A stretch of DNA of 64,000 nt, taken from positions 1 to 64,000 of the forward strand of contig NZ_NFLM01000006.1 in NCBI RefSeq assembly GCF_002160915.1. Reading direction: 5' to 3'. A model generated the notes under the pieces. It had not been told where the DNA came from. It saw nothing but the letters and a program-made list of their open reading frames with translations, and did not search any database. Numbering within the stretch: the stretch's first letter is position 1; every line of letters starts with the position of its first letter. The translations under genes were made by a program, and so were the position numbers. Origin of the DNA: Faecalibacterium sp. An121 (GTDB lineage: Bacteria > Bacillota > Clostridia > Oscillospirales > Ruminococcaceae). Below, piece after piece: positions 1 to 64,000 of this stretch.

Positions 1-81
1 GCCTGCAAGTTTTGAAGCTGAACTTGCCGCTTCCGCCGCCTGATTGCAGTACACCTTATCTCTGCATTTTATTCGGCTTTT

Positions 82-1077
82 TTATCCTGCTTTGTGTCCG
101 TTTTTTGGGGAAGGGGTCAGGTCCAGGCTCTCGATGCCGTTCTCCTGCAGAAAAAGCAGTGCTTTGGACATCTGCTTCAGGTTGAACACTTTTGCCCAGC
201 AGACATAGCCTTTCCCCTTCCCCGCTGTCATCTTTTGCTGAATATCAATCAGCAGGTTCATCTTCCGGGCAGGCTGCTTTGTTCGCTTGTCCGGCTTGCG
301 GGGCTGGTGTTCCCGCTGTCCGGCAAACACGAGCGCCAGATCTCCCTGGGTGTATCCTTCTCCCAGAGATTTGAAGCGTATAAATTTCTTTTGATCCTTC
401 CCTCGAATGGCCGGATACTTGCCTTCCTGGTACTCGTATCCCGCCTGTTCAAGGAGGCCCACCAATTCCTGAAAGCTCTGTGGTTTCTGCCGCATGGCCG
501 CATCAATGTCAGCGCGGATCTGGTCCCGGATGGACAGGCGTTCGGGATACTTGTACTTTGTGCGTTCCCTGTAGGGCTTCGGGGTGATGACAGACAACTT
601 GTATTCCAGGCAGATCATGTCACTGAGCTTAGACAGAACCAGCCAGGACAGATGAAAGTCCCGGAATTTCCGTGTACAATCCAGGGAAGTCGAGTTGAAA
701 ACGATGTGATTGTGGATGTGCGACCTATCTGTATGGGTGGCCACAATGAAAGCGTGTTTGCCCTTGGTAAATCGTTTGGCCAGTTCCTGGCCAATGGCAT
801 TTGCTTCTTCCGGCGTTACCTCCCCCGGCTTGAAGGACTGCCGAATCTGATAAGCGATCACGTCACGCTTCTGCCGCCGCCCGGTGATATGCTCATACTG
901 ACGTTTTGCCAATAGAAACTCCTGATCTGCCGTCATGGGGTCGCACTCATAGGCAGTAACAAGTTCTCCATTGTCCGTTTTCTCCGGGTTCTGCACATAA
1001 TCCGTCCGGGCGCGGAGACACTGGGCAACACTCTTGCCCTTATTGACGTGCAGGGCGATTAGGCGTGTGGCAGCCAT
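82..1077 (-). CDS. MOBP-type relaxase/mobilization nuclease of the ICE
   Basis: This 331-residue protein should nick the ICE at its oriT and stay bound to the transferred strand. The metal-binding motif THTDRSHIHNHIVFNS lies near residue 115, matching the HxDxxHxHNH motif of the MobA/VirD2 relaxase family (PF03432). The start at 1077 (MAATRL) is chosen because GAGGAGG lies eight bases upstream; an in-frame GTG at 1086 lies within that site. Relatives I remember in this ICE family continue for roughly another 100-150 residues after the 'WAKVFNLKQM' segment, which here is close to the end, so C-terminal truncation is possible. MobC and CD1845, its usual neighbours, are separated from it by a 2.3 kb cargo insert. 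Confidence 0.85.
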   Translation of the reverse strand: MAATRLIALHVNKGKSVAQCLRARTDYVQNPEKTDNGELVTAYECDPMTADQEFLLAKRQYEHITGRRQKRDVIAYQIRQSFKPGEVTPEEANAIGQELAKRFTKGKHAFIVATHTDRSHIHNHIVFNSTSLDCTRKFRDFHLSWLVLSKLSDMICLEYKLSVITPKPYRERTKYKYPERLSIRDQIRADIDAAMRQKPQSFQELVGLLEQAGYEYQEGKYPAIRGKDQKKFIRFKSLGEGYTQGDLALVFAGQREHQPRKPDKRTKQPARKMNLLIDIQQKMTAGKGKGYVCWAKVFNLKQMSKALLFLQENGIESLDLTPSPKNGHKAG

Positions 1078-1257
1078 TGATTCCACCTCCTCACATAAGC
1101 TGGGGCCTGACGTTGTCTGCTGAATAACAGTGTGCTATACTTGAAACAAATCGACAATTTGCAGTTTTTGGTTCAAAAAGTAAAGACCAAACCGACAAAA
1201 TTCTCCCTGTGACACGTTTCCAGGGTAAGAGAAATATACATATAAGGAGGAGTCTTT

Positions 1258-2298
1258 ATGAGTTTCAATCTTTGCGTAACCAATCTATTCCGGTATGCAA
1301 CCAGTGAACTCTCCCAGGATGCATTCATTTGCTGGCTGCTCTCCCACCTCACCGAAGATGGATGGGACTCCGACCCGCAGATCCGGGAATGCGCCATGGT
1401 TTTCATGAACCGGATTCTCCGGAGTAAAAACCAGCAGGGCTACTGCGATGATTGGCGGATTCAAAAAATAGAGAAGCAGTACGACAACATTGACGTATTG
1501 GTTTATTTCAACGATTTCCGGATCATCCTGGAGGATAAAGTCGCTACAAACATCCATGATAATCAGATCGAGCGATACAAAGAGGCTTTGTTGAAATCTG
1601 AACCGTGGCTTTCCAAAGACAATATCATTACGGTGTATTATAAGATCTTTGACCAACCCAGACCGGAGAAAGGTGTGGACTGCGAATTCACACGCGAAGA
1701 TTTGCTGTCCATTTTCCGGCGATATCAAGAAACCATTGAGAATCCCATCTTCCGCAACTATCTGGAGTACCTGGAATGGATTGAATACAGGGCAAACAGT
1801 TATCAGTTTTTAAAAATCGAAGACTGGACCCCAGATTCCTACAGGGGCTTTTTCAAACACCTGCAGAAGGACCTGGAAAGCGGACCAAACCCTTTGTGGG
1901 GGAAAGACTGCTCCTGGGGATATGTGTCCAACCCCTCGGGCGGGTTTATGGCCTTGTGGTTGAGCAATCTTTTTACGAGCGATGAACTTGATGCCATGGG
2001 TCTGACAGAAGACATCTGCGATAATCTGTACCTCCAGATTGAGAACGATATTATCGCAGTCAAATATTCGGTCGATCCTAAAAACAATCCTGCCCCGTCA
2101 AAATCGACTCAGGCTAGGCTGACTCTGTATGAATATCTGAGAGACCAACTGGACGGCGAATTTGAAAAGAAAACCTTCCGTTATGGTACATTCATGACTG
2201 TTGGATATATCCGATACAACGAGTCAAATTATCATCAGCAGCTGGCCAAAATTCTGAACGCACTGCAAGCCTTGAAGTGTGTCGGAAAAATCATCTGA
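1258..2298 (+). CDS. PD-(D/E)XK nuclease superfamily protein (PDDEXK_4-like)
   Basis: The 346-residue protein shows a nuclease core near residues 75-105: 'NIDVLVYF' followed by 'IILEDKV', giving the D...ExK arrangement of PD-(D/E)XK enzymes, then the helix 'NQIERYKEAL' typical of PDDEXK_4 (PF14281). The rest has no recognised domain. An AAGGAGG site at 1244-1250 sets the start. It is encoded opposite to the ICE backbone, between the relaxase and CD1845, and looks like a cargo gene. Related genes are often found among phage-defence cargo, but the substrate is unknown and a defence role is inference from family and position only. Confidence 0.75.
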   Translation: MSFNLCVTNLFRYATSELSQDAFICWLLSHLTEDGWDSDPQIRECAMVFMNRILRSKNQQGYCDDWRIQKIEKQYDNIDVLVYFNDFRIILEDKVATNIHDNQIERYKEALLKSEPWLSKDNIITVYYKIFDQPRPEKGVDCEFTREDLLSIFRRYQETIENPIFRNYLEYLEWIEYRANSYQFLKIEDWTPDSYRGFFKHLQKDLESGPNPLWGKDCSWGYVSNPSGGFMALWLSNLFTSDELDAMGLTEDICDNLYLQIENDIIAVKYSVDPKNNPAPSKSTQARLTLYEYLRDQLDGEFEKKTFRYGTFMTVGYIRYNESNYHQQLAKILNALQALKCVGKII

Positions 2299-2397
2299 AA
2301 AGCTGTTCTGTCGGCATAGCCCGGCACATACTTGAATCCATCTCCAAATGGCATCTTTCTGCAAACTCAATCTGTGGGAGAACATATCACAAAAAGT

Positions 2398-2427
2398 GGG
2401 GAGTCCGGCGTTTTTGCCGGGCTCCCC
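2398..2427. terminator. Bidirectional intrinsic terminator between convergent genes
   Basis: A 12-base stem (2398-2409 with 2416-2427, one G.T pair) is followed by a T-rich run on the plus strand. It lies between the stop of the nuclease gene and the stop of the convergent XRE gene, so it can end both transcripts. Confidence 0.8.
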
Positions 2428-2435
2428 ATATATTT

Positions 2436-2666
2436 TTATTTCGTTTTCTCCGGAGGGATAAATTCCAGTAAGTCCCCAATTTCACAATTCAGCACAGTGC
2501 AGATTCTTGCAAGCACGTCGATGTCCAATCGCGTGATCTCGTTGTTGCAATAGTTGTTGATCTGCGAACGCTGCATTTCCGCCTTATGGCTCAACTTGTT
2601 CTTGCTGATGCCGGCCTTTTGGATCAGTTCATCCAGCTTGATGCGAATGGTTCCGTACTCCTCCAC
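2436..2666 (-). CDS. XRE-family helix-turn-helix regulator
   Basis: This 76-residue protein is almost entirely a Cro/CI-type DNA-binding domain: 'LIQKAGISKNKLSHKAEM' and 'SQINNYCNNEI' form the helix-turn-helix, and 'LDIDVLARICTVLNCEIGDLLEF' is the C-terminal signature of the family (HTH_26/HTH_3). It starts with GTG at 2666 behind GAGGTGAG. It is divergent from the YpsA-like gene, and the shared intergenic region carries nested inverted repeats that would suit an operator. It probably controls its own expression and that of its neighbour; that link is inferred from position. Confidence 0.85.
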   Translation of the reverse strand: MEEYGTIRIKLDELIQKAGISKNKLSHKAEMQRSQINNYCNNEITRLDIDVLARICTVLNCEIGDLLEFIPPEKTK

Positions 2667-2688
2667 GTTCTCACCTCAGCTTATTGTT

Positions 2689-2729
2689 TTGGATACTTGT
2701 CCTATCATTGACAAGCTAAGTGTATCCAA
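2689..2729. promoter_or_regulatory. Candidate operator: nested inverted repeats
   Basis: Outer arms TTGGATAC (2689-2696) and GTATCCAA (2722-2729) enclose inner arms CTTGTC (2696-2701) and GACAAG (2710-2715). All pairs are exact. The repeats cover the -35 and spacer of the rightward promoter and sit just upstream of the divergent XRE gene, which fits autoregulation by the XRE protein. Confidence 0.55.
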
Positions 2730-2737
2730 TGTACAAT
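2708..2737 (+). promoter_or_regulatory. Promoter of the YpsA-like gene
   Basis: TTGACA at 2708-2713 and TACAAT at 2732-2737 are separated by 18 bases, giving a near-consensus sigma-A promoter about 75 bases before the YpsA-like start. It overlaps the candidate XRE operator. Confidence 0.65.
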
Positions 2738-2811
2738 AGCTTTAGAAGATGCAAGAAATCTTGTCAGACTTCTTACACATGGCAAAGGGTTAAACCAAGA
2801 GGAAAAAACTT

Positions 2812-3366
2812 ATGGCAGTGCTGACTTCTTGTGCTTTTACTGGCCACCGTCCATCCCATTTCAGTTTCCAGTATGACGAGTCAGCTCCCGGCTGTATTCA
2901 ACTAAAAGCCGTACTGAAAAAACAGATTCTGCGGCTTCATCATCGCGGGATTACAGATTTCTATTCCGGCTGCGCCCTCGGGTTAGATCTTTGGGCCGGA
3001 GAAGCCGTTCTTTCTCTGAAACGGCAAAATCCCGACCTGCAGCTCCATTGCATCATCCCCTTTGAAGGTCAGGAACGACGCTGGAAGGCTGCCGATCAGG
3101 ATCGCTATTCCAATCTCTTAAAGAGAAGCTGTGAAGTCCTTGTCCTAAGTCCCCGATATTTTTCCGGGTGCTACCACGCCAGGAACCGATATCTGGTGGA
3201 TCATACCGACGTTTTGCTCGGCGTCTACGATTACAAAAACCAGGAATCCAGTGGAACAGGCTACACAGTTCATTATGCTTTGTCTCACAATAAACCCGTG
3301 CTTCTCATCCATCCCGAGACCCTGGTGGTCTATGCCAGGGCTCCGGTTTTCTCATCAGGAGCTTAA
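2812..3366 (+). CDS. YpsA/DUF1273 family SLOG-domain protein
   Basis: The 184-residue protein begins with 'CAFTGHRP', the nucleotide-binding loop motif of the YpsA/DUF1273 branch of the SLOG (Rossmann-like) superfamily, followed by 'FYSGCALGLDLWAGE', its second hallmark. YpsA-like proteins are thought to bind a nucleotide-derived ligand; in mobile elements SLOG proteins are repeatedly seen near stress or defence genes. No catalytic role can be assigned. Start chosen at the ATG behind AGAGGAAA. Its 3' end overlaps the 3' end of the opposing CD1845 gene by 12 bases. It forms one cassette with the XRE gene and possibly the nuclease. Confidence 0.8.
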   Translation: MAVLTSCAFTGHRPSHFSFQYDESAPGCIQLKAVLKKQILRLHHRGITDFYSGCALGLDLWAGEAVLSLKRQNPDLQLHCIIPFEGQERRWKAADQDRYSNLLKRSCEVLVLSPRYFSGCYHARNRYLVDHTDVLLGVYDYKNQESSGTGYTVHYALSHNKPVLLIHPETLVVYARAPVFSSGA

Positions 3367-3639
3367 AAGACTACGCATCCAATCTCGCAAATTTTCTGCA
3401 TGGATCACCAGTCCGATCATGACAAACAGCGCCAAAAGGATGCCCAGCTCGATCACGGCAAAGATTGCCAGGTCCATCCAGCGGGCTTGTACCAAGCAGT
3501 AAATGCAGCATCCAAGGCCCAGCAGAAGGAAGGGAGAGATCACATAGGCAGCCACTTTGTATGCGATGGTGCCCAGGAAGCACAGCATCCCCAGCAGCAA
3601 AATCACCGGCCAGACAAAAATCCTCAAAATAATCCGCAT
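3355..3639 (-). CDS. CD1845-family ICE membrane protein
   Basis: A 94-residue protein with two to three hydrophobic segments: residues 4-32 ('FVWPVILLLGMLCFLG' region), 33-50 and 57-78 ('LAIFAVIELGILLALF'). It resembles the small CD1845-type membrane proteins found beside MobC and the relaxase in Clostridial ICEs; their function is unknown. An AAAGGAGG site precedes the ATG at 3639. It lies 105 bases downstream of mobC with a strong inverted repeat between them. Confidence 0.75.
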   Translation of the reverse strand: MRIILRIFVWPVILLLGMLCFLGTIAYKVAAYVISPFLLLGLGCCIYCLVQARWMDLAIFAVIELGILLALFVMIGLVIHAENLRDWMRSLLSS

Positions 3640-3711
3640 CGAACTTGCCTCCTTTCTGATTTCAGTATACAGGACAGTCCATTATCCTGCAAGGCTCTCG
3701 ACTCTATGTAG

Positions 3712-3740
3712 CACGGTATAGCTTTACTCGCTATACCGTG
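3712..3740. repeat. Perfect 11-bp inverted repeat between mobC and the CD1845 gene
   Basis: CACGGTATAGC (3712-3722) and GCTATACCGTG (3730-3740) flank a 7-base loop. On the plus strand it is followed by TTTATTATT, but no plus-strand gene ends here. It may be an RNA stem in the mob operon or part of the ICE oriT, which is expected close to mobC and the relaxase. Confidence 0.6.
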
Positions 3741-3744
3741 TTTA

Positions 3745-4074
3745 TTATTCAATGCCGGCCAGTTCCGTCAAAAGCTCCTTCTGCTGCTGCCAGATGGCAT
3801 CCAGCCGCCTCTGTAAATCCTCAATGTCTGCTTTGTAGATGGAGCCGGTTTCATTGGCACGTTTTGCGTATTGATTCAAGTTGTTGCTGCAAATGCGCAG
3901 CAGGCGATTCAGTTCTTTAACTTCGTCCAGATCAAGCCGTACACAGTAGCCATCCAGGGCCATCTTTCGCAGGTAGGCGCTTTGGTTGAGGACACCCACG
4001 TCCAGCATCTTTTTCCGAATCCGGCTCAATTCCTCGGGAGATACCCTCAGAATAATGACCTCAGACTTTTCCAT
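3745..4074 (-). CDS. mobC: MobC-like relaxosome accessory protein
   Basis: The 109-residue protein has an N-terminal ribbon-helix-helix-like segment ('EVIILRVSPEEL...IRKKM') and the family motif 'NQSAYLRKMALDG', then 'LNRLLRICSNNLNQYAKRANE', typical of the BacMobI/MobC family. Such proteins bind oriT and help the relaxase melt and nick it. The ATG overlaps the stop of the upstream DUF3849 gene (TAATG), so the two are translationally coupled. The partner is expected to be the MOBP relaxase at 82-1077. Confidence 0.9.
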   Translation of the reverse strand: MEKSEVIILRVSPEELSRIRKKMLDVGVLNQSAYLRKMALDGYCVRLDLDEVKELNRLLRICSNNLNQYAKRANETGSIYKADIEDLQRRLDAIWQQQKELLTELAGIE

Positions 4075-4817
4075 TACCGCTCCGGCTCCCGCTTCTTGGG
4101 AGGGGCTGCCTTGGCCTTACCGACGGTCGGCTCCTGCCGCAGCTGCTGGATCACCGACGACTTTTCCTTTTCCCGCTCCCGGGCCAGGTCCCGGACCTGA
4201 TCCACAAACAGATTGACAAGTCCGGGATGGCTGTCCACCAGCCACCGGGACCGCCGGTTCGCGCCATCTACTGCCAGTGGCATGGGCACCGTCCGCGCCC
4301 ACGCTTTATTCTCGCGGGAGAATCGGGCATCCCAGTCCTTGTCCTGTACCGTCGCAGCAAGGACAGTCTGGACCCGCTCGGGTCCAAACTGGTCCAGAAC
4401 TTCCTGCGCCGCTGCTTTCGCATCCAGGCTGTTCCCCCGATAATTGCCGTCAATCGCTTTCTCAATGGCTTCCTTGCAGGAAATGTTGAGCCGTTCCTCC
4501 TGCACGGCCTGCTCCGCTTTGCGGTACTCCGCCAAGCTCTCGAGGCAGCTCCAGACTTCCTCCATGTGGTGCGTTTCGGTTGCTTCATACGTGTGAAAGA
4601 GGTCATCCAGCGGTGTGGGAGTGGCCAGCAGGGCTGCGATTTGGCCTCTGGTCAGATCGTCCTGCTCCAGAGCAAGAAGAAAATCCTCTCGCACAGTGTA
4701 CTCATAGCTGCGTTCCAGGATTTTCTCAGGCGGCTGTGTCAGCAGCCAGTCCTTGAACTGCTCCTGTTCTGCAAACATTTTCTCATAAAGGGCCGTGTTC
4801 AGTTCTGCATCGGTCAT
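4074..4817 (-). CDS. DUF3849 domain protein
   Basis: A 247-residue soluble protein, rich in Glu, Ala and Gln. The N-terminal part ('NTALYEKMFAEQEQFKDWLL', then 'ERSYEYTVREDFLLALE') matches DUF3849, found only in mobile elements of Firmicutes and always beside the giant methylase-helicase. The C-terminus is basic and low in complexity. The start ATG overlaps the stop of the giant gene (ATGA), and the stop overlaps mobC. Function unknown; a role in DNA processing is implied only by the operon. Confidence 0.8.
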   Translation of the reverse strand: MTDAELNTALYEKMFAEQEQFKDWLLTQPPEKILERSYEYTVREDFLLALEQDDLTRGQIAALLATPTPLDDLFHTYEATETHHMEEVWSCLESLAEYRKAEQAVQEERLNISCKEAIEKAIDGNYRGNSLDAKAAAQEVLDQFGPERVQTVLAATVQDKDWDARFSRENKAWARTVPMPLAVDGANRRSRWLVDSHPGLVNLFVDQVRDLAREREKEKSSVIQQLRQEPTVGKAKAAPPKKREPER

Positions 4818-7800
4818 CGGGCATCCGCCTCCTTTTCATGGGTTTTGGGCCGGGGTGTCCGGTCAGGCACCGCGGCTTTCAGCTCAGCCAGCACGGACGG
4901 CTTGCGGCCTTCCTCTTTTGCCTCCGCCTTTTCTTCCCCGGGCGCTTCCTGGCTGGGGCTCTCCTCCATGTTCAGAAGGGCGTCCAGCTCTGCCAGTCGG
5001 GCAGATTTCGCGGCCAGTTCATCCTCTTGCGGGAAGGGTTTGCCCAGCTCGGCCTGAGCGGCATCCCGCTGCTGAATTAAGGTTCCAAGGCGGTTCTCAG
5101 CCTTCTCAATCCGTTCCGGGAAGTTGTCCAGGGCATTGTCCAGACGGGTGATGTTGCCCCGGGCGTCGGTGCCCAGGAACACATGGTTGGTGGACTGGCC
5201 CTTGAAGGCAATCTCGAACTGGTTGTGAAGGGTGCTAAAGGAAAGCTCCATCGGGAAGCCGCGGTAACTGCCGATTTCCACCGCCCCGGCCGAGGGCAGC
5301 TCCTGGCAGGCCGCCAGCAGCCGTTCACCGGCGGTGAGCTTTTCCTCATAGTACATTCCTTTGATGGTCATGCCGCAGAAGCCGTCCTTCACCTGGGGAT
5401 GTGCTTCTGCGGTTTCTGCGTCCTGCTTCATGCAGGCAATAACCTCTTTTTGGTGCTGGATGGAGGCAGGGAAGGTCTTGAGCAGCTTATCTTCCAGCCG
5501 GTACTGCTGACTCTGGTGGTCTGCTTTGAGAACCTTGAGCCGGGACACCTCGATATCCAGGTCCATCTTCTCCTTGATGAGCGGATTTCCAGCGCACAAT
5601 GCCTTGATCTCGGCATAGCTGAGAGCCTGTTCGTCTACATCATCACAGGATCGGACCGGGCTTTTGCTTGTCATAATCTGGGAGATAAATCGCTGCTTAT
5701 TCTCAAGAGTTTGCCACAGGTATGCGTCAAATGTACCCTCAGTGACGTAGTTGTAGACCTGCACTTCTTTGTTCCGGTTGCCCTGGCGGATGATGCGGCC
5801 ATTGCGCTGGGTCATATCCGAGGGCTTCCAGCCCACATCCAGGTGGTGGACTGCTACCAGCCGGTCTTGTACGTTGGTGCCTGCTCCCATCTTCTGAGTG
5901 CTGCCCAGCAGGACCCGCACTTTGCCCGCACGAACTTTGGAGAACAGTTCCTTCTTCTTGGCTTCGGTGTCGGCGGTGTGGATGAAGGCCACCTCGCTCT
6001 CGGGCACCCCCGCTGCCAGCAGCTTCTTTTTGATATCATCATAAACGTTGAACTGCCCATCCCCCTTGGGAGTGGATAGATCACAGAACAAGAGCTGGGT
6101 CAGCTTCTGTTCCTTTCCTTCTTCCCAGATCTTCAGGACATTGCGAACACAGGCGTTCAGCTTGCTGTCCGGGTTATCCGGCAGCAGCGGGTTCATAAGG
6201 CGCTGGTCCAGGCCGATTTTGCGGCCATCGTTGGTGATGCAGAGCATATTGTCCTCTGCAGCATCCACCGCGCCGCTGTGAACGGCGGCGGCCCGCTTGG
6301 AAAGCTCGGCCACCATGTCCTTCTGGATATCCGAGGGCTTCACTACCACTGTCTCAAACTTAGCTTCCGGCACCGGCAGGTGGAGCTGATCCGAGGTTTT
6401 GATATCTGCCACCTCTTTGAACATATTCATCAGCTCGGGCAGGTTGAAGAACTTGGCGAAGCGGGTTCGTGCCCGGTAGCCGGTGCCTTCCGGGGCCAGT
6501 TCTATACTGGTTGTGGTCTCGCCAAAGGTGGAGGCCCAGCAGTCGAAGTGGGTCAGGCCCTTCTGCTGCAGGGTGCCGTACTGCAGGTAGCGCATCACCG
6601 TGTACAGCTCGGTCATGGAGTTCGACACTGGGGTGCCGGTGGCGAAAATCACGCCCCGGCCTCCGGTGATCTCGTCCATATAGCGGCACTTTCCAAACAT
6701 ATCGCTGGACTTCTGGGCCTCTGAGGTGGACAGTCCAGCCACATTCCTTATCTTAGTGTACAAAAAAAGGTTCTTAAAACTGTGACTTTCGTCTACAAAC
6801 AGCCGATCCACACCCAACTGCTCGAAGGTCACCACGTCATCTTTCCGCTCGGTGGCTTTCAGCTTTTCCAGCTTCTGTTCCAGGTTTTTCCGGGTCTTTT
6901 CCATCTGCTTGATGGTAAACCGTTCGCCTACCCGGTACTTCATCTCAGAGATGGCATTCTGAATCTCGTCGATCTGCTCCTGGATGATCCGCTCCTGCCG
7001 TTCAAAAGAAAGGGGGATTTTCTCAAACTGGCTGTGACCAATGATGACCGCATCATAGTCTCCGGTGGCGATACGGGCGCAGAACTTCTTCCGGTTGGCG
7101 GTTTCAAAATCCTTCTTGTTGGCTACCAGCAGTTTGGCGCTGGGATAGAGATGCAGAAACTCCTGCGCCCACTGGAGGGTCAGGTGGTTCGGCACGACGA
7201 AAAGAGATTTCTGGCACAAGCCCAGCCGCTTGGCCTCCATGGCGGAGGCCGCCATTTCAAAAGTTTTGCCTGCGCCAACTTCGTGGGCCAGCAAGGTGTT
7301 GCCGCCGTAGAGCACATGGGCAATGGCGTTCTTCTGGTGTTCACGCAGGCTGATTTCCGGGTTCATCCCCACGAAATGGATGTGGCTGCCGTCGTACTCC
7401 CGGGGGCGAGTGGAGTTGAACAGCTCGTTGTACTGCTTGACCAGGGTTTCGCGGCGCTGCGGGTCCTTCCAAATCCAACCCGCAAAAGCGTCCTTGAGGG
7501 CCTGCTGCTTCTGCTGGGCCAGGGTGGTTTCCTTTTTGTTCAGCACCCGTTGCTGCTTGCCGTTCACGTCCTCAATGGTGTCATACACCCGCACATCCTT
7601 CAGATTCAGGGTGTCCTCCAGGATTTTATAACCGTTGGCCCGGCTGGTGCCGTAGGTCTCGTAGGCGGCCACATCGTTGATACCGGTCTTGCCCTTGCCC
7701 TCGATCTGCCACTCGGCTGTGAGGGGAGAAAAGTTCACCTGGATGGCCCGGCGCAGATAGAACGGTACCTGGAAAGTCTCCAGCATGAACTGCTGGATCA

Positions 7801-10800
7801 CCTTGGGGTCCAGCCAGGTGGCACCCAGACGCACATCAATTTCAGAGGCTTCCAGGTCCCGGGGCTGAGCCTTGGTCAGAGCTTCCACGTTAGGAGCAAA
7901 TTCCGGGTTGGTTAGGACTGCCAGTTCGGCAATCCGCAGCTTGTTGTGGACGTTGCCGGACAAGTATTCATCCGCAGCCTGCCAGCCTGCTTCCGGGTCG
8001 GTTACATCCGTGGTCGGGTCCTTGAAGATCACGCCCCGCAGGTCGGTGATGATGCTGTCATAGTCTCCCGGCTTGCCCAGCAGCTCGGACATATAGGGGA
8101 GATCCACCCGGCCTCGTTCTCCGATGGAGATGGCCAGCGCCTCGCTGGGGGTAGCTGCATGACTGATGTTCCGTTCGGGCCGGATGGTCCGTTTTGTGAA
8201 CATATCCGCCTTGCTTTTCAGTTTGCCATTCTCGTCCAGGTTTTCAAGCGAACAGAGCAGGTAATAGGAAGAATCGTCCTCGAACAGGCGGCCATTCTTG
8301 CGGTCGTTCAGCAGTCCGTATTCTTTGGCAAAAGCATCGTAAGCTGCATTGAGTTCAGACTGTTTTTTCCGGATGGCGTCACCCGGGCCGTCCTCCATCT
8401 GCAGGTCAATCAGCTCGTGGACGATTTGACGCAGTTCTACCATGCCCTTGACCCGGCCCTTGGCCGTGTCATTCAGATCCAAGTGGGTCATGACCGAGTT
8501 TTCGCGGTAGTAAACCTCTCCATCTACCACCGTGTAGGAGAAGTTCTTCACGTTGGGGTCAGCGGGCAAAAAGTCGCGGCTTGTCTCGGTCTCTCCCACG
8601 TCCGGGGCGGTATGCTCGGCCTCCCGGTATTCGCCTTCCAGATGGGAGATGGCCTCCTTCAGTTGTTCGCTCAGATTTGCGCCTTCCAGGGGCAGCACGG
8701 TACTTTCTTCCCGGCCATACTGGGTGCTCTCGGTGGTCAGTTCACCCAGGACCATCTCGGGATGGTCCACAAAATACTGGTTGATGGAGATGCCGCTCTC
8801 GGTCTGGCCCAGCTGCACCCAGTCGGGTTCCCGGTCGATGGGCCGATCACGTTTTTGCAGGAAGATGATGTCGGACACCACATCGGTGCCGGCATTGGCA
8901 CGGAACGCATTGTTGGGCAGCCGGATGGCCCCCAGCAGGTCGGCCCTCTCGGCCAGATACTTGCGGGCGGTGGAATCCTTGGAATCCATCGTGTACCGGC
9001 TGGTGACAAAGGCCACCACGCCGCCCGGCCTCACCTGGTCAAGAGCTTTGGCAAAGAAATAGTTGTGGATGGAGAAACCGAGGTTGTTGTAGGCTTTGTC
9101 GTTGACCTTGTAGTTGCCAAATGGCACATTGCCGATGGCAAGATCATAAAAGTCCTGCTGCTTGGTGGTCTCAAAGCCCGCCACCGTGATGTTGGCTTCC
9201 GGGTAGAGCTTTTGAGCGATACGCCCCGAGATGCTGTCCAGTTCCACGCCGTACAGGCGGCTGCCCTGCATGGATTCAGGCAGCATTCCGAAAAAGTTGC
9301 CCACGCCGCAGGAGGGTTCCAGAATGTTGCCGGTCTGGAAGCCCATCTTCTCCACTGCGTCATAGATGGCGTGAATGACGGTGGGGCTAGTGTAGTGTGC
9401 GTTCAGGGTGCTGGCCCGGGCGGCGGCGTATTCCTCGGGAGAGAGCAGTTCCTTCAGCTGGGTATACTCCTTGGCCCAGCTGTCCTTGTCCGGGTCAAAG
9501 GCATCTGCCAGGCCGCCCCACCCGACGTACTGGGACAGGGTTTCCTGTTCTTCCGGGGTGGCGTTCCGGTTTTCAGACTCCAGCGTTTGCAGGGTGCGGA
9601 TGGCCTCCACATTGCGGGCAAACTTCTGTTTGGGACCGCCCTCCCCCAGGTGGCTGTCGGAGATGTGGAAGTTCCGGGCGGGAGGCGCAGGCGATTCTTG
9701 TTCGGGAGGCTCAGGTGGCTCGATGTGGAGTTTTTCGACCACTACATCGTAGGGAAGATTTGTTTCTTCTGCCGGATAGGATGCCACCGGTTCTGTTGTA
9801 AAGGTGGGCTGGGCGGTAAGCTGCGCCCTGCGGGCCGCGATCTGTCTCCAAAGTGCATCCTGCTGCTCATCGCTCAGATTCAGGTCTTCTGCCCAGCGGT
9901 AGTCCAGAGCCACCACTTCAAGAGCATCCGCATCTGCTGCGTGCTCGATGGATTTGCTCCAGTAGTCAAACTCCACCGCTCTGGCCAGCACATCCTCCAG
10001 CTTTTCCAGCTCCGGGCGGGACATCTTATTCCAGATATCGTCCTTCTGGCTCTGGATGGTAAAACCTTCGCCGTCATCGTGCTGGGATACGGTGTAGACC
10101 AGCGTGTCCGGCACCCCGTTGATCTTGCAGGACAGGTGATACTCCTTTTCCCGAGAGATCGCGGAATAGCTGCTGCTCTCCAGCCGGATATCGGTCACAT
10201 CCTCCGCCGTCAGGGGCTTCTCAGGTTTGGCCGGGGCCGCTTCCTGCTCCAGGTACTGACGAATCACCCAAATCGGCTCCGAGCGGAAGATGGGAAAACC
10301 GGTGGCCTGGGCAAAGGTCACATCCCGCAGGCTGATCCGCTCCGAATCCAGGTCCACCTGGTCCACCACAAACCGGCGGTCATCCAGATCAAAGGCGGTT
10401 TCGCCCGGGACCAGACTCCGTCTGGCATACTCTGCATCGGACAGGGCTTCCGGTTCCGCCTCCTTTGGTGCATCAACGACAGGTTCTACGGCTGCCTGCT
10501 CGGCATCCGCCACCACCTGCTGGATAAAGGGATCGTTGTCCAACTTTTCAGGTTCCACCACCTGGCCATTCACGATACCGCGGTCAGCCAGCGATTCCCG
10601 GATCGAAACAGGGTCCACATCATCCAGGTTATCCCGTTCGACTTGGGTGTAAAAACGGTCCTCTTTGATGAGCTGGGCAATCCGCCGCTGGACCTTGGGC
10701 CAGGGCAGCTCTGTCCTGACCGGACTTCCGGGACGGACTGTAAACGGGGTTTTGCCATCACTGCCGTCATACTCATGGGCCAGCCATGCGGCGGTATCTT

Positions 10801-13072
10801 TCTCCCGTGCATGGTTTTTCATATAGCGGACAACAGCGTGCTTGCTCTCGATTTTGCCATTCCAGCTCTGGATTGCCTTGTCGATGTCTGCATCCGAGAG
10901 GGGGTGCAGCAGCTCATAGAGCTTGGGATAGGTCTCATCAACGACTTCTCGGGTCAGGCGCTGCCGGAACTCAGGGATATGGGAATAGAGATGAAGCAGT
11001 TCCCGGTTGCCAGATGACAAAACAGCCCGCTGGATGGCCGCCCGGCCTTCAATCACCGCGCGTTCTCGGTCGCCGTCGCTGCAAACATTCCCGTATCTGG
11101 CATCCCGGGCGACCGCCTCCAGCACAATGGGCTTGTATCGCTCGTGTAATTTCCGGATGGTGGCATTTTGAATTGCTTCCTCATCCGGGAACGCCCGGAA
11201 TCCATCTGCGCCAAACTCAGCCTCGTGGGCATCAATGGCCTGCTCTGCTTCGTGGTCGATGGAGAGGATGGTATATTCCCGGCGCTGGGCGCTGCCCTTC
11301 TGCTGGGCGGAAACCGTCACATCGTGCTTGTCGCGCAGCCGTTCTACAGTCTGTTCCAGCTGGTTCACCGGAAAACCGCACATCTCCACCCGGCCTCCGC
11401 CCGGAATGGAGCGGCTGAAAAGGTTCAGGTTCAGCTCGGCAGCGGCGGTGCGGGCATCTTCACCATACAGCTCGTAGAAGTCCCCCATCTGGTAAAGGAC
11501 GAGGTTATCCGGGTGGCGCTCCTTGACGCCGTTGTACTCCCAAATGGGTTCTTCCTTGCTCGGCTCGTCCAGATACTTGCCGGCGGCAATCAGAACCCCG
11601 ATCCTCTTTGCCGCATCAGACCAGGAAAACCGCTGCTCCTGCCCCTCGGGATAAGAGCGCAGCTGGATGCCGCGGGCATTGTATTCCAGGAAACCGTGGC
11701 TGCCATCCAGGAAAGTCCAGGTCTGCCCTCCGATGCCGTACTCGTTTTTCAAAAACTCGGCCCGTTCTTTGGGGGTGTGGTTTTCTTCAAAATAAGCCGC
11801 AATCCGCTCTTTGCCCTGGGCAAATCCGCTGCCGCTGGCCAGGGCCAGCGCAATATCCTCACCGGAAAAAGAAAAAGCGGAGACTTTTTCGGTCTCCGCT
11901 CGTCGGTCGATCTGTTCGATTTGCTCCGCTTCACTGGGGAAGAAACTCAGTTGTTGATGAGCTCCTCCATCAGGATTTCCTCGGCCTGTGCCTTGCAGGT
12001 GTTCATCAGGCCCACCCACTGCATCGGGTTCCGGGTTTTCAGCTCCTCCGTCGCTCCCGCGTCCTTCGCCAGCTGAGGCATCATCTGTTCCAGCCTCTGG
12101 TGTGCTGTCTTGTCCACTTCCTGCAGGTGCGGAAACAGGCTCCCGGACAGCAGCATCTGATTGTAAATCAGACGCCGGTGGGTTTTGAGATACGTCTGCC
12201 GCATCCGTCCGTACTTGCCCAGGGGCTTGGCCGGGGCCGGATCGAGGGCCAGGTCCGGGATCAGATAATCCCCGTTCTGAGAATAAGTTAAGCTGCTCAT
12301 ACTCTTGGCTCCTTTCTATATTTCTGCGCCGGGTAGTTGTCTTGATGGTTCTCTCGATCTGCCGCAGCACCTGACTGCAGCTTTCCGTGACTGCCGTTCC
12401 CAGGACGTTCGCCGCTTCTGGTGTGCTGAAGGAATAGACCGCCTGAAAATCATCCCGGTCAAACCATCCTTCCGGGTCGATGCCGCATCGGGACAAAAGC
12501 AGCCAAGTGATGCTGATGGCACCCGCTGATTTAAATTCCAGCTCCAGGTTAAGATCATCATACCCTTCCAACAGGGAACCGTCAACGATGTCACGGATAT
12601 CCTGGGCATTGTTGTCCCAGTAGTCCTCCACCAGTTTGCCGGAGAGATCTGCAAGCTGCTGGGCGAAGTTGGGATCACTGACCCCATAGGTTTTCGCCAG
12701 CATTTCGGCCACCGGTTCCCGGAAGGTAAAATCCATCTGCCAGAGGTCCGGGTCCAGGGAGTTTCGGCGGGTGCCGGTGTCTGACACGTCAAAGACATAC
12801 CGCAGGTGCGAGGTGCCACCACTGTCATCCAGCAGGGCGATACCTTTGGAGCCGCGCCGGACAAACCGGTTCATTCGGTTGTTCCACACATCGTATTCAG
12901 CGCAGGCAGTGGCGTCCGGGCGCTGGGCATAGATCAAGAGCTGATCGGAATAGGGGTACTTGTACAGCCTTCCGGCCAGCGATAAAAAATCCGCCCACCG
13001 TTCCCAGTTTCCTGTCAGACGGCGGGCGGTATCGGACGCAAGCTGTGAATACAGCTCGGCTTTTGTGGGCAT
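4814..13072 (-). CDS. Giant ICE protein: N-6 DNA methylase plus SNF2-type helicase
   Basis: The 2752-residue product has several visible parts. Residues 1-250 resemble the ArdC-like N-terminus of ICE methylases. Residues 258-375 are a Gly/Pro/Asp-rich linker that also encodes TnpV in another frame. Around residue 525, 'LVLYQMGDFYELYGEDA' looks like the first domain of MutS. A SAM-dependent methylase core follows: 'NILEPSCGVGNFFGML' near 1250 and 'AIGNVPFGNY' near 1314 (an NPPY-type catalytic motif reading NVPF). The helicase has Walker A 'HEVGAGKTFE' near 1930, DESH near 2094, and motif VI 'QRNGRIIRQGNRNKE' near 2420. A perfect AAAGGAGG precedes the start. Likely role is modification and protection or remodelling of incoming DNA; this is inferred from domains, as no such protein has been characterised to my knowledge. 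Confidence 0.9.
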   Translation of the reverse strand: MPTKAELYSQLASDTARRLTGNWERWADFLSLAGRLYKYPYSDQLLIYAQRPDATACAEYDVWNNRMNRFVRRGSKGIALLDDSGGTSHLRYVFDVSDTGTRRNSLDPDLWQMDFTFREPVAEMLAKTYGVSDPNFAQQLADLSGKLVEDYWDNNAQDIRDIVDGSLLEGYDDLNLELEFKSAGAISITWLLLSRCGIDPEGWFDRDDFQAVYSFSTPEAANVLGTAVTESCSQVLRQIERTIKTTTRRRNIERSQEYEQLNLFSERGLSDPGPGPRSGPGQAPGQVRTDAADVSQNPPASDLQSDAAVREPVSAPAGSGQDSTPEAGTDDASAGEGRGSDGGAENPEPDAVGGPDEHLQGTGRGNPDGGAHQQLSFFPSEAEQIEQIDRRAETEKVSAFSFSGEDIALALASGSGFAQGKERIAAYFEENHTPKERAEFLKNEYGIGGQTWTFLDGSHGFLEYNARGIQLRSYPEGQEQRFSWSDAAKRIGVLIAAGKYLDEPSKEEPIWEYNGVKERHPDNLVLYQMGDFYELYGEDARTAAAELNLNLFSRSIPGGGRVEMCGFPVNQLEQTVERLRDKHDVTVSAQQKGSAQRREYTILSIDHEAEQAIDAHEAEFGADGFRAFPDEEAIQNATIRKLHERYKPIVLEAVARDARYGNVCSDGDRERAVIEGRAAIQRAVLSSGNRELLHLYSHIPEFRQRLTREVVDETYPKLYELLHPLSDADIDKAIQSWNGKIESKHAVVRYMKNHAREKDTAAWLAHEYDGSDGKTPFTVRPGSPVRTELPWPKVQRRIAQLIKEDRFYTQVERDNLDDVDPVSIRESLADRGIVNGQVVEPEKLDNDPFIQQVVADAEQAAVEPVVDAPKEAEPEALSDAEYARRSLVPGETAFDLDDRRFVVDQVDLDSERISLRDVTFAQATGFPIFRSEPIWVIRQYLEQEAAPAKPEKPLTAEDVTDIRLESSSYSAISREKEYHLSCKINGVPDTLVYTVSQHDDGEGFTIQSQKDDIWNKMSRPELEKLEDVLARAVEFDYWSKSIEHAADADALEVVALDYRWAEDLNLSDEQQDALWRQIAARRAQLTAQPTFTTEPVASYPAEETNLPYDVVVEKLHIEPPEPPEQESPAPPARNFHISDSHLGEGGPKQKFARNVEAIRTLQTLESENRNATPEEQETLSQYVGWGGLADAFDPDKDSWAKEYTQLKELLSPEEYAAARASTLNAHYTSPTVIHAIYDAVEKMGFQTGNILEPSCGVGNFFGMLPESMQGSRLYGVELDSISGRIAQKLYPEANITVAGFETTKQQDFYDLAIGNVPFGNYKVNDKAYNNLGFSIHNYFFAKALDQVRPGGVVAFVTSRYTMDSKDSTARKYLAERADLLGAIRLPNNAFRANAGTDVVSDIIFLQKRDRPIDREPDWVQLGQTESGISINQYFVDHPEMVLGELTTESTQYGREESTVLPLEGANLSEQLKEAISHLEGEYREAEHTAPDVGETETSRDFLPADPNVKNFSYTVVDGEVYYRENSVMTHLDLNDTAKGRVKGMVELRQIVHELIDLQMEDGPGDAIRKKQSELNAAYDAFAKEYGLLNDRKNGRLFEDDSSYYLLCSLENLDENGKLKSKADMFTKRTIRPERNISHAATPSEALAISIGERGRVDLPYMSELLGKPGDYDSIITDLRGVIFKDPTTDVTDPEAGWQAADEYLSGNVHNKLRIAELAVLTNPEFAPNVEALTKAQPRDLEASEIDVRLGATWLDPKVIQQFMLETFQVPFYLRRAIQVNFSPLTAEWQIEGKGKTGINDVAAYETYGTSRANGYKILEDTLNLKDVRVYDTIEDVNGKQQRVLNKKETTLAQQKQQALKDAFAGWIWKDPQRRETLVKQYNELFNSTRPREYDGSHIHFVGMNPEISLREHQKNAIAHVLYGGNTLLAHEVGAGKTFEMAASAMEAKRLGLCQKSLFVVPNHLTLQWAQEFLHLYPSAKLLVANKKDFETANRKKFCARIATGDYDAVIIGHSQFEKIPLSFERQERIIQEQIDEIQNAISEMKYRVGERFTIKQMEKTRKNLEQKLEKLKATERKDDVVTFEQLGVDRLFVDESHSFKNLFLYTKIRNVAGLSTSEAQKSSDMFGKCRYMDEITGGRGVIFATGTPVSNSMTELYTVMRYLQYGTLQQKGLTHFDCWASTFGETTTSIELAPEGTGYRARTRFAKFFNLPELMNMFKEVADIKTSDQLHLPVPEAKFETVVVKPSDIQKDMVAELSKRAAAVHSGAVDAAEDNMLCITNDGRKIGLDQRLMNPLLPDNPDSKLNACVRNVLKIWEEGKEQKLTQLLFCDLSTPKGDGQFNVYDDIKKKLLAAGVPESEVAFIHTADTEAKKKELFSKVRAGKVRVLLGSTQKMGAGTNVQDRLVAVHHLDVGWKPSDMTQRNGRIIRQGNRNKEVQVYNYVTEGTFDAYLWQTLENKQRFISQIMTSKSPVRSCDDVDEQALSYAEIKALCAGNPLIKEKMDLDIEVSRLKVLKADHQSQQYRLEDKLLKTFPASIQHQKEVIACMKQDAETAEAHPQVKDGFCGMTIKGMYYEEKLTAGERLLAACQELPSAGAVEIGSYRGFPMELSFSTLHNQFEIAFKGQSTNHVFLGTDARGNITRLDNALDNFPERIEKAENRLGTLIQQRDAAQAELGKPFPQEDELAAKSARLAELDALLNMEESPSQEAPGEEKAEAKEEGRKPSVLAELKAAVPDRTPRPKTHEKEADAR
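11947..12300 (-). CDS. tnpV: TnpV family protein, encoded in a second frame inside the giant gene
   Basis: This 117-residue ORF lies wholly inside the giant methylase-helicase gene on the same strand in another frame. It has family hallmarks of transposon-encoded TnpV: 'LTYSQNGDYLIPDL' near the start, 'LGKYGRMRQTYLKTHRR' around residue 27, 'LSGSLFPHLQEVD' and 'ATEELKTRNPMQWVGLMN', ending in 'AEEILMEELI'. A strong AAAGGAG sits eight bases before its ATG. The giant protein's own frame here is low-complexity linker, as expected if TnpV is the constrained frame. TnpV function is unknown; it is common in Tn4451-like and CTn elements. Confidence 0.85.
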   Translation of the reverse strand: MSSLTYSQNGDYLIPDLALDPAPAKPLGKYGRMRQTYLKTHRRLIYNQMLLSGSLFPHLQEVDKTAHQRLEQMMPQLAKDAGATEELKTRNPMQWVGLMNTCKAQAEEILMEELINN

Positions 13073-13090
13073 AACGGGACCTCCTTTCTC

Positions 13091-13639
13091 TTATTCCCGG
13101 CCCCTCTCTTTTTTCCGTTGGGGTTTCGGGGCGGGTGCAGTCTTGCCGCCAGTTTCTTTCAGGTCCTTCAGCACAGATTTTCTCAGCATCGGTTTAAGAG
13201 GATGCTTCCAACGGCTGAATGCTATATCTTTGGGATCACAAAAGCCCCCATAGGCATCCCGCTCATAGACCCGAACCCGGTCAAAACCCAGGTCCTTCCG
13301 CATCTTCCGAAGAATATCCATAGCCTCGGGACTTTGGTTTACCGATGCCATCCGCGTGTAATCTTCCACCAAAAAGTTTTTTCCCTGACGGACCTGGAGC
13401 AGGTCGGCAGCGCCGGGCGGGTCCTCACGCTGAACACCAAAGGTCAGCCGGGCCGCCGACAGGTCCTCACTGTTATAGGGTTCAGAGCGCAGCTCCTGAA
13501 ACCGGGCCACAGCCTGCTCGTAGGTGTCATAGAACTCGATGGGTGTATGTGGCTTGCTTCCTGCTGCCCCCGTCCAGGTGGCGAGGTCAGGGATGATATA
13601 GCACTGCCACTTACTTTCGGTCGCTTTTTCGTCCGCCAT
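13091..13639 (-). CDS. Conserved ICE protein of unknown function
   Basis: A 182-residue soluble protein with no domain I can name. Visible features are an N-terminal 'WQCYIIPDLATW' segment, 'FYDTYEQAVARFQELRSEPYN', and a basic Pro/Lys/Arg-rich tail of about 25 residues. It is read from an ATG behind GAGGAGG, ends 18 bases before the giant gene, and follows the transposon-transfer assisting gene. Its steady place beside the giant protein in this type of ICE suggests a shared DNA-processing task; that is inference. Confidence 0.6.
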   Translation of the reverse strand: MADEKATESKWQCYIIPDLATWTGAAGSKPHTPIEFYDTYEQAVARFQELRSEPYNSEDLSAARLTFGVQREDPPGAADLLQVRQGKNFLVEDYTRMASVNQSPEAMDILRKMRKDLGFDRVRVYERDAYGGFCDPKDIAFSRWKHPLKPMLRKSVLKDLKETGGKTAPAPKPQRKKERGRE

Positions 13640-13648
13640 AAGCCCTCC

Positions 13649-13858
13649 TCAAATAAAATCCGGGTACAGGTCCAGCTCAGCAAACTCTGCATCGGTCATG
13701 TCGGCCAGCTTGTCGAGAGTGCTGTCGGTCAGGTCTCGCAGCTCCGTTTCGGAAAAAGTGAGATAGGTTCGCATCTCGGTCAACACTTCGATCAGCCGCT
13801 CACGGCTGCCGGCGTTGTAAAGCGCCATAAGGTTGACTTCTTCATAGGTGAAATTCAT
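13649..13858 (-). CDS. Transposon-transfer assisting protein family
   Basis: A 69-residue acidic protein. 'MNFTYEEVNLMALYNAGSR' and the end 'LADMTDAEFAELDLYPDF' are the signature of the small family annotated as transposon-transfer assisting proteins in Clostridial ICEs. The start overlaps the stop of the YodL gene (TAATG), so translation is coupled. The biochemical role is not known. Confidence 0.75.
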   Translation of the reverse strand: MNFTYEEVNLMALYNAGSRERLIEVLTEMRTYLTFSETELRDLTDSTLDKLADMTDAEFAELDLYPDFI

Positions 13859-14340
13859 TATCGTGTATCCCTTTCTCTGTGGTTTTTCCCCTTTGCAGGA
13901 GAATCCGGTCTTTCAGGTCGTTTCAGCTGCCCTTTCAGCGACGGACGGGAACAGGCGGTGTCCTTCATCTTTTCCAGAAATTCCGGCAGTTCCTTGAAAC
14001 CGATCCTGTCCACAAAAAATGCACAGGCATGTCCATCTAGTTTCAGCGCGACTACATCACTGACTGAAAGGCTGTGTCCTTTAAAGTCAGGCGGACGATA
14101 AAGATTGAACTGCATATAAAGTTCTTCCAGCGCTTCGGCTGTGTCCATGCCGTGAAGATATGCCGGCGTGTTGGCAAAATAGGCATCCTCATAGTGCGTC
14201 AAATCCGGCTTCTTTCCCATCTGCGCCAACCGGTCCAGTGATTCAAACTGCTCGTTCCGTGTCTCCGGCCCAGACTTAAGCTGCAAAATCAGGTAGACGT
14301 TGCTTTCGGCAGCAAAAAAGCGTTCTAAAACGTCCTGCAT
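13858..14340 (-). CDS. YodL domain protein
   Basis: The 160-residue protein contains 'YRPPDFKGHSLSVSDVVAL' near residue 81 followed by 'HACAFFVDRIGFKELPEFLE', the core signature of the YodL domain (PF14191), and a basic C-terminal tail. YodL proteins are widespread in ICEs but uncharacterised. Its ATG overlaps the topB stop codon (TGATG), and its stop overlaps the next gene, so it is part of one translationally coupled run from topB to the 69-residue protein. Confidence 0.75.
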   Translation of the reverse strand: MQDVLERFFAAESNVYLILQLKSGPETRNEQFESLDRLAQMGKKPDLTHYEDAYFANTPAYLHGMDTAEALEELYMQFNLYRPPDFKGHSLSVSDVVALKLDGHACAFFVDRIGFKELPEFLEKMKDTACSRPSLKGQLKRPERPDSPAKGKNHRERDTR

Positions 14341-16427
14341 CAGCGGTTGCCCCCATTCTCAAATTCCAGACTGAACTGAGGCCGGCCATCGGTCCCGGTG
14401 GTCATCAGGACGGAGGCGTTGTAGGTCTTGCCGGTGCGCTGGCTCTTGCAGTCCTTGAGCCGGGCACGGCCATCCCGCAGCAGCTTGTCCACCAGCTTGG
14501 CTGAAACGTGCTTGCCCAGCCGCTTGAAAAAGGCGTTGTCCTTCCAAATCACAAACCGGCACTCCCGGTTCGCGCAGAACCAACCCTTTTCACGTTCAAC
14601 TACTTCTGCACCACAGTGGGGACAGGCGCCAACGATCTTGCCATTGTTCTTCATAAGCACATTTGCTCCTTTCACTGCCTCACTGGTTTCGACCAGGGAG
14701 ACCACCATCTGTTCGATTTCGTCCATAAAGTTCTCGGGGGCCAATTCACTCCGCTCGATCTGCAGGAGCTGCTGCTCCCAGTCAGCGGTCATGGCAGGTG
14801 ACTGGATTTCTTCGGGCATGACAGCGATCAGTGCCCGTCCTTTCTCAGTGGGGATCAGGTTCTTTGTCTTTCCGCTGCCCTCACGGGTGAGAAAACCTTT
14901 CTTGACCAGCTTCTCGATGATGCCCGCCCGGGTGGCAGGGGTCCCGATGCCCCGGCGCTCGGCTTCCTCCGGCATACGCTCTTTCCCGGCTGTTTCCATG
15001 GCCGAGAGCAGAGTGTCTTCCGTGTAGGGTTTGGGCGGGGATGTTTGGCCCTCTTTCAGCTGGGCGTCCAGGATGGGCAGAGTCTCTTGACCCTGCACTT
15101 CGGGCAGAAGTTCCAGTTTTTCCTTGTCTTTTTCAGAGGTATCCCCAAGGACGGCTCGCTCGACCGCCTTCCAGCCCTCGGCCAGAACGGTCTTGCCCTT
15201 GGCCGTGAAGACGGTTCCAGCACACTCCATCTGCACCGTGGTCTCCGCATAGCGGTACGGCTCTCCCATGGCGGCCAGCATCCGGGCCGCAATCAGCCGA
15301 AGGACGTTTGCCTCTCCTGCGGGCAAAGAAGAAAGGTCAGCTTTCGCCATGCTCCTGGTGGGCAGGATTGCGTGGTGGTCGCTGACCTTTTTGCTGTTGA
15401 TGACTTGTTTTGCGTGGATGGGGATTTCGCCGGTCACACCGAAGTGGAAAGCGGTCTGACGAACCAGGTCCGGCAGGCCCGGCTCCATATCCTCGGTCAA
15501 ATACCGGCTGTCGGTGCGGGGATAGGTCACCAGCTTCTTTTCATAAAGGGCTTGGGTGTAATCGAGGGTCTGCTGCGCCGAATAGCCCAGCAGCCGGTTG
15601 GCATCCCGCTGGAGAGATGTCAGGTCATAGAGGGCGGGCGGACGTTCTGTTTTCTCCTTTCGTTCGTTTTTTTGCAGGACTGCCTCGCTGGCTTTCCGGC
15701 ACTCTGCCAGCAGCGCCTCGGCCTGGGTCTTGTCCTTGAATCGTTCGCTGGATGCCATATAACCTCCTGTCCGAAGCTGAATCAGATAGAACGGTTCAGG
15801 CCGAAACGCATCAATGGCAGCTTCCCGGCTCACCGTCATGGCAAGGGTAGGGGTCATCACCCGGCCTACGTTCAGGGGCTGACCATACAGGCACGAAAAA
15901 AGCCGGGTGGCGTTGATACCGACCAACCAGTCGGCACGCTCCCGGCAAAGGGCTGCTTCGTATAAAGCATCGTATTCGGTTGAGGGCTTCAGGTGGGCGA
16001 ATCCTTCCCGGATGGCGGCATCCTCCATGCTGCTGATCCAGAGCCGGGTAAAGGGCTTCTTGCATTTGCACTGGTGATAGACAAGCCGGAAAATCAGCTC
16101 CCCCTCGCGCCCAGCATCGGTGGCACAGACAAGCTGTTCCACATCGGGCCGGGCCATCAAGCTGCGCAGGACTTCAAACTGCTTTTGGGTTCCAGGCGAC
16201 ACCAGGTACTGCCATGCTTTGGGCAAGATAGGCAGGTCTGCCTTGGACCATTTGACCAGTTTGGGGTCATAGCTGCCGGGCGGAGCCAGCTCCACCAGAT
16301 GGCCAACACACCAGCTGACGAGAAATTCCTCTCCTTCCAGATACCCGTCGCAGCGTTTGGTAATGCCCAGGGCCTTGCCAATGGCCTGAGCGACAGAGGG
16401 CTTTTCGCTCACAATCAACTTAGGCAA
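14340..16427 (-). CDS. topB: DNA topoisomerase III
   Basis: Type IA topoisomerase of 695 residues, near the usual length of plasmid and ICE TopB. It opens with the Toprim start 'PKLIVSEKPSVAQAIGKALG'; the acidic Toprim triad is in 'CATDAGREGELIF'; the active-site tyrosine is in 'LVTYPRTDSRYL'. The C-terminus has a zinc-ribbon-like 'CPHCGAE...CANRECRFVIW' followed by a second short copy of the C-terminal repeat. A TTG start at 16427 is chosen because AAAGGAG sits nine bases upstream and the family begins there. It would resolve linked DNA during ICE replication and transfer. It is cut off from its upstream operon partner by the abiF cassette. Confidence 0.95.
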   Translation of the reverse strand: MPKLIVSEKPSVAQAIGKALGITKRCDGYLEGEEFLVSWCVGHLVELAPPGSYDPKLVKWSKADLPILPKAWQYLVSPGTQKQFEVLRSLMARPDVEQLVCATDAGREGELIFRLVYHQCKCKKPFTRLWISSMEDAAIREGFAHLKPSTEYDALYEAALCRERADWLVGINATRLFSCLYGQPLNVGRVMTPTLAMTVSREAAIDAFRPEPFYLIQLRTGGYMASSERFKDKTQAEALLAECRKASEAVLQKNERKEKTERPPALYDLTSLQRDANRLLGYSAQQTLDYTQALYEKKLVTYPRTDSRYLTEDMEPGLPDLVRQTAFHFGVTGEIPIHAKQVINSKKVSDHHAILPTRSMAKADLSSLPAGEANVLRLIAARMLAAMGEPYRYAETTVQMECAGTVFTAKGKTVLAEGWKAVERAVLGDTSEKDKEKLELLPEVQGQETLPILDAQLKEGQTSPPKPYTEDTLLSAMETAGKERMPEEAERRGIGTPATRAGIIEKLVKKGFLTREGSGKTKNLIPTEKGRALIAVMPEEIQSPAMTADWEQQLLQIERSELAPENFMDEIEQMVVSLVETSEAVKGANVLMKNNGKIVGACPHCGAEVVEREKGWFCANRECRFVIWKDNAFFKRLGKHVSAKLVDKLLRDGRARLKDCKSQRTGKTYNASVLMTTGTDGRPQFSLEFENGGNR

Positions 16428-16453
16428 AATAATTCTCCTTTCAAAATTTGTTG

Positions 16454-16482
16454 TTGACAATTTCAACACTTCTGCATATACT
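16454..16482 (+). promoter_or_regulatory. Consensus promoter of the AbiF-associated RNA
   Basis: TTGACA (16454-16459), a 17-base spacer, and TATACT (16477-16482) form a near-perfect sigma-A promoter. Transcription would begin near 16489, right at the start of the structured RNA and before abiF. Confidence 0.85.
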
Positions 16483-16488
16483 ATGTAT

Positions 16489-16560
16489 AGTGATCGTGCT
16501 GCGGAAACTTGTGAGGCCCGTAGCCAGAGGGGAGGTTCCGTAAGGGACCTCCTTTTCTTT
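16489..16560 (+). ncRNA. Structured RNA upstream of abiF (abiF RNA-like)
   Basis: The predicted transcript of about 72 nt starts at the promoter above. A first stem pairs GCTGCGG (16498-16504) with CCGTAGC (16518-16524). A second pairs GGAGGTTCC (16531-16539) with GGGACCTCC (16544-16552) through a GTAA loop and runs into TTTTCTTT, an intrinsic terminator. A small RNA with its own promoter and terminator directly in front of an Abi_2 gene matches the 'abiF RNA motif' known from comparative genomics. The identification is by position and architecture; I could not run the covariance model. Confidence 0.7.
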
Positions 16561-16583
16561 ATTTGCTGACATGAGGATATAAT

Positions 16584-17516
16584 ATGCCAAAACCTTTTAT
16601 GACGTATGAGCAACAGCTCACAAAATTAAAAGAGGAGAAACACATCCTTATTCCTGACGAAGTCAAAGCAAAGGCTAAGCTACAGGAAATTGGTTACTAT
16701 TCTCTTGTTACCGGCTATAAGCATATCTTCCGTATTCCAGGTCAGAAAATTTATAAGAGTGGAACTTCTCTTGATGAAATTGTATCTTTATATGAGTTCG
16801 ACGAAAACATCCGGGCTCTGTTTTTAAGATATCTCTTACATATAGAACAACATCTGCGTTCTCTTTTGTCCTACTACTTTACAGAAAAATATGGAGAAAA
16901 CCAAAGCGCATACTTAAATCCAACAAACTACAATAGTATCGCCAAACATCAGGCTGGCATCTCTCGTTTGATTTCCGAGCTGACAAGGCTATCCCAGTCT
17001 ACACAGTACCCTTATATTGAATATCAAAGAAACACCTATAATAATGTACCATTGTGGGTACTGGTGAACGCAATGACATTTGGTTCATTATCAAAAATGT
17101 ATATCTTTTTGACATCAGACCTTCAAACCAAAGTCAGTAAAAATTTCCTCCATGTTAATGAAAAACAACTCCGGCAATATTTAACAGTACTAACGAAATT
17201 CAGAAACGTGTGTGCCCATAATGAGCGGCTTTTTTCCTACCGTACCAAGGACACCATTCCTGATACCATTCTTCATCAAAAGCTTTGCATTTCTAAAACA
17301 GGGAATGCCTATATATTAGGAAAACGCGATCTGTTTGCTATGGTCATCGCCTTCCGATACTTACTTTCTCCGAATGAGTTTCACACATTTAAAAAATCTC
17401 TAACCCAATGCATTGACAAATTATTGAAGGCAACAAATCACATAGCGGAAGATGAACTTTTGAACGCAATGGGCTTTCCTCTAAACTGGAAAAAAATATC
17501 GACGTATAAGATATAG
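16584..17516 (+). CDS. AbiF/AbiD-family abortive infection protein (Abi_2)
   Basis: A 310-residue Abi_2 protein (PF07751). Visible marks are 'KPFMTYEQQLTKLKEEKHI' at the N-terminus, 'KLQEIGYYSLVTGYKHIF' near residue 37, 'FDENIRALFLRYLLHIEQHLRS' near 72, and the HEPN-type RNxxxH motif 'FRNVCAHNERLF' near residue 210. HEPN proteins of this class act as RNases or RNA-binding toxins that stop phage growth by harming the infected cell. The gene is A+T-rich compared with its neighbours, lies antisense to the ICE operon between topB and the DUF4366 gene, and follows the structured RNA, so it is a transferred defence cassette. Confidence 0.9.
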   Translation: MPKPFMTYEQQLTKLKEEKHILIPDEVKAKAKLQEIGYYSLVTGYKHIFRIPGQKIYKSGTSLDEIVSLYEFDENIRALFLRYLLHIEQHLRSLLSYYFTEKYGENQSAYLNPTNYNSIAKHQAGISRLISELTRLSQSTQYPYIEYQRNTYNNVPLWVLVNAMTFGSLSKMYIFLTSDLQTKVSKNFLHVNEKQLRQYLTVLTKFRNVCAHNERLFSYRTKDTIPDTILHQKLCISKTGNAYILGKRDLFAMVIAFRYLLSPNEFHTFKKSLTQCIDKLLKATNHIAEDELLNAMGFPLNWKKISTYKI

Positions 17517-17571
17517 TGATATGTAATTTGAGGGGACGGCTTTGCCATCCCCTCGTTTTTGATTGTTTGGA

Positions 17572-18315
17572 TTATTCAGTTTCCTCGTAACCGTCGCTGG
17601 TCTGGTATGCCTTGCGTTCAGCTTCCTCGTCCTGCGCTGCATCCGGTTCGGGTTCACCGTCGGGGAGAATGATTTCTTCTTCATCTTCCCGGTAATCGGC
17701 GTCGGGATCAGGCTTGTTTTCCTCGGCCTCCCGCTTCTTCTGCTGCAGCTTCATCCAGAAGTAGCCTCCACCGCCGGCGATGCCTGCCAGCACCAACAGA
17801 ACCAGCACGAATTTACCGGCTCCGCCTTCCTCTTTTTCCGGTTCAGGTTCCGGCATGGGCTCGGGTTCCGGTTCGGGTTCCGGCTGCGGTTCCGGTTCCG
17901 GCTGCGGAATATCTTCTTCTTCCATGAGGGCCAGCAGATCGGCCTCATCCACCAGATTCATGAAGTGGACCGTCTCGTCTCCATCCGCGGCACGATCAAT
18001 CACCAGGTAGAAATAAGCCCCGGACTTGCTCACAAGCGTAATGAACTGCTGCCCGGAGCCATCCGAATAAGTGGTGTGGTAATCATCCACCAGGGTCAGG
18101 TTGCCCTCCGGCGTCAGGGGACCAGTGACTTCTTCCTGTACCGTTACCGGGGTTTCTTCCGCAGGCTCCGCGGTAGGAACCGTGACGGGAGCAGGTGCCG
18201 GGGCGGGGGTGGGGTCCGCCGTTTCCGTCCCATAGGCAAAGGCCGGGGCGGCCAGACTGCCCATCAGCAGCACCAGCGATGCCAGGGCGCAGCAGAACTT
18301 ATTCCATGCTTTCAT
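17572..18315 (-). CDS. DUF4366 / CD1107-family ICE membrane protein
   Basis: The 247-residue protein has a signal peptide (residues 1-27, 'ALASLVLLMGSLAAPAFA'), an extracellular domain with 'TTYSDGSGQQFITLVSKSG' and 'YFYLVIDRAADGDETVHFMNLVDEADLL', a long Pro-Glu repeat spacer, a transmembrane segment ('FVLVLLVLAGIAGGGGYFW') and an acidic cytoplasmic tail. This is the layout of CD1107/DUF4366 proteins. It is likely exposed on the surface and linked to the conjugation channel. ATG at 18315 is preferred because AAGGAGG lies six bases before it; the gene overlaps the end of the DUF4315 gene. Confidence 0.85.
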   Translation of the reverse strand: MKAWNKFCCALASLVLLMGSLAAPAFAYGTETADPTPAPAPAPVTVPTAEPAEETPVTVQEEVTGPLTPEGNLTLVDDYHTTYSDGSGQQFITLVSKSGAYFYLVIDRAADGDETVHFMNLVDEADLLALMEEEDIPQPEPEPQPEPEPEPEPMPEPEPEKEEGGAGKFVLVLLVLAGIAGGGGYFWMKLQQKKREAEENKPDPDADYREDEEEIILPDGEPEPDAAQDEEAERKAYQTSDGYEETE

Positions 18316-18571
18316 CCATGTCCTCCTTGTTGTCAAAAGTTACCCCAGCGGCAGCCAGGGCCGCAGGATTCGGTGCTGCACTGGCCGCCTGCTTCAGGAG
18401 CATCGCCAACTGCTCCGGCGTGACGTTGGCGGTGCGCACCATCTCGGCCACCTCCACTTTTTCGGCCTCCGCAATCCGGCGTTCCAGCAGCTCAATGCGG
18501 TTATTCAGCTGGATGCGGCGCTCCTTGGCTTTTGCCAGGTCAGCCCGCATCTTTTCAAGTTTTTCGCTCAT
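18299..18571 (-). CDS. DUF4315 family protein
   Basis: A 90-residue protein. The first 45 residues are a charged coiled coil ('MSEKLEKMRADLAKAKERR', 'LNNRIELLERRIAEAE') and the second half has 'ANVTPEQLAMLLKQA', matching DUF4315. It always sits between CD1108 and CD1107 in this ICE type. It could be a structural or assembly factor of the channel; the function is not known. AAGGAGG precedes the ATG, and it overlaps the following DUF4366 gene. Confidence 0.85.
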   Translation of the reverse strand: MSEKLEKMRADLAKAKERRIQLNNRIELLERRIAEAEKVEVAEMVRTANVTPEQLAMLLKQAASAAPNPAALAAAGVTFDNKEDMDESME

Positions 18572-18583
18572 ATTTCCTCCTTG

Positions 18584-20341
18584 TCACTTCGGGATTCTCC
18601 CGAATCCCAGCAGATGTTTGTCCCAATAACTGGAATGGATATTGGAATACTTGATGGGGTCGCCGGCAGAGATCATCATGCCATTGCCCACATAAATGCC
18701 CACGTGGCTTGCGCCAGCCACATCATAGGTGCCCTCGAAAAACACCAGGTCGCCGGGTTTGGCCTCCTGTTCCGAGATTTTGGCAGCCTTTTGCCACAGG
18801 CCATTGGCCGTGGTACGGCCCACGTCCCAGCCTGACTGGTTCAGGACCCAGCAGACATAACCGGAACAGTCAAAGCCTGTTTCCGGGGTGGAACCGCCCC
18901 AGACATAGGGGGTGCCCAGGTATTTCTCAGCTTCCTTCAGCATGGAACCAAACTCCGGGTCGGTGAGAGCCTCGGCGGGCACCTGGTAGTCGATGCCCGC
19001 TTCTCCCGAGCCGTCCGAACCGATCACCAGAGACAATCCGCCGAACAGTTCCGGCCGGTTGCCCTGGGTTTCCTGCAGAATCTGATACCGCTCCAGATCA
19101 TCTCCGAACAGCATCTTAGAGGCCACAAAATCAATGCCGTAGTTGATGAGGGTGATGTTCAAAATCTTCCACTCATACTCCACTTCCACCTCATAGGTGT
19201 AGGTCTCACCGGTGGCCGGATCAATGTCCGTTCGGGTTTCGGTTCGGGTTCGTATCTCGATGGTTTCGGTCAAGATCAGCTTGTACTGCATATTAAAGAT
19301 AGCAGTCATGGTGCCCTGCACTTCGCCCCGGGTGTAGGCTTCATGAATCGCCGTCAGCATGGCCGCCAGCCCGTAAGGGTCATGGTCGATGGGGTCCAAA
19401 TCGAAGTTGTACTCGTCATAGCCAGGATGGCTGGCCGGGATTGCCTCGATCTCAGCCATCAGTTTTTCCTCCAACAGGCAGTAATCCTCCTCCGCTCCCA
19501 GAATGTCCTCGTCCTCAGCGGTGTAAGAGGTGGTCCAGACCGTGCCGGTCCCAGCAGGAAAGAATACCGAACAGGAAGTGATAAAGGTAATGAGTACCAA
19601 AATCAGCACGGCCAGAACGCCGCCCATCAGAATCATGTGGGCATGGGTGGAAACAAACTGCGCCGTCTTGACGGCAGCAGCTTTGGCCTTTTCCGCAGCC
19701 TTTTTGGCAGCAGTGCTCCCGGCTTTTTCACCGGCTGCGCCCCCGGCCTTGCCCCCAGCCTTCCGGGCATAATACCCAGCCTTGATCTTCTGGCGCTGCT
19801 TCCATCGGGAAATGGGGTTGGATGCCGGCTGCGGCTGTGCAGCTTGCTGCCCCCGATACGCCTGCGCCGGCTGGCTCTTTGGTTTGTCGGGGTCTTTGAC
19901 CGGCTTTTTCCCTTTTCGGGAGGCTTTCAGCTTCTGGCTGTACTTGGAATCTTTCAGCTTCTTTGCGCCCTTTTTTGCCGCGCCTTCCACCAGACGTTCC
20001 CCTTCATGGGCAGCCTGTACGCCGGTATTCTCATCCTGGTTCTGCTGGTCCACCTGTTTGTGGGTTTCCCCGGCCAGAACCACGTCCAAAGCCGGTTTGC
20101 GGCGGCGGTGTTTGGAGCTTTCTTCGATGATTTCAGCCTTGCCGAACCGGAGCTGTGCTGCCCGCTCTTTGGCTTTGTCTGCATCCATCTTGAGGCCCCG
20201 TTTGGGCGGGGCGCGGGTGGAATGTTTTGCTTTGGCCTTGCCGCTCTGATCGGCTCCAGGGGTTTTGCCTCCTGCGGGGCGGGCACCTGTCCCAGGCTGC
20301 TTTTCCTCCACAAAGGTCAGTCGGGTTTTTTTGCGCTTCAT
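18584..20341 (-). CDS. CD1108-family protein with NlpC/P60 cell-wall hydrolase domain
   Basis: A 585-residue protein: a basic, low-complexity cytoplasmic N-terminus (about 230 residues), one transmembrane segment ('MILMGGVLAVLILVLITF' near 238), a middle extracellular region, and a C-terminal NlpC/P60 domain. The catalytic Cys is in 'TGFDCSGYVCWVL' and the His in 'GASHVGIYVGNGMM'. It should open peptidoglycan locally so the conjugation channel can pass, like VirB1/TcpG-type hydrolases. The ATG overlaps the virB4 stop (ATGA). Confidence 0.9.
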   Translation of the reverse strand: MKRKKTRLTFVEEKQPGTGARPAGGKTPGADQSGKAKAKHSTRAPPKRGLKMDADKAKERAAQLRFGKAEIIEESSKHRRRKPALDVVLAGETHKQVDQQNQDENTGVQAAHEGERLVEGAAKKGAKKLKDSKYSQKLKASRKGKKPVKDPDKPKSQPAQAYRGQQAAQPQPASNPISRWKQRQKIKAGYYARKAGGKAGGAAGEKAGSTAAKKAAEKAKAAAVKTAQFVSTHAHMILMGGVLAVLILVLITFITSCSVFFPAGTGTVWTTSYTAEDEDILGAEEDYCLLEEKLMAEIEAIPASHPGYDEYNFDLDPIDHDPYGLAAMLTAIHEAYTRGEVQGTMTAIFNMQYKLILTETIEIRTRTETRTDIDPATGETYTYEVEVEYEWKILNITLINYGIDFVASKMLFGDDLERYQILQETQGNRPELFGGLSLVIGSDGSGEAGIDYQVPAEALTDPEFGSMLKEAEKYLGTPYVWGGSTPETGFDCSGYVCWVLNQSGWDVGRTTANGLWQKAAKISEQEAKPGDLVFFEGTYDVAGASHVGIYVGNGMMISAGDPIKYSNIHSSYWDKHLLGFGRIPK

Positions 20342-21819
20342 CCGGCCTCACCTGTGCCGTCCGAGAACTTGGTGGTCATGATCTTATACAGCTCCAGGTC
20401 CTGGGGGAACCGGTCCACGAAGGGCAAGATCACATTGCCATAGAACAGCAGTCCCTCGCCTTCACCGGAATGGGTCACATAACTGAGCTGATAGGGAGAA
20501 ATATTCAGCTGCTTGGCCAAAATCTGGCGGTCGCCGGATGCCTGGTTGAGCATGAGGATGAAGTCCGAGTTTTCAAAGATGTTCTCGACTTCCCGGGAGG
20601 CCAGCAGGTCCTTCACGTTCTGGGTGATGCCGGTGGGTGCGCCACCCCATTTTCTGAACCGCTTCCAGATTTCCACCGAGTAAGCGGCGGTCTGTTCCTC
20701 CCGGAGCAAAAGGTGGAATTCGTCGACATAGAACCGGGTGGTTTTTCCGGCGTAGCGGTTGGTGGTGACACGGCCCCAGACGGCATCCTGTACCACCAGC
20801 ATCCCGATCTTCTTGAGCTGTTTGCCCAGCTCCCGAATGTCGTAGCAGACAAAGCGGTTGTCGATGTCCACGTTGGTGCGGTGGTTGAACAGGTTCAAAC
20901 TGCCCTTGACGTAGATTTCAAGAGCCGTCGCCACATGGTGGGCCTCCTTTTCCTCCTGCTCCAAGAGGGCTTTGTAGAGGTCCTCCAGCAGCGGCATTTT
21001 CTCGGGCTGCGGGTCCTGAAAGTACGCCTGGTAAATTTGATGCACACAGCGGTCGATGACGGTTTTCTCGACAGGAAGCAACCCTTCCTTGCCGCCCACC
21101 ACCAGTTCGCACAGCGACAAAATAAAATCCGATTTCAGTGCAATCGGGTTATCTTCTTCGCTGTAATTGCTGTTGATGTCCATGGGGTTGATAAATTGGG
21201 TGCTGGTAGGCGAGATTTTGATGACCTGACCATGCAGACGTTCCACCAGGGCCGCGTACTCTCCCTCAGGATCACAGACGATGATATCATCGTCTGTGGA
21301 GAGGAAAGCGTTGGTGATTTCACGCTTGGCTGCGAAGGATTTTCCGCTGCCGGGCGTGCCCAAAATCAGGCCGTTGGGGTTTTTGAGCTGCTTGCGGTCC
21401 ACCATGATGAGGTTGTTGGAGAGAGCATTCAGGCCGTAGTAGAGTGCGCCGGGCCCCGACTGGAACAGCTCCTGTGTCGTAAACGGGATAAAGATAGCGG
21501 TGGAACTGGTGGTCAGCGCCCGCTCAGTTTCCACCAGGTTGTGGGCCAGGGGCAGACACGACATGAGTCCCTGTTCCTGCTGCCAGTCCAGGCGCACCAG
21601 CTGGCAGTTGTGCTTCTGGGCGATGCTGGAAGCCTGGAAGATATTGGTTTCCAGTTCCTGGGGCGTGCGCCCGGTGTTGAACACCAGAAACGTCAGTAGG
21701 AACATCCGCTCGTTCTGGCTTTGCAGTTCTTTCAGCAGGTTCTTGGCATCCCGTCCGTAGGTAGCCAAATCCGACGGCAGAATGTCAATATCATAGCCAG
21801 CGCGGACCGCTTTCTTCTG
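20338..21819 (-). CDS. virB4: VirB4 conjugation ATPase, exon 2
   Basis: This is the C-terminal 493 residues of the VirB4-like motor ATPase; the N-terminal part is at 24293-25225, with a group II intron between. The exon starts at codon 312 of the joined gene (QKKAVRAGYD) and includes Walker A 'LGTPGSGKSFAAK', the following 'IIVCDPEGEY', and Walker B 'RFYVDEFHLLL'. An unspliced transcript cannot express it correctly because no ribosome site begins the exon. VirB4 powers pilus assembly and substrate transfer in the type IV channel. The joined exons give 804 residues, the normal size. Confidence 0.9.
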   Translation of the reverse strand, partial: QKKAVRAGYDIDILPSDLATYGRDAKNLLKELQSQNERMFLLTFLVFNTGRTPQELETNIFQASSIAQKHNCQLVRLDWQQEQGLMSCLPLAHNLVETERALTTSSTAIFIPFTTQELFQSGPGALYYGLNALSNNLIMVDRKQLKNPNGLILGTPGSGKSFAAKREITNAFLSTDDDIIVCDPEGEYAALVERLHGQVIKISPTSTQFINPMDINSNYSEEDNPIALKSDFILSLCELVVGGKEGLLPVEKTVIDRCVHQIYQAYFQDPQPEKMPLLEDLYKALLEQEEKEAHHVATALEIYVKGSLNLFNHRTNVDIDNRFVCYDIRELGKQLKKIGMLVVQDAVWGRVTTNRYAGKTTRFYVDEFHLLLREEQTAAYSVEIWKRFRKWGGAPTGITQNVKDLLASREVENIFENSDFILMLNQASGDRQILAKQLNISPYQLSYVTHSGEGEGLLFYGNVILPFVDRFPQDLELYKIMTTKFSDGTGEAG

Positions 21820-21880
21820 GTGGAGTAGGGAGGCACCGCCTTACCATCTTGCGGTGGCAGGTTTGCGCCACCCTCTCCGG

Positions 21881-21914
21881 GAACCGTACGTACCCCTCTC
21901 GGAGTATACGGCTC
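21881..21914 (-). ncRNA. Group II intron domain V
   Basis: A 34-nt hairpin reading GAGCCGTAT at its start and TACGGTTC at its end on the minus strand, with a GAGA tetraloop region. This is the catalytic core domain of group II introns and lies about 60 bases from the 3' splice site. Confidence 0.9.
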
Positions 21915-21938
21915 TGTCATTGTTTGTTCAGCATAAAC

Positions 21939-23735
21939 TCACTGGTTGTGAATCAGGTGATGGCACCGTTCACACACCACAAGCGTCTTCCGGCGTTTGG
22001 CCAACATTGCGATTTCCCACGGTTCCTTCCCTTTGAGGTTTTTCAGCTTATTGATATGGTGGATTTCGTAATGTTCGCTTTCCGTCGTGCCGCACAGTTC
22101 GCAGACCCTTGCTTTCAAGCGTTTCTCAAGTGTTGTCACCGATTGACCATAAATAATGGCTGCATTGCTGATCTGGTCCGTTGGATTTTTTGCATTTTTA
22201 CAGTCCATATAGTTGGCGAAATAACGGCGTTTGGATTTCTTTTTTGTTTCGTATGGGATACCCCATTCGCCGCTGCCATCTTTGTACATGGCAATGACCT
22301 TTGATATTTTGCTTTTGTGCTTTGCTGCCAGTGTTTTCAAGCAACTGTATTCCATGAGGTAAGACAGATACTTCAATTTACAGAAGTTGCTGGCTATTCC
22401 ATAGTAGTTGCAAATGCCCCGCAGCTCGTCATTGTAAACTGTGACAATCTCAAGATCTGTGGCTCGCAGTAAAGAATTCCTGTGAACGGGAAACAGTTTC
22501 CCGTCCTTTTTCTGTATCGCTATCTTTTTCGAGAAAATAAATTCGTGGATTTTATCGTCGAATGGGACGAGAAGTTCCACATGGTTATTGAGCGTCCGCA
22601 TTTTGGCGCCTTTCTTGTTGCGCTTCACCTTCTCACATCTTCTGACACGGACATCAAAACCCAGAAACCTGGCACATTGGCTGCTGTGGGTAATGAGCGT
22701 TTTTTCTTCACTGAGTTCCATTTTCAGTGTTTGTCCAATGAACTCGGCGAGTTTGCTCTTGATCCACTGGCAATCCTCTTTGCTGCCCTTTACACCGATG
22801 ATAAAATCATCTGCATAGCGGATATATTTGAGTTTTTTATCCGTCTGCGCCGTACAGGGAGTTTTCAGGAGTTGTTTGCGGAGCGCTTTGCACTCAGTTA
22901 TCATACGCTCCTTTTCCTCCCCTTGTTTCCGGTCAATGCGGTAGCAAAGATTTTTGATTTTGTTGTGCAGCGCACGGTATTCCGGGGTGATTTGCCCCTT
23001 TTCTGGAGTGTCAAATTCGTCCTTCAGTTTCATGACGAATTGGTCCAATTCGTGCAGATAGATATTTGCCAGCAGCGGCGAGAGAATCCCTCCCTGTGGA
23101 GTACCGCTGTAGGTTTTGTGGTAAACCCAATCCTCCAAATATCCTGCCTTCAGAAATTTGTAGACCAATTTCACCACACGCGCATCCTTGATTTTGTTGC
23201 CGATAAATCCTACCAGTACCTCGTGGTTGATATTGTCAAAGCACCCCTTGATATCTCCTTCAACAAACCAGCGCACACCGCCAAATTGATACTTCAATTT
23301 CTTCAAAGCAGTGTGGCAGCTTCTTTTCGGCCTGAATCCATGGGAACAATCCAAAAAGAGAGGCCCATAAATCGCTTCCAATATCATGCGAAGCGCTTCC
23401 TGAACCAGTTTATCCGTAAACGTCGGAACACCCAGCGGGCGTTTCTTTTTGGGATTGTTTTTCTTTGCAATATACACTCTTCTTACCGGCGTAGGCTGAT
23501 AGGTCTCGTTTGCCAAAGACTGAATGATTCTTTCAATTTTGGCTTCGCTGAAACCATCTGCCGTATCCTGGTTGACACCCTTTGTAGCTGCACCCTTATT
23601 CTTATACAGACGCTGATAAGCCTGATAGTAAATATCCGGGCGCAGCAGATAGCGATACAGTCTTGTAAATACTTCTTCCTTATGGGCCAATGAGTTTTTG
23701 CTGATTCTTTCTAAAATTTCAGTTGTTGGTTGCAT
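21939..23735 (-). CDS. ltrA: Group II intron reverse transcriptase/maturase with HNH endonuclease
   Basis: The 598-residue protein carries RT motifs 'GVPTFTDKLVQEALRMIL', 'HGFRPKRSCHTAL', 'GTPQGGILSPLLANIYL' and the catalytic 'YIRYADDFIIG', then a maturase (X) region, and a C-terminal HNH domain ('CELCGTTESEHYEIHHIN' to 'VVCERCHHLIHN'). All parts look intact, so both splicing help and retrohoming activity are plausible. It is read from the same strand as virB4 and is more A+T-rich than the ICE around it. Confidence 0.95.
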   Translation of the reverse strand: MQPTTEILERISKNSLAHKEEVFTRLYRYLLRPDIYYQAYQRLYKNKGAATKGVNQDTADGFSEAKIERIIQSLANETYQPTPVRRVYIAKKNNPKKKRPLGVPTFTDKLVQEALRMILEAIYGPLFLDCSHGFRPKRSCHTALKKLKYQFGGVRWFVEGDIKGCFDNINHEVLVGFIGNKIKDARVVKLVYKFLKAGYLEDWVYHKTYSGTPQGGILSPLLANIYLHELDQFVMKLKDEFDTPEKGQITPEYRALHNKIKNLCYRIDRKQGEEKERMITECKALRKQLLKTPCTAQTDKKLKYIRYADDFIIGVKGSKEDCQWIKSKLAEFIGQTLKMELSEEKTLITHSSQCARFLGFDVRVRRCEKVKRNKKGAKMRTLNNHVELLVPFDDKIHEFIFSKKIAIQKKDGKLFPVHRNSLLRATDLEIVTVYNDELRGICNYYGIASNFCKLKYLSYLMEYSCLKTLAAKHKSKISKVIAMYKDGSGEWGIPYETKKKSKRRYFANYMDCKNAKNPTDQISNAAIIYGQSVTTLEKRLKARVCELCGTTESEHYEIHHINKLKNLKGKEPWEIAMLAKRRKTLVVCERCHHLIHNQ

Positions 23736-24292
23736 TGAGGTTTTCCTCCCTAATCAACATTCATTTTAGTACACAATAACTGCGCTCCTTCGCCGTGTGG
23801 ACAGCGTTACCGCCTCAGACTACTACGAGCGCTCCGTACCCTTGCAGGATTTTCAGGCTCTGCAGCCATAGCCCTTTCAGGCGTTCCTGTGTAGGGTATC
23901 CCCAGTTAACATTGTGTGTAGGGAAATGCGGATTGTCGGTATGCGCTTTCGTTTCCTTGCCGTAGGTTCTCCTACAGATTTCATGAACATTGCGATAACC
24001 AATGGATGGAGGAACATCATCCATTGCGTTCATGACAGAGGTTTCAGACATTTTCCCCCGCCTGAAAATAACAGAAATTAGAAACTTGCGTATCAGTAAA
24101 CCCAACTTCATCCTCGTATCCGCTTAACATGGCGGTTCAGTCGCACCAAACTGTCTTTAGGTGACTTACCGCTTTCCTGCCGTGCTCTGTTCCCGTTTCA
24201 GCTTTCGCCTTTCGGTTAGGCAGGTTGTTTCCCGCGTTATCTTACGGGGTAGTCCCTTACGCTACACTACACAATGCCCTATCTGGGCGCAC

Positions 24293-25225
24293 TTCCTCAA
24301 TCTTGTTACGGTCCAGCTCGGTGATGGTCCGCTTAACCGTTTTGATGGCCTTGTTCTGATCCACCGAGTGGATGTGCATGGTGACAATCTGGCTGGATTC
24401 CATCCCGAGAAAGTCTTTCAGCAGCTGGTCACTGAGGTCGGAAGCAGTGATAGCGAGAAAACTCATGGCACCGTGCATCCCGCCGATCTGGCAGGTACGG
24501 GTGTTGAACGCGAAGGCGCTGGGAGCGATGAAGTCTTTCGCAGACAGACCCGACTTGGGCAGGTCCTTCCAGTCGAATCTGAATTTGGATTCACCGCCCA
24601 TGTGGAACAGATCGTGCATCAGCCGCAGCCGCTCCCAGCCGTTCAGGACACGGGCCACCGCACCCAGACGCCGGAAATTGTTGAGGATATCGTTCTGCAG
24701 ATGGTCCAGGCGGGGCTTTGCCTGCCGCATGGATGCCGCCTCAATGCCAAAGGTGATGAACTTGGTCTTGGTCAGGCCGTTGTTGCCCTGGGCCAGCTGC
24801 TTTTTCAGCATCTGGCTGTACTCAGCCCGGATGTCATCGAAGCCGTCCTGTCGGGGCGGGATGCGGATGCTGTGCTCGAAGCTCTCCGCATCGGCTGCCA
24901 TATTCACAAAGGAGAACTCAAAGTGTACCGAGCTGTCAAAGAAGTTCAGGAAGGAGCACCATTCCTCGAAAATGGCGGTCTTGTCCTCCTGAAGCGACAG
25001 CTGGTAATTGATGTCCTGGAACTGGATGGTGCGGGTGTAGTAGCCGTCCCGCACCCGGCAGGTGCCGTCGGCAAACATCCGTTCAAAGGGGATGGTCTGC
25101 TGGGCGGTACGGGGAATCCCGTCATCCTTCCTGGCCGTTTTCACAATGCGGTCGATCTTCTTCTTCTCCGCCTTGGTAAGCAGAGGCTTATCCGCGGGCT
25201 TTTCTTTCTGCCGCTTTTTGAACAA
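24293..25225 (-). CDS. virB4: VirB4 conjugation ATPase, exon 1
   Basis: The first 311 codons of VirB4, up to '...TITELDRNKIEE', where the intron begins. Without splicing, translation would add 11 intron-encoded residues and stop at 24257. This part holds the N-terminal VirB4 domain ('GVRDGYYTRTIQFQDINYQL'-type segment, 'ERLRLMHDLFHMG'). The start is TTG at 25225, nine bases after AGGAGG, overlapping the last 38 bases of prgI, so translation is probably coupled. Confidence 0.9.
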
Positions 25226-25580
25226 TGCGGTTCACCTCCTCCTGCGCGTCTGCCTGCCGCATCAGGGCAGCATAGTAGTTGTTGATCCGGTAAGGCCGGA
25301 CTTTGGGCCGGACGAACCGGGCCTGATAAAACTGCCGGGCCACCACTTCGGGGGGCTGGCCGTTCCGTTCGTACAGCCCCAGGAAAAAGAACGGGAGCAT
25401 AACCACAATCATGGCCAGGGCTGCCAGGCTGAGATTGCCGGCGGCCCGGACAAAAAAGTAGACCGGCACACCAATCAGTGCGCCGGTCCCGAAGCAGATA
25501 AGCTGCCGCTTGGTCAGGCCGAACAGAACTTTGGATTTAACCCGCGTCAGGTCCCGCGGGACAGAAATATAGGCTGCCAT
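25188..25580 (-). CDS. prgI: PrgI family conjugation membrane protein
   Basis: A 130-residue PrgI (PF12666) protein. It opens with 'YISVPRDLTRVKSKVLFGLTKRQLI', the family signature, followed by two transmembrane helices (about residues 28-48 and 51-72). PrgI is a VirB3-like partner of VirB4 at the base of Gram-positive conjugation channels. A strong AAAGGAGG precedes the ATG. It lies between virB6 and virB4 in the order usual for these elements. Confidence 0.9.
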   Translation of the reverse strand: MAAYISVPRDLTRVKSKVLFGLTKRQLICFGTGALIGVPVYFFVRAAGNLSLAALAMIVVMLPFFFLGLYERNGQPPEVVARQFYQARFVRPKVRPYRINNYYAALMRQADAQEEVNRIVQKAAERKARG

Positions 25581-25610
25581 GAATACCTCCTTTTATGATA
25601 AGGTGTTGGA

Positions 25611-26477
25611 TCAGTGGGCGTTCAGGATACTGCGGGCAATGGTGCTGGTCTTAAGCAGCGTGAAGCAGAGCAGGACGGTGTAGCCGATGACACCCCAGAT
25701 GGAGCCGATGGGATCGGATGCAAAGGACACTCCCTGGATGAGCACCGCATAGATGCCCACGCAAATCATAATCAGGAACCCCTGCAGACCAAGGGCCAGC
25801 AGGCTGCGCAGATAGTTCTGCCCGATCTGTCCCTGCTCTTTGCTCCCGAAGGTAGAAAACGGGATGGGAGCCAGGCTGACGGCAAGGTAAATTTCCACCA
25901 TGCGGCCATACACAATGACAAATATGGCGATGGAAAGAATCTGCATCGTGAACCCGATGATGAAAGACTGCAGGTAAAGTCCCAGCAGTTCGCCCAGCTC
26001 CAGTGACATGAGGGAAGTTTGCAGGCTGGCCAGCGTGGTATCATCCACCGCTGTGCTGCCGGCGATGATGCCGCCAGATTCTGCCACCACCGTCTGCGCC
26101 AGGTCAAAGACTGCCATCGTGATCCCGAAGGTGTTGGAGATCAGGGTGACGGCCACAAAGGTCTTGAATACCCAGCGGAAAAAGGTCCAGGTCTCAAAGC
26201 TGGCCAGATTGTTGTGGTCGATCACCATCTGGATCAGCTCATAGCAGGCCACAATGGTCAGGAAGATGCCCGCAATCGGCAGGATCACCGATTCGGACAC
26301 CTCCTGGACCATTTCAAAGACCCGCGGTGAGAACTCGGCAGGGGTCAAACTGACCTGTTCGCTGATTTCTCCGACCTGTTTGTTGACACTGTCAAACATC
26401 CCGGACAGGTTACCCATAACCCCGCCGACCAGTATCTCCTTAAGCCACTCTGTGATTTTCTGGAGTACCTTGTCCAC
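25611..26477 (-). CDS. VirB6/TrbL-like polytopic channel protein
   Basis: A 288-residue membrane protein with several long hydrophobic helices, including 'VILPIAGIFLTIVACYELI', 'FKTFVAVTLISNTFGITMAV', 'MQILSIAIFVIVYGRM', 'GLQGFLIMICVGIYAVLI' and 'GVIGYTVLLCFTLL'. The layout and place between Maff2 and PrgI match the VirB6/TrbL-like inner-membrane component of ICE conjugation channels. It begins with GTG behind AAGGAGG, a site that overlaps the stop of the 28-residue peptide gene upstream. Confidence 0.85.
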   Translation of the reverse strand: MDKVLQKITEWLKEILVGGVMGNLSGMFDSVNKQVGEISEQVSLTPAEFSPRVFEMVQEVSESVILPIAGIFLTIVACYELIQMVIDHNNLASFETWTFFRWVFKTFVAVTLISNTFGITMAVFDLAQTVVAESGGIIAGSTAVDDTTLASLQTSLMSLELGELLGLYLQSFIIGFTMQILSIAIFVIVYGRMVEIYLAVSLAPIPFSTFGSKEQGQIGQNYLRSLLALGLQGFLIMICVGIYAVLIQGVSFASDPIGSIWGVIGYTVLLCFTLLKTSTIARSILNAH

Positions 26478-26489
26478 GGGTCAGCCTCC

Positions 26490-26576
26490 TTAGCCCAGCA
26501 GCGGGAAGCGGGACAGCAGGGTCATGAGAGATGCCAGGAACTGAAAGAGAGCGGTTCCAACAGAAAAGATTTCCAT
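26490..26576 (-). CDS. Small 28-residue hydrophobic ICE peptide
   Basis: A 28-codon ORF behind an excellent AGGAGG site, encoding MEIFSVGTALFQFLASLMTL and a short tail ending PLLG. It is hydrophobic enough to be one membrane helix. The stop codon merges with the ribosome site of virB6 (TAAGGAGG), so translation of virB6 may depend on it. A similar small peptide between Maff2 and VirB6 is plausible as a channel subunit or a translation leader; no family can be named. Confidence 0.6.
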   Translation of the reverse strand: MEIFSVGTALFQFLASLMTLLSRFPLLG

Positions 26577-26741
26577 GTGATTTTCCTCCTGAAATAAATG
26601 ATGAATGATTTGTTTTCTCCTTTTCCAATACGCCGCGGGCCAATTCAAAAAAGCCCGGTTCTGTGGGCGGCAGTTCCCGCTTGTGGCGCTGGGAAAAGAG
26701 ATGGATTACAGGATTACTGCTGGCTTATGGGGCCGGCTTTC

Positions 26742-26812
26742 TCAGCCGAACAGGCCGCTCAGCAGGGGAACCAGGGTGGTGCCGATCAGGGCGACACCGC
26801 CGCCGGCCATCA
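26742..26812 (-). pseudogene. Maff2 family protein, 3' fragment (split by IME1)
   Basis: The C-terminal 20 residues of Maff2, GGGVALIGTTLVPLLSGLFG, and its stop codon. The other part is at 35234-35392. Joining the two at the shared GGCCATCA gives a 71-residue protein with two membrane segments, the normal Maff2 (PF12750) length. As it stands this piece has no start. Confidence 0.85.
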
Positions 26813-27022
26813 GCTGATTGATTCCTGACTAGTTGGAACCCATCATACTGACGACCGGCGGCGGTGTCATTTTACTCGTTATCATGTTGTTTTTTGCAAG
26901 TTTTACATTTTCAGGAGTCCACCCGGGAAAAACGGGTTCATACCCAAAGAAATGAAACATACCATAAATGTCACGCAAACCCTGGTTTTAAGACCTTTCA
27001 CGGAACCAGAACATCCCGAAAA

Positions 27023-28690
27023 TCACACGGCAATCGCCTCGGTTGCCTCCGGCAGCGGCTTCAAGTTAAAGTGAATTTCAACCGAAATATGCCGCGTTCC
27101 CTCCTCGTCAATCCGCTCATGAACGATGATCTCCTTGACAAGGCGGTTCAGGGTGATGGCATCCAGCTCGGTAAGGTTGGCACAAGCCTTGATGGCCTCC
27201 GTCCACTGACGGGCATCGCCGGCTTCCTGCATCTCACCGGCCAGTTCCCGGCGCTGCCGGGCAGCCTGCTGTTTCAGCTCGGCCTGTTCCTTCTGGGTCT
27301 TGGCCATCATCTGGTTGAAGTTGTCCTCGCTGATCCGGCCCATCGTCAAATCCTCATACAGCCGCGACACCATTTTGTCCAGTACGCTGAGCCGTTCCTC
27401 AGCCTTGCTGAGGGAACGTTCCAATGACTTCTGCTGGGCCTTTTGCTCGGCCTTGCAGCTGTTGGAAAGTTTGCTTTTCACGGCCTCCTCATCCTGCAGG
27501 GCGGCCTGGGCACAAGCCCTGATTTGCTCCAGCACCAACTGATATAAGGTATCATACTCGATCCGGTGCTGGGTGCAGTGGTTCTTGCCGTAGGCGTTAT
27601 AGGTCTTGCAGGCGTAGATTTTCTGGGGATACTTGGCATTGGTGGCCCGGATGGTCAGGGCCTTGCCGCATTCCCCGCATTTCAGAAGCCCCCCGAACAG
27701 GCTGATCTCGCCATTCTGTCCCTGACGCTGCCGGGATTTCAGTTTTTCCTGGACGATTTCAAAACTCATCCGGTCGATCAGGGCCTCATGCTGGTTCTCC
27801 ACCACGATCCAATCCTGGGGCTGCTTGTCCCCGATGGTGCCAATCTTGAATTTGTACACCTTCTTCTGGGAAGCAATGGCTCCGGTATAAACGGGATTCA
27901 TCAGCAGGTCCTTGATGACCGAGAAGTCCCAGACGTACTTGCCATTGATCGGGTCCTTCTTTTCCCATTTGGTCCGGGTATTTCGCAGCTTCCGTTCCCG
28001 GTTCCACCAGGTCGGACAGGGCACTCTGCCTTCTTCCAACCGGCGCTGGATGAAATTTGGGCCGTGGCCCGCCAGCGCCCACTGGAAAATCTGCCGGACA
28101 ATGGGAGCCGTTTCTTCATCCACCACCAGGTGGTTCTTGTCGTTCGGGTCCTTCCGGTACCCAAACGGCGCAAGGCAGCCGGTAAACTGCCCCTGGTGCG
28201 CCTTGAGCACGTAAGAGGAATGGACCTTCTTGGAGATATCCCGGCTGTACATCTCATTCAAGATGTTCTTGAACGGGGCAATGTCATTGTTCTCCCGCAT
28301 GGTGTCAATTCCGTCGTTCATGGCGATATACCGCACATTGTGGCGGGGGAAGAAATCCTCAATCAGGTGCCCGGTCTGGAGGTAGTTCCGTCCCAGACGG
28401 CTCAGGTCCTTGGTAATGACCAGATTGATTTGTTTGCGCTCGATGGCTTTCAGCATTCGCTGCAGGTCGGGGCGCTCCATGTTCAGCCCCGTATAGCCAT
28501 CATCCTGATAGATTGCTGCAACCTCCCATCCCTGCTGCTTGCAGTAACTCTCCAGCATATCCCGCTGGTTTGCAATGCTGGCACTCTCTCCCTGCAGGTC
28601 ATCATCCTTGGAAAGCCGGCAGTAAATGGCTGCCCGGTACGTTCCTGCAAAAGCTGCGCCCATTGCATCATACATCATTGTGTTCATCAT
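27023..28690 (-). CDS. Large serine recombinase (TnpX-like) of IME1
   Basis: A protein of 555 residues. The N-terminal resolvase domain has the nucleophile Ser in 'AAIYCRLSKDD', then 'QQGWEVAAIYQDDGYTG' and 'LVITKDLSRLGRNYL'. A recombinase domain follows, a zinc ribbon ('CGECGKALTI' and the later Cys pair), and a long C-terminal coiled coil. It should catalyse insertion and excision of IME1. The gene ends about 200 bases from the left junction. The start is uncertain; ATG at 28690 is chosen among several in-frame starts, and the gene overlaps or abuts the TnpW-like stop. Confidence 0.93.
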   Translation of the reverse strand: MMNTMMYDAMGAAFAGTYRAAIYCRLSKDDDLQGESASIANQRDMLESYCKQQGWEVAAIYQDDGYTGLNMERPDLQRMLKAIERKQINLVITKDLSRLGRNYLQTGHLIEDFFPRHNVRYIAMNDGIDTMRENNDIAPFKNILNEMYSRDISKKVHSSYVLKAHQGQFTGCLAPFGYRKDPNDKNHLVVDEETAPIVRQIFQWALAGHGPNFIQRRLEEGRVPCPTWWNRERKLRNTRTKWEKKDPINGKYVWDFSVIKDLLMNPVYTGAIASQKKVYKFKIGTIGDKQPQDWIVVENQHEALIDRMSFEIVQEKLKSRQRQGQNGEISLFGGLLKCGECGKALTIRATNAKYPQKIYACKTYNAYGKNHCTQHRIEYDTLYQLVLEQIRACAQAALQDEEAVKSKLSNSCKAEQKAQQKSLERSLSKAEERLSVLDKMVSRLYEDLTMGRISEDNFNQMMAKTQKEQAELKQQAARQRRELAGEMQEAGDARQWTEAIKACANLTELDAITLNRLVKEIIVHERIDEEGTRHISVEIHFNLKPLPEATEAIAV

Positions 28691-28695
28691 AACCG

Positions 28696-28890
28696 TTACC
28701 CGCACAATCCAGACGGAATTCGGTTATCTGGAACCTTATCTACAGTATATCGAAAATCTTCCTCCTTCACAAGATAAATCTTTCTCCCCTGCTGATACTT
28801 GCTTGCAATCAGGTCTACAAAAACATCCGTCGCATCCTGCTTGCCGTCAAAGACCGACGTAACAGAAATTTTGGTCTTGTTCTTGGTCAC
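28696..28890 (-). CDS. Small TnpW-like protein of IME1
   Basis: A 64-residue protein starting with GTG at 28890, eight bases after AGGAGG located just past the relaxase stop. It contains 'ISVTSVFDGKQDATDVFVDL', resembling small proteins annotated TnpW next to serine recombinases in such elements. It lies between the relaxase and the recombinase in a tight operon. Function is unknown; modulation of the recombinase is a guess from position. Confidence 0.65.
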   Translation of the reverse strand: MTKNKTKISVTSVFDGKQDATDVFVDLIASKYQQGRKIYLVKEEDFRYTVDKVPDNRIPSGLCG

Positions 28891-28903
28891 AGGCCCCACC
28901 TCC

Positions 28904-29884
28904 TCACACATCCAGGTTGTTCTCACGTTTGGGTCCTTTGGGATGGGCATACTCTGCCAGGACCTCCGGCGGTATCCGCTCCAGAATCGCGAGGGCCTCC
29001 TGATACTCTCGCTGGAGCTTGGCATCTTTCAGCTGCTTCAGAACGCTCTCGTGAGTTGCCTCATCCAGGGACTCCGAGAGCGTTTTATTTTTCTTCTTGA
29101 GCTTTTCATTCTCGGCCTTGGTACTGGTGAAGGCCGTACTGTACTTTTTCAGCTGGGTCCGCATCTTCTCCACAGCCGGGATATAGCTGTCCAGCAATTC
29201 GGAAATCTCAGCGGCCCGCTTCTTGCCGTTGAGCGGGCCAATGCCGGTGAGCAACCGATCCAGCTTCTGGCGCTGCTTGGTCAGGTGGGTCATCTCTTTG
29301 AAAATGCGGGGCGGGATATGGTCGCGGCCCGTCTGGCTGGCGCTCTCGCCGCGCTCCAGGTCGGGGTATTTGACGACCATGTGCTCCCAGAACTTGTCCT
29401 GCCACCAGCTCAGTTTCTTTTTGTTGCCTACAATCTCCTTGGCACTGAGCCGGCCATCCGGCGTCAAGGGGACAAAAGAAAGGTGCATATGGGGCGTCTT
29501 CTCGTCCATATGCACCACGGCGGAGATGATTGTTTCTTTGTCTTGATACTGCTCCAGGAAGTGGAGCGCTTCTTCAAAATACCGCCGGATTTCGGGCAGC
29601 TTCTTGCCCTGAAAGAATTCCAGTGTGGCAGTGAACAGGACTTCCACCAGCCGGACACTGTCCTTCCGGGTGCGGCAGCCGGCGGCGCTGATCTGTCGCT
29701 CGACCTCGGCCCGGTACCGCTGGGGCGGTTCAATCAGGTGGAAGTTGTGCTTGCTGCGGGAAAGGTCAATATCGGGGTTGCTGGCGTACTTTTCTTTTCT
29801 GCGCTCGTTATGGGCCTCGATGTTGGTGATCTCCGGCCCCTTGTATTTGGCAAAGCGCATGATGGCGTATTGTGGTTGGCTCAA
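28904..29884 (-). CDS. MOBV (Pre/Mob) relaxase of IME1
   Basis: A 326-residue Pre/Mob relaxase (PF01076). Marks are the N-terminal 'YAIMRFAKYKG...NIEAHNERRKEKYASNPDI', the conserved Arg/Tyr region 'YRAEVERQI', and the metal-binding 'VVHMDEKTPHMHLSFVPL' (HxDExxPHxH) near residue 140, followed by a coiled-coil C-terminus. The TTG at 29884 is preferred as start because AAGGAGG is seven bases upstream. It should nick the pMV158-like oriT at 30431-30470 and rely on a host ICE for the channel. It overlaps a 40-codon ORF that starts upstream. Confidence 0.93.
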   Translation of the reverse strand: MSQPQYAIMRFAKYKGPEITNIEAHNERRKEKYASNPDIDLSRSKHNFHLIEPPQRYRAEVERQISAAGCRTRKDSVRLVEVLFTATLEFFQGKKLPEIRRYFEEALHFLEQYQDKETIISAVVHMDEKTPHMHLSFVPLTPDGRLSAKEIVGNKKKLSWWQDKFWEHMVVKYPDLERGESASQTGRDHIPPRIFKEMTHLTKQRQKLDRLLTGIGPLNGKKRAAEISELLDSYIPAVEKMRTQLKKYSTAFTSTKAENEKLKKKNKTLSESLDEATHESVLKQLKDAKLQREYQEALAILERIPPEVLAEYAHPKGPKRENNLDV

Positions 29885-29930
29885 TGGCGGCCCTCCTTTT
29901 TGGCAATTCAATCGTATTGATGACGGGCAT
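29808..29930 (-). CDS. Possible 40-residue leader ORF overlapping the MOBV gene
   Basis: A 40-codon ORF starting MPVINTIELPKRRAA behind AAAGGAG. It spans the MOBV ribosome site and start codon in another frame, so ribosomes translating it would pass over and open the MOBV start. It resembles no family I know. It may be a translational coupling leader and not a functional protein. Confidence 0.4.
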   Translation of the reverse strand: MPVINTIELPKRRAAIEPTTIRHHALCQIQGAGDHQHRGP

Positions 29931-29978
29931 AGTACAAACTCCTTTCATTCGTGTGGATGGATAGGCTTTGATGATCGA

Positions 29979-30003
29979 GGTGGTGCTCACTTTGAGCATC
30001 ACC
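29979..30003. repeat. Inverted repeat upstream of the MOBV gene
   Basis: Arms GGTGGTGCTCA (29979-29989) and TGAGCATCACC (29993-30003) pair with one mismatch around a 3-base loop. It lies about 50 bases upstream of the leader ORF and may be an operator or RNA hairpin controlling mob expression. Confidence 0.5.
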
Positions 30004-30090
30004 CCACCATGGCAACTTGGTCGAACCTGTGTGCTTGTGAAATGAGCGCTTTAGGAGCGCAAAGAATTGCGTATATAGTGCGTTTTTGGG

Positions 30091-30141
30091 TTTTCGCTAT
30101 GTACGTATGTACCGCTTCTGTACGCACGTACATAGCGAAAA
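30091..30141. repeat. Long palindrome in the IME1 mob control region
   Basis: Arms of 22 bases (30091-30112 and 30120-30141) match except at two positions and flank a 7-base loop. The arm core is CGCTATGTACGT. No T-run follows, so it is not an ordinary terminator. It could be a protein-binding site, a replication or second-strand origin, or a relaxosome element. Confidence 0.75.
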
Positions 30142-30301
30142 GGGCAAATTCTCCTATGTATGGTCCTATCCAGGCTATAAGTCCCTTCACTAATAGGAGT
30201 AAATCAGGGTGCAAATCGGAACCATTCAGGAACTCCTGCAAAATTTTTTTGGACTATGCCGCTGCGGCGGGGCTTTATATACCTTTGTTCCGCAGACAGC
30301 A

Positions 30302-30345
30302 AAAGGCTGACAGCCTGTGCTTTTAGGCACAAACTGTCAGCCTTT
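30302..30345. repeat. Terminator-like hairpin near the IME1 oriT
   Basis: AAAGGCTGACAG (30302-30313) pairs exactly with CTGTCAGCCTTT (30334-30345), with an inner GTGC/GCAC pair. The short T runs on both strands suggest a bidirectional terminator insulating the mob genes from the cargo operon. Bases 30142-30301 beside it show no gene. Confidence 0.55.
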
Positions 30346-30430
30346 CTTTGTCGCTTATGCTGCCCCGCAGGGGCACCTTGTTGTCAGGAGAGCAGAGCGG
30401 AACTGCCCCACGCAGCTACCGTCTGCTGCA

Positions 30431-30470
30431 CAAAGGTATAACACACTAGACTTTCTATGAAAGTCGTGTG
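30431..30470 (-). other. oriT of IME1, pMV158-type (MOBV)
   Basis: On the minus strand an exact inverted repeat, GACTTTC/GAAAGTC (30449-30455 and 30459-30465), is followed by TAGTGTG then TTATAC. The nick core of pMV158 MobM is TAGTGTG/TTA, next to a similar ACTTTAT hairpin. The predicted nick is between 30442 and 30441. The site lies upstream of the MOBV relaxase gene in the same element, as in pMV158. The comparison is from memory of the pMV158 site, not a search. Confidence 0.85.
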
Positions 30471-30560
30471 CCACGAAACCCTGGCGCGGTTTCTTTGGAT
30501 TCTTCCGGCATGATGGGATATTCCGTGTGATTCCGATTTGCAGTCCCCGCCCGGGAATCA

Positions 30561-32081
30561 TCATGCATTCAGGATTGCCTGTGCCGTGGGATCATTGGCA
30601 TCCAGCACAACCACTCTGCGGTTTTTCACTGCCTCCGACTCCACAAAGTTCCCCTTGCTGTCCCGGTCCTGCCCCCGGGGGAAGGGGTCTGCCGCATAGC
30701 CCAGACCCACCGTCAGCAGCTGATCTGCCGGCACACCATAGGCGCTGACCAACAGATTCTTGACCGCCTCCGCCCGCTGGCTGGAGAGCTGGACGCAGGA
30801 TTCCTGTTCGCCATCGGTGGCGGTGGTTCCCGCCAGCAGGACGGGGTGGTCGGGATGGGCCAGGATCACCTCAGCCACCGGCGCCAGGGCCGCTTTGGCG
30901 GCCTCCTCATCCACAAAGACCGCCTTGTTGGACACAAACATAATCTGGGTTTCGTCCAGGGAGAAGGGTTCTTCAAAGATCAGATCTTCCAACTGCTCGG
31001 GTTCGCGCTGAATTTCGGAAACAGAGGCTCCCTGGGTATTCCCCGCCGAGATGGAGAAGGTCAGTTCCCCGCCGCCAATACTCTGGACAAGTGCCACATA
31101 GTAGGTGGTTTTGGGAGCCAGCTGGATCTGGGAAAGGGTCATCGAACCGTCACCTTTGGTTTTCTCTTCCCAAAGCTGTTCCCCCAGGCTGTTGTAAATT
31201 CGGAAAACAATGGACTGTCCATACTGGCCGCCCGGAGCCATCTGCACCTCGTATTGAGTCTGCTCCCCTGTGGTGAAGCAATACCACAGCCGGTAATTGG
31301 ACCGCTCCACCACCGTTTTTACTTTCTGCTCCAGCGGGAAGTGAACCGCCTGGATCTGTGCATCGCCGCCAGCCTGTTCCAGGATTGCGGCGGTGTCTGT
31401 GGGCTTCTTCTCCTGGGCAGCGGCTGTTGTCCCCTTCAGGCCAGCTGCCTTGCCGTCACTCATGGGTGAGATACAGAACGTCAGTTCTCCGCCGCCAATA
31501 CTTTGGACAAGTGCCACATAATAGGTGGTTTTGGGAGTCAGTTGAAGCTGGGAAACAGTCACCGACCCGTCGCCTTTGGTTTTCTCTTCCCAAAGCTCTT
31601 CCCCCCGGCTGTTGTAAATCTGGAAAACAATGGACTGTCCATACTGGCCGCCCGGAGCCAGCAGCACCTCGTATGCGTCCTGATCTCCCGTGGTAAAATA
31701 ATACCACTGTTGGACGTTGGATTTTTCCACCAACGTTTTTGTCATCTGCTCCAAAGAGAGGGAAACCGCCCCGCCCTGCGCGGAACCGCCTGCAAGGGTC
31801 TTGATATCCGACGAGCTGCTCCGGGCCGCCGACGAGGCGCCGCTGGAAGCATTTTCTTGCTCCAATCGAGAAGATGCAGTCTTTTCCTCCTCTGACGCAG
31901 CACTGGAAGCCGATTCACTTTCAGGTTCGCTTTCGGGCTGGCTTTCGGCCTCCGAAACAGCCGAAGAAGCCGGGGCGGCCGGCTTGCTGCCGGCAGCCGA
32001 TTGGGCTGGCTCACCTTTGCCGCAGGCAGCCAGCGGCAAAACGAGGGCGGCTGCCAGACACCATGCAAGAATCTTTCTCAC
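30561..32081 (-). CDS. OmpA-domain lipoprotein with duplicated extracellular domain (IME1 cargo)
   Basis: A 506-residue lipoprotein. The signal peptide ends in the lipobox 'LPLAACGKG'. A Ser/Ala/Glu-rich linker follows, then two copies of a roughly 100-residue domain (around residues 110-205 and 250-345) sharing 'APGGQYGQSIVF' and 'PKTTYYVALVQSIGGGELTF'. The C-terminus is an OmpA-like domain ('HPVLLAGTTATDG', 'LSSQRAEAVKNLLVSAYGVP', 'VKNRRVVV'), which usually binds peptidoglycan. It should sit on the outer face of the membrane and touch the wall. It is last in the run after the sigma-factor fusion and the 222-residue lipoprotein, probably one operon. Confidence 0.8.
   Translation of the reverse strand: MRKILAWCLAAALVLPLAACGKGEPAQSAAGSKPAAPASSAVSEAESQPESEPESESASSAASEEEKTASSRLEQENASSGASSAARSSSSDIKTLAGGSAQGGAVSLSLEQMTKTLVEKSNVQQWYYFTTGDQDAYEVLLAPGGQYGQSIVFQIYNSRGEELWEEKTKGDGSVTVSQLQLTPKTTYYVALVQSIGGGELTFCISPMSDGKAAGLKGTTAAAQEKKPTDTAAILEQAGGDAQIQAVHFPLEQKVKTVVERSNYRLWYCFTTGEQTQYEVQMAPGGQYGQSIVFRIYNSLGEQLWEEKTKGDGSMTLSQIQLAPKTTYYVALVQSIGGGELTFSISAGNTQGASVSEIQREPEQLEDLIFEEPFSLDETQIMFVSNKAVFVDEEAAKAALAPVAEVILAHPDHPVLLAGTTATDGEQESCVQLSSQRAEAVKNLLVSAYGVPADQLLTVGLGYAADPFPRGQDRDSKGNFVESEAVKNRRVVVLDANDPTAQAILNA
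31061..31287. repeat. Intragenic direct repeat, copy 1
   Basis: 227 bases within the OmpA-domain lipoprotein gene that match 31481-31707 at a constant offset of 420 bases without gaps; long stretches such as GACAAGTGCCACATA are identical. It encodes the second copy of the extracellular domain. The high DNA similarity points to recent duplication or gene conversion. Confidence 0.85.
31481..31707. repeat. Intragenic direct repeat, copy 2
   Basis: Partner of 31061-31287, encoding the first copy of the extracellular domain in the same lipoprotein. Differences are scattered single bases. Confidence 0.85.
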
Positions 32082-32226
32082 TTTAAATTCCTCCTTTTTA
32101 CCCGGTTTGGAGTTTTTTCTATACTAACACAAATACTACTGCCGAACAACCACGGCTGTCCGGGCAGACTTCACAAAAAAGTTCATCGTTTTGCACAGAA
32201 GTGTTTTGATTCCATCGGCCAAACGA

Positions 32227-32895
32227 CTAGGCGGCCTCAAGCCGGCAGTTGTTGATCCAGAGATACTCGCCTTTTTCCAGCGTGATGGGGGTTGCTTCCT
32301 TTACATAGGTGCCGTTATGGGTCTTGTCATACCGGCTGGAGTAGAAAACCGTATATTCTCCATAGACGCCCGAACGTTCCAGGCTGCTGGGAGAAAGGAT
32401 GTACTCCCCTTCCGGGATATCATAGCCTACCATCAGCACTGCATCGCCGTCTTCCGGGACGCTGATGACCAGCTCTGCCGGCCATTCGCCCATGGGGACC
32501 GCAATGGCCGATTCCAGCCGCAAAAACTCCCCGGTACAGGCAGTGACCACGGTGTTATGGGTGAACACCTCGCTCATGAGGATGCTGTCGTCCTCCATCT
32601 CCTCATCGGTTGCCAGCCGCATGGTGCCCATCATTCCCAGGGCCAGGACCATATACTCCCCTTCCGGCATATCCTGCCCGACCCGATAAAAGCCTTCTTG
32701 ATAGCAGGTGGCGTCGATGTCATATTTTTCCTTGCCATTGATGGGCGCAGCCGGTTCCATGGGTTTTTCTTCCGCAGCGCTGGCCGCCTCGCTCTGGGAA
32801 GCCGGTTCTGCTTCCGCCTTTTCTTGGGAGCCGCAGCCGGTCATCAGGGAAACCGTCAGCAGCAGGCAGAGCACCAGAGATAAAGTTTGTTTCAT
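32227..32895 (-). CDS. Lipoprotein with two copies of a VGxDxPEGEY motif (IME1 cargo)
   Basis: A 222-residue lipoprotein: signal peptide with lipobox 'SLMTGCGSQ', an acidic linker, then a beta-rich domain. The motif 'YRVGQDMPEGEYMVLAL' near residue 71 recurs as 'MVGYDIPEGEYILSPSS' near residue 157, indicating an internal repeat of a domain seen in many Firmicute surface proteins of unknown function. It lies 19 bases after the sigma-factor fusion and before the OmpA-domain lipoprotein; the three likely form one unit. Ligand unknown. Confidence 0.75.
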   Translation of the reverse strand: MKQTLSLVLCLLLTVSLMTGCGSQEKAEAEPASQSEAASAAEEKPMEPAAPINGKEKYDIDATCYQEGFYRVGQDMPEGEYMVLALGMMGTMRLATDEEMEDDSILMSEVFTHNTVVTACTGEFLRLESAIAVPMGEWPAELVISVPEDGDAVLMVGYDIPEGEYILSPSSLERSGVYGEYTVFYSSRYDKTHNGTYVKEATPITLEKGEYLWINNCRLEAA

Positions 32896-32913
32896 GGTTT
32901 TTCTCCTTCCGTT

Positions 32914-34875
32914 TCAGCGCAGGATATGAACGTCCCGGGTGGACGGCTGGCCCACCGGCATGGAGGCATCGCTGGGCCAATAGGTCTGTTCCGGGTCGAT
33001 GCTGAAGGTCAAATGCTGGCCGTCGAAGGATTCCAGCCCTTCAGCAAGAGAAACATCAATCAGACGGACTTCCCCGCTTCGTGCCCGGGAGGCAGGGGAC
33101 GGATCTCCCGTCTCCAGCTCCATCACTTGCGGCGTATCCAGCACAATGAGCCGGAAGGTCTGGGTGGTGTCGGTCCAGGGTGCGTTGGGGTCCGGGCAGC
33201 CCTGGAGGTTGACCACCTCCTGATAGCTGTAGCTGTCCACCGTCCCTGTAAAAACAATCCGGTTCCCATCCTCCGGAAGTGACGGCGCCGCAGCGCCGGG
33301 CTGCGAAGCGGCTGACTGGGAGGAACTGGTTTCTGTTTCGTTTTCTCCGCCGGAAGTTCCGTCAAAATCGGGCCAGCGGTCCAGCGGGGCGGTGTCGCTT
33401 CCATCGTGCCACTGGATTTCCACAAAGGAGAATTCCTCGGGGATCGTATGGACAAAACTCCCACCCCAGGCAGTAATAGTGACCAGGTGCTCCCCTTCCA
33501 GGGTAATCCGGTCAATGACGGTGGCCCCGGTGCCGCCGCTGACCGAGATGGTGCGCAGCCCCCGTCCATCTGCCATCTGACCCAAGCCGCCCCGATAACC
33601 GCCGATTTCTGCCACCCCTTCGGTCAGACTCTCGGGCGGTTCCAGGACCGTTCCGCTTTCCGGGTCATACTGGAAGACCCGGATGAACCACAGATATTCT
33701 TCGGTTTCCTGGGAGAGCAGCAAGGTGGGCACCGGGTCTTCCGGCTCCAGCTGCACCAGGGCGTATTGATAGCGCCCGGTGGGGGTTACGGAATCCTGGG
33801 TATAGGTGTAGCTGTCCGCCTGAGAAAGAATCTCTTTGTATGCTTCCAGTGCCTGATCCACCGGGTCTTTGGCTGCCTCGGAAGCCAAAGGGTCTGAATC
33901 TGCCGCAGCGGCCTGAACGATGGAAGATGTCCCAACCGTCGAAGCAGGCTGCGACGCTTCCCCCGGGGCCAAATGGATGAACCCATACGCCCCCAGGCCA
34001 ACGCCAGCGGCAGCAGCCAGCGCGATGACCCCCAGTTTGGCCGCTCCCAAACTGCCGAAGGCTCTGGCCCCCAAACCGGCTTTGGCTGCTGCACCGCTCC
34101 CGGCTGTTTTGGCCCCGGTGGTACCGGCTGCTGCGGTATGGGCCGCCGCGGCATCTGCCCCGGCAGTGGTTTCCGCCAGGATCTGTCGAAGCAGATTCCT
34201 GTCGGGAAGGACGTTTCCCTCCTCCTGGCAGCGCAGCAGCCAGAGCAGGAAGGGAATCGGAGCGAGACCATAGAGCTTGGTTCCCTTCTTCTCCAGCGCC
34301 AGGACCTTTGTCTCGATCTTTCTCCGGCCGTAAAAAAGCCGGCTTTTGACGGCGCTCTCTGAGAGATCCAGCGCCAGGGCAATCTGTTTGACAGACAGCT
34401 CCTCATAATAAAACATCTCGATGACAACTCTTTGGTCTTCCGGCAGGCCGTCCAGAATTTCCCGGATCAGACGGGCGGTTTCCTCCCGGTCCAAAACCTT
34501 CTCCGGCCAGCTTCCATCATTGGCGTCCATGATCTGTTCTTCCGCCGGGCTTTCCCATTCGGTTTCCTTTTCGCCCCTCAGATCCGCAAAGAAAGCCGGA
34601 TGTTTCTTTTTCAGCCAGTCTTTCGCTGTATTTCGGGCGATCTGCTGTATCCAGGGTAGAAATTTTTCCGTGCCTTCAAACTGGTTCAGATGCTTGAATG
34701 CTTTGATGTAGCTGTCCTGCAGCAGATCCAAAGTCTCCTGCTCATCCTTGACCATAACCTGAATCGTGCAATAGACTCTGCTGTAGGTCATTTCGTACAG
34801 CCGTTCCATGGCTTGTTGATCGCCGCGCTTTGCCTTTAAAACCAGATCCGGGATATTTTGATCGGATTGACCCAT
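32914..34875 (-). CDS. ECF-type sigma factor fused to a transmembrane and extracellular domain (IME1 cargo)
   Basis: A 653-residue fusion. Residues 1-95 are sigma region 2 ('AMERLYEMTYSRVYCTI', 'DLLQDSYIKAFKHLNQFEG', 'LPWIQQIARNTAKDWLKK'); residues 145-195 are region 4 ('GLPEDQRVVIEMFYYEELSV', 'ALDLSESAVKSRLFYGRRKI'). An Ala-rich linker leads to one transmembrane helix near residue 280 ('LGVIALAAAAGVGLGAYGFI') and a roughly 350-residue outer region with a Ser-rich spacer. Separate sigma and anti-sigma proteins are normal; here the sigma factor itself is tethered, so release may need proteolysis, or it may act at the membrane. It starts the cargo operon with two lipoproteins and probably drives them. 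Confidence 0.85.
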   Translation of the reverse strand: MGQSDQNIPDLVLKAKRGDQQAMERLYEMTYSRVYCTIQVMVKDEQETLDLLQDSYIKAFKHLNQFEGTEKFLPWIQQIARNTAKDWLKKKHPAFFADLRGEKETEWESPAEEQIMDANDGSWPEKVLDREETARLIREILDGLPEDQRVVIEMFYYEELSVKQIALALDLSESAVKSRLFYGRRKIETKVLALEKKGTKLYGLAPIPFLLWLLRCQEEGNVLPDRNLLRQILAETTAGADAAAAHTAAAGTTGAKTAGSGAAAKAGLGARAFGSLGAAKLGVIALAAAAGVGLGAYGFIHLAPGEASQPASTVGTSSIVQAAAADSDPLASEAAKDPVDQALEAYKEILSQADSYTYTQDSVTPTGRYQYALVQLEPEDPVPTLLLSQETEEYLWFIRVFQYDPESGTVLEPPESLTEGVAEIGGYRGGLGQMADGRGLRTISVSGGTGATVIDRITLEGEHLVTITAWGGSFVHTIPEEFSFVEIQWHDGSDTAPLDRWPDFDGTSGGENETETSSSQSAASQPGAAAPSLPEDGNRIVFTGTVDSYSYQEVVNLQGCPDPNAPWTDTTQTFRLIVLDTPQVMELETGDPSPASRARSGEVRLIDVSLAEGLESFDGQHLTFSIDPEQTYWPSDASMPVGQPSTRDVHILR

Positions 34876-35233
34876 TTTTCCTGTTGCCTCCTTTTGCGGA
34901 TTGAAAATCTCGCTGTCAGTTCAGACGATTCCATTCAGTTCGTTCCTCTTATCTATAGAACGACCAGACGCGCAGACAGGTTGTAAGAATTCTAAAAATT
35001 ATTATTTTGCACAATACGGTCGCCTTTTTATGCAATTATAACAAATTTCAATCTGTAACGCAATCCAATTCATTGAAATCGCACTTTATAAAAGAGCAAT
35101 TGTCTTATTCGATGAATGGCTCATTGATTCGTCTGCTTTGGCTTCCTTTCAAGCAAAATTTTATTTGTAATCGTCATTTTTGGCATATCTGTCCCGTCTG
35201 GATTGTGCTTTTCCTTTCTCATTTTTGTTACAA
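34876..35233. other. Gene-free right end of IME1
   Basis: About 360 A+T-rich bases between the sigma-factor start and the maff2 junction. It should hold the promoter of the cargo operon (reading left) and the recombinase binding sites of the right end, including TAGTTGTAAC on the minus strand at 35227-35236. I see no gene with a ribosome site here. Confidence 0.6.
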
Positions 35234-35392
35234 CTACTTGGCCATCAAGTGCTTCATGCCCTGGCTCTTTGCGCCGGGGTTGTCCGAGCCGTAACCTTCC
35301 AGCAGGTTGACGCCGCCCCACACGCCGAGACCAGCGCCCAGGGCAACAACGAGGGTCTGCAGAACCTCAATGGCCGAATTGAAAAAATCCAT
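35234..35392 (-). pseudogene. Maff2 family protein, 5' fragment (split by IME1)
   Basis: Starts at ATG 35392 behind TAGGAGG and encodes 'MDFFNSAIEVLQTLVVALGA' and on to 'GMKHLMA', then reads into IME1 and stops after one foreign residue (AK, TAG at 35234). It is the first 51 residues of a 71-residue Maff2 protein, a two-helix membrane component beside VirB6 in these ICEs. The C-terminal piece is at 26742-26812. Confidence 0.9.
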
Positions 35393-35512
35393 AGTCGTTT
35401 CCTCCTAAATTAAAAAGAACTTGCGGCCGGTCGGTACACACCTGAAATCATCATTCTTTTGGCTGCTAACCGCAGCAGGGTTGATTTGCCGGTGCACCTG
35501 GGGCCTGGATAA

Positions 35513-35540
35513 TAAAAAATCCTCCCGAGATTGGGAGGAT
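35513..35540 (-). terminator. Intrinsic terminator of the hydrolase operon
   Basis: ATCCTCCC (35519-35526) pairs with GGGAGGAT (35533-35540); on the minus strand the stem runs into six T. It follows the stop of the hydrolase gene at 35590 and shields maff2. Confidence 0.85.
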
Positions 35541-35589
35541 CAAATAATATGTATTGCCCTTTAAAGGAAATAGATTTTTCAATCTATTT

Positions 35590-36582
35590 TCATTTGATCG
35601 GAAGATAAGTTTTCAAGTATTCTTCCAGTTTCTGATAATAACGCCGAAGCTCTCGATCGTCATTTTGCAGCCCATGGCCGGAATGGGGCAAAACAATGTA
35701 GTCGTGGGGAACGCCGCAGGCCGACAGCGCTTCATCCAAGCGAATCGACGCCTCAAACGACTGAACACGATCCAGGCTGCCATAGGCCATCAGGGAGGGT
35801 ACAGTGTTTTCATCCACCCACAACAAGGCGGAAATCTCTTTCACGGCCTGGTCGTATGCGGGTGTCCCAAACAGCTGGGGGAAAATTTCTTTTCCGGCCA
35901 TAACACCGAACAAAACGGCTGCCGCCTGGTTGCTCTCCTGCGTATTCTGGTCAAACCCATAGCATCTCCAGTCCTCCGGGTAAAAGCTAGAGGGGCCTAC
36001 TGCGCCAAACACCATTCTTACTGGCACAGGGGAAGCATCGGCATCCCGATACCCATAGAGCATGGCCAGACAGTGGCCTGCTGAGCCGCCTCCAATCGCC
36101 ATCCCATCAATAGAGTATCCCCGGGCTTTTGCCTCAGCGACTACAAAAGGAATGCCTTCCCGTATTTCAACAGACTGGGAATAAACGCTGGCATCCGGAT
36201 GTGCTTCATCCCGGAGGGTATAATTAATCCCGGCTGCTACATACCCCTTGGAACACAGCCAGCGGAGCATTTCTTCATCCTCTTTTTTGTCTCCTGAGGT
36301 AAAGCCGCCGGCATGAAGATAGACCACCAATCCATAGCTTTCTTTCGTGTTGTCTGCCGGGAGATAGAGATCGAATTTGTTGGAGGGAGCTTTTCCATAG
36401 GCAATATCCCGGTGAACGGTGCCGATCTCGCGATCCTTGGGTACCGTATATTCTTTTGCCCAGGCGGGCTTGACGGTCTTGCTGGCTATACCTGCACCAA
36501 AGGCAATCGCAAAGGCTGCCGCATAAAGGAGCACAGACATCTTTTTTCCTCTCTTTCTTACAGTTCTTCCAGCATTCTTCAT
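35590..36582 (-). CDS. Alpha/beta hydrolase with N-terminal membrane anchor or signal
   Basis: A 330-residue hydrolase of the HSL/BD-FAE-like type. After a basic N-terminus and a hydrophobic segment ('VLLYAAAFAIAFGAGIA') come the oxyanion motif 'LVVYLHAGGFTSGDKK', the nucleophile elbow 'GGGSAGHCLA', an acid in the 'MAYGSLDRVQSF' region, and the histidine in 'VLPHSGHGLQ'. It probably cleaves an ester outside or at the membrane; the substrate is unknown. Its ATG overlaps the stop of a 44-residue peptide gene. It forms an operon with a second hydrolase, divergent from a TetR gene. Confidence 0.85.
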   Translation of the reverse strand: MKNAGRTVRKRGKKMSVLLYAAAFAIAFGAGIASKTVKPAWAKEYTVPKDREIGTVHRDIAYGKAPSNKFDLYLPADNTKESYGLVVYLHAGGFTSGDKKEDEEMLRWLCSKGYVAAGINYTLRDEAHPDASVYSQSVEIREGIPFVVAEAKARGYSIDGMAIGGGSAGHCLAMLYGYRDADASPVPVRMVFGAVGPSSFYPEDWRCYGFDQNTQESNQAAAVLFGVMAGKEIFPQLFGTPAYDQAVKEISALLWVDENTVPSLMAYGSLDRVQSFEASIRLDEALSACGVPHDYIVLPHSGHGLQNDDRELRRYYQKLEEYLKTYLPIK

Positions 36583-36713
36583 AAGAAATTCCCTCCGAAC
36601 ATGGTCCCGCCCAGCAGGAGATTGAGAAACGCCCGGACGGCAAGTCGTCCTAAAACAAAGCCGGCCAGGAGGATCACTGCCAAAAGGACGATCTGTTTCG
36701 TTTGCAAAGACAT
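36579..36713 (-). CDS. 44-residue single-pass membrane peptide
   Basis: A short ORF, MSLQTKQIVLLAVILLAGFV then a basic-hydrophobic tail ending GGNFL. It has one strong transmembrane helix and lies exactly between the two hydrolase genes, overlapping the next start by ATGA and beginning 11 bases after the previous stop. A weak GAAAACA precedes it. Size and coupling suggest a real small protein of the operon; no family is known to me. Confidence 0.55.
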   Translation of the reverse strand: MSLQTKQIVLLAVILLAGFVLGRLAVRAFLNLLLGGTMFGGNFL

Positions 36714-36724
36714 TGTTTTCTCCT

Positions 36725-37654
36725 TTACTTCAAATCAATTTGGATATCTTGATAGAGCGGATTTCTTTGGATCTCTGCGTCTTTGCCCGCAAAGGCTCTG
36801 GCCGCCTCTTCGTCATCTTGAAGCTGCCACATAAACCACGCCATGATATAGCCATCCTCAGCGGTGGCGGTTCTGCCGTGATCGGTATTTGTCCGCCGCA
36901 TCATCACCTTATCGCCAGGAATCTGGTCGTAAATTTCCTTCAGGCCTTCCCCTGTCACCACCCAGTCATCTCCCCCGCCGGCACCTGACACCAGCAGGAT
37001 GGGAGCTGTGATCTGGTCGGCATGGTAAGGCCACTCCAATGCCTCCGCAAGCTGTTGATTGGTCGGAGAGAGGGCCACAGCAGCCTTGTAGATGCTCTTA
37101 TGTTCCGTATTGGTAATGGCGTTGAGCACACCAACACCGCCCTGAGAATGGCCGATGATCCCTACATGGTCAAAATCAATTTTTTGATAGAAAACATTTT
37201 CCTTGTCGTTTAGCCTCTGATAGTTGTTCAGCCTTTCCAAATGGCGAATGCACATCTCTGCACCGAACCCATTCCAGGAATAGGTTTCCTCTGTTGCGAT
37301 GACAATGAAACCGTAAGAGGCATAGAACTTGTGCTGTGCCTTGGAGAGGGACCCCTTCCACCCAGTCCCATTGCATACCACAATCACAGGGTATTTTTTA
37401 TTTTCCGTTTCCAGTTCAGCGGGATAGCTGATCTCGTATTTTTCAAACACCTGGAACGCCGGATCTTCATAATAAGACGCAGCATAGGGACCATCTTTCA
37501 AATAAGAGGCTTCCAGGGCGCCTCCCGTTTGGATCTCATCCCGATAGTTTTCCTTTAATGAAGCATCCCTATGGGTGAGCCAAAAGAGAAATACTCCTAT
37601 CAGAATCACCATGACCAGGAGTGCGACTCCCATTACTTTCAACACTTTTTTCAT
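36725..37654 (-). CDS. Alpha/beta hydrolase, chlorophyllase/dienelactone-hydrolase-like, membrane-anchored
   Basis: A 309-residue protein with an N-terminal transmembrane helix ('VMGVALLVMVILIGVFLFWL'). The hydrolase core shows 'YPVIVVCNGTGWKG', the nucleophile elbow 'VGIIGHSQGGVGVLNA', an acidic residue region 'ILLVSGAGGGDDW', and a late His ('TNTDHGRTATAEDG'). This fits a surface-facing esterase. The ATG at 37654 follows AAGGAAGGAAT and is preferred over an upstream in-frame start. First gene of the operon controlled by the divergent TetR promoter region. Confidence 0.85.
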   Translation of the reverse strand: MKKVLKVMGVALLVMVILIGVFLFWLTHRDASLKENYRDEIQTGGALEASYLKDGPYAASYYEDPAFQVFEKYEISYPAELETENKKYPVIVVCNGTGWKGSLSKAQHKFYASYGFIVIATEETYSWNGFGAEMCIRHLERLNNYQRLNDKENVFYQKIDFDHVGIIGHSQGGVGVLNAITNTEHKSIYKAAVALSPTNQQLAEALEWPYHADQITAPILLVSGAGGGDDWVVTGEGLKEIYDQIPGDKVMMRRTNTDHGRTATAEDGYIMAWFMWQLQDDEEAARAFAGKDAEIQRNPLYQDIQIDLK

Positions 37655-37666
37655 ATTCCTTCCTTG

Positions 37667-37760
37667 TTGACTTCTTTCCAATGATCGGGTATAGTATTCA
37701 CAGATGCAGACACATTTGTATCGGCGTTACTATTGTGTCAGCAAAACCGGTTTCTGTCAA
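37667..37760. promoter_or_regulatory. Divergent promoters and likely TetR operator
   Basis: Rightward: TTGACT (37667-37672), 17 bases, TATAGT (37690-37695), serving the TetR gene. Leftward on the minus strand: TTGACA (37760-37755), 17 bases, CACAAT (37737-37732), serving the hydrolases. Between them GACACA (37709-37714) and TGTGTC (37734-37739) are the ends of an imperfect palindrome that overlaps the leftward -10, a fitting site for the regulator to repress both directions. Confidence 0.7.
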
Positions 37761-37774
37761 CAGGAGGAAGAAAA

Positions 37775-38347
37775 ATGAGACAAACAGAGCGGAATGTATC
37801 ACCGATGAGCAACGAAGGCCGCAACCTCTATGTGGTTCAGCACATTACCGCGGCCATTTTGGATTTGATGCAGGAGCAGGATTTGTCCGATCTCACCATC
37901 AGCCAGATTTGTGAACAGGCAGGTGTAGGACGAGCCTCCTTTTACCGCAACTTTTCCAGCAAAGAGGATGTCCTTCGCCAGGAAGCAAACCGGCTGACCG
38001 CGGCATGGAAAGCGGAATACGAAGCGCAAGACCACGCTGCCTTCAACGAGGTCCTGATCAGCCTTCTGGACTTCTATAAGCTGCACACGCCATTTTTTCT
38101 TTCCCTGTACAAAGCCGGCCTTTCCCAGATCGTTTTGGATACCATCCTCGCCCAGTCGGACATCACGCCGGAACTGCCCAATCCTGTAGCATATCTGAAA
38201 TCTTCGGTGGCCTATATGCTCTACGGATGGGTGGTGGAATGGTTCAAACGCGGAATGCAGGAGAGCGGGACCGAACTGGCCCAAATGATTGCAGCATCTC
38301 AAGCAGAAAAAATCCATGATGCAACCGAGAATCCACCTCTGGTATGA
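37775..38347 (+). CDS. TetR/AcrR-family transcriptional regulator
   Basis: A 190-residue regulator starting at ATG 37775 behind CAGGAGG. The N-terminal DNA-binding domain reads 'ITAAILDLMQEQDLSDLTIS', 'QICEQAGVGRASFYRNFSSK', typical TetR. The C-terminal domain resembles TetR_C type proteins with 'VAYMLYGWVVEWFKRGMQES'. It is divergent from two hydrolases and likely represses them until a small ligand, perhaps their substrate, binds. It is the only plus-strand gene in the region and belongs to the cargo cassette between maff2 and virD4. Confidence 0.9.
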   Translation: MRQTERNVSPMSNEGRNLYVVQHITAAILDLMQEQDLSDLTISQICEQAGVGRASFYRNFSSKEDVLRQEANRLTAAWKAEYEAQDHAAFNEVLISLLDFYKLHTPFFLSLYKAGLSQIVLDTILAQSDITPELPNPVAYLKSSVAYMLYGWVVEWFKRGMQESGTELAQMIAASQAEKIHDATENPPLV

Positions 38348-38384
38348 AATAAGTTTTATGTATGCCCCCTTAACCGGGGGCTTT

Positions 38385-39845
38385 TCATTCTTCGTCCGCT
38401 TCCACTACATCGTAGGTGTCCGAAGGTTTGAGTTTCAGGCGGTGATCGAGGAACTTCTCGATGTCAAACGTGTTCTTCTTATCGTAGTCCCCGGTCAGCT
38501 TATAGTTTGGGTGCTGGGTCAGATCGTACTTGTCGGAGAGAAAAGGCCGGACACCGCGCAGCTGCAGGATGCACTTACCGCCGTCCATGACGGCCAGTTC
38601 ATCCCGGCTCATGAGTTCATGGCCGGTTTTTTGGTACGATGTGCCATAGCTGGGGCTGTTGCCGCGGGTGTCCGATGTGTTGTAGAGGTCGATCGTCTCT
38701 TTCCCTAGTGCTGCAGCTAGTTCTTTGAGGGTTGTGTTTTCGGAGCCGCCCAGAAACACCTGGCTATCCATATTGCCGATAATGGTATCGGCATTGTCCT
38801 TGTACAGTGCTTTGAGCTGAGACTGTGCCTGCAGCACCAGGCAGGCCGAGATTTCCCGGCTGCGGATGGTAGCCACCAGCTTCTCTAGGTTGGGAATCTG
38901 GCCGATGTTGGCGCACTCGTCGATCAGACAGCGCACATGAATGGGCAGCCGCCCCCCATACACGTCATCGGCCTTTTCGCAGAGCAGGTTGAACAGCTGA
39001 GTGTACACCATAGAGATCAAGAAATTGAAGGTTGAATCCGTGTCCGACATGATGAGGAACAGTGCCGTTTTGCGGTCACCCAAGGTGTCCAGTTCCAGCT
39101 CGTCATAGGCGGTAATCTCCCGCAGTTCCGCGATATCAAATGGTGCCAGCCGGGCACCGCAGGAAATGAGGATCGACTTTGCGGTCTTGCCGGCGGCCAG
39201 CTTATACAGACGATACTGGCGTACTGCGAAATGGTTCGGCTGCTGCTCTCCCAGCTTCTCAAACATCTGGTCCACCGGGTTCTGATACTCCTCGTCATCC
39301 TCCCGGACTTCCATGACGTTCAAAAATTCCAGCAGCGTCGCAAAGTTCTGTTCTTCTTCTGGTGCCTCATAGTGGATATAGGCAATTAACGACGTAAGCA
39401 AGAGTTTTTCCGCTTTGTCCCAAAACGGATCGCCCCCTTTGCCTTCGCCTCGGGTATTGGTCATGAGGGTTGTCACCAGCTTCAAGATGTCCTTTTCCGA
39501 GTGGATATACGCAAATGGATTATAATGCATCGACTTCTTGAAGTTGATACAATTAAAAATCTTGATGCGGTAGCCTTTCTTCACAAACGCATTGCCGACC
39601 TCAAGAATCGTAGTTCCCTTCGGGTCGGTGAGAACATACGAAGAATGCAGCTGTAGCAGATTAGGGAGAATGAAGTACCGTGTTTTGCCGCTTCCGGAGC
39701 CGCCCACAATCAGCACGTTCTTGTTCCGGGCATTCTTGGGATCAGGGGGCCGGCTGGAAAGCATCAGCCGTTCCGTTTTGGTCAGGATGATGTTCTCCTC
39801 GAACTTGGGGTCCATAAAAGGCTCAATGTCCTTGGCATTGCCCCA
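38385..39845 (-). pseudogene. virD4: VirD4/TraG coupling ATPase, 3' part (split by IME2)
   Basis: Bases 39842-38385 encode the last 485 residues of VirD4, from 'GNAKDIEPFMDPKFEENIIL' on. It includes Walker A 'VGGSGSGKTRYFILPNLLQ', 'YVLTDPKGTTILEVG', Walker B 'VRCLIDECANIGQIPNLEKL', and 'SREISACLVLQAQSQLKALY'. The N-terminal membrane domain is at 47669-47974. Joining both at TGG gives a 584-residue protein in frame, the usual size. An internal ATG at 39815 could start a soluble ATPase lacking its membrane anchor. VirD4 brings the relaxase-DNA complex to the channel, so the ICE should be transfer-deficient while split. Confidence 0.93.
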
Positions 39846-39940
39846 TGAAGCGTTTTGTCAAGTGTTATTTGGAGTTATTGACGCACAATCAAGGCGAAAG
39901 CGCGAAAGTGCAAAGCGCAAAGGGTCTGCACTTTGCGTTT

Positions 39941-41842
39941 TCAGCTTGCGGGTTCGGGCGGCTGCTTCTTCTTGATGAAGTTGTACCATTGACCGCCGAC
40001 GCGCCTTGCGCCCAAAACACCGCCCATGTTGCGCTTGGCGTTCTGTACCGTCCTCTCGGATATTCCGGCTTCGGCTGCGGCCTTTACAAGGTCCTCGCTG
40101 GCAAGCTCTTTCCCGTCTGCAAGCAGGTCAAGTATCAGCCGTTCCGCCTGTTCGGTCTTGGTGGCGGTGTTGCCGCCCGCGCCGGACAGCAGCTCGTCGG
40201 CGGTAATGTCATACTCGCCTATCCACGAAAAGCCCGTTTCCGGGTCAAGGCAAAAGGCTATGGGCTTACCCTCCGGCGCAAGAGAAGATTTGTCATGGAC
40301 GATAACGCGCACATTCGGTTCCCGTTTCACGCGCCCGATCAGCAGGACGCTCCTTGCTGCGGCGCGGAAGTCGATGGAGCCTAAACCCCGGTAGGCGCTC
40401 TGTCCTCCGGCGGCTTTGTTGAGGTGTCCGATTAGGATAACGGCGCACCCGGTACGCTCGGCAATCTCGGCAAGGCGGCGGAACATGGGGCGTATCTCGT
40501 TGGCCTTGTTCATGTCGGTTTTCTCGCCCACATACGCCTGTATGGGGTCAAGGATAATCAGCCGCGCCCCGGTCTGTCGGATAGCTCTCTCTATGCGCTC
40601 ATCGGACAGGGAAAGCCCCTGCTTGCTCTCGTCAATGACAAGAATGCGGTCAAGGTCTGCTTCGGCTTCCATAAGGCGGGGCTTGATGGTGTCGCCCAAA
40701 CCGTCCTCGGCAGTCTGGTAAATCACATTGAACGGCTCATGCACTGCCATGTGGGGGAACGGCTTGCGGTTGGTACAAGCGGCGGCAAGGCGTAGGGCAA
40801 AGGTGGTCTTGCCCTCGCCGGGGTTGCCCTGCACAATGGTTACTTTCCCAAAGGGGATATACGGCTCCCATAACCATTCGACGGTCTGCGTGTCCACCTC
40901 GCTCATGCGGATAATCTCAACGGTTTCTTCCTGCGGCGGCTCTTTCAAGCCGTAGACCGCTTCTCGCAAATACTTCCCGTCTGTGATTTCTGCCCGGTGC
41001 TGCAATACCTCGTTCCAATCCTTGAAAAGAGGGATAAGCCGGTGGACGGTGTAGCCCTCCGGCATGAGCTTCACAAGGCGGCTGCAAGCGTCGTTTCCGG
41101 CTTCGTCGCTGTCAAGGCAGAGATAAACGGTCTTGATGTTCGGACGGTCAGAGAGAAAGCGGAGCAGGGCTTTTTCTCCCACGCCGCCCAATGACAGGTA
41201 GCTTTGCTTCTGCCAATCCTTTTTGAACAGGCAGAGGAAAGAAAGCAGGTCAACGGGGGCTTCAAAGACAAACACTCTTTCGCCCTCGCCCCGGTAGCAG
41301 AAGTTAAAGGCTTTGTCGCTGCCTTTCACATCAAGGCGGAAGTTTCCCGCCGTTCCCTTGCTGTGGGCGTAGCGCGGTATTCCGTCCTCGTCCCGCCCCA
41401 CAAATACGGCGTTGTGGTGGGCTGCGTCCTCGTAAATATCGCCGCTGGCAAAGAAAAAGCCCGTCACATCTTCATCAATGCGGCGGGCGGCTGTGAGGTA
41501 GTTCCTCGCTGTTCGGTTGTCGGGGCTGCGGGGCGGTAGCCGGAAGTCGGAGAGGGGCGCGGAGCTTGGTCTATCCGGCGGCGGTGCGGCTCCCTTTTCT
41601 CCTGTGAGAAGTTCAACGGCTTCGGTAAAACTCTTGCCAAAAAACTCCATGACAAAATCAATGGGGCCGCCGCCCTTGCTCTGGCTGTGGCGATACCACT
41701 TGTTGCCCCGGACGGTCAAGCTGTCGTGCCGTTTCCATCGGTATTCCTGTCCGGCGCGTTCCAGCGGTTCCCCCTGCGATTGCAGGAACAAAACAAGGTC
41801 GGCTTGGTTCGCCCGGTCTATCTGTTCTTGGGTGTAGTACAA
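39941..41842 (-). CDS. Primase-helicase fusion: DUF3991/Toprim plus RepA-like AAA ATPase (IME2)
   Basis: A 633-residue replication protein. The N-terminal half has a CHC2-like/DUF3991 part ('ANQADLVLFLQSQGEPLER', 'GGPIDFVMEFFGKSFTEAV') and a Toprim core ('VFVFEAPVDLLSFL', 'VYLCLDSDEAGNDACSR'). The second half is a RepA/RecA-like helicase with Walker A 'VQGNPGEGKTTFALRLAAA' and Walker B 'LIILDPIQAYV', then 'RTGCAVILIGHLNKAAGG'. It should prime and unwind IME2 DNA after transfer. TTG at 41842 is preferred because AAAGGAG lies seven bases before it; ATG at 41860 overlaps the relaxase stop and is the alternative. Confidence 0.9.
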   Translation of the reverse strand: MYYTQEQIDRANQADLVLFLQSQGEPLERAGQEYRWKRHDSLTVRGNKWYRHSQSKGGGPIDFVMEFFGKSFTEAVELLTGEKGAAPPPDRPSSAPLSDFRLPPRSPDNRTARNYLTAARRIDEDVTGFFFASGDIYEDAAHHNAVFVGRDEDGIPRYAHSKGTAGNFRLDVKGSDKAFNFCYRGEGERVFVFEAPVDLLSFLCLFKKDWQKQSYLSLGGVGEKALLRFLSDRPNIKTVYLCLDSDEAGNDACSRLVKLMPEGYTVHRLIPLFKDWNEVLQHRAEITDGKYLREAVYGLKEPPQEETVEIIRMSEVDTQTVEWLWEPYIPFGKVTIVQGNPGEGKTTFALRLAAACTNRKPFPHMAVHEPFNVIYQTAEDGLGDTIKPRLMEAEADLDRILVIDESKQGLSLSDERIERAIRQTGARLIILDPIQAYVGEKTDMNKANEIRPMFRRLAEIAERTGCAVILIGHLNKAAGGQSAYRGLGSIDFRAAARSVLLIGRVKREPNVRVIVHDKSSLAPEGKPIAFCLDPETGFSWIGEYDITADELLSGAGGNTATKTEQAERLILDLLADGKELASEDLVKAAAEAGISERTVQNAKRNMGGVLGARRVGGQWYNFIKKKQPPEPAS

Positions 41843-41856
41843 AAAACTCACTCCTT

Positions 41857-43371
41857 TCATCGGTCTATGTCGTGCCGCTTTGTGCGGGTCTGTGTCTGCT
41901 CCGGCTGGTCGGCGCGGAGTGCAATATCCACGCATTTGCGGATTTTTTGAAGTTCGGAAACATCGGCGCGGGTATCTTTCAGTTTGGCATAATCGCTGTC
42001 CCTCTGTGTTTTGAGGTCGGCATATTCCTGTTCCCATTCCGCAATAGGCAAGGTCTTTGTTCCTTTCGGCAGATTTGCATGGAGATAGCGGCTTGCTGCG
42101 TTCCATAGGGTCAACTCGGCGCGGTGGGCTTCCTCGTACTTGTCGCGCTTGTTTGTCCAGCCGTTTTGCAGCTTTTTCAGCTCATCGTGAACGGGCTTGT
42201 ACTCGGTGTAGTTCTTCCCGTATTCAATCAGCTTTTGCAGCTTCTTCATGCGTTCCTCGGCGGTTTTCATTCCTGCCCGGATAGTGTCGGCCTGTTCGCT
42301 GACAGAGGAAAGGGCTGCGTCCAGCTCATCAAGGGTAGAGATACCATGCTCGGTCAGATAGTTGACCGCTGCCGCTATGGTTTTCAGTTCATCGGCTGTG
42401 TGCTGTTGTTGCCAACGCTGCGAATACTTCCGGCTCTTTTCTCTCTGAACGCTCAAATACTTCATCAGCAGATTTGCAAGGCCGGGGGATTGTTGCGGCT
42501 GTTCCGGGGCGGTTTCCCACGCTTTGAACAGGTCGGCAATCCATTCTTTGAGCTTTCCAATCTGCGCTCGGATTTCCCGTATAAGGCGGTTTGCCTTTTG
42601 GATATTCCGGTTCAGTTCGCCTTTCTCGGTGGCAATACCTTTCTTCTCCATCTGGCAAGCCGCCACGCCCATGTGGACGGTGGGTATCTCGCCAATGCCG
42701 CGCTCGGCGTTGCTGCGGTGGTCGATACGCTCCGGGCTTCCGGCTCGTTCAAGGTAGGCGTTTGAAATATCCGCCCATGCCTTACGCCACAAGAGGGCGT
42801 TGCCCTTGTCGTTCCAGCCGGTCAGGTCAACTTTGTGCGTCTTGTATCTGCCGCTTGGCAAGCGGATACGCTCGCCGTTTTCATCAAGGTCATATTCCTT
42901 TTGGGACTTTGCCGCCCATGCGCCGCGCTCGTCAAGGGGGCGCATGGTAAGCATGATGTGACAATGGGGATTGCCCTTGCCGGTGTCGTGAATGGCATAA
43001 TCAACGCACATTCCTCTGGAAACAAATTGAGAGGAACAGTATTCCCGGACAAGTCGGATTTGTTCCTCTCTGGATAACTCTATGGGGAGCGCCGCGTCAA
43101 TCTCTCTGGCAAGCTGGGCGTTCCCGGCTTTCTCGTAAAGCTCCACGCTGTTCCACAAGGTTGAACGGTCAGAGAAAGAGGGCGGGGCGTGGGGTGGCAG
43201 CATAATTTCCGTATGGACAACACCGCCTTTGCGGGTGTAGTCGTGTGTCATTCCGTCCCACTCATTTGTCAGCTTTTCGCCGCTTCGGTAGGCGGCTGCG
43301 GCAACGGCTGATTTGCCCTTGCCCCGGCTGACAATGCTGATATTACAATGATAGATGGCTATGGGTATCAC
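41857..43371 (-). CDS. MOBQ-family MobA/MobL relaxase of IME2
   Basis: A 504-residue relaxase beginning near 'IPIAIYHCNISIVSRGKGKS' and 'AVAAAAYRSGEKL', hallmarks of MobA/MobL (PF03389). The metal-binding motif is 'AIHDTGKGNPHCHIMLTMRP' (HxxxxxNPHxHIM). A long coiled-coil C-terminus follows. GTG at 43371 is chosen as start since the family begins there, although the GGGAGG site directly abuts it; upstream in-frame codons look like noncoding oriT DNA. It should nick the RSF1010-like oriT at 43569-43596, about 200 bases upstream. Its stop overlaps the primase-helicase start region. Confidence 0.92.
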   Translation of the reverse strand: MIPIAIYHCNISIVSRGKGKSAVAAAAYRSGEKLTNEWDGMTHDYTRKGGVVHTEIMLPPHAPPSFSDRSTLWNSVELYEKAGNAQLAREIDAALPIELSREEQIRLVREYCSSQFVSRGMCVDYAIHDTGKGNPHCHIMLTMRPLDERGAWAAKSQKEYDLDENGERIRLPSGRYKTHKVDLTGWNDKGNALLWRKAWADISNAYLERAGSPERIDHRSNAERGIGEIPTVHMGVAACQMEKKGIATEKGELNRNIQKANRLIREIRAQIGKLKEWIADLFKAWETAPEQPQQSPGLANLLMKYLSVQREKSRKYSQRWQQQHTADELKTIAAAVNYLTEHGISTLDELDAALSSVSEQADTIRAGMKTAEERMKKLQKLIEYGKNYTEYKPVHDELKKLQNGWTNKRDKYEEAHRAELTLWNAASRYLHANLPKGTKTLPIAEWEQEYADLKTQRDSDYAKLKDTRADVSELQKIRKCVDIALRADQPEQTQTRTKRHDIDR

Positions 43372-43568
43372 CTCCCGGATAAAATGAAAACCCGCAAAAA
43401 TGGTACAGACGCCAAAGGCGGGTATACTGTTTTTGTGGGTGTGCAGGGATAGCCGCGTAAGCGGCGCAAGGGGTGCAGCCCCTTGTTGCGGCAAAGCCGC
43501 CAATGTCGGTCAGAGAGGGAAGCAAGCGGCTTTCTCTCTGTGCCGACAAGCCCTCGGCAGAGCGCACG

Positions 43569-43596
43569 CACCCGTAAGGGTGTATAAGTGCGCCCT
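43569..43596 (+). other. oriT of IME2, RSF1010/R1162-type (MOBQ)
   Basis: CACCC (43569-43573) and GGGTG (43578-43582) form a short inverted repeat around GTAA, followed directly by TATAAGTGCG then CCCT. The IncQ nick core is TAAGTGCG/CCCT next to an inverted repeat, so the predicted nick is between 43592 and 43593. It lies just upstream of the MOBQ relaxase gene, the normal place. The match to the IncQ core is from memory and exact over 12 bases. Confidence 0.87.
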
Positions 43597-43610
43597 TTGT
43601 ACCAAAGGGA

Positions 43611-43916
43611 TTATTCGCTTTTCCCGCCCTCGGTGCGTTTTTTCAGATAGCCCCGCGCTTCCTCGCTCGTCAGGGCAAGCCGGAGAAAGGCGGCGGCTTC
43701 TTCGTCGGTCATGGTCTTTGCTTCTGGCACAATGCTCTCAAAGACCGCACCCCGGACGATCAGCCGATGGCTGCGCGTCCTGCGTTCCTCTTGGGATAAC
43801 TTTTGCCGCAACACCTTTTCCCGATTTTCAAGCTGCCGGATTTTCTTCTTCCCGTCCTCAATCTCGGCTTGCAATTCCTCGCGTTTTTTTCTCTCGGTTT
43901 CGTCATGGGTGGTCAC
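43611..43916 (-). CDS. DUF3847 protein, relaxase-associated (IME2)
   Basis: A 101-residue charged protein: an N-terminal coiled coil ('ERKKREELQAEIEDGKKKI', 'RQLENREKVLRQKLSQEERR'), then 'RTRSHRLIVRGAVFESIVPE' and a helical end with 'LTSEEARGYLKK'. This matches DUF3847, found beside MobA/MobL relaxases, and by place it may act as the MobC-like oriT-binding partner. It lies immediately next to the oriT. Confidence 0.8.
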   Translation of the reverse strand: MTTHDETERKKREELQAEIEDGKKKIRQLENREKVLRQKLSQEERRTRSHRLIVRGAVFESIVPEAKTMTDEEAAAFLRLALTSEEARGYLKKRTEGGKSE

Positions 43917-43939
43917 TCCTTTCTACCTGTCGGCATAGA

Positions 43940-43972
43940 AAAAGGACAGTCGATTTCCTCGGCTGTCCTTTT
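43940..43972. terminator. Bidirectional terminator after the methyltransferase gene
   Basis: AAAAGGACAG (43940-43949) pairs exactly with CTGTCCTTTT (43963-43972), with CGA/TCG inside. T runs occur on both strands. It lies between the methyltransferase stop and DUF3847. Confidence 0.8.
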
Positions 43973-44037
43973 GATTAGGGTGTTTGGTTTACTCCGTTCT
44001 GCTCAATAAATGGGAATATTAAATATCAATACGCCCT

Positions 44038-44871
44038 TTAATACATTCCTATTAAAACATCAGCTTCGATTGTCAAATGTGTGAGAGTACGCCAATCAAC
44101 GCAATCTTTTTCAACGCAAAAGAGAAGCGGCGTCATTTCAATAAACGACATTCTTTGTTCTGATGACAACTGTACGGTGGCTGAAACCGTTTCTCTTGAA
44201 ATGGTTTTAAGATATTTCTCAAAATATTCAACGACAGACTCATTTGAATAATCTGGATTTTTCAAGTGTGCTTGCACTTTAGTCCTGATTTCCCTCAAAT
44301 GATTTTTCGTAGGAATTACTTTCACAACATATCCGTTAGGAGATAGCAATCGCTGAAATTCTTTGTAGTGTGCAGGCGAAAATATGTCTAAAATACAATC
44401 CATACTTCCGTCTTTCAAAGGGATTTTTGATAAGTCAGTAACAAACCACTTCACTGCTTTGCGCTTGTCTTTTTTTGATGCAATCTGTATTGCCTCCCTT
44501 GACAAGTCAAAGGCAAAGATGTTTCGTTCTGTTCTTTGCTGTATCTGCCTTGCATAGAAACCCTCGCCGCAACCAACATCTAAAATGTTTCTTATAGATG
44601 GCGTATCAGAAATAAACTGTATGATTTTCTCCAACACAACATCATACATGCCATACTCCAAAATTTGGTGCCGGTTGTCAAAAGACCGCTTGCTGTAGTT
44701 GGTTTTGGGCGATGATTTTAACAACAAATTTACATACCCATATCTTGAAATATCAAAGCAATGTCCATGTCTACAAATTAGGCTATTGCCTTGTATATCC
44801 ATTGATTTTGTGCAAATTGGGCATTGAAAATAAACCTTGCTGTCTGCAAAGCGTGATAAATTATTATTCAT
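44038..44871 (-). CDS. RlmA/TlrB-like 23S rRNA (guanine-N1) methyltransferase
   Basis: A 277-residue enzyme. The N-terminal zinc module has 'FQCPICTKSMDI' and 'LICRHGHCFDISRYGYVNLL', as in RlmA(I)/RlmA(II); a SAM-binding Rossmann fold follows with 'ILDVGCGEGFYARQI' and 'VTDLSKIPLKDGSMDCILDI', then 'SPAHYKEFQRLLSPNGYVVK'. RlmA(II)/TlrB methylates G748 of 23S rRNA at the macrolide tunnel and contributes to tylosin-type resistance. The gene is A+T-rich beside G+C-rich neighbours, so it was acquired. Its leader (44951-44977) ends in MRLR, the sequence at which macrolides stall ribosomes, supporting a macrolide-inducible resistance role. GGAGG precedes the ATG. Confidence 0.85.
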   Translation of the reverse strand: MNNNLSRFADSKVYFQCPICTKSMDIQGNSLICRHGHCFDISRYGYVNLLLKSSPKTNYSKRSFDNRHQILEYGMYDVVLEKIIQFISDTPSIRNILDVGCGEGFYARQIQQRTERNIFAFDLSREAIQIASKKDKRKAVKWFVTDLSKIPLKDGSMDCILDIFSPAHYKEFQRLLSPNGYVVKVIPTKNHLREIRTKVQAHLKNPDYSNESVVEYFEKYLKTISRETVSATVQLSSEQRMSFIEMTPLLFCVEKDCVDWRTLTHLTIEADVLIGMY

Positions 44872-44908
44872 TTGTTTTTCCTCCGTAATTACATCTCTGC
44901 TTCAATAA

Positions 44909-44950
44909 GCGAGTTATGCAATACGGATAACCGCAACATAACTCGCGGTT
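44909..44950 (-). promoter_or_regulatory. Attenuator with alternative hairpins before the methyltransferase
   Basis: Two stems compete. One pairs GCGAGTTATG (44909-44918) exactly with CATAACTCGC (44937-44946). The other pairs AACCGC (44929-44934) with GCGGTT (44945-44950), sharing bases of the first. A further TCCGTA segment could cover the TACGGAGG ribosome site of the methyltransferase. Ribosome stalling on the leader immediately upstream would block one fold, the layout of erm and mef attenuators. Confidence 0.8.
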
Positions 44951-44977
44951 TTATCTTAATCTCATAAATGTAACCAT
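44951..44977 (-). CDS. Leader peptide MVTFMRLR (macrolide-sensing)
   Basis: An eight-codon ORF, MVTFMRLR then TAA, preceded by GGAGG at an eight-base spacing. It resembles the mef leader MTASMRLR and the MRLR stall site of the ErmD leader, where a macrolide in the tunnel arrests peptide transfer at an Arg-x-Arg motif. It abuts the alternative hairpins in front of the methyltransferase. The function is inferred from the motif and layout. Confidence 0.85.
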   Translation of the reverse strand: MVTFMRLR

Positions 44978-45039
44978 TGTGTTGTCCTCCAATCAATTCC
45001 GCAGTATTACTCTGCTTTTAGAAAAAGTATAGCACAAAA

Positions 45040-45342
45040 CTATGAACATTTCAACTCTATTTCAGCCTGTCGGCGACGTTGCTCTCTCTGGCATACCGCC
45101 CGCCGTTCCTCGCTGTATGGGGCGGTCAGACGGAAAGAGAAGCGGCCTTTCTCAATGTCAAACTCCATGCAGCCCGTTTCCGGGTCTGCGTCAGTCTGCT
45201 GGCAGATCGCCGGATAACGGCGGCTGTATGCAAGCAGACGCTTTTTCAAGGCGGTGTTGTGGGTGCGGATATGGATAAGGGGGTCTTTCTCGTCAAACCA
45301 AATATCGGTGGTCTTTTCCTGCTTGGTAAGCCCTGTTCTCAT
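45040..45342 (-). CDS. Conserved 100-residue IME2 protein, function unknown
   Basis: The protein has 'DIWFDEKDPLIHIRTHNTAL', 'ETGCMEFDIEKGRFSFRLTA', and a basic Gln/Arg-rich C-terminus. No domain recognised. A good AAAGGAG precedes the ATG. It is placed between the TnpW gene and the leader of the methyltransferase, a position conserved in memory for related elements but not checked. Two hairpins sit just upstream: TGCCCCT/AGGGGCA around 45370 and GTTTTCTCC/GGAGAAAAC (45392-45421). Confidence 0.6.
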   Translation of the reverse strand: MRTGLTKQEKTTDIWFDEKDPLIHIRTHNTALKKRLLAYSRRYPAICQQTDADPETGCMEFDIEKGRFSFRLTAPYSEERRAVCQREQRRRQAEIELKCS

Positions 45343-45441
45343 GCAAACTCCTTTCTGTGCCCCTGTTACGCAATAGGGGCATTTTTCGGGTGTTTTCTCC
45401 GGCTCTTGACTTGGAGAAAACGGCGTTTTTGACGATAAAAA

Positions 45442-45473
45442 CCGCCCGGACGTGGAATGTATCGTCGGGGCGG
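45442..45473 (-). terminator. Terminator after the TnpW gene
   Basis: CCGCCCGGACG (45442-45452) pairs with CGTCGGGGCGG (45463-45473) with minor mismatch; on the minus strand it is followed by TTTTTATCG. Confidence 0.75.
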
Positions 45474-45476
45474 CTG

Positions 45477-45692
45477 TTATCGCAAGATTTCCGATTTTTC
45501 CGGCTCTTGACCGTCAGACGCAGATAAACACGAACTGTCGGCAAGTATCGTCTTGAGCAGCTTGTCGCGGAATGTTTCTGTGCTGCTGTGATTGAAAAAT
45601 AACTCCGCAACAATAGTCTGCCCGTTTCTCTGCGTCGTGATAATACTGTCGGGGTTCCGGGGCGCGGTGGGCGTCCCGTTCTGTTCTGTCAT
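45477..45692 (-). CDS. tnpW: TnpW family protein of IME2
   Basis: A 71-residue protein with 'MTEQNGTPTAPRNPDSIITT' and 'AELFFNHSSTETFRDKLLKT', typical of transposon-encoded TnpW beside serine recombinases. The role is unknown; it may influence excision. It is preceded by GGAG and separated from the recombinase by a strong terminator, so it needs its own promoter or readthrough. Confidence 0.8.
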   Translation of the reverse strand: MTEQNGTPTAPRNPDSIITTQRNGQTIVAELFFNHSSTETFRDKLLKTILADSSCLSASDGQEPEKSEILR

Positions 45693-45717
45693 AGGCGGCT
45701 CCTTTCTCCGGGCGCAA

Positions 45718-45751
45718 AAGAGGGACTTCCCGTAGCCGGAAAATCCCTCTT
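45718..45751 (-). terminator. Terminator after the IME2 recombinase gene
   Basis: AAGAGGGA (45718-45725) pairs exactly with TCCCTCTT (45744-45751), with further TTCC/GGAA pairing inside; on the minus strand TTTTGC follows. Confidence 0.8.
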
Positions 45752-45770
45752 GGTTGTCGGTTATTCTGTT

Positions 45771-47621
45771 TTACTGTGCGGGCTGTGCGGCGGCGGTCTG
45801 CGCCTTTCTCCTTGCCCGGTATTCCCGCGCCTTGATACGGTCATACTCCCGCTGCTTTTCAAGGTTTCGCGCCCGGTACTCCCTTGAATACTGCCGGTGA
45901 TAGGCGCGGCTCTTTTCCTTTTTGGCTTCTTCGATTTCCTCCCGCATTTGCCGGATTTCCTGCTCCGTTGGCTCTGTAAGCTGTGTCACTTCGTTCTCAA
46001 ATTTGCCGATATAGTTGAAATATATCCCGATGTGCTGAATGGCTTGTTTTGCCCTTTTCTTGTCGCGCTCATGCACTTCAATCCGGCTGATAAACTCGTT
46101 GAGAATGGCGGGGGTCAGGTCGGTAAAGGCAGCGTAGCGTTCCGTCAGCTTCAAAAACTTCTGCGCCCGTCCGCCCGCGTTCTCAAAAGCGGATAGCTGC
46201 TCTTGCAGCTCGGCAAGCTCCGCTTTCAGCGCATAGTATTCTTCTGAATACTTCTGCGACATTTGCTCATAGCGGTCTTGCGGGATCGTGCCGAGGGCGT
46301 TGTCCTCATAGAGCTTGTTCAGCACCTTGTCAATCTGTTCAAGGCGCGTCGTGATTTGCGGGATACGCTTCTGCTGTTTCTTGGTCTTGTCGGTCTGCTG
46401 CATGGCAAGGTTCTTTTTCACTAAGGCTTCAAATTCCGCCCAGTTGCTGATAGAATAGTCCTCGATTTTCTTCAGCACTTCCGCGATGGTCTGCATGAGC
46501 AAATCCGCGTCAATGATGTGCGGGGAATTGCATTTGGGGTTTTTGGCTTTTCCCTTGTGGTACTCGCTGCAATAGGCAACATGACGCTTGCCGCCATTCC
46601 GATAATCTATGCGAATGTGCATTTTCGCACCGCAATCCTTACAGAAAAGCAAGCCCGACAAAGGGTGGATTTCCCCGTCCCCGTTGGGGCGTTTGACGGG
46701 CGCATTTTCCAAAATCCGCTGTACGGTTTCAAAGTCGGTGCGGTCAATAATCGGCTCATGCACATTTTCGGTTATCTGCCATTGGCTCCGGTCTACATAG
46801 TGGTTCCGCTTGTCGCGGAAGTGCTTTGTGGTCTTGAAGTTGACAACATCACCGCAATACTCCTGCCGTGTGAGGATATGGGTCAGGGTGGCTTTGTTCC
46901 ACTTATAGCGGTTGGCCTCATTGAGCGCCCTGTTTTTACAGGTTCCCCGCCCGCGCTCTTTCATGTAGAATGTGGGCGTTGGGATTTGCGCCTGCGTGAG
47001 ATATACGGCAATTTGGTTTCGGTTTTTTCCGTCCAGAAACAGGCGAAAAATCAAACGAACAACTCCGGCGGCTTCCTCGTCGATAATCCAAAAATCCTTG
47101 TTGTCCGGGGATTTGACATAGCCATAGGGGGCTTCGGTGGCAATCGGCTTTCCACTCATGCCCTTCGTCTTAATGCCGGTCTTTACTTTCTTGCTGATGT
47201 CCTTTGCGTACCACTCCGACATGATGTTGATAAAGGGCGCAAACTCCAATGTATCGGGCTTTTCGCTGTCTATCCCGTTGTTGACTGCGATAAAGCGCAC
47301 ATTGTTCCGTCTGAATATCTCCATCGCATTGCCGACTTGGAGATAGTCACGCCCCCAGCGTGTCAGGTCTTTCATAATGCAGACACCGATTTTCCCGTTC
47401 TCTACATCGTCCATCATGCGGGAGTAGGCAGAACGGTCAAAAAATCTGCCGCTTTCGTCATCGTCAATGTAGTGCCGGATATTGGTTAAGTGCTGCCCTC
47501 TGGCGTAGTTCTCCAAAAAGATTTTTTGGTTCTGTATCGAGTTACTCTCACCGCCGTCCCTGTCCTCGTCGCCCACGGAAAGGCGGGAGTAAAGGGCTGT
47601 AATTTTACTATAATCAGTCAT
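45771..47621 (-). CDS. Large serine recombinase of IME2
   Basis: A 616-residue recombinase. The resolvase domain has the nucleophile in 'ITALYSRLSVGDEDR', then 'YIDDDESGRFFDRSAYSRM' and 'VCIMKDLTRWGRDYLQVG'; the recombinase domain and zinc ribbon follow ('LLFCKDCGAKMHIRI', 'KNPKCNSPHII'), then a long coiled coil and a basic Arg-rich tail. ATG at 47621 is preferred because AGGAGG is eight bases upstream; longer frames would begin inside virD4. It should excise and insert IME2, thereby switching virD4 off and on. Confidence 0.94.
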   Translation of the reverse strand: MTDYSKITALYSRLSVGDEDRDGGESNSIQNQKIFLENYARGQHLTNIRHYIDDDESGRFFDRSAYSRMMDDVENGKIGVCIMKDLTRWGRDYLQVGNAMEIFRRNNVRFIAVNNGIDSEKPDTLEFAPFINIMSEWYAKDISKKVKTGIKTKGMSGKPIATEAPYGYVKSPDNKDFWIIDEEAAGVVRLIFRLFLDGKNRNQIAVYLTQAQIPTPTFYMKERGRGTCKNRALNEANRYKWNKATLTHILTRQEYCGDVVNFKTTKHFRDKRNHYVDRSQWQITENVHEPIIDRTDFETVQRILENAPVKRPNGDGEIHPLSGLLFCKDCGAKMHIRIDYRNGGKRHVAYCSEYHKGKAKNPKCNSPHIIDADLLMQTIAEVLKKIEDYSISNWAEFEALVKKNLAMQQTDKTKKQQKRIPQITTRLEQIDKVLNKLYEDNALGTIPQDRYEQMSQKYSEEYYALKAELAELQEQLSAFENAGGRAQKFLKLTERYAAFTDLTPAILNEFISRIEVHERDKKRAKQAIQHIGIYFNYIGKFENEVTQLTEPTEQEIRQMREEIEEAKKEKSRAYHRQYSREYRARNLEKQREYDRIKAREYRARRKAQTAAAQPAQ

Positions 47622-47668
47622 GTGCATAACCTCCTGTGCGTCCATATAGGCTTCCTTTACACTTAAAA

Positions 47669-47974
47669 TTATGCACTCCAGCGGGCCGAGCCATACTCGC
47701 TGCCGTGGCGGTACTTCTTGGCGTTCTTGCCTTTCAGGTAGACCGCCAGCCGCAGCCCTGCGCCGAGACACAGCCCCACCAGCAAATCCAGCGGGTGGAA
47801 GCTGGGAATAATCCGCCCCAGTGCATCCGGGAGAACGGTCATCAGAGACTGCATCTTTTCGGTCATGTCAGCACCCGCCGCCATTCGCCAGGCCCAGCCC
47901 AGGTTGGTGGCATACAGACCCATCAGGATATAGGGCAGGTTCAGGATTACCAATCGTTTTGTGTTCTGGTTCAT
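47669..47974 (-). pseudogene. virD4: VirD4/TraG coupling protein, 5' part (split by IME2)
   Basis: The first 99 residues of VirD4 ('MNQNTKRLVILNLPYILMG' to 'HGSEYGSARW') with two transmembrane helices, then two IME2-encoded residues and a stop at 47669. The remaining 485 residues are at 38385-39842. The start overlaps the pcfB stop (ATGA). On its own it would be a short membrane peptide without ATPase. Confidence 0.93.
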
Positions 47975-48438
47975 CGGTCGGCACGCTCCTGTCTCTTTTC
48001 CCTCATTTTGCCAGGCACCAACTCAGCAGCCAGGGCCTTGAACTGCTCCAAACGCTCCAGAACGCTGGGGCGTTTTTCTTTGTTGACCAGCTTGGCGGAG
48101 TAGTCCTTGAAAGCTGCGGTCAGGGTATCGGCGTCCCGCGCCTTGAAGAAAACCACATACCGCGGCGGGGTGTCGTGGTTCTTGGTGATAGCGTAGTCCA
48201 CGCCGTACTTGTCCAAAATCCGCTTGAAGTCCCGGATGCCGGTTTTCTCGATCTCGATGTTGGTGGCTCCCTGATCCTGCCGCAGCAGCTGCTTGACGCT
48301 CTGTTTGCCCACCGGCTTGCTGTGCGCCTTGCCCGCTCTCCACTGCAAGAATTTACGCGCTGCCGCCAGAAGTGTCCTCCCCGTCAGTTTGGTGGTGCTG
48401 ATGGCAAAGTTGATCGTTCTGTTCTCTATATCTTCCTG
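47971..48438 (-). CDS. pcfB: PcfB family conjugation protein
   Basis: A 155-residue PcfB-like (DUF3801) protein with 'TINFAISTTKLTGRTLLAAA', 'IRDFKRILDKYGVDYAITKN' and 'VVFFKARDADTLTAAFKDY', ending in a basic tail. In enterococcal pCF10, PcfB works with the coupling protein PcfC to pick the substrate, matching its place directly before virD4. Start at ATG 48438 behind AGAAAGGA; an ATG at 48453 is possible. Its stop overlaps the virD4 start. Confidence 0.85.
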   Translation of the reverse strand, partial: QEDIENRTINFAISTTKLTGRTLLAAARKFLQWRAGKAHSKPVGKQSVKQLLRQDQGATNIEIEKTGIRDFKRILDKYGVDYAITKNHDTPPRYVVFFKARDADTLTAAFKDYSAKLVNKEKRPSVLERLEQFKALAAELVPGKMREKRQERADR

Positions 48439-48532
48439 CATGGGCTTCACCATCCTTTCTGGCCTGCAGCAGGGCTGCAATCAGGAACCCAAACCAGGTT
48501 CCTGCCGCAAAATGTGCCATTCCCGCCCACAT
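48353..48532 (-). CDS. Small DUF3789-like membrane protein
   Basis: A 59-codon ORF beginning three bases after the previous stop, encoding 'MWAGMAHFAAGTWFGFLIAA' then a charged tail. The single N-terminal helix resembles DUF3789 proteins common in ICEs and phages. Its second half overlaps pcfB in another frame, so only the first 30 residues may matter. Confidence 0.45.
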   Translation of the reverse strand: MWAGMAHFAAGTWFGFLIAALLQARKDGEAHAGRYREQNDQLCHQHHQTDGEDTSGGSA

Positions 48533-48534
48533 GG

Positions 48535-48987
48535 TCAGTCCAGCCGGATGCCCATAAAGCTGTCCGGGCCGGTCATCAGGATGACGGTGTGATCTTTGAG
48601 GAATTCTGCCACCCGGTAAAGATCATCCACCGTGAGGGATACCGTATATCCCTTTTCATCAATCCTGAAAAAGATCATGGGGCCGGTCAGATAGTATTCC
48701 TCTCCGATCCGCAAAACCTGCTCCGGGCAGTAGCTCATCATAACGGGGATGTCTTTGAACCCGTAGAGCATATCGGTTTCATCGAAGCAGGGCAGGATGT
48801 CCGGGGCATCTGCCAGACGGATGACAGACAGGGGCAGATCGGGAGCCGCGGCGGCCAGATAGGGCTTGGTTTCTTCCTCTGCCGGGGGCGGACCTTCCAG
48901 GCATGCTTTCAGCATTTTTTCCATGGCGCAGACTTTATCGTAAATCTGCCGGGTAGTGATGGTGGCTGCGGTTTTCTTGGTTGCCAT
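48535..48987 (-). CDS. Conserved ICE protein of unknown function
   Basis: A 150-residue protein with an N-terminal helix ('TITTRQIYDKVCAMEKMLKA') and a beta-rich C-terminal half ('GEEYYLTGPMIFFRIDEKG', 'LTVDDLYRVAEFLKDHTVIL'). No named domain. ATG at 48987 follows GGAGGTAACG. It lies between parB and pcfB in the maintenance-to-transfer operon; function not known. Confidence 0.65.
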   Translation of the reverse strand: MATKKTAATITTRQIYDKVCAMEKMLKACLEGPPPAEEETKPYLAAAAPDLPLSVIRLADAPDILPCFDETDMLYGFKDIPVMMSYCPEQVLRIGEEYYLTGPMIFFRIDEKGYTVSLTVDDLYRVAEFLKDHTVILMTGPDSFMGIRLD

Positions 48988-49038
48988 AGGCGTTACCTCC
49001 AAATTTTCAAGTTGTGTTCTGGTTGTTTTGCCAGCCGG

Positions 49039-49956
49039 TCAGCGTTCCTGACTGCGTTGACGTTTCTTTTGCCACTGTTCCAGGAGCTTCAGGATGGTTT
49101 CCTCCATCTGACGCGGGGTGTAGGACTTGGGGAAATACTTGCGCAGAACGTCGTTCTTAATGGTCACACGGTCCATTTCAGCCTTTTTCTCCTCGCCCAT
49201 GATGTCGAAAATGGCATCGTAGCTGCACTGTCCAGCCTGGCTCAGTTTTTTGATTCTCTGGGCCTGGGACAGGGAAGGAGCGTTCTGGGTATCCTGCATA
49301 GCCTCAAAAAAATCCCGCTGCTCGGAGGTTGTCAGGTACGACAGCTCCACAGCGGGATTGAAGGATATTTTCTTTTGGTCTACCAGTTCCAGAAGTTCGG
49401 GGATCAGATTGGTGAGGCGAATAAATCTTTTGACTTGAGACTTACTGTCATCACTATCCAAGGCTATTTTTTCTGCGGCTGTCAACTTCGGCCCAACTTG
49501 GGCCGAAGTTAAATCCGACCTAGCACCTTGATTTTTTATGGCTTCCAGCTTCATTTTGTACGCAAAAGCCCGCTCACTGGGCAGAATGCTCTCGCGCTGC
49601 AAATTGCTGTCCACCATCTGAATCACTGCCTGGTCATCATCCATGTTGCGTACAATCACCGGCAGGGTTTTCAGCCCTGCCAGCTCGGCGGCGTGCTGCC
49701 GCCGGTGGCCCGAAATAATCTCATAGCCTCCTTCCTCCCGCGGTCGGACAACCAGCGGGGCCAACACGCCAAACTGTGCTACGCTCTCCACCGTCCGCTG
49801 CATGGCCTCATCATCCAGCACCTTGAAGGGGTGGTTTTTGAAGGGATGCAGGTCTGCGATGGGGATTTGCTGAATCTGCTCGGTCTGGCGGCTTTCTTCG
49901 GTAGAAAAAATGTCATCGTAGCTGGTCAAGCTGATGTTTGCGCCGTTTTTCGGCAC
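49039..49956 (-). CDS. parB: ParB/Spo0J-family partition protein
   Basis: A 305-residue ParB. The N-terminal CTP-binding ParB domain shows 'QIPIADLHPFKNHPFKV', 'VLAPLVVRPREEGGYEII', 'SGHRRQHAAELAGLKTLPVI' and 'VDSNLQRESILPSERAFAYK'; a helix-turn-helix region follows. Unlike many ParB proteins the middle carries a Ser/Asp-rich insert. GTG start at 49956 behind GAAGGAGG; it overlaps the last 44 bases of parA. It would bind centromere-like sites and work with ParA to keep the ICE in dividing cells after excision. Confidence 0.92.
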   Translation of the reverse strand: MPKNGANISLTSYDDIFSTEESRQTEQIQQIPIADLHPFKNHPFKVLDDEAMQRTVESVAQFGVLAPLVVRPREEGGYEIISGHRRQHAAELAGLKTLPVIVRNMDDDQAVIQMVDSNLQRESILPSERAFAYKMKLEAIKNQGARSDLTSAQVGPKLTAAEKIALDSDDSKSQVKRFIRLTNLIPELLELVDQKKISFNPAVELSYLTTSEQRDFFEAMQDTQNAPSLSQAQRIKKLSQAGQCSYDAIFDIMGEEKKAEMDRVTIKNDVLRKYFPKSYTPRQMEETILKLLEQWQKKRQRSQER

Positions 49957-50740
49957 TTTGCAGCACCTCCTTCGTCAGTGCCCGGTAGGCTTCCGCCACT
50001 TTCCCCTTGGGGTCATGGGCATAGATACTCCTGCCTTCGGCACTGGTTTCCGCTGCCCGCACAGACCGGGGTATTCCCTGGGCAAATACCTTGATTTTGC
50101 CCCCATAGGCCTGCCGGACCAAGGCGTCGATCTCCTTTCCAAAGCTGGTTCGGCTGTCGGTCATGGTCATCAAGATGCCTTCAATCCGCAATCGCGGGTT
50201 GATCTGCCTTCGCACCTTGCTGATGGTCTGTAGCAGCTGCTCCAGGCCCTTGGCGGGCAGATATTGTGCCTGTACCGGGATCAGGGCACTATCTGCTGCG
50301 GCCAAAGCGTTAATCGTGAGCATACCGAGACTGGGGGTACAGTCCAGCAGAATATAGTCATAGGATCGCTTGTTGACTTCCAGCACCTGCTTCAAGACCT
50401 TTTCCCGGCTCATGGCATTCACAAGGCCCACTTCCATCCCGGCCAGCTCGATGCTGGACGGGATCAGGTCCACACCCTCTGCGTGATGGAGGACTCCTTC
50501 TCCGGGCTGGATTGGCTTGTCCTCCAAAACCTTGCCCATAAGGGTGGAAAGGGTGGTTTCTAGTTCATCAGGTTTGGGCCAGCCCATGCTGATGGTAAGC
50601 GAACTTTGTGGGTCTACGTCCACCACCAGCACCTTTTTGCCCTCCATGGCAAGGCCCACCCCCAGATTTTCGCAGGTCGTGGTCTTGCCAGTGCCGCCTT
50701 TCTGGTTAGTTATGGCGATTACGGTTGCTTTTTGGGCCAA
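49913..50740 (-). CDS. parA: ParA/Soj-family partition ATPase
   Basis: A 275-residue ParA with deviant Walker A 'ITNQKGGTGKTTTCENLG', Walker A' 'VLVVDVDPQSSLT', and 'YDYILLDCTPSLGMLTINAL'. It should partition the excised ICE with ParB. TTG at 50740 is preferred as start (six bases after AAGGGGGT, giving MAQKATVIAITNQKGG); an in-frame ATG at 50758 lies in that site's upstream half. Operon order repA-parA-parB. Confidence 0.93.
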   Translation of the reverse strand: MAQKATVIAITNQKGGTGKTTTCENLGVGLAMEGKKVLVVDVDPQSSLTISMGWPKPDELETTLSTLMGKVLEDKPIQPGEGVLHHAEGVDLIPSSIELAGMEVGLVNAMSREKVLKQVLEVNKRSYDYILLDCTPSLGMLTINALAAADSALIPVQAQYLPAKGLEQLLQTISKVRRQINPRLRIEGILMTMTDSRTSFGKEIDALVRQAYGGKIKVFAQGIPRSVRAAETSAEGRSIYAHDPKGKVAEAYRALTKEVLQSAEKRRKHQLDQLR

Positions 50741-50774
50741 ATCATCACCCCCTTTCACACCCGGCAGGTGCCGG

Positions 50775-51653
50775 TTACTTTGCGTTCAGGTCGTGCTGCA
50801 CCCGGGCCGCGTAGCTGCTGTGCATGGTCATGGGTGCATTGTAGAGCGAAGCCAGCAGATACTGCCGCATATTCCGCACCTGGGTGGTGTTTTCTTTCAG
50901 ACACATCAGGACAAAACGGATATGGTCGCTGTTCAGCTTCATCAGCTGGCCTCGAACCACTTCAGCCGGTTTATCATCTCCTGCGATTCGGATCATCTTC
51001 CGATGGCTGCACACGGTATCCACCAGCAGCTCCTGCATCTCCCGTAGCATATCCTCGTCTTCGGGGTTGGCCTCCATCAGAGCATCAAGGCCCAGTTCCT
51101 GAGAAAAATAATCCTGATACAGAGCGCGGTCGTCTTTCCCTTCGGCTTCCATTCCGGCGTCTGAGCCGGAAAAGAAGGGATCAGTCTCGCTCATCTCAGT
51201 CTTATTCTGATTCGTCTTATTACCGTGTCCTTTTGACACCTCTTGCCGTGTGGAAATGACACCACTGGACGTGTCGTTTTGACACTTCTGGAAGTGGCTT
51301 TCCGACACTTCTGTAAAGTTTTTCACATAGATCAGATTGGGCCTCCCCAGGCCCTGCCTCCTGCGCTCGATCAGACCGGCCTTTTCTTCCAGCTCCCGCA
51401 GCAGGCCCACCGCCTTCTTGTTGCCGCAGGCCAGGCTCTCCATAATTTCTTCAACGGTAAAGATGATGTACACCCGGCCAGTGCTATCCAGCCAGCCGTT
51501 TTTCACCGACAGGCTCATCCTGTCCAGCAGCAGGCCGTACAGAATCTTGGCTTCTGCCGAAATCCCGCGGAACCGCGGGTCGGCAATGAGGATCTTGGGC
51601 AGCCGATAGAAAGAAAACAGGTCAGCCTGTCCGCCAGTGAAGTAGTTCGCCAT
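50775..51653 (-). CDS. repA: Replication initiator RepA (RepA_N/DUF6017 type)
   Basis: A 292-residue protein. The N-terminal RepA_N winged-helix domain reads 'FYRLPKILIADPRFRGISAE', 'AKILYGLLLDRMSLS', 'YIIFTVEEIMESL' and 'KKAVGLLRELEEKAGLIERR'. After a variable linker, the C-terminal part has 'LMKLNSDHIRFVLMCLKENT' and 'VRNMRQYLLASLYNAPMTM', as in DUF6017. It probably initiates replication of the circular ICE. AAAGGAG precedes the ATG. Next to parAB, it gives the ICE a plasmid-like maintenance module. Confidence 0.9.
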   Translation of the reverse strand: MANYFTGGQADLFSFYRLPKILIADPRFRGISAEAKILYGLLLDRMSLSVKNGWLDSTGRVYIIFTVEEIMESLACGNKKAVGLLRELEEKAGLIERRRQGLGRPNLIYVKNFTEVSESHFQKCQNDTSSGVISTRQEVSKGHGNKTNQNKTEMSETDPFFSGSDAGMEAEGKDDRALYQDYFSQELGLDALMEANPEDEDMLREMQELLVDTVCSHRKMIRIAGDDKPAEVVRGQLMKLNSDHIRFVLMCLKENTTQVRNMRQYLLASLYNAPMTMHSSYAARVQHDLNAK

Positions 51654-51711
51654 GATGTTTCTCCTTTCTTAGTTCATCCGTGTCTGTCATTCTGTGGGCA
51701 GGGAGGCAATC

Positions 51712-52470
51712 TTACCTCTGCCATGCCTCAATCTCGGCCAGCTGCCGGCGCAGCTCATCTTTTCCGGCCGGGGTGAACAGGGTGTAGCAGCCGAAGAAAC
51801 CGGTATCCCGGTTGTAGAAGTCCCTAACAATGAAAAAGCCCCGACGGAAGGGTCCCGCGTAGGGCATCAGGTTTCCGGCAGGGGCACGGTAGAGATACTT
51901 CTTATGCTGAAGATACTTGCAGAACAGCCGCTCGGGCACATTCAGCTCCTTGGCCGTGGCCCGGATGTTGGTGCAGTCACCCGGATTCACAAAGGCGTCG
52001 TAGAACTCTGCCTTGGGCTTCAGGTTCAGCAGCTCCTTCCGCAGCGCTTTGTTTTCCCTCCGCTCCTTGACCAGGGCGTCGGCAAAGCGGAAAAGGATTT
52101 CCGGGTCTCTCTCGATCTGCTCCAGCAGCGATTCACCCAGGTAGCCGCCGTGCTTGCGGATGGTGGGGAGGACCTCGTCGAACACCCAGCGTTCAAACCG
52201 CACCGCAGTGGGCAGCTTGCTGTGAACGATCAGCCGGTAAACATCGCCTTCAGGGATAAACGCCATCTCAATGGTCTTGTTCGGCGACTGGGGATGCGGT
52301 GCGTAACGTTTCGTTACGCACCGGCAGTGGTCAGTTAAAGCTTTACGGTTGTTCTTGTAGCCCAGCGCCTTGGCTACGTCCAACCCACAGAACAGGCACT
52401 TGCCGTTTTCCTGAATCACGCGAATCTGTCCGAACTCTTTGCTGCTGAAGCTGGCCATCATGTTTTCCAT
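51712..52470 (-). CDS. BRO-N/KilAC antirepressor-like protein
   Basis: A 252-residue protein with a BRO-N domain ('IRVIQENGKCLFCGLDVAKA', 'LGYKNNRKALTDHC', 'IPEGDVYRLIVHSKLPTAVR', 'FERWVFDEVLPTIRKHGGYL') and a C-terminal KilAC/ANT region ('LKPKAEFYDAFVNPGDCTNI', 'PERLFCKYLQHKKYLYR'). Such proteins act as phage antirepressors or DNA-binding regulators. At the ICE right end it may control the maintenance and transfer operon. Start at ATG 52470 behind AAAGGAG. Confidence 0.88.
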   Translation of the reverse strand: MENMMASFSSKEFGQIRVIQENGKCLFCGLDVAKALGYKNNRKALTDHCRCVTKRYAPHPQSPNKTIEMAFIPEGDVYRLIVHSKLPTAVRFERWVFDEVLPTIRKHGGYLGESLLEQIERDPEILFRFADALVKERRENKALRKELLNLKPKAEFYDAFVNPGDCTNIRATAKELNVPERLFCKYLQHKKYLYRAPAGNLMPYAGPFRRGFFIVRDFYNRDTGFFGCYTLFTPAGKDELRRQLAEIEAWQR

Positions 52471-52551
52471 AACTGAGTCTCCTTTACTCTGTTGCTGGTT
52501 CATCAAAGAGGCCCCCTTCGCTCCTTCCCGAAGGGGCCGTCCATTCTTCCG

Positions 52552-52770
52552 TTATGCCGAGAACTTATCTTTGCGCAGCGGCTTGTCCCGCAGCGTCCTC
52601 CGGGTCTTGTCCATCGGACACCGGACAAACAGACAGGTTCTGTACTTGAAGTTGGGCTGGTTGTATTCACAGCTGCCGCAGCAGGCCGGCCTCTTGGCCT
52701 TTTTGGTCTGCCGCTCTTTTTTCTGAACCAGTTTCTCCGCTCGGCGGATGTCTCCCGTTTTCTTACCCAT
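52552..52770 (-). CDS. Small Cys-containing basic ICE protein
   Basis: A 72-residue basic protein with 'CCGSCEYNQPNFKYRTCLFVRC', i.e. a CCxxC...C...C cluster that may bind zinc. Start at 52770 behind GAGGAGG, overlapping the end of the next upstream gene. No family known to me; its place before the antirepressor suggests regulation, which is a guess. Confidence 0.65.
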   Translation of the reverse strand: MGKKTGDIRRAEKLVQKKERQTKKAKRPACCGSCEYNQPNFKYRTCLFVRCPMDKTRRTLRDKPLRKDKFSA

Positions 52771-53056
52771 GACCGTTCTTCCTCCTCGCTGCTTTTGCTT
52801 CACGCTGCTTCCACAGGTCCCGTTCCAGGTCCTTATAGCAGCAGGCACTGACGCAGGGGGTGCCCACCGCGTACCGGCAGCCCTCACACTTCCGTTCTTC
52901 TTCGGTAATGACTACCTGGGCCAGGTAGTAGCAGTTCTCTCTGCCCAGGATGCAGCCCCGCCTCCTGTTTTTCCAGAACTGGCAGAACCGGCAGTCGGCC
53001 GGGCGGTCTGCGTGGTAGCGAACACCGTCGATCATGATGTAGTTCCGATCTTCCAT
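52763..53056 (-). CDS. Cys-rich ICE protein, probable metal-binding
   Basis: A 97-residue protein with nine or ten cysteines in pairs: 'DCRFCQFW', 'RRRGCILGRENCYYL', 'KCEGCRYAVGTPCVSACCYK'. This suggests a small zinc or iron-sulfur site. Start ATG 53056 behind AAAGGAG. It is the first gene of the ICE right-end operon and follows a strong terminator-like hairpin 30 bases upstream. No function known. Confidence 0.65.
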   Translation of the reverse strand: MEDRNYIMIDGVRYHADRPADCRFCQFWKNRRRGCILGRENCYYLAQVVITEEERKCEGCRYAVGTPCVSACCYKDLERDLWKQREAKAARRKNGHG

Positions 53057-53087
53057 AGTACTGACTCCTTTCATTGTATCGGGAAAC

Positions 53088-53134
53088 AAAAAAAGCGGCC
53101 CTGATCTGCCATACCCTGGCAAGTCAGAGCCGCT
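53088..53134 (-). terminator. Terminator/attenuator in the leader of the right-end operon
   Basis: A 17-base imperfect stem (53094-53110 with 53118-53134) is followed on the minus strand by seven T, a full intrinsic terminator. It lies only about 30 bases before the first gene of the operon, so transcripts begun upstream would stop unless relieved. Confidence 0.8.
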
Positions 53135-53470
53135 ATGTATATTCCGCAAAGACCGACCAAAAAAGCCGTCAGTCTCCTGGATGTTTCTGATTTCTATAGG
53201 CTGGGAGCTAATTTTCCGATGCAGGTTTTTTCGCATTTCTGGAAGCATCTTCCATTTTTTCCTGTTTGGGCTTCCAATTTTTGGTGGATGATCGTTAAAT
53301 GACATCGTTGGGAATTGGAGCTTTGTTCTTTTTTAGTCCGGCCTGAAAAAGGACCTCGAAAATTCCTTCTAGGCCCAGGCCCTTTTTCATTGGTTTTCGG
53401 CTAAGAACTTTTTTAAAATTTAGCCTCGTTCCCGTTTTGGGCTGGAAAAACCTGGTTTTCCCAACAAAAA
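53135..53470. other. Gene-free leader region at the ICE right end
   Basis: About 335 bases between the tRNA-Arg terminator and the attenuator hairpin. Rich in A/T tracts with many TTTTT runs. No convincing gene: the one longer minus-strand frame (53295-53489) has no ribosome site and overlaps the tRNA terminator. It may hold the promoter of the right-end operon or integrase arm sites. Confidence 0.5.
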
Positions 53471-53518
53471 ACGCGGAAAACTGGAGCAAGACTTTCTCGT
53501 CTTACCAATTTTCCGCGT
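53471..53518 (-). terminator. Terminator of tRNA-Arg
   Basis: ACGCGGAAAACTGG and CCAATTTTCCGCGT form the outer stem with AGACT/AGTCT-like pairing inside; on the minus strand TTTTTT follows. It begins seven bases after the tRNA 3' end. Confidence 0.85.
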
Positions 53519-53525
53519 AAAGGAA

Positions 53526-53599
53526 TGTCCCCGCCCGGGCTTGAACCGGGGGCCTCGGGCTTAGGAGGCTCGCGCTCTATCCAACTGAGCTACGGAGAC
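53526..53599 (-). tRNA. tRNA-Arg(CCT), probably carried by the ICE
   Basis: Read on the minus strand the cloverleaf is complete: acceptor GTCTCCG with CGGGGAC, D arm GCTC...GAGC, anticodon loop CTCCTAA with anticodon CCT, T arm CCCGG TTCAAGC CCGGG, discriminator A, no encoded CCA. The anticodon stem CGAGC/GCCCG has one A.C mismatch. It has its own terminator. A separate broken 5' half of a very similar tRNA lies 240 bases upstream, so this copy may replace a gene destroyed by integration. Confidence 0.88.
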
Positions 53600-53838
53600 T
53601 TATAGCTTTTTGATGATTTTTTGTTTGAATCTTAACTGGTTTTCGGTTTTCGCTTTATTTTGTGTTTTTTGCCTTTGGAGGCTTTTCAGCCGTCCCAGCC
53701 GGTGCCGAATTTCCAGTTTTTGGGCTTTTTTGCACCTCTTTCAGCCGTCAGAAGCCGGTTTTTCGGGGGTGCGCTTGATAGATTTTGAACTGCCATCTGC
53801 ATTTTTCCCAGCGGAAAGAGGTCCTTGACCGTCTACCA
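53600..53838. other. Gene-free stretch between tRNA-Arg and its broken copy
   Basis: About 240 bases with repeated TTTTCGG-like words and no ORF with a ribosome site. It probably contains the promoter of the tRNA-Arg and the right attachment region of the ICE. Confidence 0.5.
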
Positions 53839-53878
53839 CTTAGGAGGCGAGTGCTCTATCCAGCTGAGCTACGAAGAC
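53839..53878 (-). pseudogene. Broken 5' half of a tRNA-Arg gene (likely ICE attachment site)
   Basis: On the minus strand GTCTTCG, a full D arm, CTCGC and the anticodon loop CTCCTAA plus one base are intact, then pairing is lost (no GCGAG, no T arm). It aligns without gaps to the first 40 bases of the complete tRNA-Arg, differing at a few positions. The break at the anticodon loop suggests integrase crossover there. Confidence 0.75.
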
Positions 53879-53907
53879 AAAGTCGCTGCTTATTACAATA
53901 AAACGAG

Positions 53908-53936
53908 TGTCCTTGCAGCTGACGCTGCAAGAGCAC
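53908..53936 (-). terminator. Terminator of tRNA-Leu
   Basis: GTGTCCTTGCAG (53908-53919) pairs with CTGCAAGAGCAC (53925-53936); on the minus strand it is followed by TCGTTTTATTG. Confidence 0.8.
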
Positions 53937-53942
53937 CCGTTG

Positions 53943-54025
53943 TGGTGCGAGGGAAGGGATTTGAACCCTCAAGGTTACCCACACGCACCTCAAACGTGCG
54001 CGTCTGCCAGTTCCGCCACCCTCGC
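53943..54025 (-). tRNA. tRNA-Leu(GAG)
   Basis: An 83-base gene with encoded CCA. Acceptor GCGAGGG/CCCTCGC, D-arm with GGCGGAACTGGCAGACGC, anticodon stem CACGT/GCGTG around TTGAGGT (anticodon GAG), a class II long variable arm and T arm GGGTTCAAATCCC. It belongs to the host chromosome beside the ICE end. Confidence 0.93.
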
Positions 54026-54075
54026 ATATCTGTCTTGCGGTGCCGTCAAAGCACCGTGCGCTGAACTGCTTGAAT

Positions 54076-54104
54076 ATAATATCACACCGCCGGCGCAAAG
54101 TCAA
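54076..54104 (-). promoter_or_regulatory. Promoter of tRNA-Leu
   Basis: On the minus strand TTGACT (54104-54099), 17 bases, TATTAT (54081-54076), placed about 50 bases before the tRNA. Confidence 0.75.
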
Positions 54105-54190
54105 GGCGTGAAAGCGATTTTATAGGCTTTCATAGAATTTTCTTTCCTTCATATCCTGATACTGGATCTTTTTATAAGGAGGCTTTTGGT

Positions 54191-55015
54191 ATGCAGTTTT
54201 CATTTGCCAAAGGGCGTTTTGCGGCGTGCTGCCTTCTTCTGGGCGCCGCCTGTGCAGCGGCGGGGTTTGCCCTGGGCGCGGCGCTGTCGGCGCGTCCCTC
54301 TGCCGGGAAGGCCCCGGCGCCCAGCGTCCGCCTTCTTCCCGCAGCCATCTCTCAGCCATCGCCGCCGCAAAGCCAGCCCCTGCCCCAGCGCCTGGTCTGC
54401 CTGACCTTCGATGACGGCCCCAGCCGCACCACCCCCGCCGTACTGGAGGCTCTGGCCGCGGAAGGGGTGCCCGCCACCTTTTTTGTAGTGGCCAGCGAAT
54501 CCAACGAATCGTACCTGCCTCTGGTGCAGCAGGCCCAGCAGGCGGGTCATGAGATTGCCCTGCATTCCGCCTCCCATAAGTACAGCGACATCTACCGCAG
54601 TGCCGACGCCTTTTGGGCCGACATCGAGCTGCTGCGCCAGCGCCTGGCCCCCTATGTGGACGCCGAAGAACTCCGCTGCCTGCGGTTCCCCGGGGGCAGC
54701 ACCAACACGGTCAGCCACAAATACGGCGGCAGCGGCATCATGCAGCAGCTCAAGGAGCAGGCCGAGCAGCAGGGCCTGCGCTGGGTGGACTGGAACGTCT
54801 GCGCCGAAGATGCCACCGGCCAAAAGCTCTCGGCCGACGCGGTCTGCCGCAATGTGACCGAGGGCAGCCAGGGGCTGGACCGGTGTGTGGTTTTGATGCA
54901 CGATTCGGCCACCACGGCCACCACCGCCCAGGCGCTGCCTTCTATCATCCGCTGGTACAAGGAAAACGGCTATACCTTCTGCACCGTATCCCAGCTGTAC
55001 GGCAGAACCGGCTGA
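54191..55015 (+). CDS. Polysaccharide deacetylase, membrane-anchored
   Basis: A 274-residue NodB-type deacetylase. An N-terminal hydrophobic anchor ('ACCLLLGAACAAAGFALGAA') and a Pro/Ser linker precede motif 1 'VCLTFDDGPSRTT', motif 2 'HEIALHSASHKYSDIYR', motif 3 'LRCLRFPGGSTNT', and the late 'RCVVLMHDSATTA'. The Asp pair and two His of the metal site are present. It probably removes acetyl groups from peptidoglycan or another wall glycan outside the cell. AAGGAGG precedes the ATG. First host protein gene after the ICE. Confidence 0.92.
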   Translation: MQFSFAKGRFAACCLLLGAACAAAGFALGAALSARPSAGKAPAPSVRLLPAAISQPSPPQSQPLPQRLVCLTFDDGPSRTTPAVLEALAAEGVPATFFVVASESNESYLPLVQQAQQAGHEIALHSASHKYSDIYRSADAFWADIELLRQRLAPYVDAEELRCLRFPGGSTNTVSHKYGGSGIMQQLKEQAEQQGLRWVDWNVCAEDATGQKLSADAVCRNVTEGSQGLDRCVVLMHDSATTATTAQALPSIIRWYKENGYTFCTVSQLYGRTG

Positions 55016-55051
55016 AAGGAGCTGCATCCACCCGCCGCCCTCCCCCGCAGC

Positions 55052-55092
55052 AAAAAAAACGCCAGACTGCCCACAGACAGCCCGGCGTTCTT
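55052..55092. terminator. Bidirectional terminator between convergent genes
   Basis: AACGCC (55058-55063) and GGCGTT (55084-55089) with inner CTG...CAG pairing; A run to the left and TTCTTTG to the right give T-rich tails on both strands. Confidence 0.75.
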
Positions 55093-55134
55093 TGTTGCTA
55101 TGTCTTTTTGGCAGAAGGGCGTTACCGATCCATC

Positions 55135-56277
55135 CTAAGCCAGGATGGCCCACAGCGCCAGCAGCACCGCCAAAAAGAGCAGATTGGACAGGGTGAACAG
55201 GGCAAAATAACGCCCCTTCCCTGCCGGCTCCTCCCGGGCGATCTGCCGGTAGGAGATCAGGCTGGCCATCGACGCGATGAGGGTACCCAGACCGCCCAGG
55301 TTGGTGCCGATGATAAGAGCCTGCACATCCTGGGTAAAACCGGACAGCAGCAGCGCCGCCGGCACGTTGCTGGTGACCTGGGAGGCCAGTACCGCCACCA
55401 GCACCTCCCGTCCGGCGATGATCTGCCGCAGCCAGTCCGAAAAAGCCTCCACCCGGCCCAGATTTCCGATAAAGACGAAAAAGGCCACAAAGGTCAGCAG
55501 CAGGGAGTAATCCACCCGGCCCAACGTGGCCCGGTCCGCCAGCAGCGTAGCCGCCAGCACCGCTCCAAACGCCACCGGATAGGGCAGCACCCGCACCACC
55601 GCCAGCAGGCAGACCACGAACAGGGCCGCATCCATCCAGATGATCCGCCCGTCCGCTGCAACGCTCTGCTGCGGGGCCAGGAAGGGGCCGCCGGTCCCCT
55701 TGCGGACCGGACTGCCGCCCCGGCAGAGCCATACCGCCCAGCCGGCCAGCAGCGCCAGCGAGGCCAGCGTATAGGGCAGCATCAGGGCCACAAAGGCGCC
55801 CATCCCCATGCCGCTGCGGCCATACAGATAGAGGTTCTGGGGGTTGCCGATGGGGGTCAGCATACTGCCCAGGTTGGCCGCGATGGTCTGCATACACACC
55901 ACCGGCAGGATCAGTTTTTCCCGCGCCTCGGCGCTCAGGCTGTTCAGGACTACAAAGGTAAAGGGCACGAAGGTGAGCAGCGACACATCGTTGGTGATGA
56001 ACATACTGCCAAAAAAGCACAGCCCCACCAACACCAGGACCAGCTGCAAAGTACTGCCCGTCAGAGCCAGCAGGGCCCGGCCCATCCGGTCAAAGATCCC
56101 CTGCTGCCGCAGCCCGGCCATCACGGTCATCAGCGAAAAGAGGATGGCCAGGGTACGGAAGTCGATGTAGCCGAGATACGCCCCATCCGGGGGTACAAAA
56201 AAGGCCGAGAGCAGCGCCAGGACCGCCGCCACCGAAAGGACGGCCTCCTGTTTGATGAATCGTATCAACTTTGTCAT
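55135..56277 (-). CDS. SLC13/ArsB/CitMHS-type anion transporter
   Basis: A 380-residue polytopic membrane protein with about eleven hydrophobic helices. Marks of the CitMHS (PF03600) superfamily are 'YIDFRTLAILFSLMTVMAGL', 'GSMFITNDVSLLTFVPFTF', 'NLGSMLTPIGNPQNLYLYG' and the mirrored 'VTSNVPAALLLSGF' and 'GTNLGGLGTLIASMASLISY'. It moves a carboxylate, arsenite or other anion; the substrate cannot be told. ATG 56277 (MTKLIRF) is the likely start; an in-frame GTG-type start lies 15 bases upstream. Confidence 0.88.
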   Translation of the reverse strand: MTKLIRFIKQEAVLSVAAVLALLSAFFVPPDGAYLGYIDFRTLAILFSLMTVMAGLRQQGIFDRMGRALLALTGSTLQLVLVLVGLCFFGSMFITNDVSLLTFVPFTFVVLNSLSAEAREKLILPVVCMQTIAANLGSMLTPIGNPQNLYLYGRSGMGMGAFVALMLPYTLASLALLAGWAVWLCRGGSPVRKGTGGPFLAPQQSVAADGRIIWMDAALFVVCLLAVVRVLPYPVAFGAVLAATLLADRATLGRVDYSLLLTFVAFFVFIGNLGRVEAFSDWLRQIIAGREVLVAVLASQVTSNVPAALLLSGFTQDVQALIIGTNLGGLGTLIASMASLISYRQIAREEPAGKGRYFALFTLSNLLFLAVLLALWAILA

Positions 56278-56337
56278 GATTCCCACCCGCAAAAGGGAGC
56301 GGCACTGACCGCGCCGCTCCCCCGTTTTGTTGAACTT

Positions 56338-57741
56338 TTACTGCTTTGCCGCAAGGAAGGTGCTGAAAGCGCGGTAAGCCATGTACAGGTCGTTCTTGCT
56401 GACCACCTCGAAGGGCGAGTGCATGGACAGCACGGGCACGCCGATATCCACCACGGCGATCCCCTGGTGGGCCACTTCGGTGGCCACCGTGCCGCCGCCG
56501 CCCAGGTCGATGCGGCCCAGCTCCCCGATCTGCCAGGCCACGTCGGCCTGGTCCATCATCCGGGTCAGGTAACCCATCTGCTCGGCGGTGGCGTCGTTGG
56601 CGCCGCTCTTGCCGCGGCTGCCGGTGTACTTGAAGAAGGCCACGCCCCGGCCGGCATAGGTGCCGTTCTGGGGCTCAAAGGCGCTGGACCAGGTGGGGTC
56701 GTAGGCGGCAGTGACGTCCGCCGACAGGCACAGGCTGTTGCGGAAGGCACGGATCTCATCGGCCCCCTGCATCCGGCACAGCTGGCGCAGCCAGTCGAAG
56801 GTGTAGGCGCTGCCCATGCCGGTGATGCCGTAGCTGCCGATCTCCTCCTTGTCTGCCAGAACGCAGATGGTGGTGAAGGCGGGGTCCTTGACCTCCAGCT
56901 CGGCCTTCAGGGCGGCGTAGGCGTCCACCCGGTCATCCTGGCCGTAGCCGCCCACCATCGACCGGTCAAAGCCGATGTCGCGGGCGGGGCTGGCGGGGAC
57001 GATCTCCAGCTCGGCGCGGGTGAAGTCCTTCTCGGTGACGCCGTATTTCTCGTTGAGCAGGATCATGGTGTTCAGCTTGACCTTCTCCTTGACGTCCTCA
57101 TCCTCCACGGCGTCCGAGCCGATCAGGATATTCAGTTCCTCACCCCGGATGCCGTCGGACAGCTCGCGTTTGTTCTGCTCGGCGCTCAGGTGCGGCAGCA
57201 GGTCGGTGATGCAGAACACCGGATCCCCTGCGTCCTCGCCCACCTGCAGGGTGACGGTGGTACCGTCGGCCCGGGTGAACACGCCGTGGATGGCCAGCGG
57301 CATGGTGACCCACTGGTACTTGCGGATGCCGCCGTAGTAGTGGGTCTTGAGGTAGCTGAAGTGGGAAGCCTCATACAGAGGGTTGGGCCGGACGTCCAGC
57401 CGGGGGCTGTCGATGTGGGCGATGACCAGGTGGAAGCCCTCCTCCATCGAGCGGGTGCCGATGGTGCCGCAGAGCACCGTCTTGCCCTGGTAGATCCAGT
57501 AGACCTTGTCGCCGGCAGCGTACTGCTTGCGGTCATCGTACAGCTGGTAGCCCGCTTCCTGCAGGGCCTTCTCGGCGTAGACAGCCACTTCCCGCTCGGT
57601 CTTGCAGCGGGTCAGGAAATCCTTGTAGCCCTCACCAAAAGCGGCGGCAGCCTGACGCACCTGGGCGTCCTTGTCGCACTTGTAGGCGGGCTCGTACAGC
57701 AGCTCTTTGGCTTTCTGCTGTGCGGCAGTCAGTTCTTTCAT
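56338..57741 (-). CDS. M18 family aminopeptidase
   Basis: A 467-residue dinuclear zinc aminopeptidase. Metal and catalytic motifs are 'LVIAHIDSPRLDVRPN', 'VGGYGQDDRVDAYAAL', 'CVLADKEEIGSYGITG', 'LCLSADVTAAYDP' and the late 'VPVLSMHSPFEVVSKNDLY'. The protein lacks a signal peptide and acts in the cytoplasm, trimming N-terminal residues (acidic or neutral) from peptides. Length is typical. Its ATG follows a GAGAGGTG site. Confidence 0.95.
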   Translation of the reverse strand: MKELTAAQQKAKELLYEPAYKCDKDAQVRQAAAAFGEGYKDFLTRCKTEREVAVYAEKALQEAGYQLYDDRKQYAAGDKVYWIYQGKTVLCGTIGTRSMEEGFHLVIAHIDSPRLDVRPNPLYEASHFSYLKTHYYGGIRKYQWVTMPLAIHGVFTRADGTTVTLQVGEDAGDPVFCITDLLPHLSAEQNKRELSDGIRGEELNILIGSDAVEDEDVKEKVKLNTMILLNEKYGVTEKDFTRAELEIVPASPARDIGFDRSMVGGYGQDDRVDAYAALKAELEVKDPAFTTICVLADKEEIGSYGITGMGSAYTFDWLRQLCRMQGADEIRAFRNSLCLSADVTAAYDPTWSSAFEPQNGTYAGRGVAFFKYTGSRGKSGANDATAEQMGYLTRMMDQADVAWQIGELGRIDLGGGGTVATEVAHQGIAVVDIGVPVLSMHSPFEVVSKNDLYMAYRAFSTFLAAKQ

Positions 57742-57800
57742 TTCTATACACCTCTCAATTTACATTCCAGGGTTTTTGCAAAATGCACTTTGTTTCGCCC

Positions 57801-57838
57801 TAAAATACTGTAAAGTGAAATCACTTTTCAGTATTTTA
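57801..57838. repeat. Long A+T-rich inverted repeat between GNAT and M18 genes
   Basis: Arms of 18 bases (57801-57818 and 57821-57838), TAAAATACTG then AAAGTGA, match except one T.T pair and have a 2-base loop. It lies 60 bases before the M18 start and 36 after the GNAT stop. No T-run follows. It may be an operator or an unusual terminator. Confidence 0.6.
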
Positions 57839-57873
57839 CGCGCATCGCGCACCCGCAAAAGCCCTCTTTCCGT

Positions 57874-58656
57874 TTATATACTGGAGCCGTCATGCTCCGT
57901 ATAGCTTGGTTTCTGCTCTTCTCCCAGACTCAGGCGGGAAAGGTCGGTGCAGAGGTACTCATAGACCCGGTCCACCGTCTCAAAGCCCATCCGGGCGTAG
58001 AGATCTTTGGGCGTGTCCTCCGGGTCTGCGTGCAGGTACAGGGTGTTCCCTTCCCGCCTTGCCTGCAGGGCCATGGCCTTGAGCAGGGTCGTAGCCACAT
58101 AGCGGCAGCGGAACTCGCTGTCCACCAGCAGGCCGTCCATGCAGGTAAACCCGCCGTATGAATAGGTGTAGCAGGAGCCGGCCAGTTTCCCGTCCAGGTA
58201 AGCCCCATGGTAGGTGAGCTTCTGCCGCAGGCGGCAAAGGTTCCGCACCGTGAAATCCTCGCCGTACAGCGGGCCATAATAGCGCAGCTCGTTTTGCTCC
58301 AGCTGGGCGGGGTCAGGCAGTCCGACCGTGACGTTGGGGGCAGATTTCCAGGCCGAGGGATCCGCCTCGTTCGGCAGGACCATGGTCAGCGTTTCTTCCC
58401 GCTCCAGACCAAAGTCCTTCTCCAGCGGCGCGTATCCCTCCAGCTTGAGGAAACCGTCCCCTCTCGCCTTCTGGTACGCCAGCGCCCTGCGCACCTCCTG
58501 CTCCGACGGCTGCCCCTGATAGAAAAATGCGTTGTGATCGTATTTGTCCCGCAGCTGGTCATCCTCCCGCTTGGTCAGATGCTCCGAGAACGGGTGCGAG
58601 ACCGAAAACAGCGCCAGAAATTTCTCGTCGGTCCTTCTTGTCTGTATCATAATCAT
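57874..58656 (-). CDS. GNAT family N-acetyltransferase
   Basis: A 260-residue protein. The C-terminal GNAT fold is visible: 'YLDGKLAGSCYTYSYGGFTC', 'MDGLLVDSEFRCRYVATTLL' (the acetyl-CoA loop region), 'LYLHADPEDTPKDLYARMGF' and 'YEYLCTDLS'. The N-terminal half ('YDHNAFFYQGQPSEQEVRRA') resembles a second, degenerate GNAT domain. The acceptor is unknown. It follows the lytic transglycosylase gene by a short gap. Confidence 0.85.
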   Translation of the reverse strand: MIMIQTRRTDEKFLALFSVSHPFSEHLTKREDDQLRDKYDHNAFFYQGQPSEQEVRRALAYQKARGDGFLKLEGYAPLEKDFGLEREETLTMVLPNEADPSAWKSAPNVTVGLPDPAQLEQNELRYYGPLYGEDFTVRNLCRLRQKLTYHGAYLDGKLAGSCYTYSYGGFTCMDGLLVDSEFRCRYVATTLLKAMALQARREGNTLYLHADPEDTPKDLYARMGFETVDRVYEYLCTDLSRLSLGEEQKPSYTEHDGSSI

Positions 58657-58678
58657 ATTGTAATCTCCTCAAAGCCGC

Positions 58679-59245
58679 CTACGATGCAGCGTCATACAGC
58701 CTTGTATATCGCTCATAGCAGCGGAGGATCTTCTCTACATAGTGGTTCATCCGGCTGTATGGGAAGGAAGGCAGGGTCTTGCCGTCCCCCACATAGTCCT
58801 CATGGGCCAGCAGGCTGTCCACCGTGCCCCAGCCGCTGTGGTAGGCCGCAGCGGCGGTGGCCACATCCCCGCCATACCGGTCCAGGCAGAGCCGGAGATA
58901 ATACGCCCCAAAGCGGATGGCGCAGCCGGGGTCGTAGAGGTCGTCAAACGTCAGTGGTTCGTCGGGGGCCAGCTTGGACTTGATCCACTCAAAGGTGTCG
59001 CTGGTCATCTGCATCAGGCCCCGGGCCCCCACGCTGGACACTGCATCCGGCTTGAAACTGCTCTCGGTGCGGATGAAGGTATAGATGAGCAGCGGATCCA
59101 GGTCGTATTCCGCCGCATAGGTCTCCACCTGGGCGGAAAAGCGCCGGGGGTACAGCTGCAGCTCCACCTGGCGCACTGCGGTGGGCAGGCAGAGCAGCAG
59201 CACCGCCGCCAGCAAAAGGGCAATGCATGTTCTTCGTGATTTCAA
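58679..59245 (-). CDS. Membrane-anchored lytic transglycosylase (Slt/MltE-like)
   Basis: A 188-residue protein: N-terminal signal anchor ('CIALLLAAVLLLCLPTAV'), then the SLT domain with the catalytic Glu in 'IYTFIRTESSFKPDAVSSVG', followed by 'ARGLMQMTSDTFEWIKSKL', 'FGAYYLRLCLDRYGGDVATA' and 'AAYHSGWGTVDSLL'. It cuts peptidoglycan between MurNAc and GlcNAc at the outer face of the membrane. Its ATG overlaps the coaE stop (ATGA), so the two are coupled. Confidence 0.93.
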   Translation of the reverse strand: MKSRRTCIALLLAAVLLLCLPTAVRQVELQLYPRRFSAQVETYAAEYDLDPLLIYTFIRTESSFKPDAVSSVGARGLMQMTSDTFEWIKSKLAPDEPLTFDDLYDPGCAIRFGAYYLRLCLDRYGGDVATAAAAYHSGWGTVDSLLAHEDYVGDGKTLPSFPYSRMNHYVEKILRCYERYTRLYDAAS

Positions 59246-59862
59246 ACCGTCTGACCCGCGCCCCCTTTCGCCTCGGCCAGCAGCCGGGCCGCAAGGGCCT
59301 GGGCCTTGCGGTGCAGCTGCTCTTTGGTGCCGTCGTTGTGCAGCAGGATATCCGCCCGGGCCGCCAACTGGCTTTCGGGCAGCTGGGCGTCCAGGCGGCG
59401 GCGGGCCATTTCGGGGCTGATGCCGTCCCGCTGGACGATCCGCTCGACGCTGGTCTCGTAGGGAGCGGCGACTACCACCAGCTTATCCCACTGGCCGTCC
59501 AGGGCGCTGCCCACCAATACCGCCCCGTCGATCAAAAACAGAGGGCTGCCCGCAGCCCGGGCCTGCGCCTGGGCCTCATGGATGCGCCGGATGATGGCCG
59601 GGTGTGTGATGGCATCCAGCGCCGCCTTGCCTTCCGGAGTCTGGAAAGCGCGGTCGGCCAGCAGCCGCCGGTCCAGTACGCCGTCCCGAAGGATGTCGGA
59701 GCCGAACCGGTCCGCCAGCTGCACCAGCACCGGGCTGCCGGGCTGCAGGATCTCGCGGGAGATCTGGTCCGCATCGGCCGCCGGCACCCCCAAAGCAAGA
59801 AAGCAGGCGGTCACTGTGGATTTGCCGCAGCCGCTGCGGCCTGTGATCCCCACCGTCATCAT
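59242..59862 (-). CDS. coaE: Dephospho-CoA kinase
   Basis: A 206-residue kinase starting 'MMTVGITGRSGCGKSTVTAC' with the P-loop GRSGCGKST, then 'ADQISREILQPGSPVLVQLA', 'ITHPAIIRRIHEAQAQAR' and 'DKLVVVAAPYETSVERIVQR'. It makes the last step of CoA synthesis. The start overlaps the Sua5 stop (CTATGATG). Part of a housekeeping operon from prfA to the lytic transglycosylase. Confidence 0.93.
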   Translation of the reverse strand: MMTVGITGRSGCGKSTVTACFLALGVPAADADQISREILQPGSPVLVQLADRFGSDILRDGVLDRRLLADRAFQTPEGKAALDAITHPAIIRRIHEAQAQARAAGSPLFLIDGAVLVGSALDGQWDKLVVVAAPYETSVERIVQRDGISPEMARRRLDAQLPESQLAARADILLHNDGTKEQLHRKAQALAARLLAEAKGGAGQTV

Positions 59863-60887
59863 AGCCGGATCACCCGGAACGCCGCGGCGCGGATCAGACG
59901 GTTGTATACCGCCATCGAAACGCCGTCCTTCCGGGGGCAGCGGGCGTAGACCACCCGGTCCCCCTGTTCGTCCAGGGCCCGCAGGCACCGGAAGATATGC
60001 CGGGACTGATCGGCCCCGTCCCCTTCCCGGCCATATTCCACGCAGGGCACGCCCAGTTTCTCCGCCTCCCCGGTAAAGCACAGGCAGGCGGGGTCCTGGC
60101 CGGCATGGGCTTCCACATAGGCCTTGAACTGCTCAAAGCTCCCCTCCAGGATGGTGATATCCGCTTTGGGGGCGTAGTGTTTGTACTTCATGCCGGGGCT
60201 GCGGGCTACCTCGCCCTCCGCCAGCTTTTCCAGGATGGCCCCGGACAATATCACTTCCTCGCCCAGGGCGCGCTCCAGATCCTCCAGAGTGATGTACCCG
60301 GGGCGCAGTAGGGTGGGCTTCTCTCCCACCACCGAAACGACGGTGGATTCCACCCCCACCGCACAGGGGCCGCCATCCAGGATCAGGGGCAGGCGGCCCT
60401 GCATATCGGCCAGCACATCCTGGGCGGTGGTAGGGCTGGGCCTGCCCGAAAGGTTGGCCGAGGGGGCCGCAAAGGCGCAGCCGCTGGCCTCGATCACCTG
60501 GCGTACCACCGGGTGGCTGGGCATACGGATCCCCACCGTGTCCAGTCCGGCGCAGCACTCGTCGGCCACCTGGGGGCCGCGGGGCATGATGATGGTCAAA
60601 GGCCCCGGCCAGAAGGCCGCAGCCAGCAGCTGGGCCCGCTCGGGGAATTCGCTGACCAGGCCGGGCAGCATCTTTACATCGTCGATGTGGACGATGAGGG
60701 GGTTATCCTGGGGGCGGCCCTTGGCCTTGAAGATCTTTGCCACCGCGCTGCCGTTGCGGGCGTCGGCTGCAATGCCGTACACCGTCTCAGTGGGCAGCGC
60801 AATGATTTCTCCCTGCCGCAAAAGGGCGGCAGCCCGGGCAATGCCATCCCGGTCCGCCGGGCAGAGAAGGGTTTCTATCGCATCCAT
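59859..60887 (-). CDS. L-threonylcarbamoyladenylate synthase (Sua5/YwlC type)
   Basis: A 342-residue Sua5 protein. The YrdC domain shows 'GEIIALPTETVYGIAADARN', 'IFKAKGRPQDNPLIVHI', 'AFWPGPLTIIMP', 'GIRMPSHPVVRQVIEASG' and 'APSANLSGRPSPTTAQDVL'. The C-terminal Sua5 domain follows ('RSPGMKYKHYAPKADITI'). It makes threonylcarbamoyl-AMP for t6A modification of tRNAs that read ANN codons. ATG at 60887 is chosen; upstream in-frame codons belong to the prfA end. Directly after prfA. Confidence 0.94.
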   Translation of the reverse strand: MDAIETLLCPADRDGIARAAALLRQGEIIALPTETVYGIAADARNGSAVAKIFKAKGRPQDNPLIVHIDDVKMLPGLVSEFPERAQLLAAAFWPGPLTIIMPRGPQVADECCAGLDTVGIRMPSHPVVRQVIEASGCAFAAPSANLSGRPSPTTAQDVLADMQGRLPLILDGGPCAVGVESTVVSVVGEKPTLLRPGYITLEDLERALGEEVILSGAILEKLAEGEVARSPGMKYKHYAPKADITILEGSFEQFKAYVEAHAGQDPACLCFTGEAEKLGVPCVEYGREGDGADQSRHIFRCLRALDEQGDRVVYARCPRKDGVSMAVYNRLIRAAAFRVIRL

Positions 60888-60934
60888 TCTTTCATCGCTT
60901 TCCGGCGCGGTCAGGCCGCGCCTCATCCAACAGC

Positions 60935-62017
60935 TCAAAAAGCCAGTTTGCCCAGCTTTTCGGCCTGTTCATGCAGCACCAGGGCATCCAGCACCTCGTC
61001 CAACCCGCCGTCCATCACCTTATCCAGGTTGTGGACGGTCAGGCCGATCCGGTGGTCGGTGCAGCGGTCCTGGGGAAAATTGTACGTGCGTATCTTTTCG
61101 CTGCGGTCGCCGGTGCCCACCTGGGCCTGGCGCCCCGCGTTGATCTCGTCCTGCTGCTGGGCCTTTTTGTGGGCCAGCAGGCGGCTGCGCAGGATCTCCA
61201 GGGCTTTGTCCTTGTTCTGGAACTGGCTGCGCTCGTTCTGACACTCCACCACCATGCCGGTGGGCAGATGGGTGACCCGGATGGCGCTGGACGTCTTATT
61301 GATATGCTGGCCGCCGGCCCCCGATGAACGGAAGGTGTCGATGCGCAGATCTTTCATGTCCAGCTGCACCTCCACTTCCTCGGCCTGGGGCAGCACGGCC
61401 ACCGTGGCTGTGGATGTGTGGATGCGGCCCTGGGTCTCGGTGTCGGGCACCCGCTGCACCCGGTGGACCCCGCTTTCAAATTTCAGGCGGCTGTACGCCC
61501 CCTGGCCGTCCACCGACACCACCGCCTCCCGCACGCCCCCCAGCTCGGTCTCGCTGAGGCTGAGCAGCTCCAGCTGCCAGCGCCGGTTCTGGGCGTACAT
61601 GGTGTACATCCGCAGCAGGCTGTGGGCAAAGAGGGCTGCCTCCTCGCCTCCCACCCCGCTGCGGATCTCCATGATGACGCTGCGGTTGTCGTATTCATCC
61701 CGGGGCACAAGCAGCAGTTTGAGAGAATTTTCCAGTTTCGCCGCCTGTTGCGCTTTTTCGCAGATCTCCTGCTGTATCATCTGTTTGAAGTCCGGCTCCC
61801 GGGCGTCCTCGCTGTCCAGCAGAGCCTGGGCCTGGGCCAGGTGGTCCAGGGCGGTCTGCCATTCCCGGTAGGCAGCCACCGCCGGTTCCGCCTCGTGATA
61901 CTCCTGCATCAGGCGGCGGAACAACGCAGGATCCGCCGCGGTCTCGGGCTGGTTCAGCCTGTGGGCCAGTTCTTCAAAGCGGCGGCTGACCACCGCCATT
62001 TGCTGTTCCAGTGACAA
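60935..62017 (-). CDS. prfA: Peptide chain release factor 1
   Basis: A 360-residue RF1. The GGQ motif is in 'FRSSGAGGQHINKTSSAIRV' and the stop-codon reader PxT motif in 'VHRVQRVPDTETQGRIHTST', reading PDT. Length is standard. It ends translation at UAA and UAG. TTG at 62017 is preferred as start because AAAGGAG lies seven bases before it; a later ATG at residue 7 is possible. Confidence 0.96.
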   Translation of the reverse strand: MSLEQQMAVVSRRFEELAHRLNQPETAADPALFRRLMQEYHEAEPAVAAYREWQTALDHLAQAQALLDSEDAREPDFKQMIQQEICEKAQQAAKLENSLKLLLVPRDEYDNRSVIMEIRSGVGGEEAALFAHSLLRMYTMYAQNRRWQLELLSLSETELGGVREAVVSVDGQGAYSRLKFESGVHRVQRVPDTETQGRIHTSTATVAVLPQAEEVEVQLDMKDLRIDTFRSSGAGGQHINKTSSAIRVTHLPTGMVVECQNERSQFQNKDKALEILRSRLLAHKKAQQQDEINAGRQAQVGTGDRSEKIRTYNFPQDRCTDHRIGLTVHNLDKVMDGGLDEVLDALVLHEQAEKLGKLAF

Positions 62018-62067
62018 AAGGGTCTCCTTTCTGCATCGCGTCGCAAGTACCTGCAAAAAGAGAGCGT

Positions 62068-62271
62068 CTACCCTTTGTCGTCGGGACCGGGAGCGGGCTT
62101 CAGGACCTTTTTGATGTTCTTTTCGATCTTGGCCCGGGGCAGCATGACCTCCCGCCCGCAGCCTGTGCAGCGGATGCGGAAATCCATCCCCACCCGCAGC
62201 ACCTCAAAGCTCGAAGCGCCGCAGGGGTGTTTTTTCCGTGTCTGAATGATGTCGCCCACAGCGATGTCCAT
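62068..62271 (-). CDS. DUF951 family small protein
   Basis: A 67-residue protein starting 'MDIAVGDIIQTRKKHPCGAS' with 'WEVLRVG'-like 'FEVLRVGMDFRIRCTGCGRE' and 'VMLPRAKIEKNIKKVL', the DUF951 (PF06107) signature. The Cys residues (HPCG, CTGC) suggest a zinc site. It is a conserved Firmicute protein often near ribosome or GTPase genes; function unknown. AAAGGAG precedes the ATG at 62271, and longer frames upstream are not needed. Confidence 0.9.
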   Translation of the reverse strand: MDIAVGDIIQTRKKHPCGASSFEVLRVGMDFRIRCTGCGREVMLPRAKIEKNIKKVLKPAPGPDDKG

Positions 62272-62455
62272 AAAGCCGGACTCCTTTCCTTTCTGTGTGT
62301 ACGGGCCAAAACGCACCGTATCCCATAGTATAAAACAAATGACCGCAAAAATCAACAAAGCAAATACCGGGCTGAAAAATTGCATATGCTGTAACAGGCC
62401 GCCCCGGCGGCTTGCTACCGACCATGCAACAGAACCGAAGAAAGAGGAATGAAAG

Positions 62456-63391
62456 ATGATGCAAACCTTTAGAACCGAAGGCAACTACCGCGACGCGGCC
62501 CGCCTGGGCAGCGCCGAACTGCGGGCCGCCATGGCCAGCGGCGAGATCCTCCAGAGCACCGCCCTGGCCTTTGACACCCAGCGCCAGCTGCGGTTTGAGT
62601 TGGGCGGCGTGCGGGGGGTCATGCCCTTTGCCCAGTGCGCCGACGGCGCAGGCATCGGGACCGTGCGCGACATCGCGGTGCTGACGCGGGTGGGACGCCC
62701 CACCTGCTTTGTCATCGAGAGCCTGGAGCAGGACTCCCAGGGCCGGCCCTATTACCTGCTGTCCCGCGCCAGAGCCCAGCAGATGTGCAAGGCAGAGTAC
62801 CTGGACACGCTGGGCCCCGGGGACATCCTGCCCTGCGCGGTGACCCACATCGAGTCCTTTGGGGCGTTCTGCGACGTGGGCTGCGGCATCAGCGCCCTGC
62901 TGCCCATCGACTGCCTGTCGGTCAGCCGCATCTCCTCCCCCGCCGACCGGGTCAGCGTGGGCCAGCAGATCCTCTGCGCCATCCGCAGCCGGGACGCCCA
63001 GGGGCGCTTTGTCCTGACCATCCGGGAGCTGCTGGGCACCTGGGCCGAAAACGCCGCCGCATTCTCGGCCGGGGAAACGGTGGTGGGCATCGTGCGCAGC
63101 GTGGAGGAATACGGCACCTTCATCGAGATCGCGCCCAACCTGGCAGGACTGGCCGAAAGCTGCCCCGACCTGCGCCCCGGCCAGGCGGTCAGCGTCTACA
63201 TCAAGAGCATCCTGCCCGAAAAAATGAAGATCAAGCTGGTGATCGTCAACCGCAACCTGGGCCAGAGCCATCGGTTCGACCTGCAGTATTTTATCACCCA
63301 GGGGCACATCGACCGGTGGGTCTACTCCACTCCCGAGAGCAAAAAGCAGATCGTGACCGAATTTACCTGCCCGGCCTGCAATCCCGCTTGA
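62456..63391 (+). CDS. S1 RNA-binding domain protein
   Basis: A 311-residue protein similar to short Firmicute S1-like proteins. One S1-type fold is visible at residues 125-190 ('GDILPCAVTHIESFGAFCDV', 'GCGISALLPIDCLSVSRI', 'RDAQGRFVLTIRELLGTW') and a second at 200-260 ('VGIVRSVEEYGTFIEIAPNL', 'GLAESC'), with a degenerate one at the N-terminus. It should bind RNA, perhaps in translation. It starts behind AGAGGAATGAAAG and is divergent from DUF951. Confidence 0.88.
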   Translation: MMQTFRTEGNYRDAARLGSAELRAAMASGEILQSTALAFDTQRQLRFELGGVRGVMPFAQCADGAGIGTVRDIAVLTRVGRPTCFVIESLEQDSQGRPYYLLSRARAQQMCKAEYLDTLGPGDILPCAVTHIESFGAFCDVGCGISALLPIDCLSVSRISSPADRVSVGQQILCAIRSRDAQGRFVLTIRELLGTWAENAAAFSAGETVVGIVRSVEEYGTFIEIAPNLAGLAESCPDLRPGQAVSVYIKSILPEKMKIKLVIVNRNLGQSHRFDLQYFITQGHIDRWVYSTPESKKQIVTEFTCPACNPA

Positions 63392-63486
63392 AATCCGCGC
63401 CAAAATTCCTTATACTGTTTATATTGACCTAAAAGCCATACCGGCGGGCCGCCGCCCGCCCTTGTGTATAAAGGATGTGAAGAACC

Positions 63487-64000
63487 ATGGCTGAACGCGA
63501 TGCTTTTACCGCCGGGGTCCGGCCCGGCGGGCTGAACAACAGCACCGAGATCCGTCTGCTGCTGTGCTACCTGGTCCAGCACAGCGGCCCCATCACCCAG
63601 CAGCAGCTTGAGGCCGGGCTGATGGACGCGCAGCTGGTGAACTATTTTGAGATCGGCTCCTGTCTGGATGACATCAAGCGCCAGGGCCTGGTGCAGCAGG
63701 ACGGGGACGGGCAGTTCACCATCACCGAAAAGGGCCGCCGCGTGGCCCGGGAGCTGGCCTACGACCTGCCTCTCAGCGTCCGGGAACGGGCGGTGGCCGC
63801 CGTGGTCAAGGCGCAGCTGTGGACCCGCAAACAGGCCGAATACAGCGCCGTCATCTCGGAGCGGACAGACGGGCACTGCACCGTCCGCTGCATGATCAAC
63901 CGGCTGGACGAAAAGCTGTTCTGCCTCGAGCTGGGGATGCCCGACCGCCTGACCGCTGAGCTGGTCAAACGCCAGTTCATCCTCAAGGGCAACGAAATTT
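63487..64000 (+). CDS. DUF4364 family protein, cut by the window end
   Basis: The first 171 residues of a DUF4364 protein. The N-terminal part is a winged helix ('NSTEIRLLLCYLVQHSGPIT', 'LDDIKRQGLVQQDGDGQFTI', 'TEKGRRVARELAYDLPLSVR'), so it is likely a DNA-binding regulator or structural relative. DUF4364 is common in Clostridia. The ATG lies behind AAGGATGTG. The 3' end is outside the window. Confidence 0.85.
   Translation, partial: MAERDAFTAGVRPGGLNNSTEIRLLLCYLVQHSGPITQQQLEAGLMDAQLVNYFEIGSCLDDIKRQGLVQQDGDGQFTITEKGRRVARELAYDLPLSVRERAVAAVVKAQLWTRKQAEYSAVISERTDGHCTVRCMINRLDEKLFCLELGMPDRLTAELVKRQFILKGNEI

Follow-up and report, generated by a model that had tools for sequence, protein, structure and literature searches.

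A conjugative element of Faecalibacterium ends in the host's single tRNA-Arg(CCU) gene, split at the anticodon loop, and carries a complete tRNA gene that probably replaces it and offers a fresh attachment site

The sequence analyzed here (the window) comprises bases 1-64000 of contig C56 (145 kb) in the assembly of Faecalibacterium sp. An121 (G000; 2.71 Mb in 62 contigs). Most of it is the right part of an integrative conjugative element (ICE), followed by host chromosome, and the GC content is 0.54 in the ICE versus 0.63 in the host flank. The main features are listed in Table 1. Besides the genes given there, the ICE encodes a CD1108-type NlpC/P60 protein and a topoisomerase III, and no phage structural family was found among the scanned ORFs of the window. 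The CD1115 coupling protein, the CD1108 NlpC/P60 protein and the TrbL/VirB6-type proteins are presumably shared with the Tn1549/CTn-type ICEs of Clostridia. To our knowledge, typical ICEs of that type do not use a tRNA gene together with a replacement tRNA. The ICE also encodes a protein of 2752 aa that has MutS_I-like and helicase domains (4814-13072, minus strand). A group II intron with a reverse transcriptase/maturase (21820-23735, minus strand) directly adjoins the TraG-like ATPase gene, which it may interrupt, and two large serine recombinases of the DUF4368 type (27023-28705 and 45771-47771, minus strand) lie within this tyrosine-integrase ICE, suggesting nested mobile elements.

Table 1. 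Features of the window, with the evidence for each
Feature	Position	Strand	Evidence
MobA/VirD2-like relaxase	82..1086	-	Pfam PF03432, 1.4e-35
TraG/VirB4-like P-loop ATPase, part	20338..21768	-	Pfam PF19044
TrbL/VirB6-like conjugation protein	25611..26477	-	Pfam PF19478, 8.8e-70
VirD4-like coupling protein, CD1115 family	38385..39815	-	NCBIfam NF045973, 1.1e-167
ParB, ParA, RepA_N replication/partition genes	49039..51653	-	Pfam
Terminator-like hairpin past the replacement tRNA	53470..53518	-	Fold -28.4 kcal/mol, z -6.8
Complete tRNA-Arg(CCU), putative replacement	53526..53599	-	ARAGORN and Rfam, 61.2 bits
Element arm X, from core to replacement tRNA (putative attP right arm)	53600..53838	-	95% identity in G001
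ICE right part	1..53838	-	119-bp overlap with C1; GC
5' half of original host tRNA-Arg(CCU), positions 1-39; chromosome side of right junction	53839..53878	-	Sequence and pattern
Putative crossover core CTCCTAA, the 7-nt anticodon loop, in both junctions	53840..53846	-	Shared-sequence comparison
Host tRNA-Leu(GAG), upstream of the split gene	53943..54025	-	ARAGORN and Rfam

C56 starts with 119 bases that match the reverse complement of C1:230125-230243 exactly, a stretch that adjoins an IS3-type transposase gene. If C56 continues into C1, the left part of the element occupies C1:~230.1-255.0 kb and the whole measures ~78.6 kb (53.8 + 24.8). Left of the 119 bases, C1 carries a different sequence, including ICE genes ~82% identical to those of the window; C1 may be misjoined there, or two elements may share the 119-bp stretch. 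Continuity of C56 and C1 as one element is likely but not proven. With the contigs joined in this way, the element contains an integrase, a relaxase and a conjugation apparatus, as expected of an ICE. Two other regions of C1 deserve mention: 209-230 kb (L215, L128) holds a second, related ICE, with up to 82-83% identity to the window, a MobA-like relaxase and a serine recombinase, and 242517-247175 (L129 5517-10175) encodes a sugar permease (MFS_2) and a GH2 beta-galactosidase, apparently as ICE cargo.

From the letters of the window, the original prediction had placed a 40-base 5' half of tRNA-Arg, ending just after the anticodon loop, at the border between ICE and chromosome. Reading the minus strand from 53878 to 53839, we indeed find GTCTTCGTAGCTCAGCTGGATAGAGCACTCG-CCTCCTAAG, after which the sequence departs from that of a tRNA, the cut lying at CTCCTAA. 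The matching 3' half, to be sought at the left end of the ICE, was also found. As a query we used the 3' half of the intact tRNA gene of genome G013, from another Faecalibacterium species, the 5' half of which equals that of An121, and obtained a 98% match at C1:255026-255073, starting 406 bp past the stop of a 460-aa tyrosine integrase gene (C1:253238-254620; Pfam Phage_integrase, 4.5e-18); upstream of the integrase lie a helix-turn-helix gene and a PemK-type gene. When the 5' and 3' halves are joined they give a perfect tRNA, with 0/74 mismatches to the intact G013 gene, in agreement with the proposal that the ICE cuts the host gene at the anticodon loop.

The left junction at C1:255026 reads ...AAAAGTAG|CTCCTAAG|CGAGGGGCCGGCAGTTCGAATCTGCCCGAGGACGCCA. 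The shared core is CTCCTAA(G), CTCCTAAG being 8 bp; in An121 and in genome G001 alike, the 5' and 3' halves and the two element arms share no sequence except CTCCTAA. In the attB sequence, the 5-bp anticodon stem forms symmetric arms around this anticodon-loop core. Most islands that target tRNA genes have a 3' half in attP, by which the host gene is restored (Islander, PMC4383910), and in that case our 5' half would be an old, unrelated remnant. Some X arms of relatives (e.g. L102, L103, L182) do start with CGGCAG or CGGAAG and contain a T-loop-like GTTCGAATCC, resembling decayed tRNA 3' halves; they are perhaps remnants of such halves, hinting at an evolution from classical gene-restoring elements. 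We nevertheless consider a classical island highly improbable here, as the true host 3' half lies at the far end, beside the integrase, the rejoined gene is a perfect tRNA that exists intact elsewhere, the element arm past the core does not fold as a tRNA, and the 5' part of the intact tRNA differs from the host half. No restored hybrid tRNA was found, the host 5' and 3' halves being at opposite ends of the element.

A complete tRNA-Arg(CCT) gene with a terminator had been predicted some 240 bases inside the element, sharing its first half with the broken gene and having a slightly mismatched anticodon stem. It sits 239 bp deeper in the ICE than the 5' half, is followed by a terminator-like hairpin, and has 35/40 bases in common with the half, CCTCCTAAG among them. 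The mismatch is A29-C41 and recurs in tRNA1 of G016, G030 and G010, and therefore does not indicate decay. The 9-mer CCTCCTAAG occurs only twice in the 2.7-Mb assembly, in the half and in the complete gene; it is absent elsewhere because the left junction retains only CTCCTAAG. Checking for another tRNA-Arg(CCT), we found none in the genome, either with ARAGORN or in a survey of 59 tRNA hits; the other tRNA-Arg anticodons are TCT, CCG and ACG. A weak tRNA-like match near a contig start (C60:224-279, 32 bits, not called by ARAGORN) was considered as the missing half and rejected, being an unrelated tRNA-like fragment.

Genome G001, a relative of the same genus, carries the same 401-bp element end (X plus the replacement tRNA, 94% identity) beside a different host half, which begins GCCCCCG... 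there and GTCTTCG... in An121. The shared end also includes the terminator, and the end of the G001 type is thus present in two species. Since the same end is joined to another host half, the tRNA belongs to the element and travels with it, which upholds the prediction that the element supplies a complete tRNA of its own. Arm X differs at 12/239 positions between the two genomes. The tRNA itself shows 0/74 differences, versus 42/764 (5.5%) in X and the 3' flank (p = 0.019), a conservation that would be expected for a gene under selection.

The layout recurs widely. Among 31 Faecalibacterium genomes, one or more 5' halves precede a complete tRNA-Arg(CCT) in 17, and at least one separate 3' half is present in 13. 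Nearly all genomes of the genus that we examined have exactly one complete CCT gene, G003 having two, one of them near a contig end. Across the order, which we take to be Oscillospirales, 32 of 394 genomes from 23 genera match a short-gap pattern, defined as a tRNA half followed by another tRNA 5' end within 40-100 bp. A control with the pattern reversed gave 0 matches in the order survey, and this, together with the recurrence in many relatives, excludes that the layout arose by chance. No matches to the strict short-gap pattern were found in the class outside the order. Right ends were identified in Flavonifractor sp. An100 and Candidatus Galloscillospira, and left ends (integrase plus 3' half) in Anaerotignum lactatifermentans, Fournierella massiliensis and Pseudoflavonifractor phocaeensis.

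In closed genomes, the 3' halves are found 35-137 kb away, adjoining integrase genes. In G010, G022 and G030, relatives of the An121 integrase (54-58% identity) are neighbours of the 3' halves; in G012, a relative in the same identity range adjoins the replacement tRNA instead. The halves can be paired across these distances. On one strand of the closed genome G030 there are, in this order, two 5' halves (A1 and A2), the complete tRNA3 (941477), and the 3' halves B2 (869091) and B1 (804605). Joining the inner pair (A2+B2) yields the replacement tRNA of G012, and joining the outer pair (A1+B1) the tRNA of G016, with 0 differences in both cases. The halves therefore match like brackets, with element 3 (~72 kb) inserted in the tRNA of element 2 (~64 kb), and element 2 in tRNA1. 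Single layers are seen in G012 (47 kb), G010 (35 kb) and G022 (80 kb), and the joined halves of G022, G026 and G003 equal the tRNA of G006 and G029, again with 0 differences.

One could argue that such rows come from a local duplication in the host, a tandem tRNA-Arg of which one copy decayed, with nothing borne by an element. Tandem 5' halves spaced at 80-280 bp do look duplicated, and identical units of half plus X repeat in G021, by duplication or by repeated insertion. Even so, we give this explanation very little credence, given that X and the tRNA are conserved together as a unit next to host halves that differ (G000 versus G001), that the 3' halves lie so far off, next to integrase genes, in closed genomes, and that the core, X and the tRNA occur without a host half in a phage-like contig. 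In that IMG/VR contig (L230), no half precedes the core and a complete tRNA-Arg(CCT) follows about 60 bp on, an arrangement that matches what a free attP should look like. Another viral-contig match was rejected as a free attP: it carries a host 5' half and is thus integrated. No attP with a longer gap was found in the viral contigs.

Insertion into element-borne tRNAs also appears to have left footprints. The 5' half beside the element in G001 comes from the tRNA of an earlier element, and the 3' half from another tRNA. Ahead of the present half (contig C67, bases 6657-6759; L227) there is a decayed core and arm of a lost element. The earlier element thus appears to have been lost, and recombination between two left junctions would delete it and leave a footprint of this type. 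Such a deletion would also account for rows in which the 5' halves lack 3' partners, as in G021. At that locus (L177), one intact tRNA is preceded by three 5' halves that have arm X in common, two of the halves being identical to the element's own tRNA; the repeats may reflect either several insertions by elements of one type or a tandem duplication.

We also looked for unoccupied sites. We found no strain of this species in which the exact site is empty, and the empty sequence was seen only as the intact gene of G013, at another locus; a search with the sequence past the 3' half gave no synteny in relatives. In G014 and G015, the tRNA-Leu(GAG) adjoins an intact tRNA-Arg(CCU). G006, G029 and G016 were rejected as empty sites: their upstream sequences match, but the downstream ones do so over only about 120-180 bp. 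Because those 120-180 bp are shared with element-borne tRNAs, the genes of these three genomes may be former element genes.

Consensus matching detected no sigma-70 promoter in X, so transcription of the replacement tRNA possibly starts upstream, at the host promoter that precedes the 5' half. AGG is a rare codon (about 3-4 per 1000 codons), and the host may tolerate losing the CCU tRNA, since a tRNA-Arg(UCU) is present and could read AGG by wobble. The element's tRNA might be kept for another benefit, such as codon supply for cargo or resistance to a tRNA-cutting toxin, and its replacing the host gene would be incidental. AGG is slightly commoner in element genes, at 4.0 versus 2.8 per 1000 in host genes (from few genes), and the bodies of the tRNAs differ strongly among elements. 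We consider this unlikely all the same: the isotype is always that of the broken gene, the anticodon loop is the same as the host's, the attachment arm is where the tRNA gene sits, and almost every genome examined contains a single intact CCU gene.

Our preferred reading, to which we assign a probability of about 0.9, is that an ICE, whose right end lies in the window, is inserted in the host's single tRNA-Arg(CCU) gene, which it split at the anticodon loop, and that the replacement tRNA it brings doubles as a fresh attB. The tyrosine integrase, if active, would exchange strands within the 7-bp anticodon loop CTCCTAA, between attB (...CTCGC-CTCCTAA-GCGAG...) and attP (...AAAAGTAG-CTCCTAA-GTGGTAGACGG...), and would presumably also act in excision. 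As the attP arm has no usable tRNA 3' half, the host gene would stay permanently split, with its 5' half at the right end and its 3' half at the left. The complete tRNA-Arg(CCU) of the arm, with its own terminator, would be expressed in place of the lost gene and may be needed by the host. Because it contains CTCCTAA and the flanking stems, it could serve as a new attB for later elements, whose insertions would produce a row of 5' halves ahead of one intact gene, with the matching 3' halves at the far ends. Sequence comparison demonstrates the crossover region, the split, the matching of the halves, the origin of the tRNA in the element and the nesting.

This mode of integration resembles the tRNA-dependent lysogeny of the actinobacteriophages Fionnbharth, Gabriela and Gaia (Guerrero-Bustamante and Hatfull 2024, mBio, PMC10865867). 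Both rely on a tyrosine integrase and a very short core in a host tRNA gene (8-10 bp in the phages), the tRNA is not rebuilt at the junction, and the element encodes a replacement of the same isotype. The original prediction had set the arrangement apart from the usual restoration of the 3' end; this holds in that no gene is restored, but the phage case means that it is not unprecedented. The phages are temperate, infect Actinobacteria and use tRNA-Lys-TTT and tRNA-Leu-CAA, whereas here the element is conjugative, resides in Oscillospirales and uses tRNA-Arg(CCU). The need for the tRNA was demonstrated in mycobacteriophages, where its deletion blocks lysogeny (PMC10865867), while for the ICE we infer it. 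The phage tRNA can lie outside the attachment arm (that of Fionnbharth overlaps gene 37), and the authors only speculate on tandem integration into the carried tRNA; here, the carried tRNA is on the attachment arm at a distance of 40-250 bp from the core, where it would renew the target, and elements are seen nested serially in nature. With its relaxase, VirD4, TraG, TrbL and RepA_N genes the element is not a temperate phage, so it works like tRNA-dependent lysogeny without being a strict member of that class. The Lj965 prophage of Lactobacillus johnsonii, as far as it is described where cited in PMC10865867, likewise encodes a cognate tRNA and does not rebuild the host's, but is a lactobacillus prophage and not a conjugative element. 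With classical tRNA-gene islands (Islander, PMC4383910; Williams 2002, to the extent cited in PMC4383910 and PMC8371274) our element has in common the crossover in the anticodon loop, the symmetric anticodon stem and the tandem arrays at one tRNA gene. Those islands restore the gene with a tRNA fragment of their own, whereas our element leaves the two host halves stranded and supplies a whole gene. Tycheposons, marine elements of the Prochlorococcus type, are also described as residing at tRNA genes and having a tyrosine recombinase.

In the literature we searched, which included few subscription journals, there was no paper on replacement-tRNA integration by conjugative elements or in Oscillospirales, and nothing relevant on tRNA-Arg with Faecalibacterium or Tn1549. 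The principle is known from phages; what is new is its use by conjugative elements and in Oscillospirales, the attachment-arm tRNA that would renew attB, and the natural serial accretion. With our findings, tRNA replacement reaches beyond actinobacterial phages to the conjugative elements of common gut bacteria. They also point to the occurrence in nature of what was only suspected, namely that a carried tRNA renews the attachment site and that elements stack in it. Stacked insertions would explain the rows of broken tRNA halves, and 5' halves matched to distant 3' halves can help to order past insertions. Island finders that match each tRNA to a fragment of itself will mis-pair such ends.

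A core translation gene thus appears to be swapped by mobile DNA. We lean towards the wider view that the sole tRNA-Arg(CCU) of much of the order is held by mobile elements, each incoming ICE or phage destroying the resident copy and installing its own, which becomes the next dock. If this is true, the tRNA-Arg(CCU) gene would have been replaced repeatedly by horizontal transfer, and the cost of losing the element's tRNA gene would tie the host to the element.
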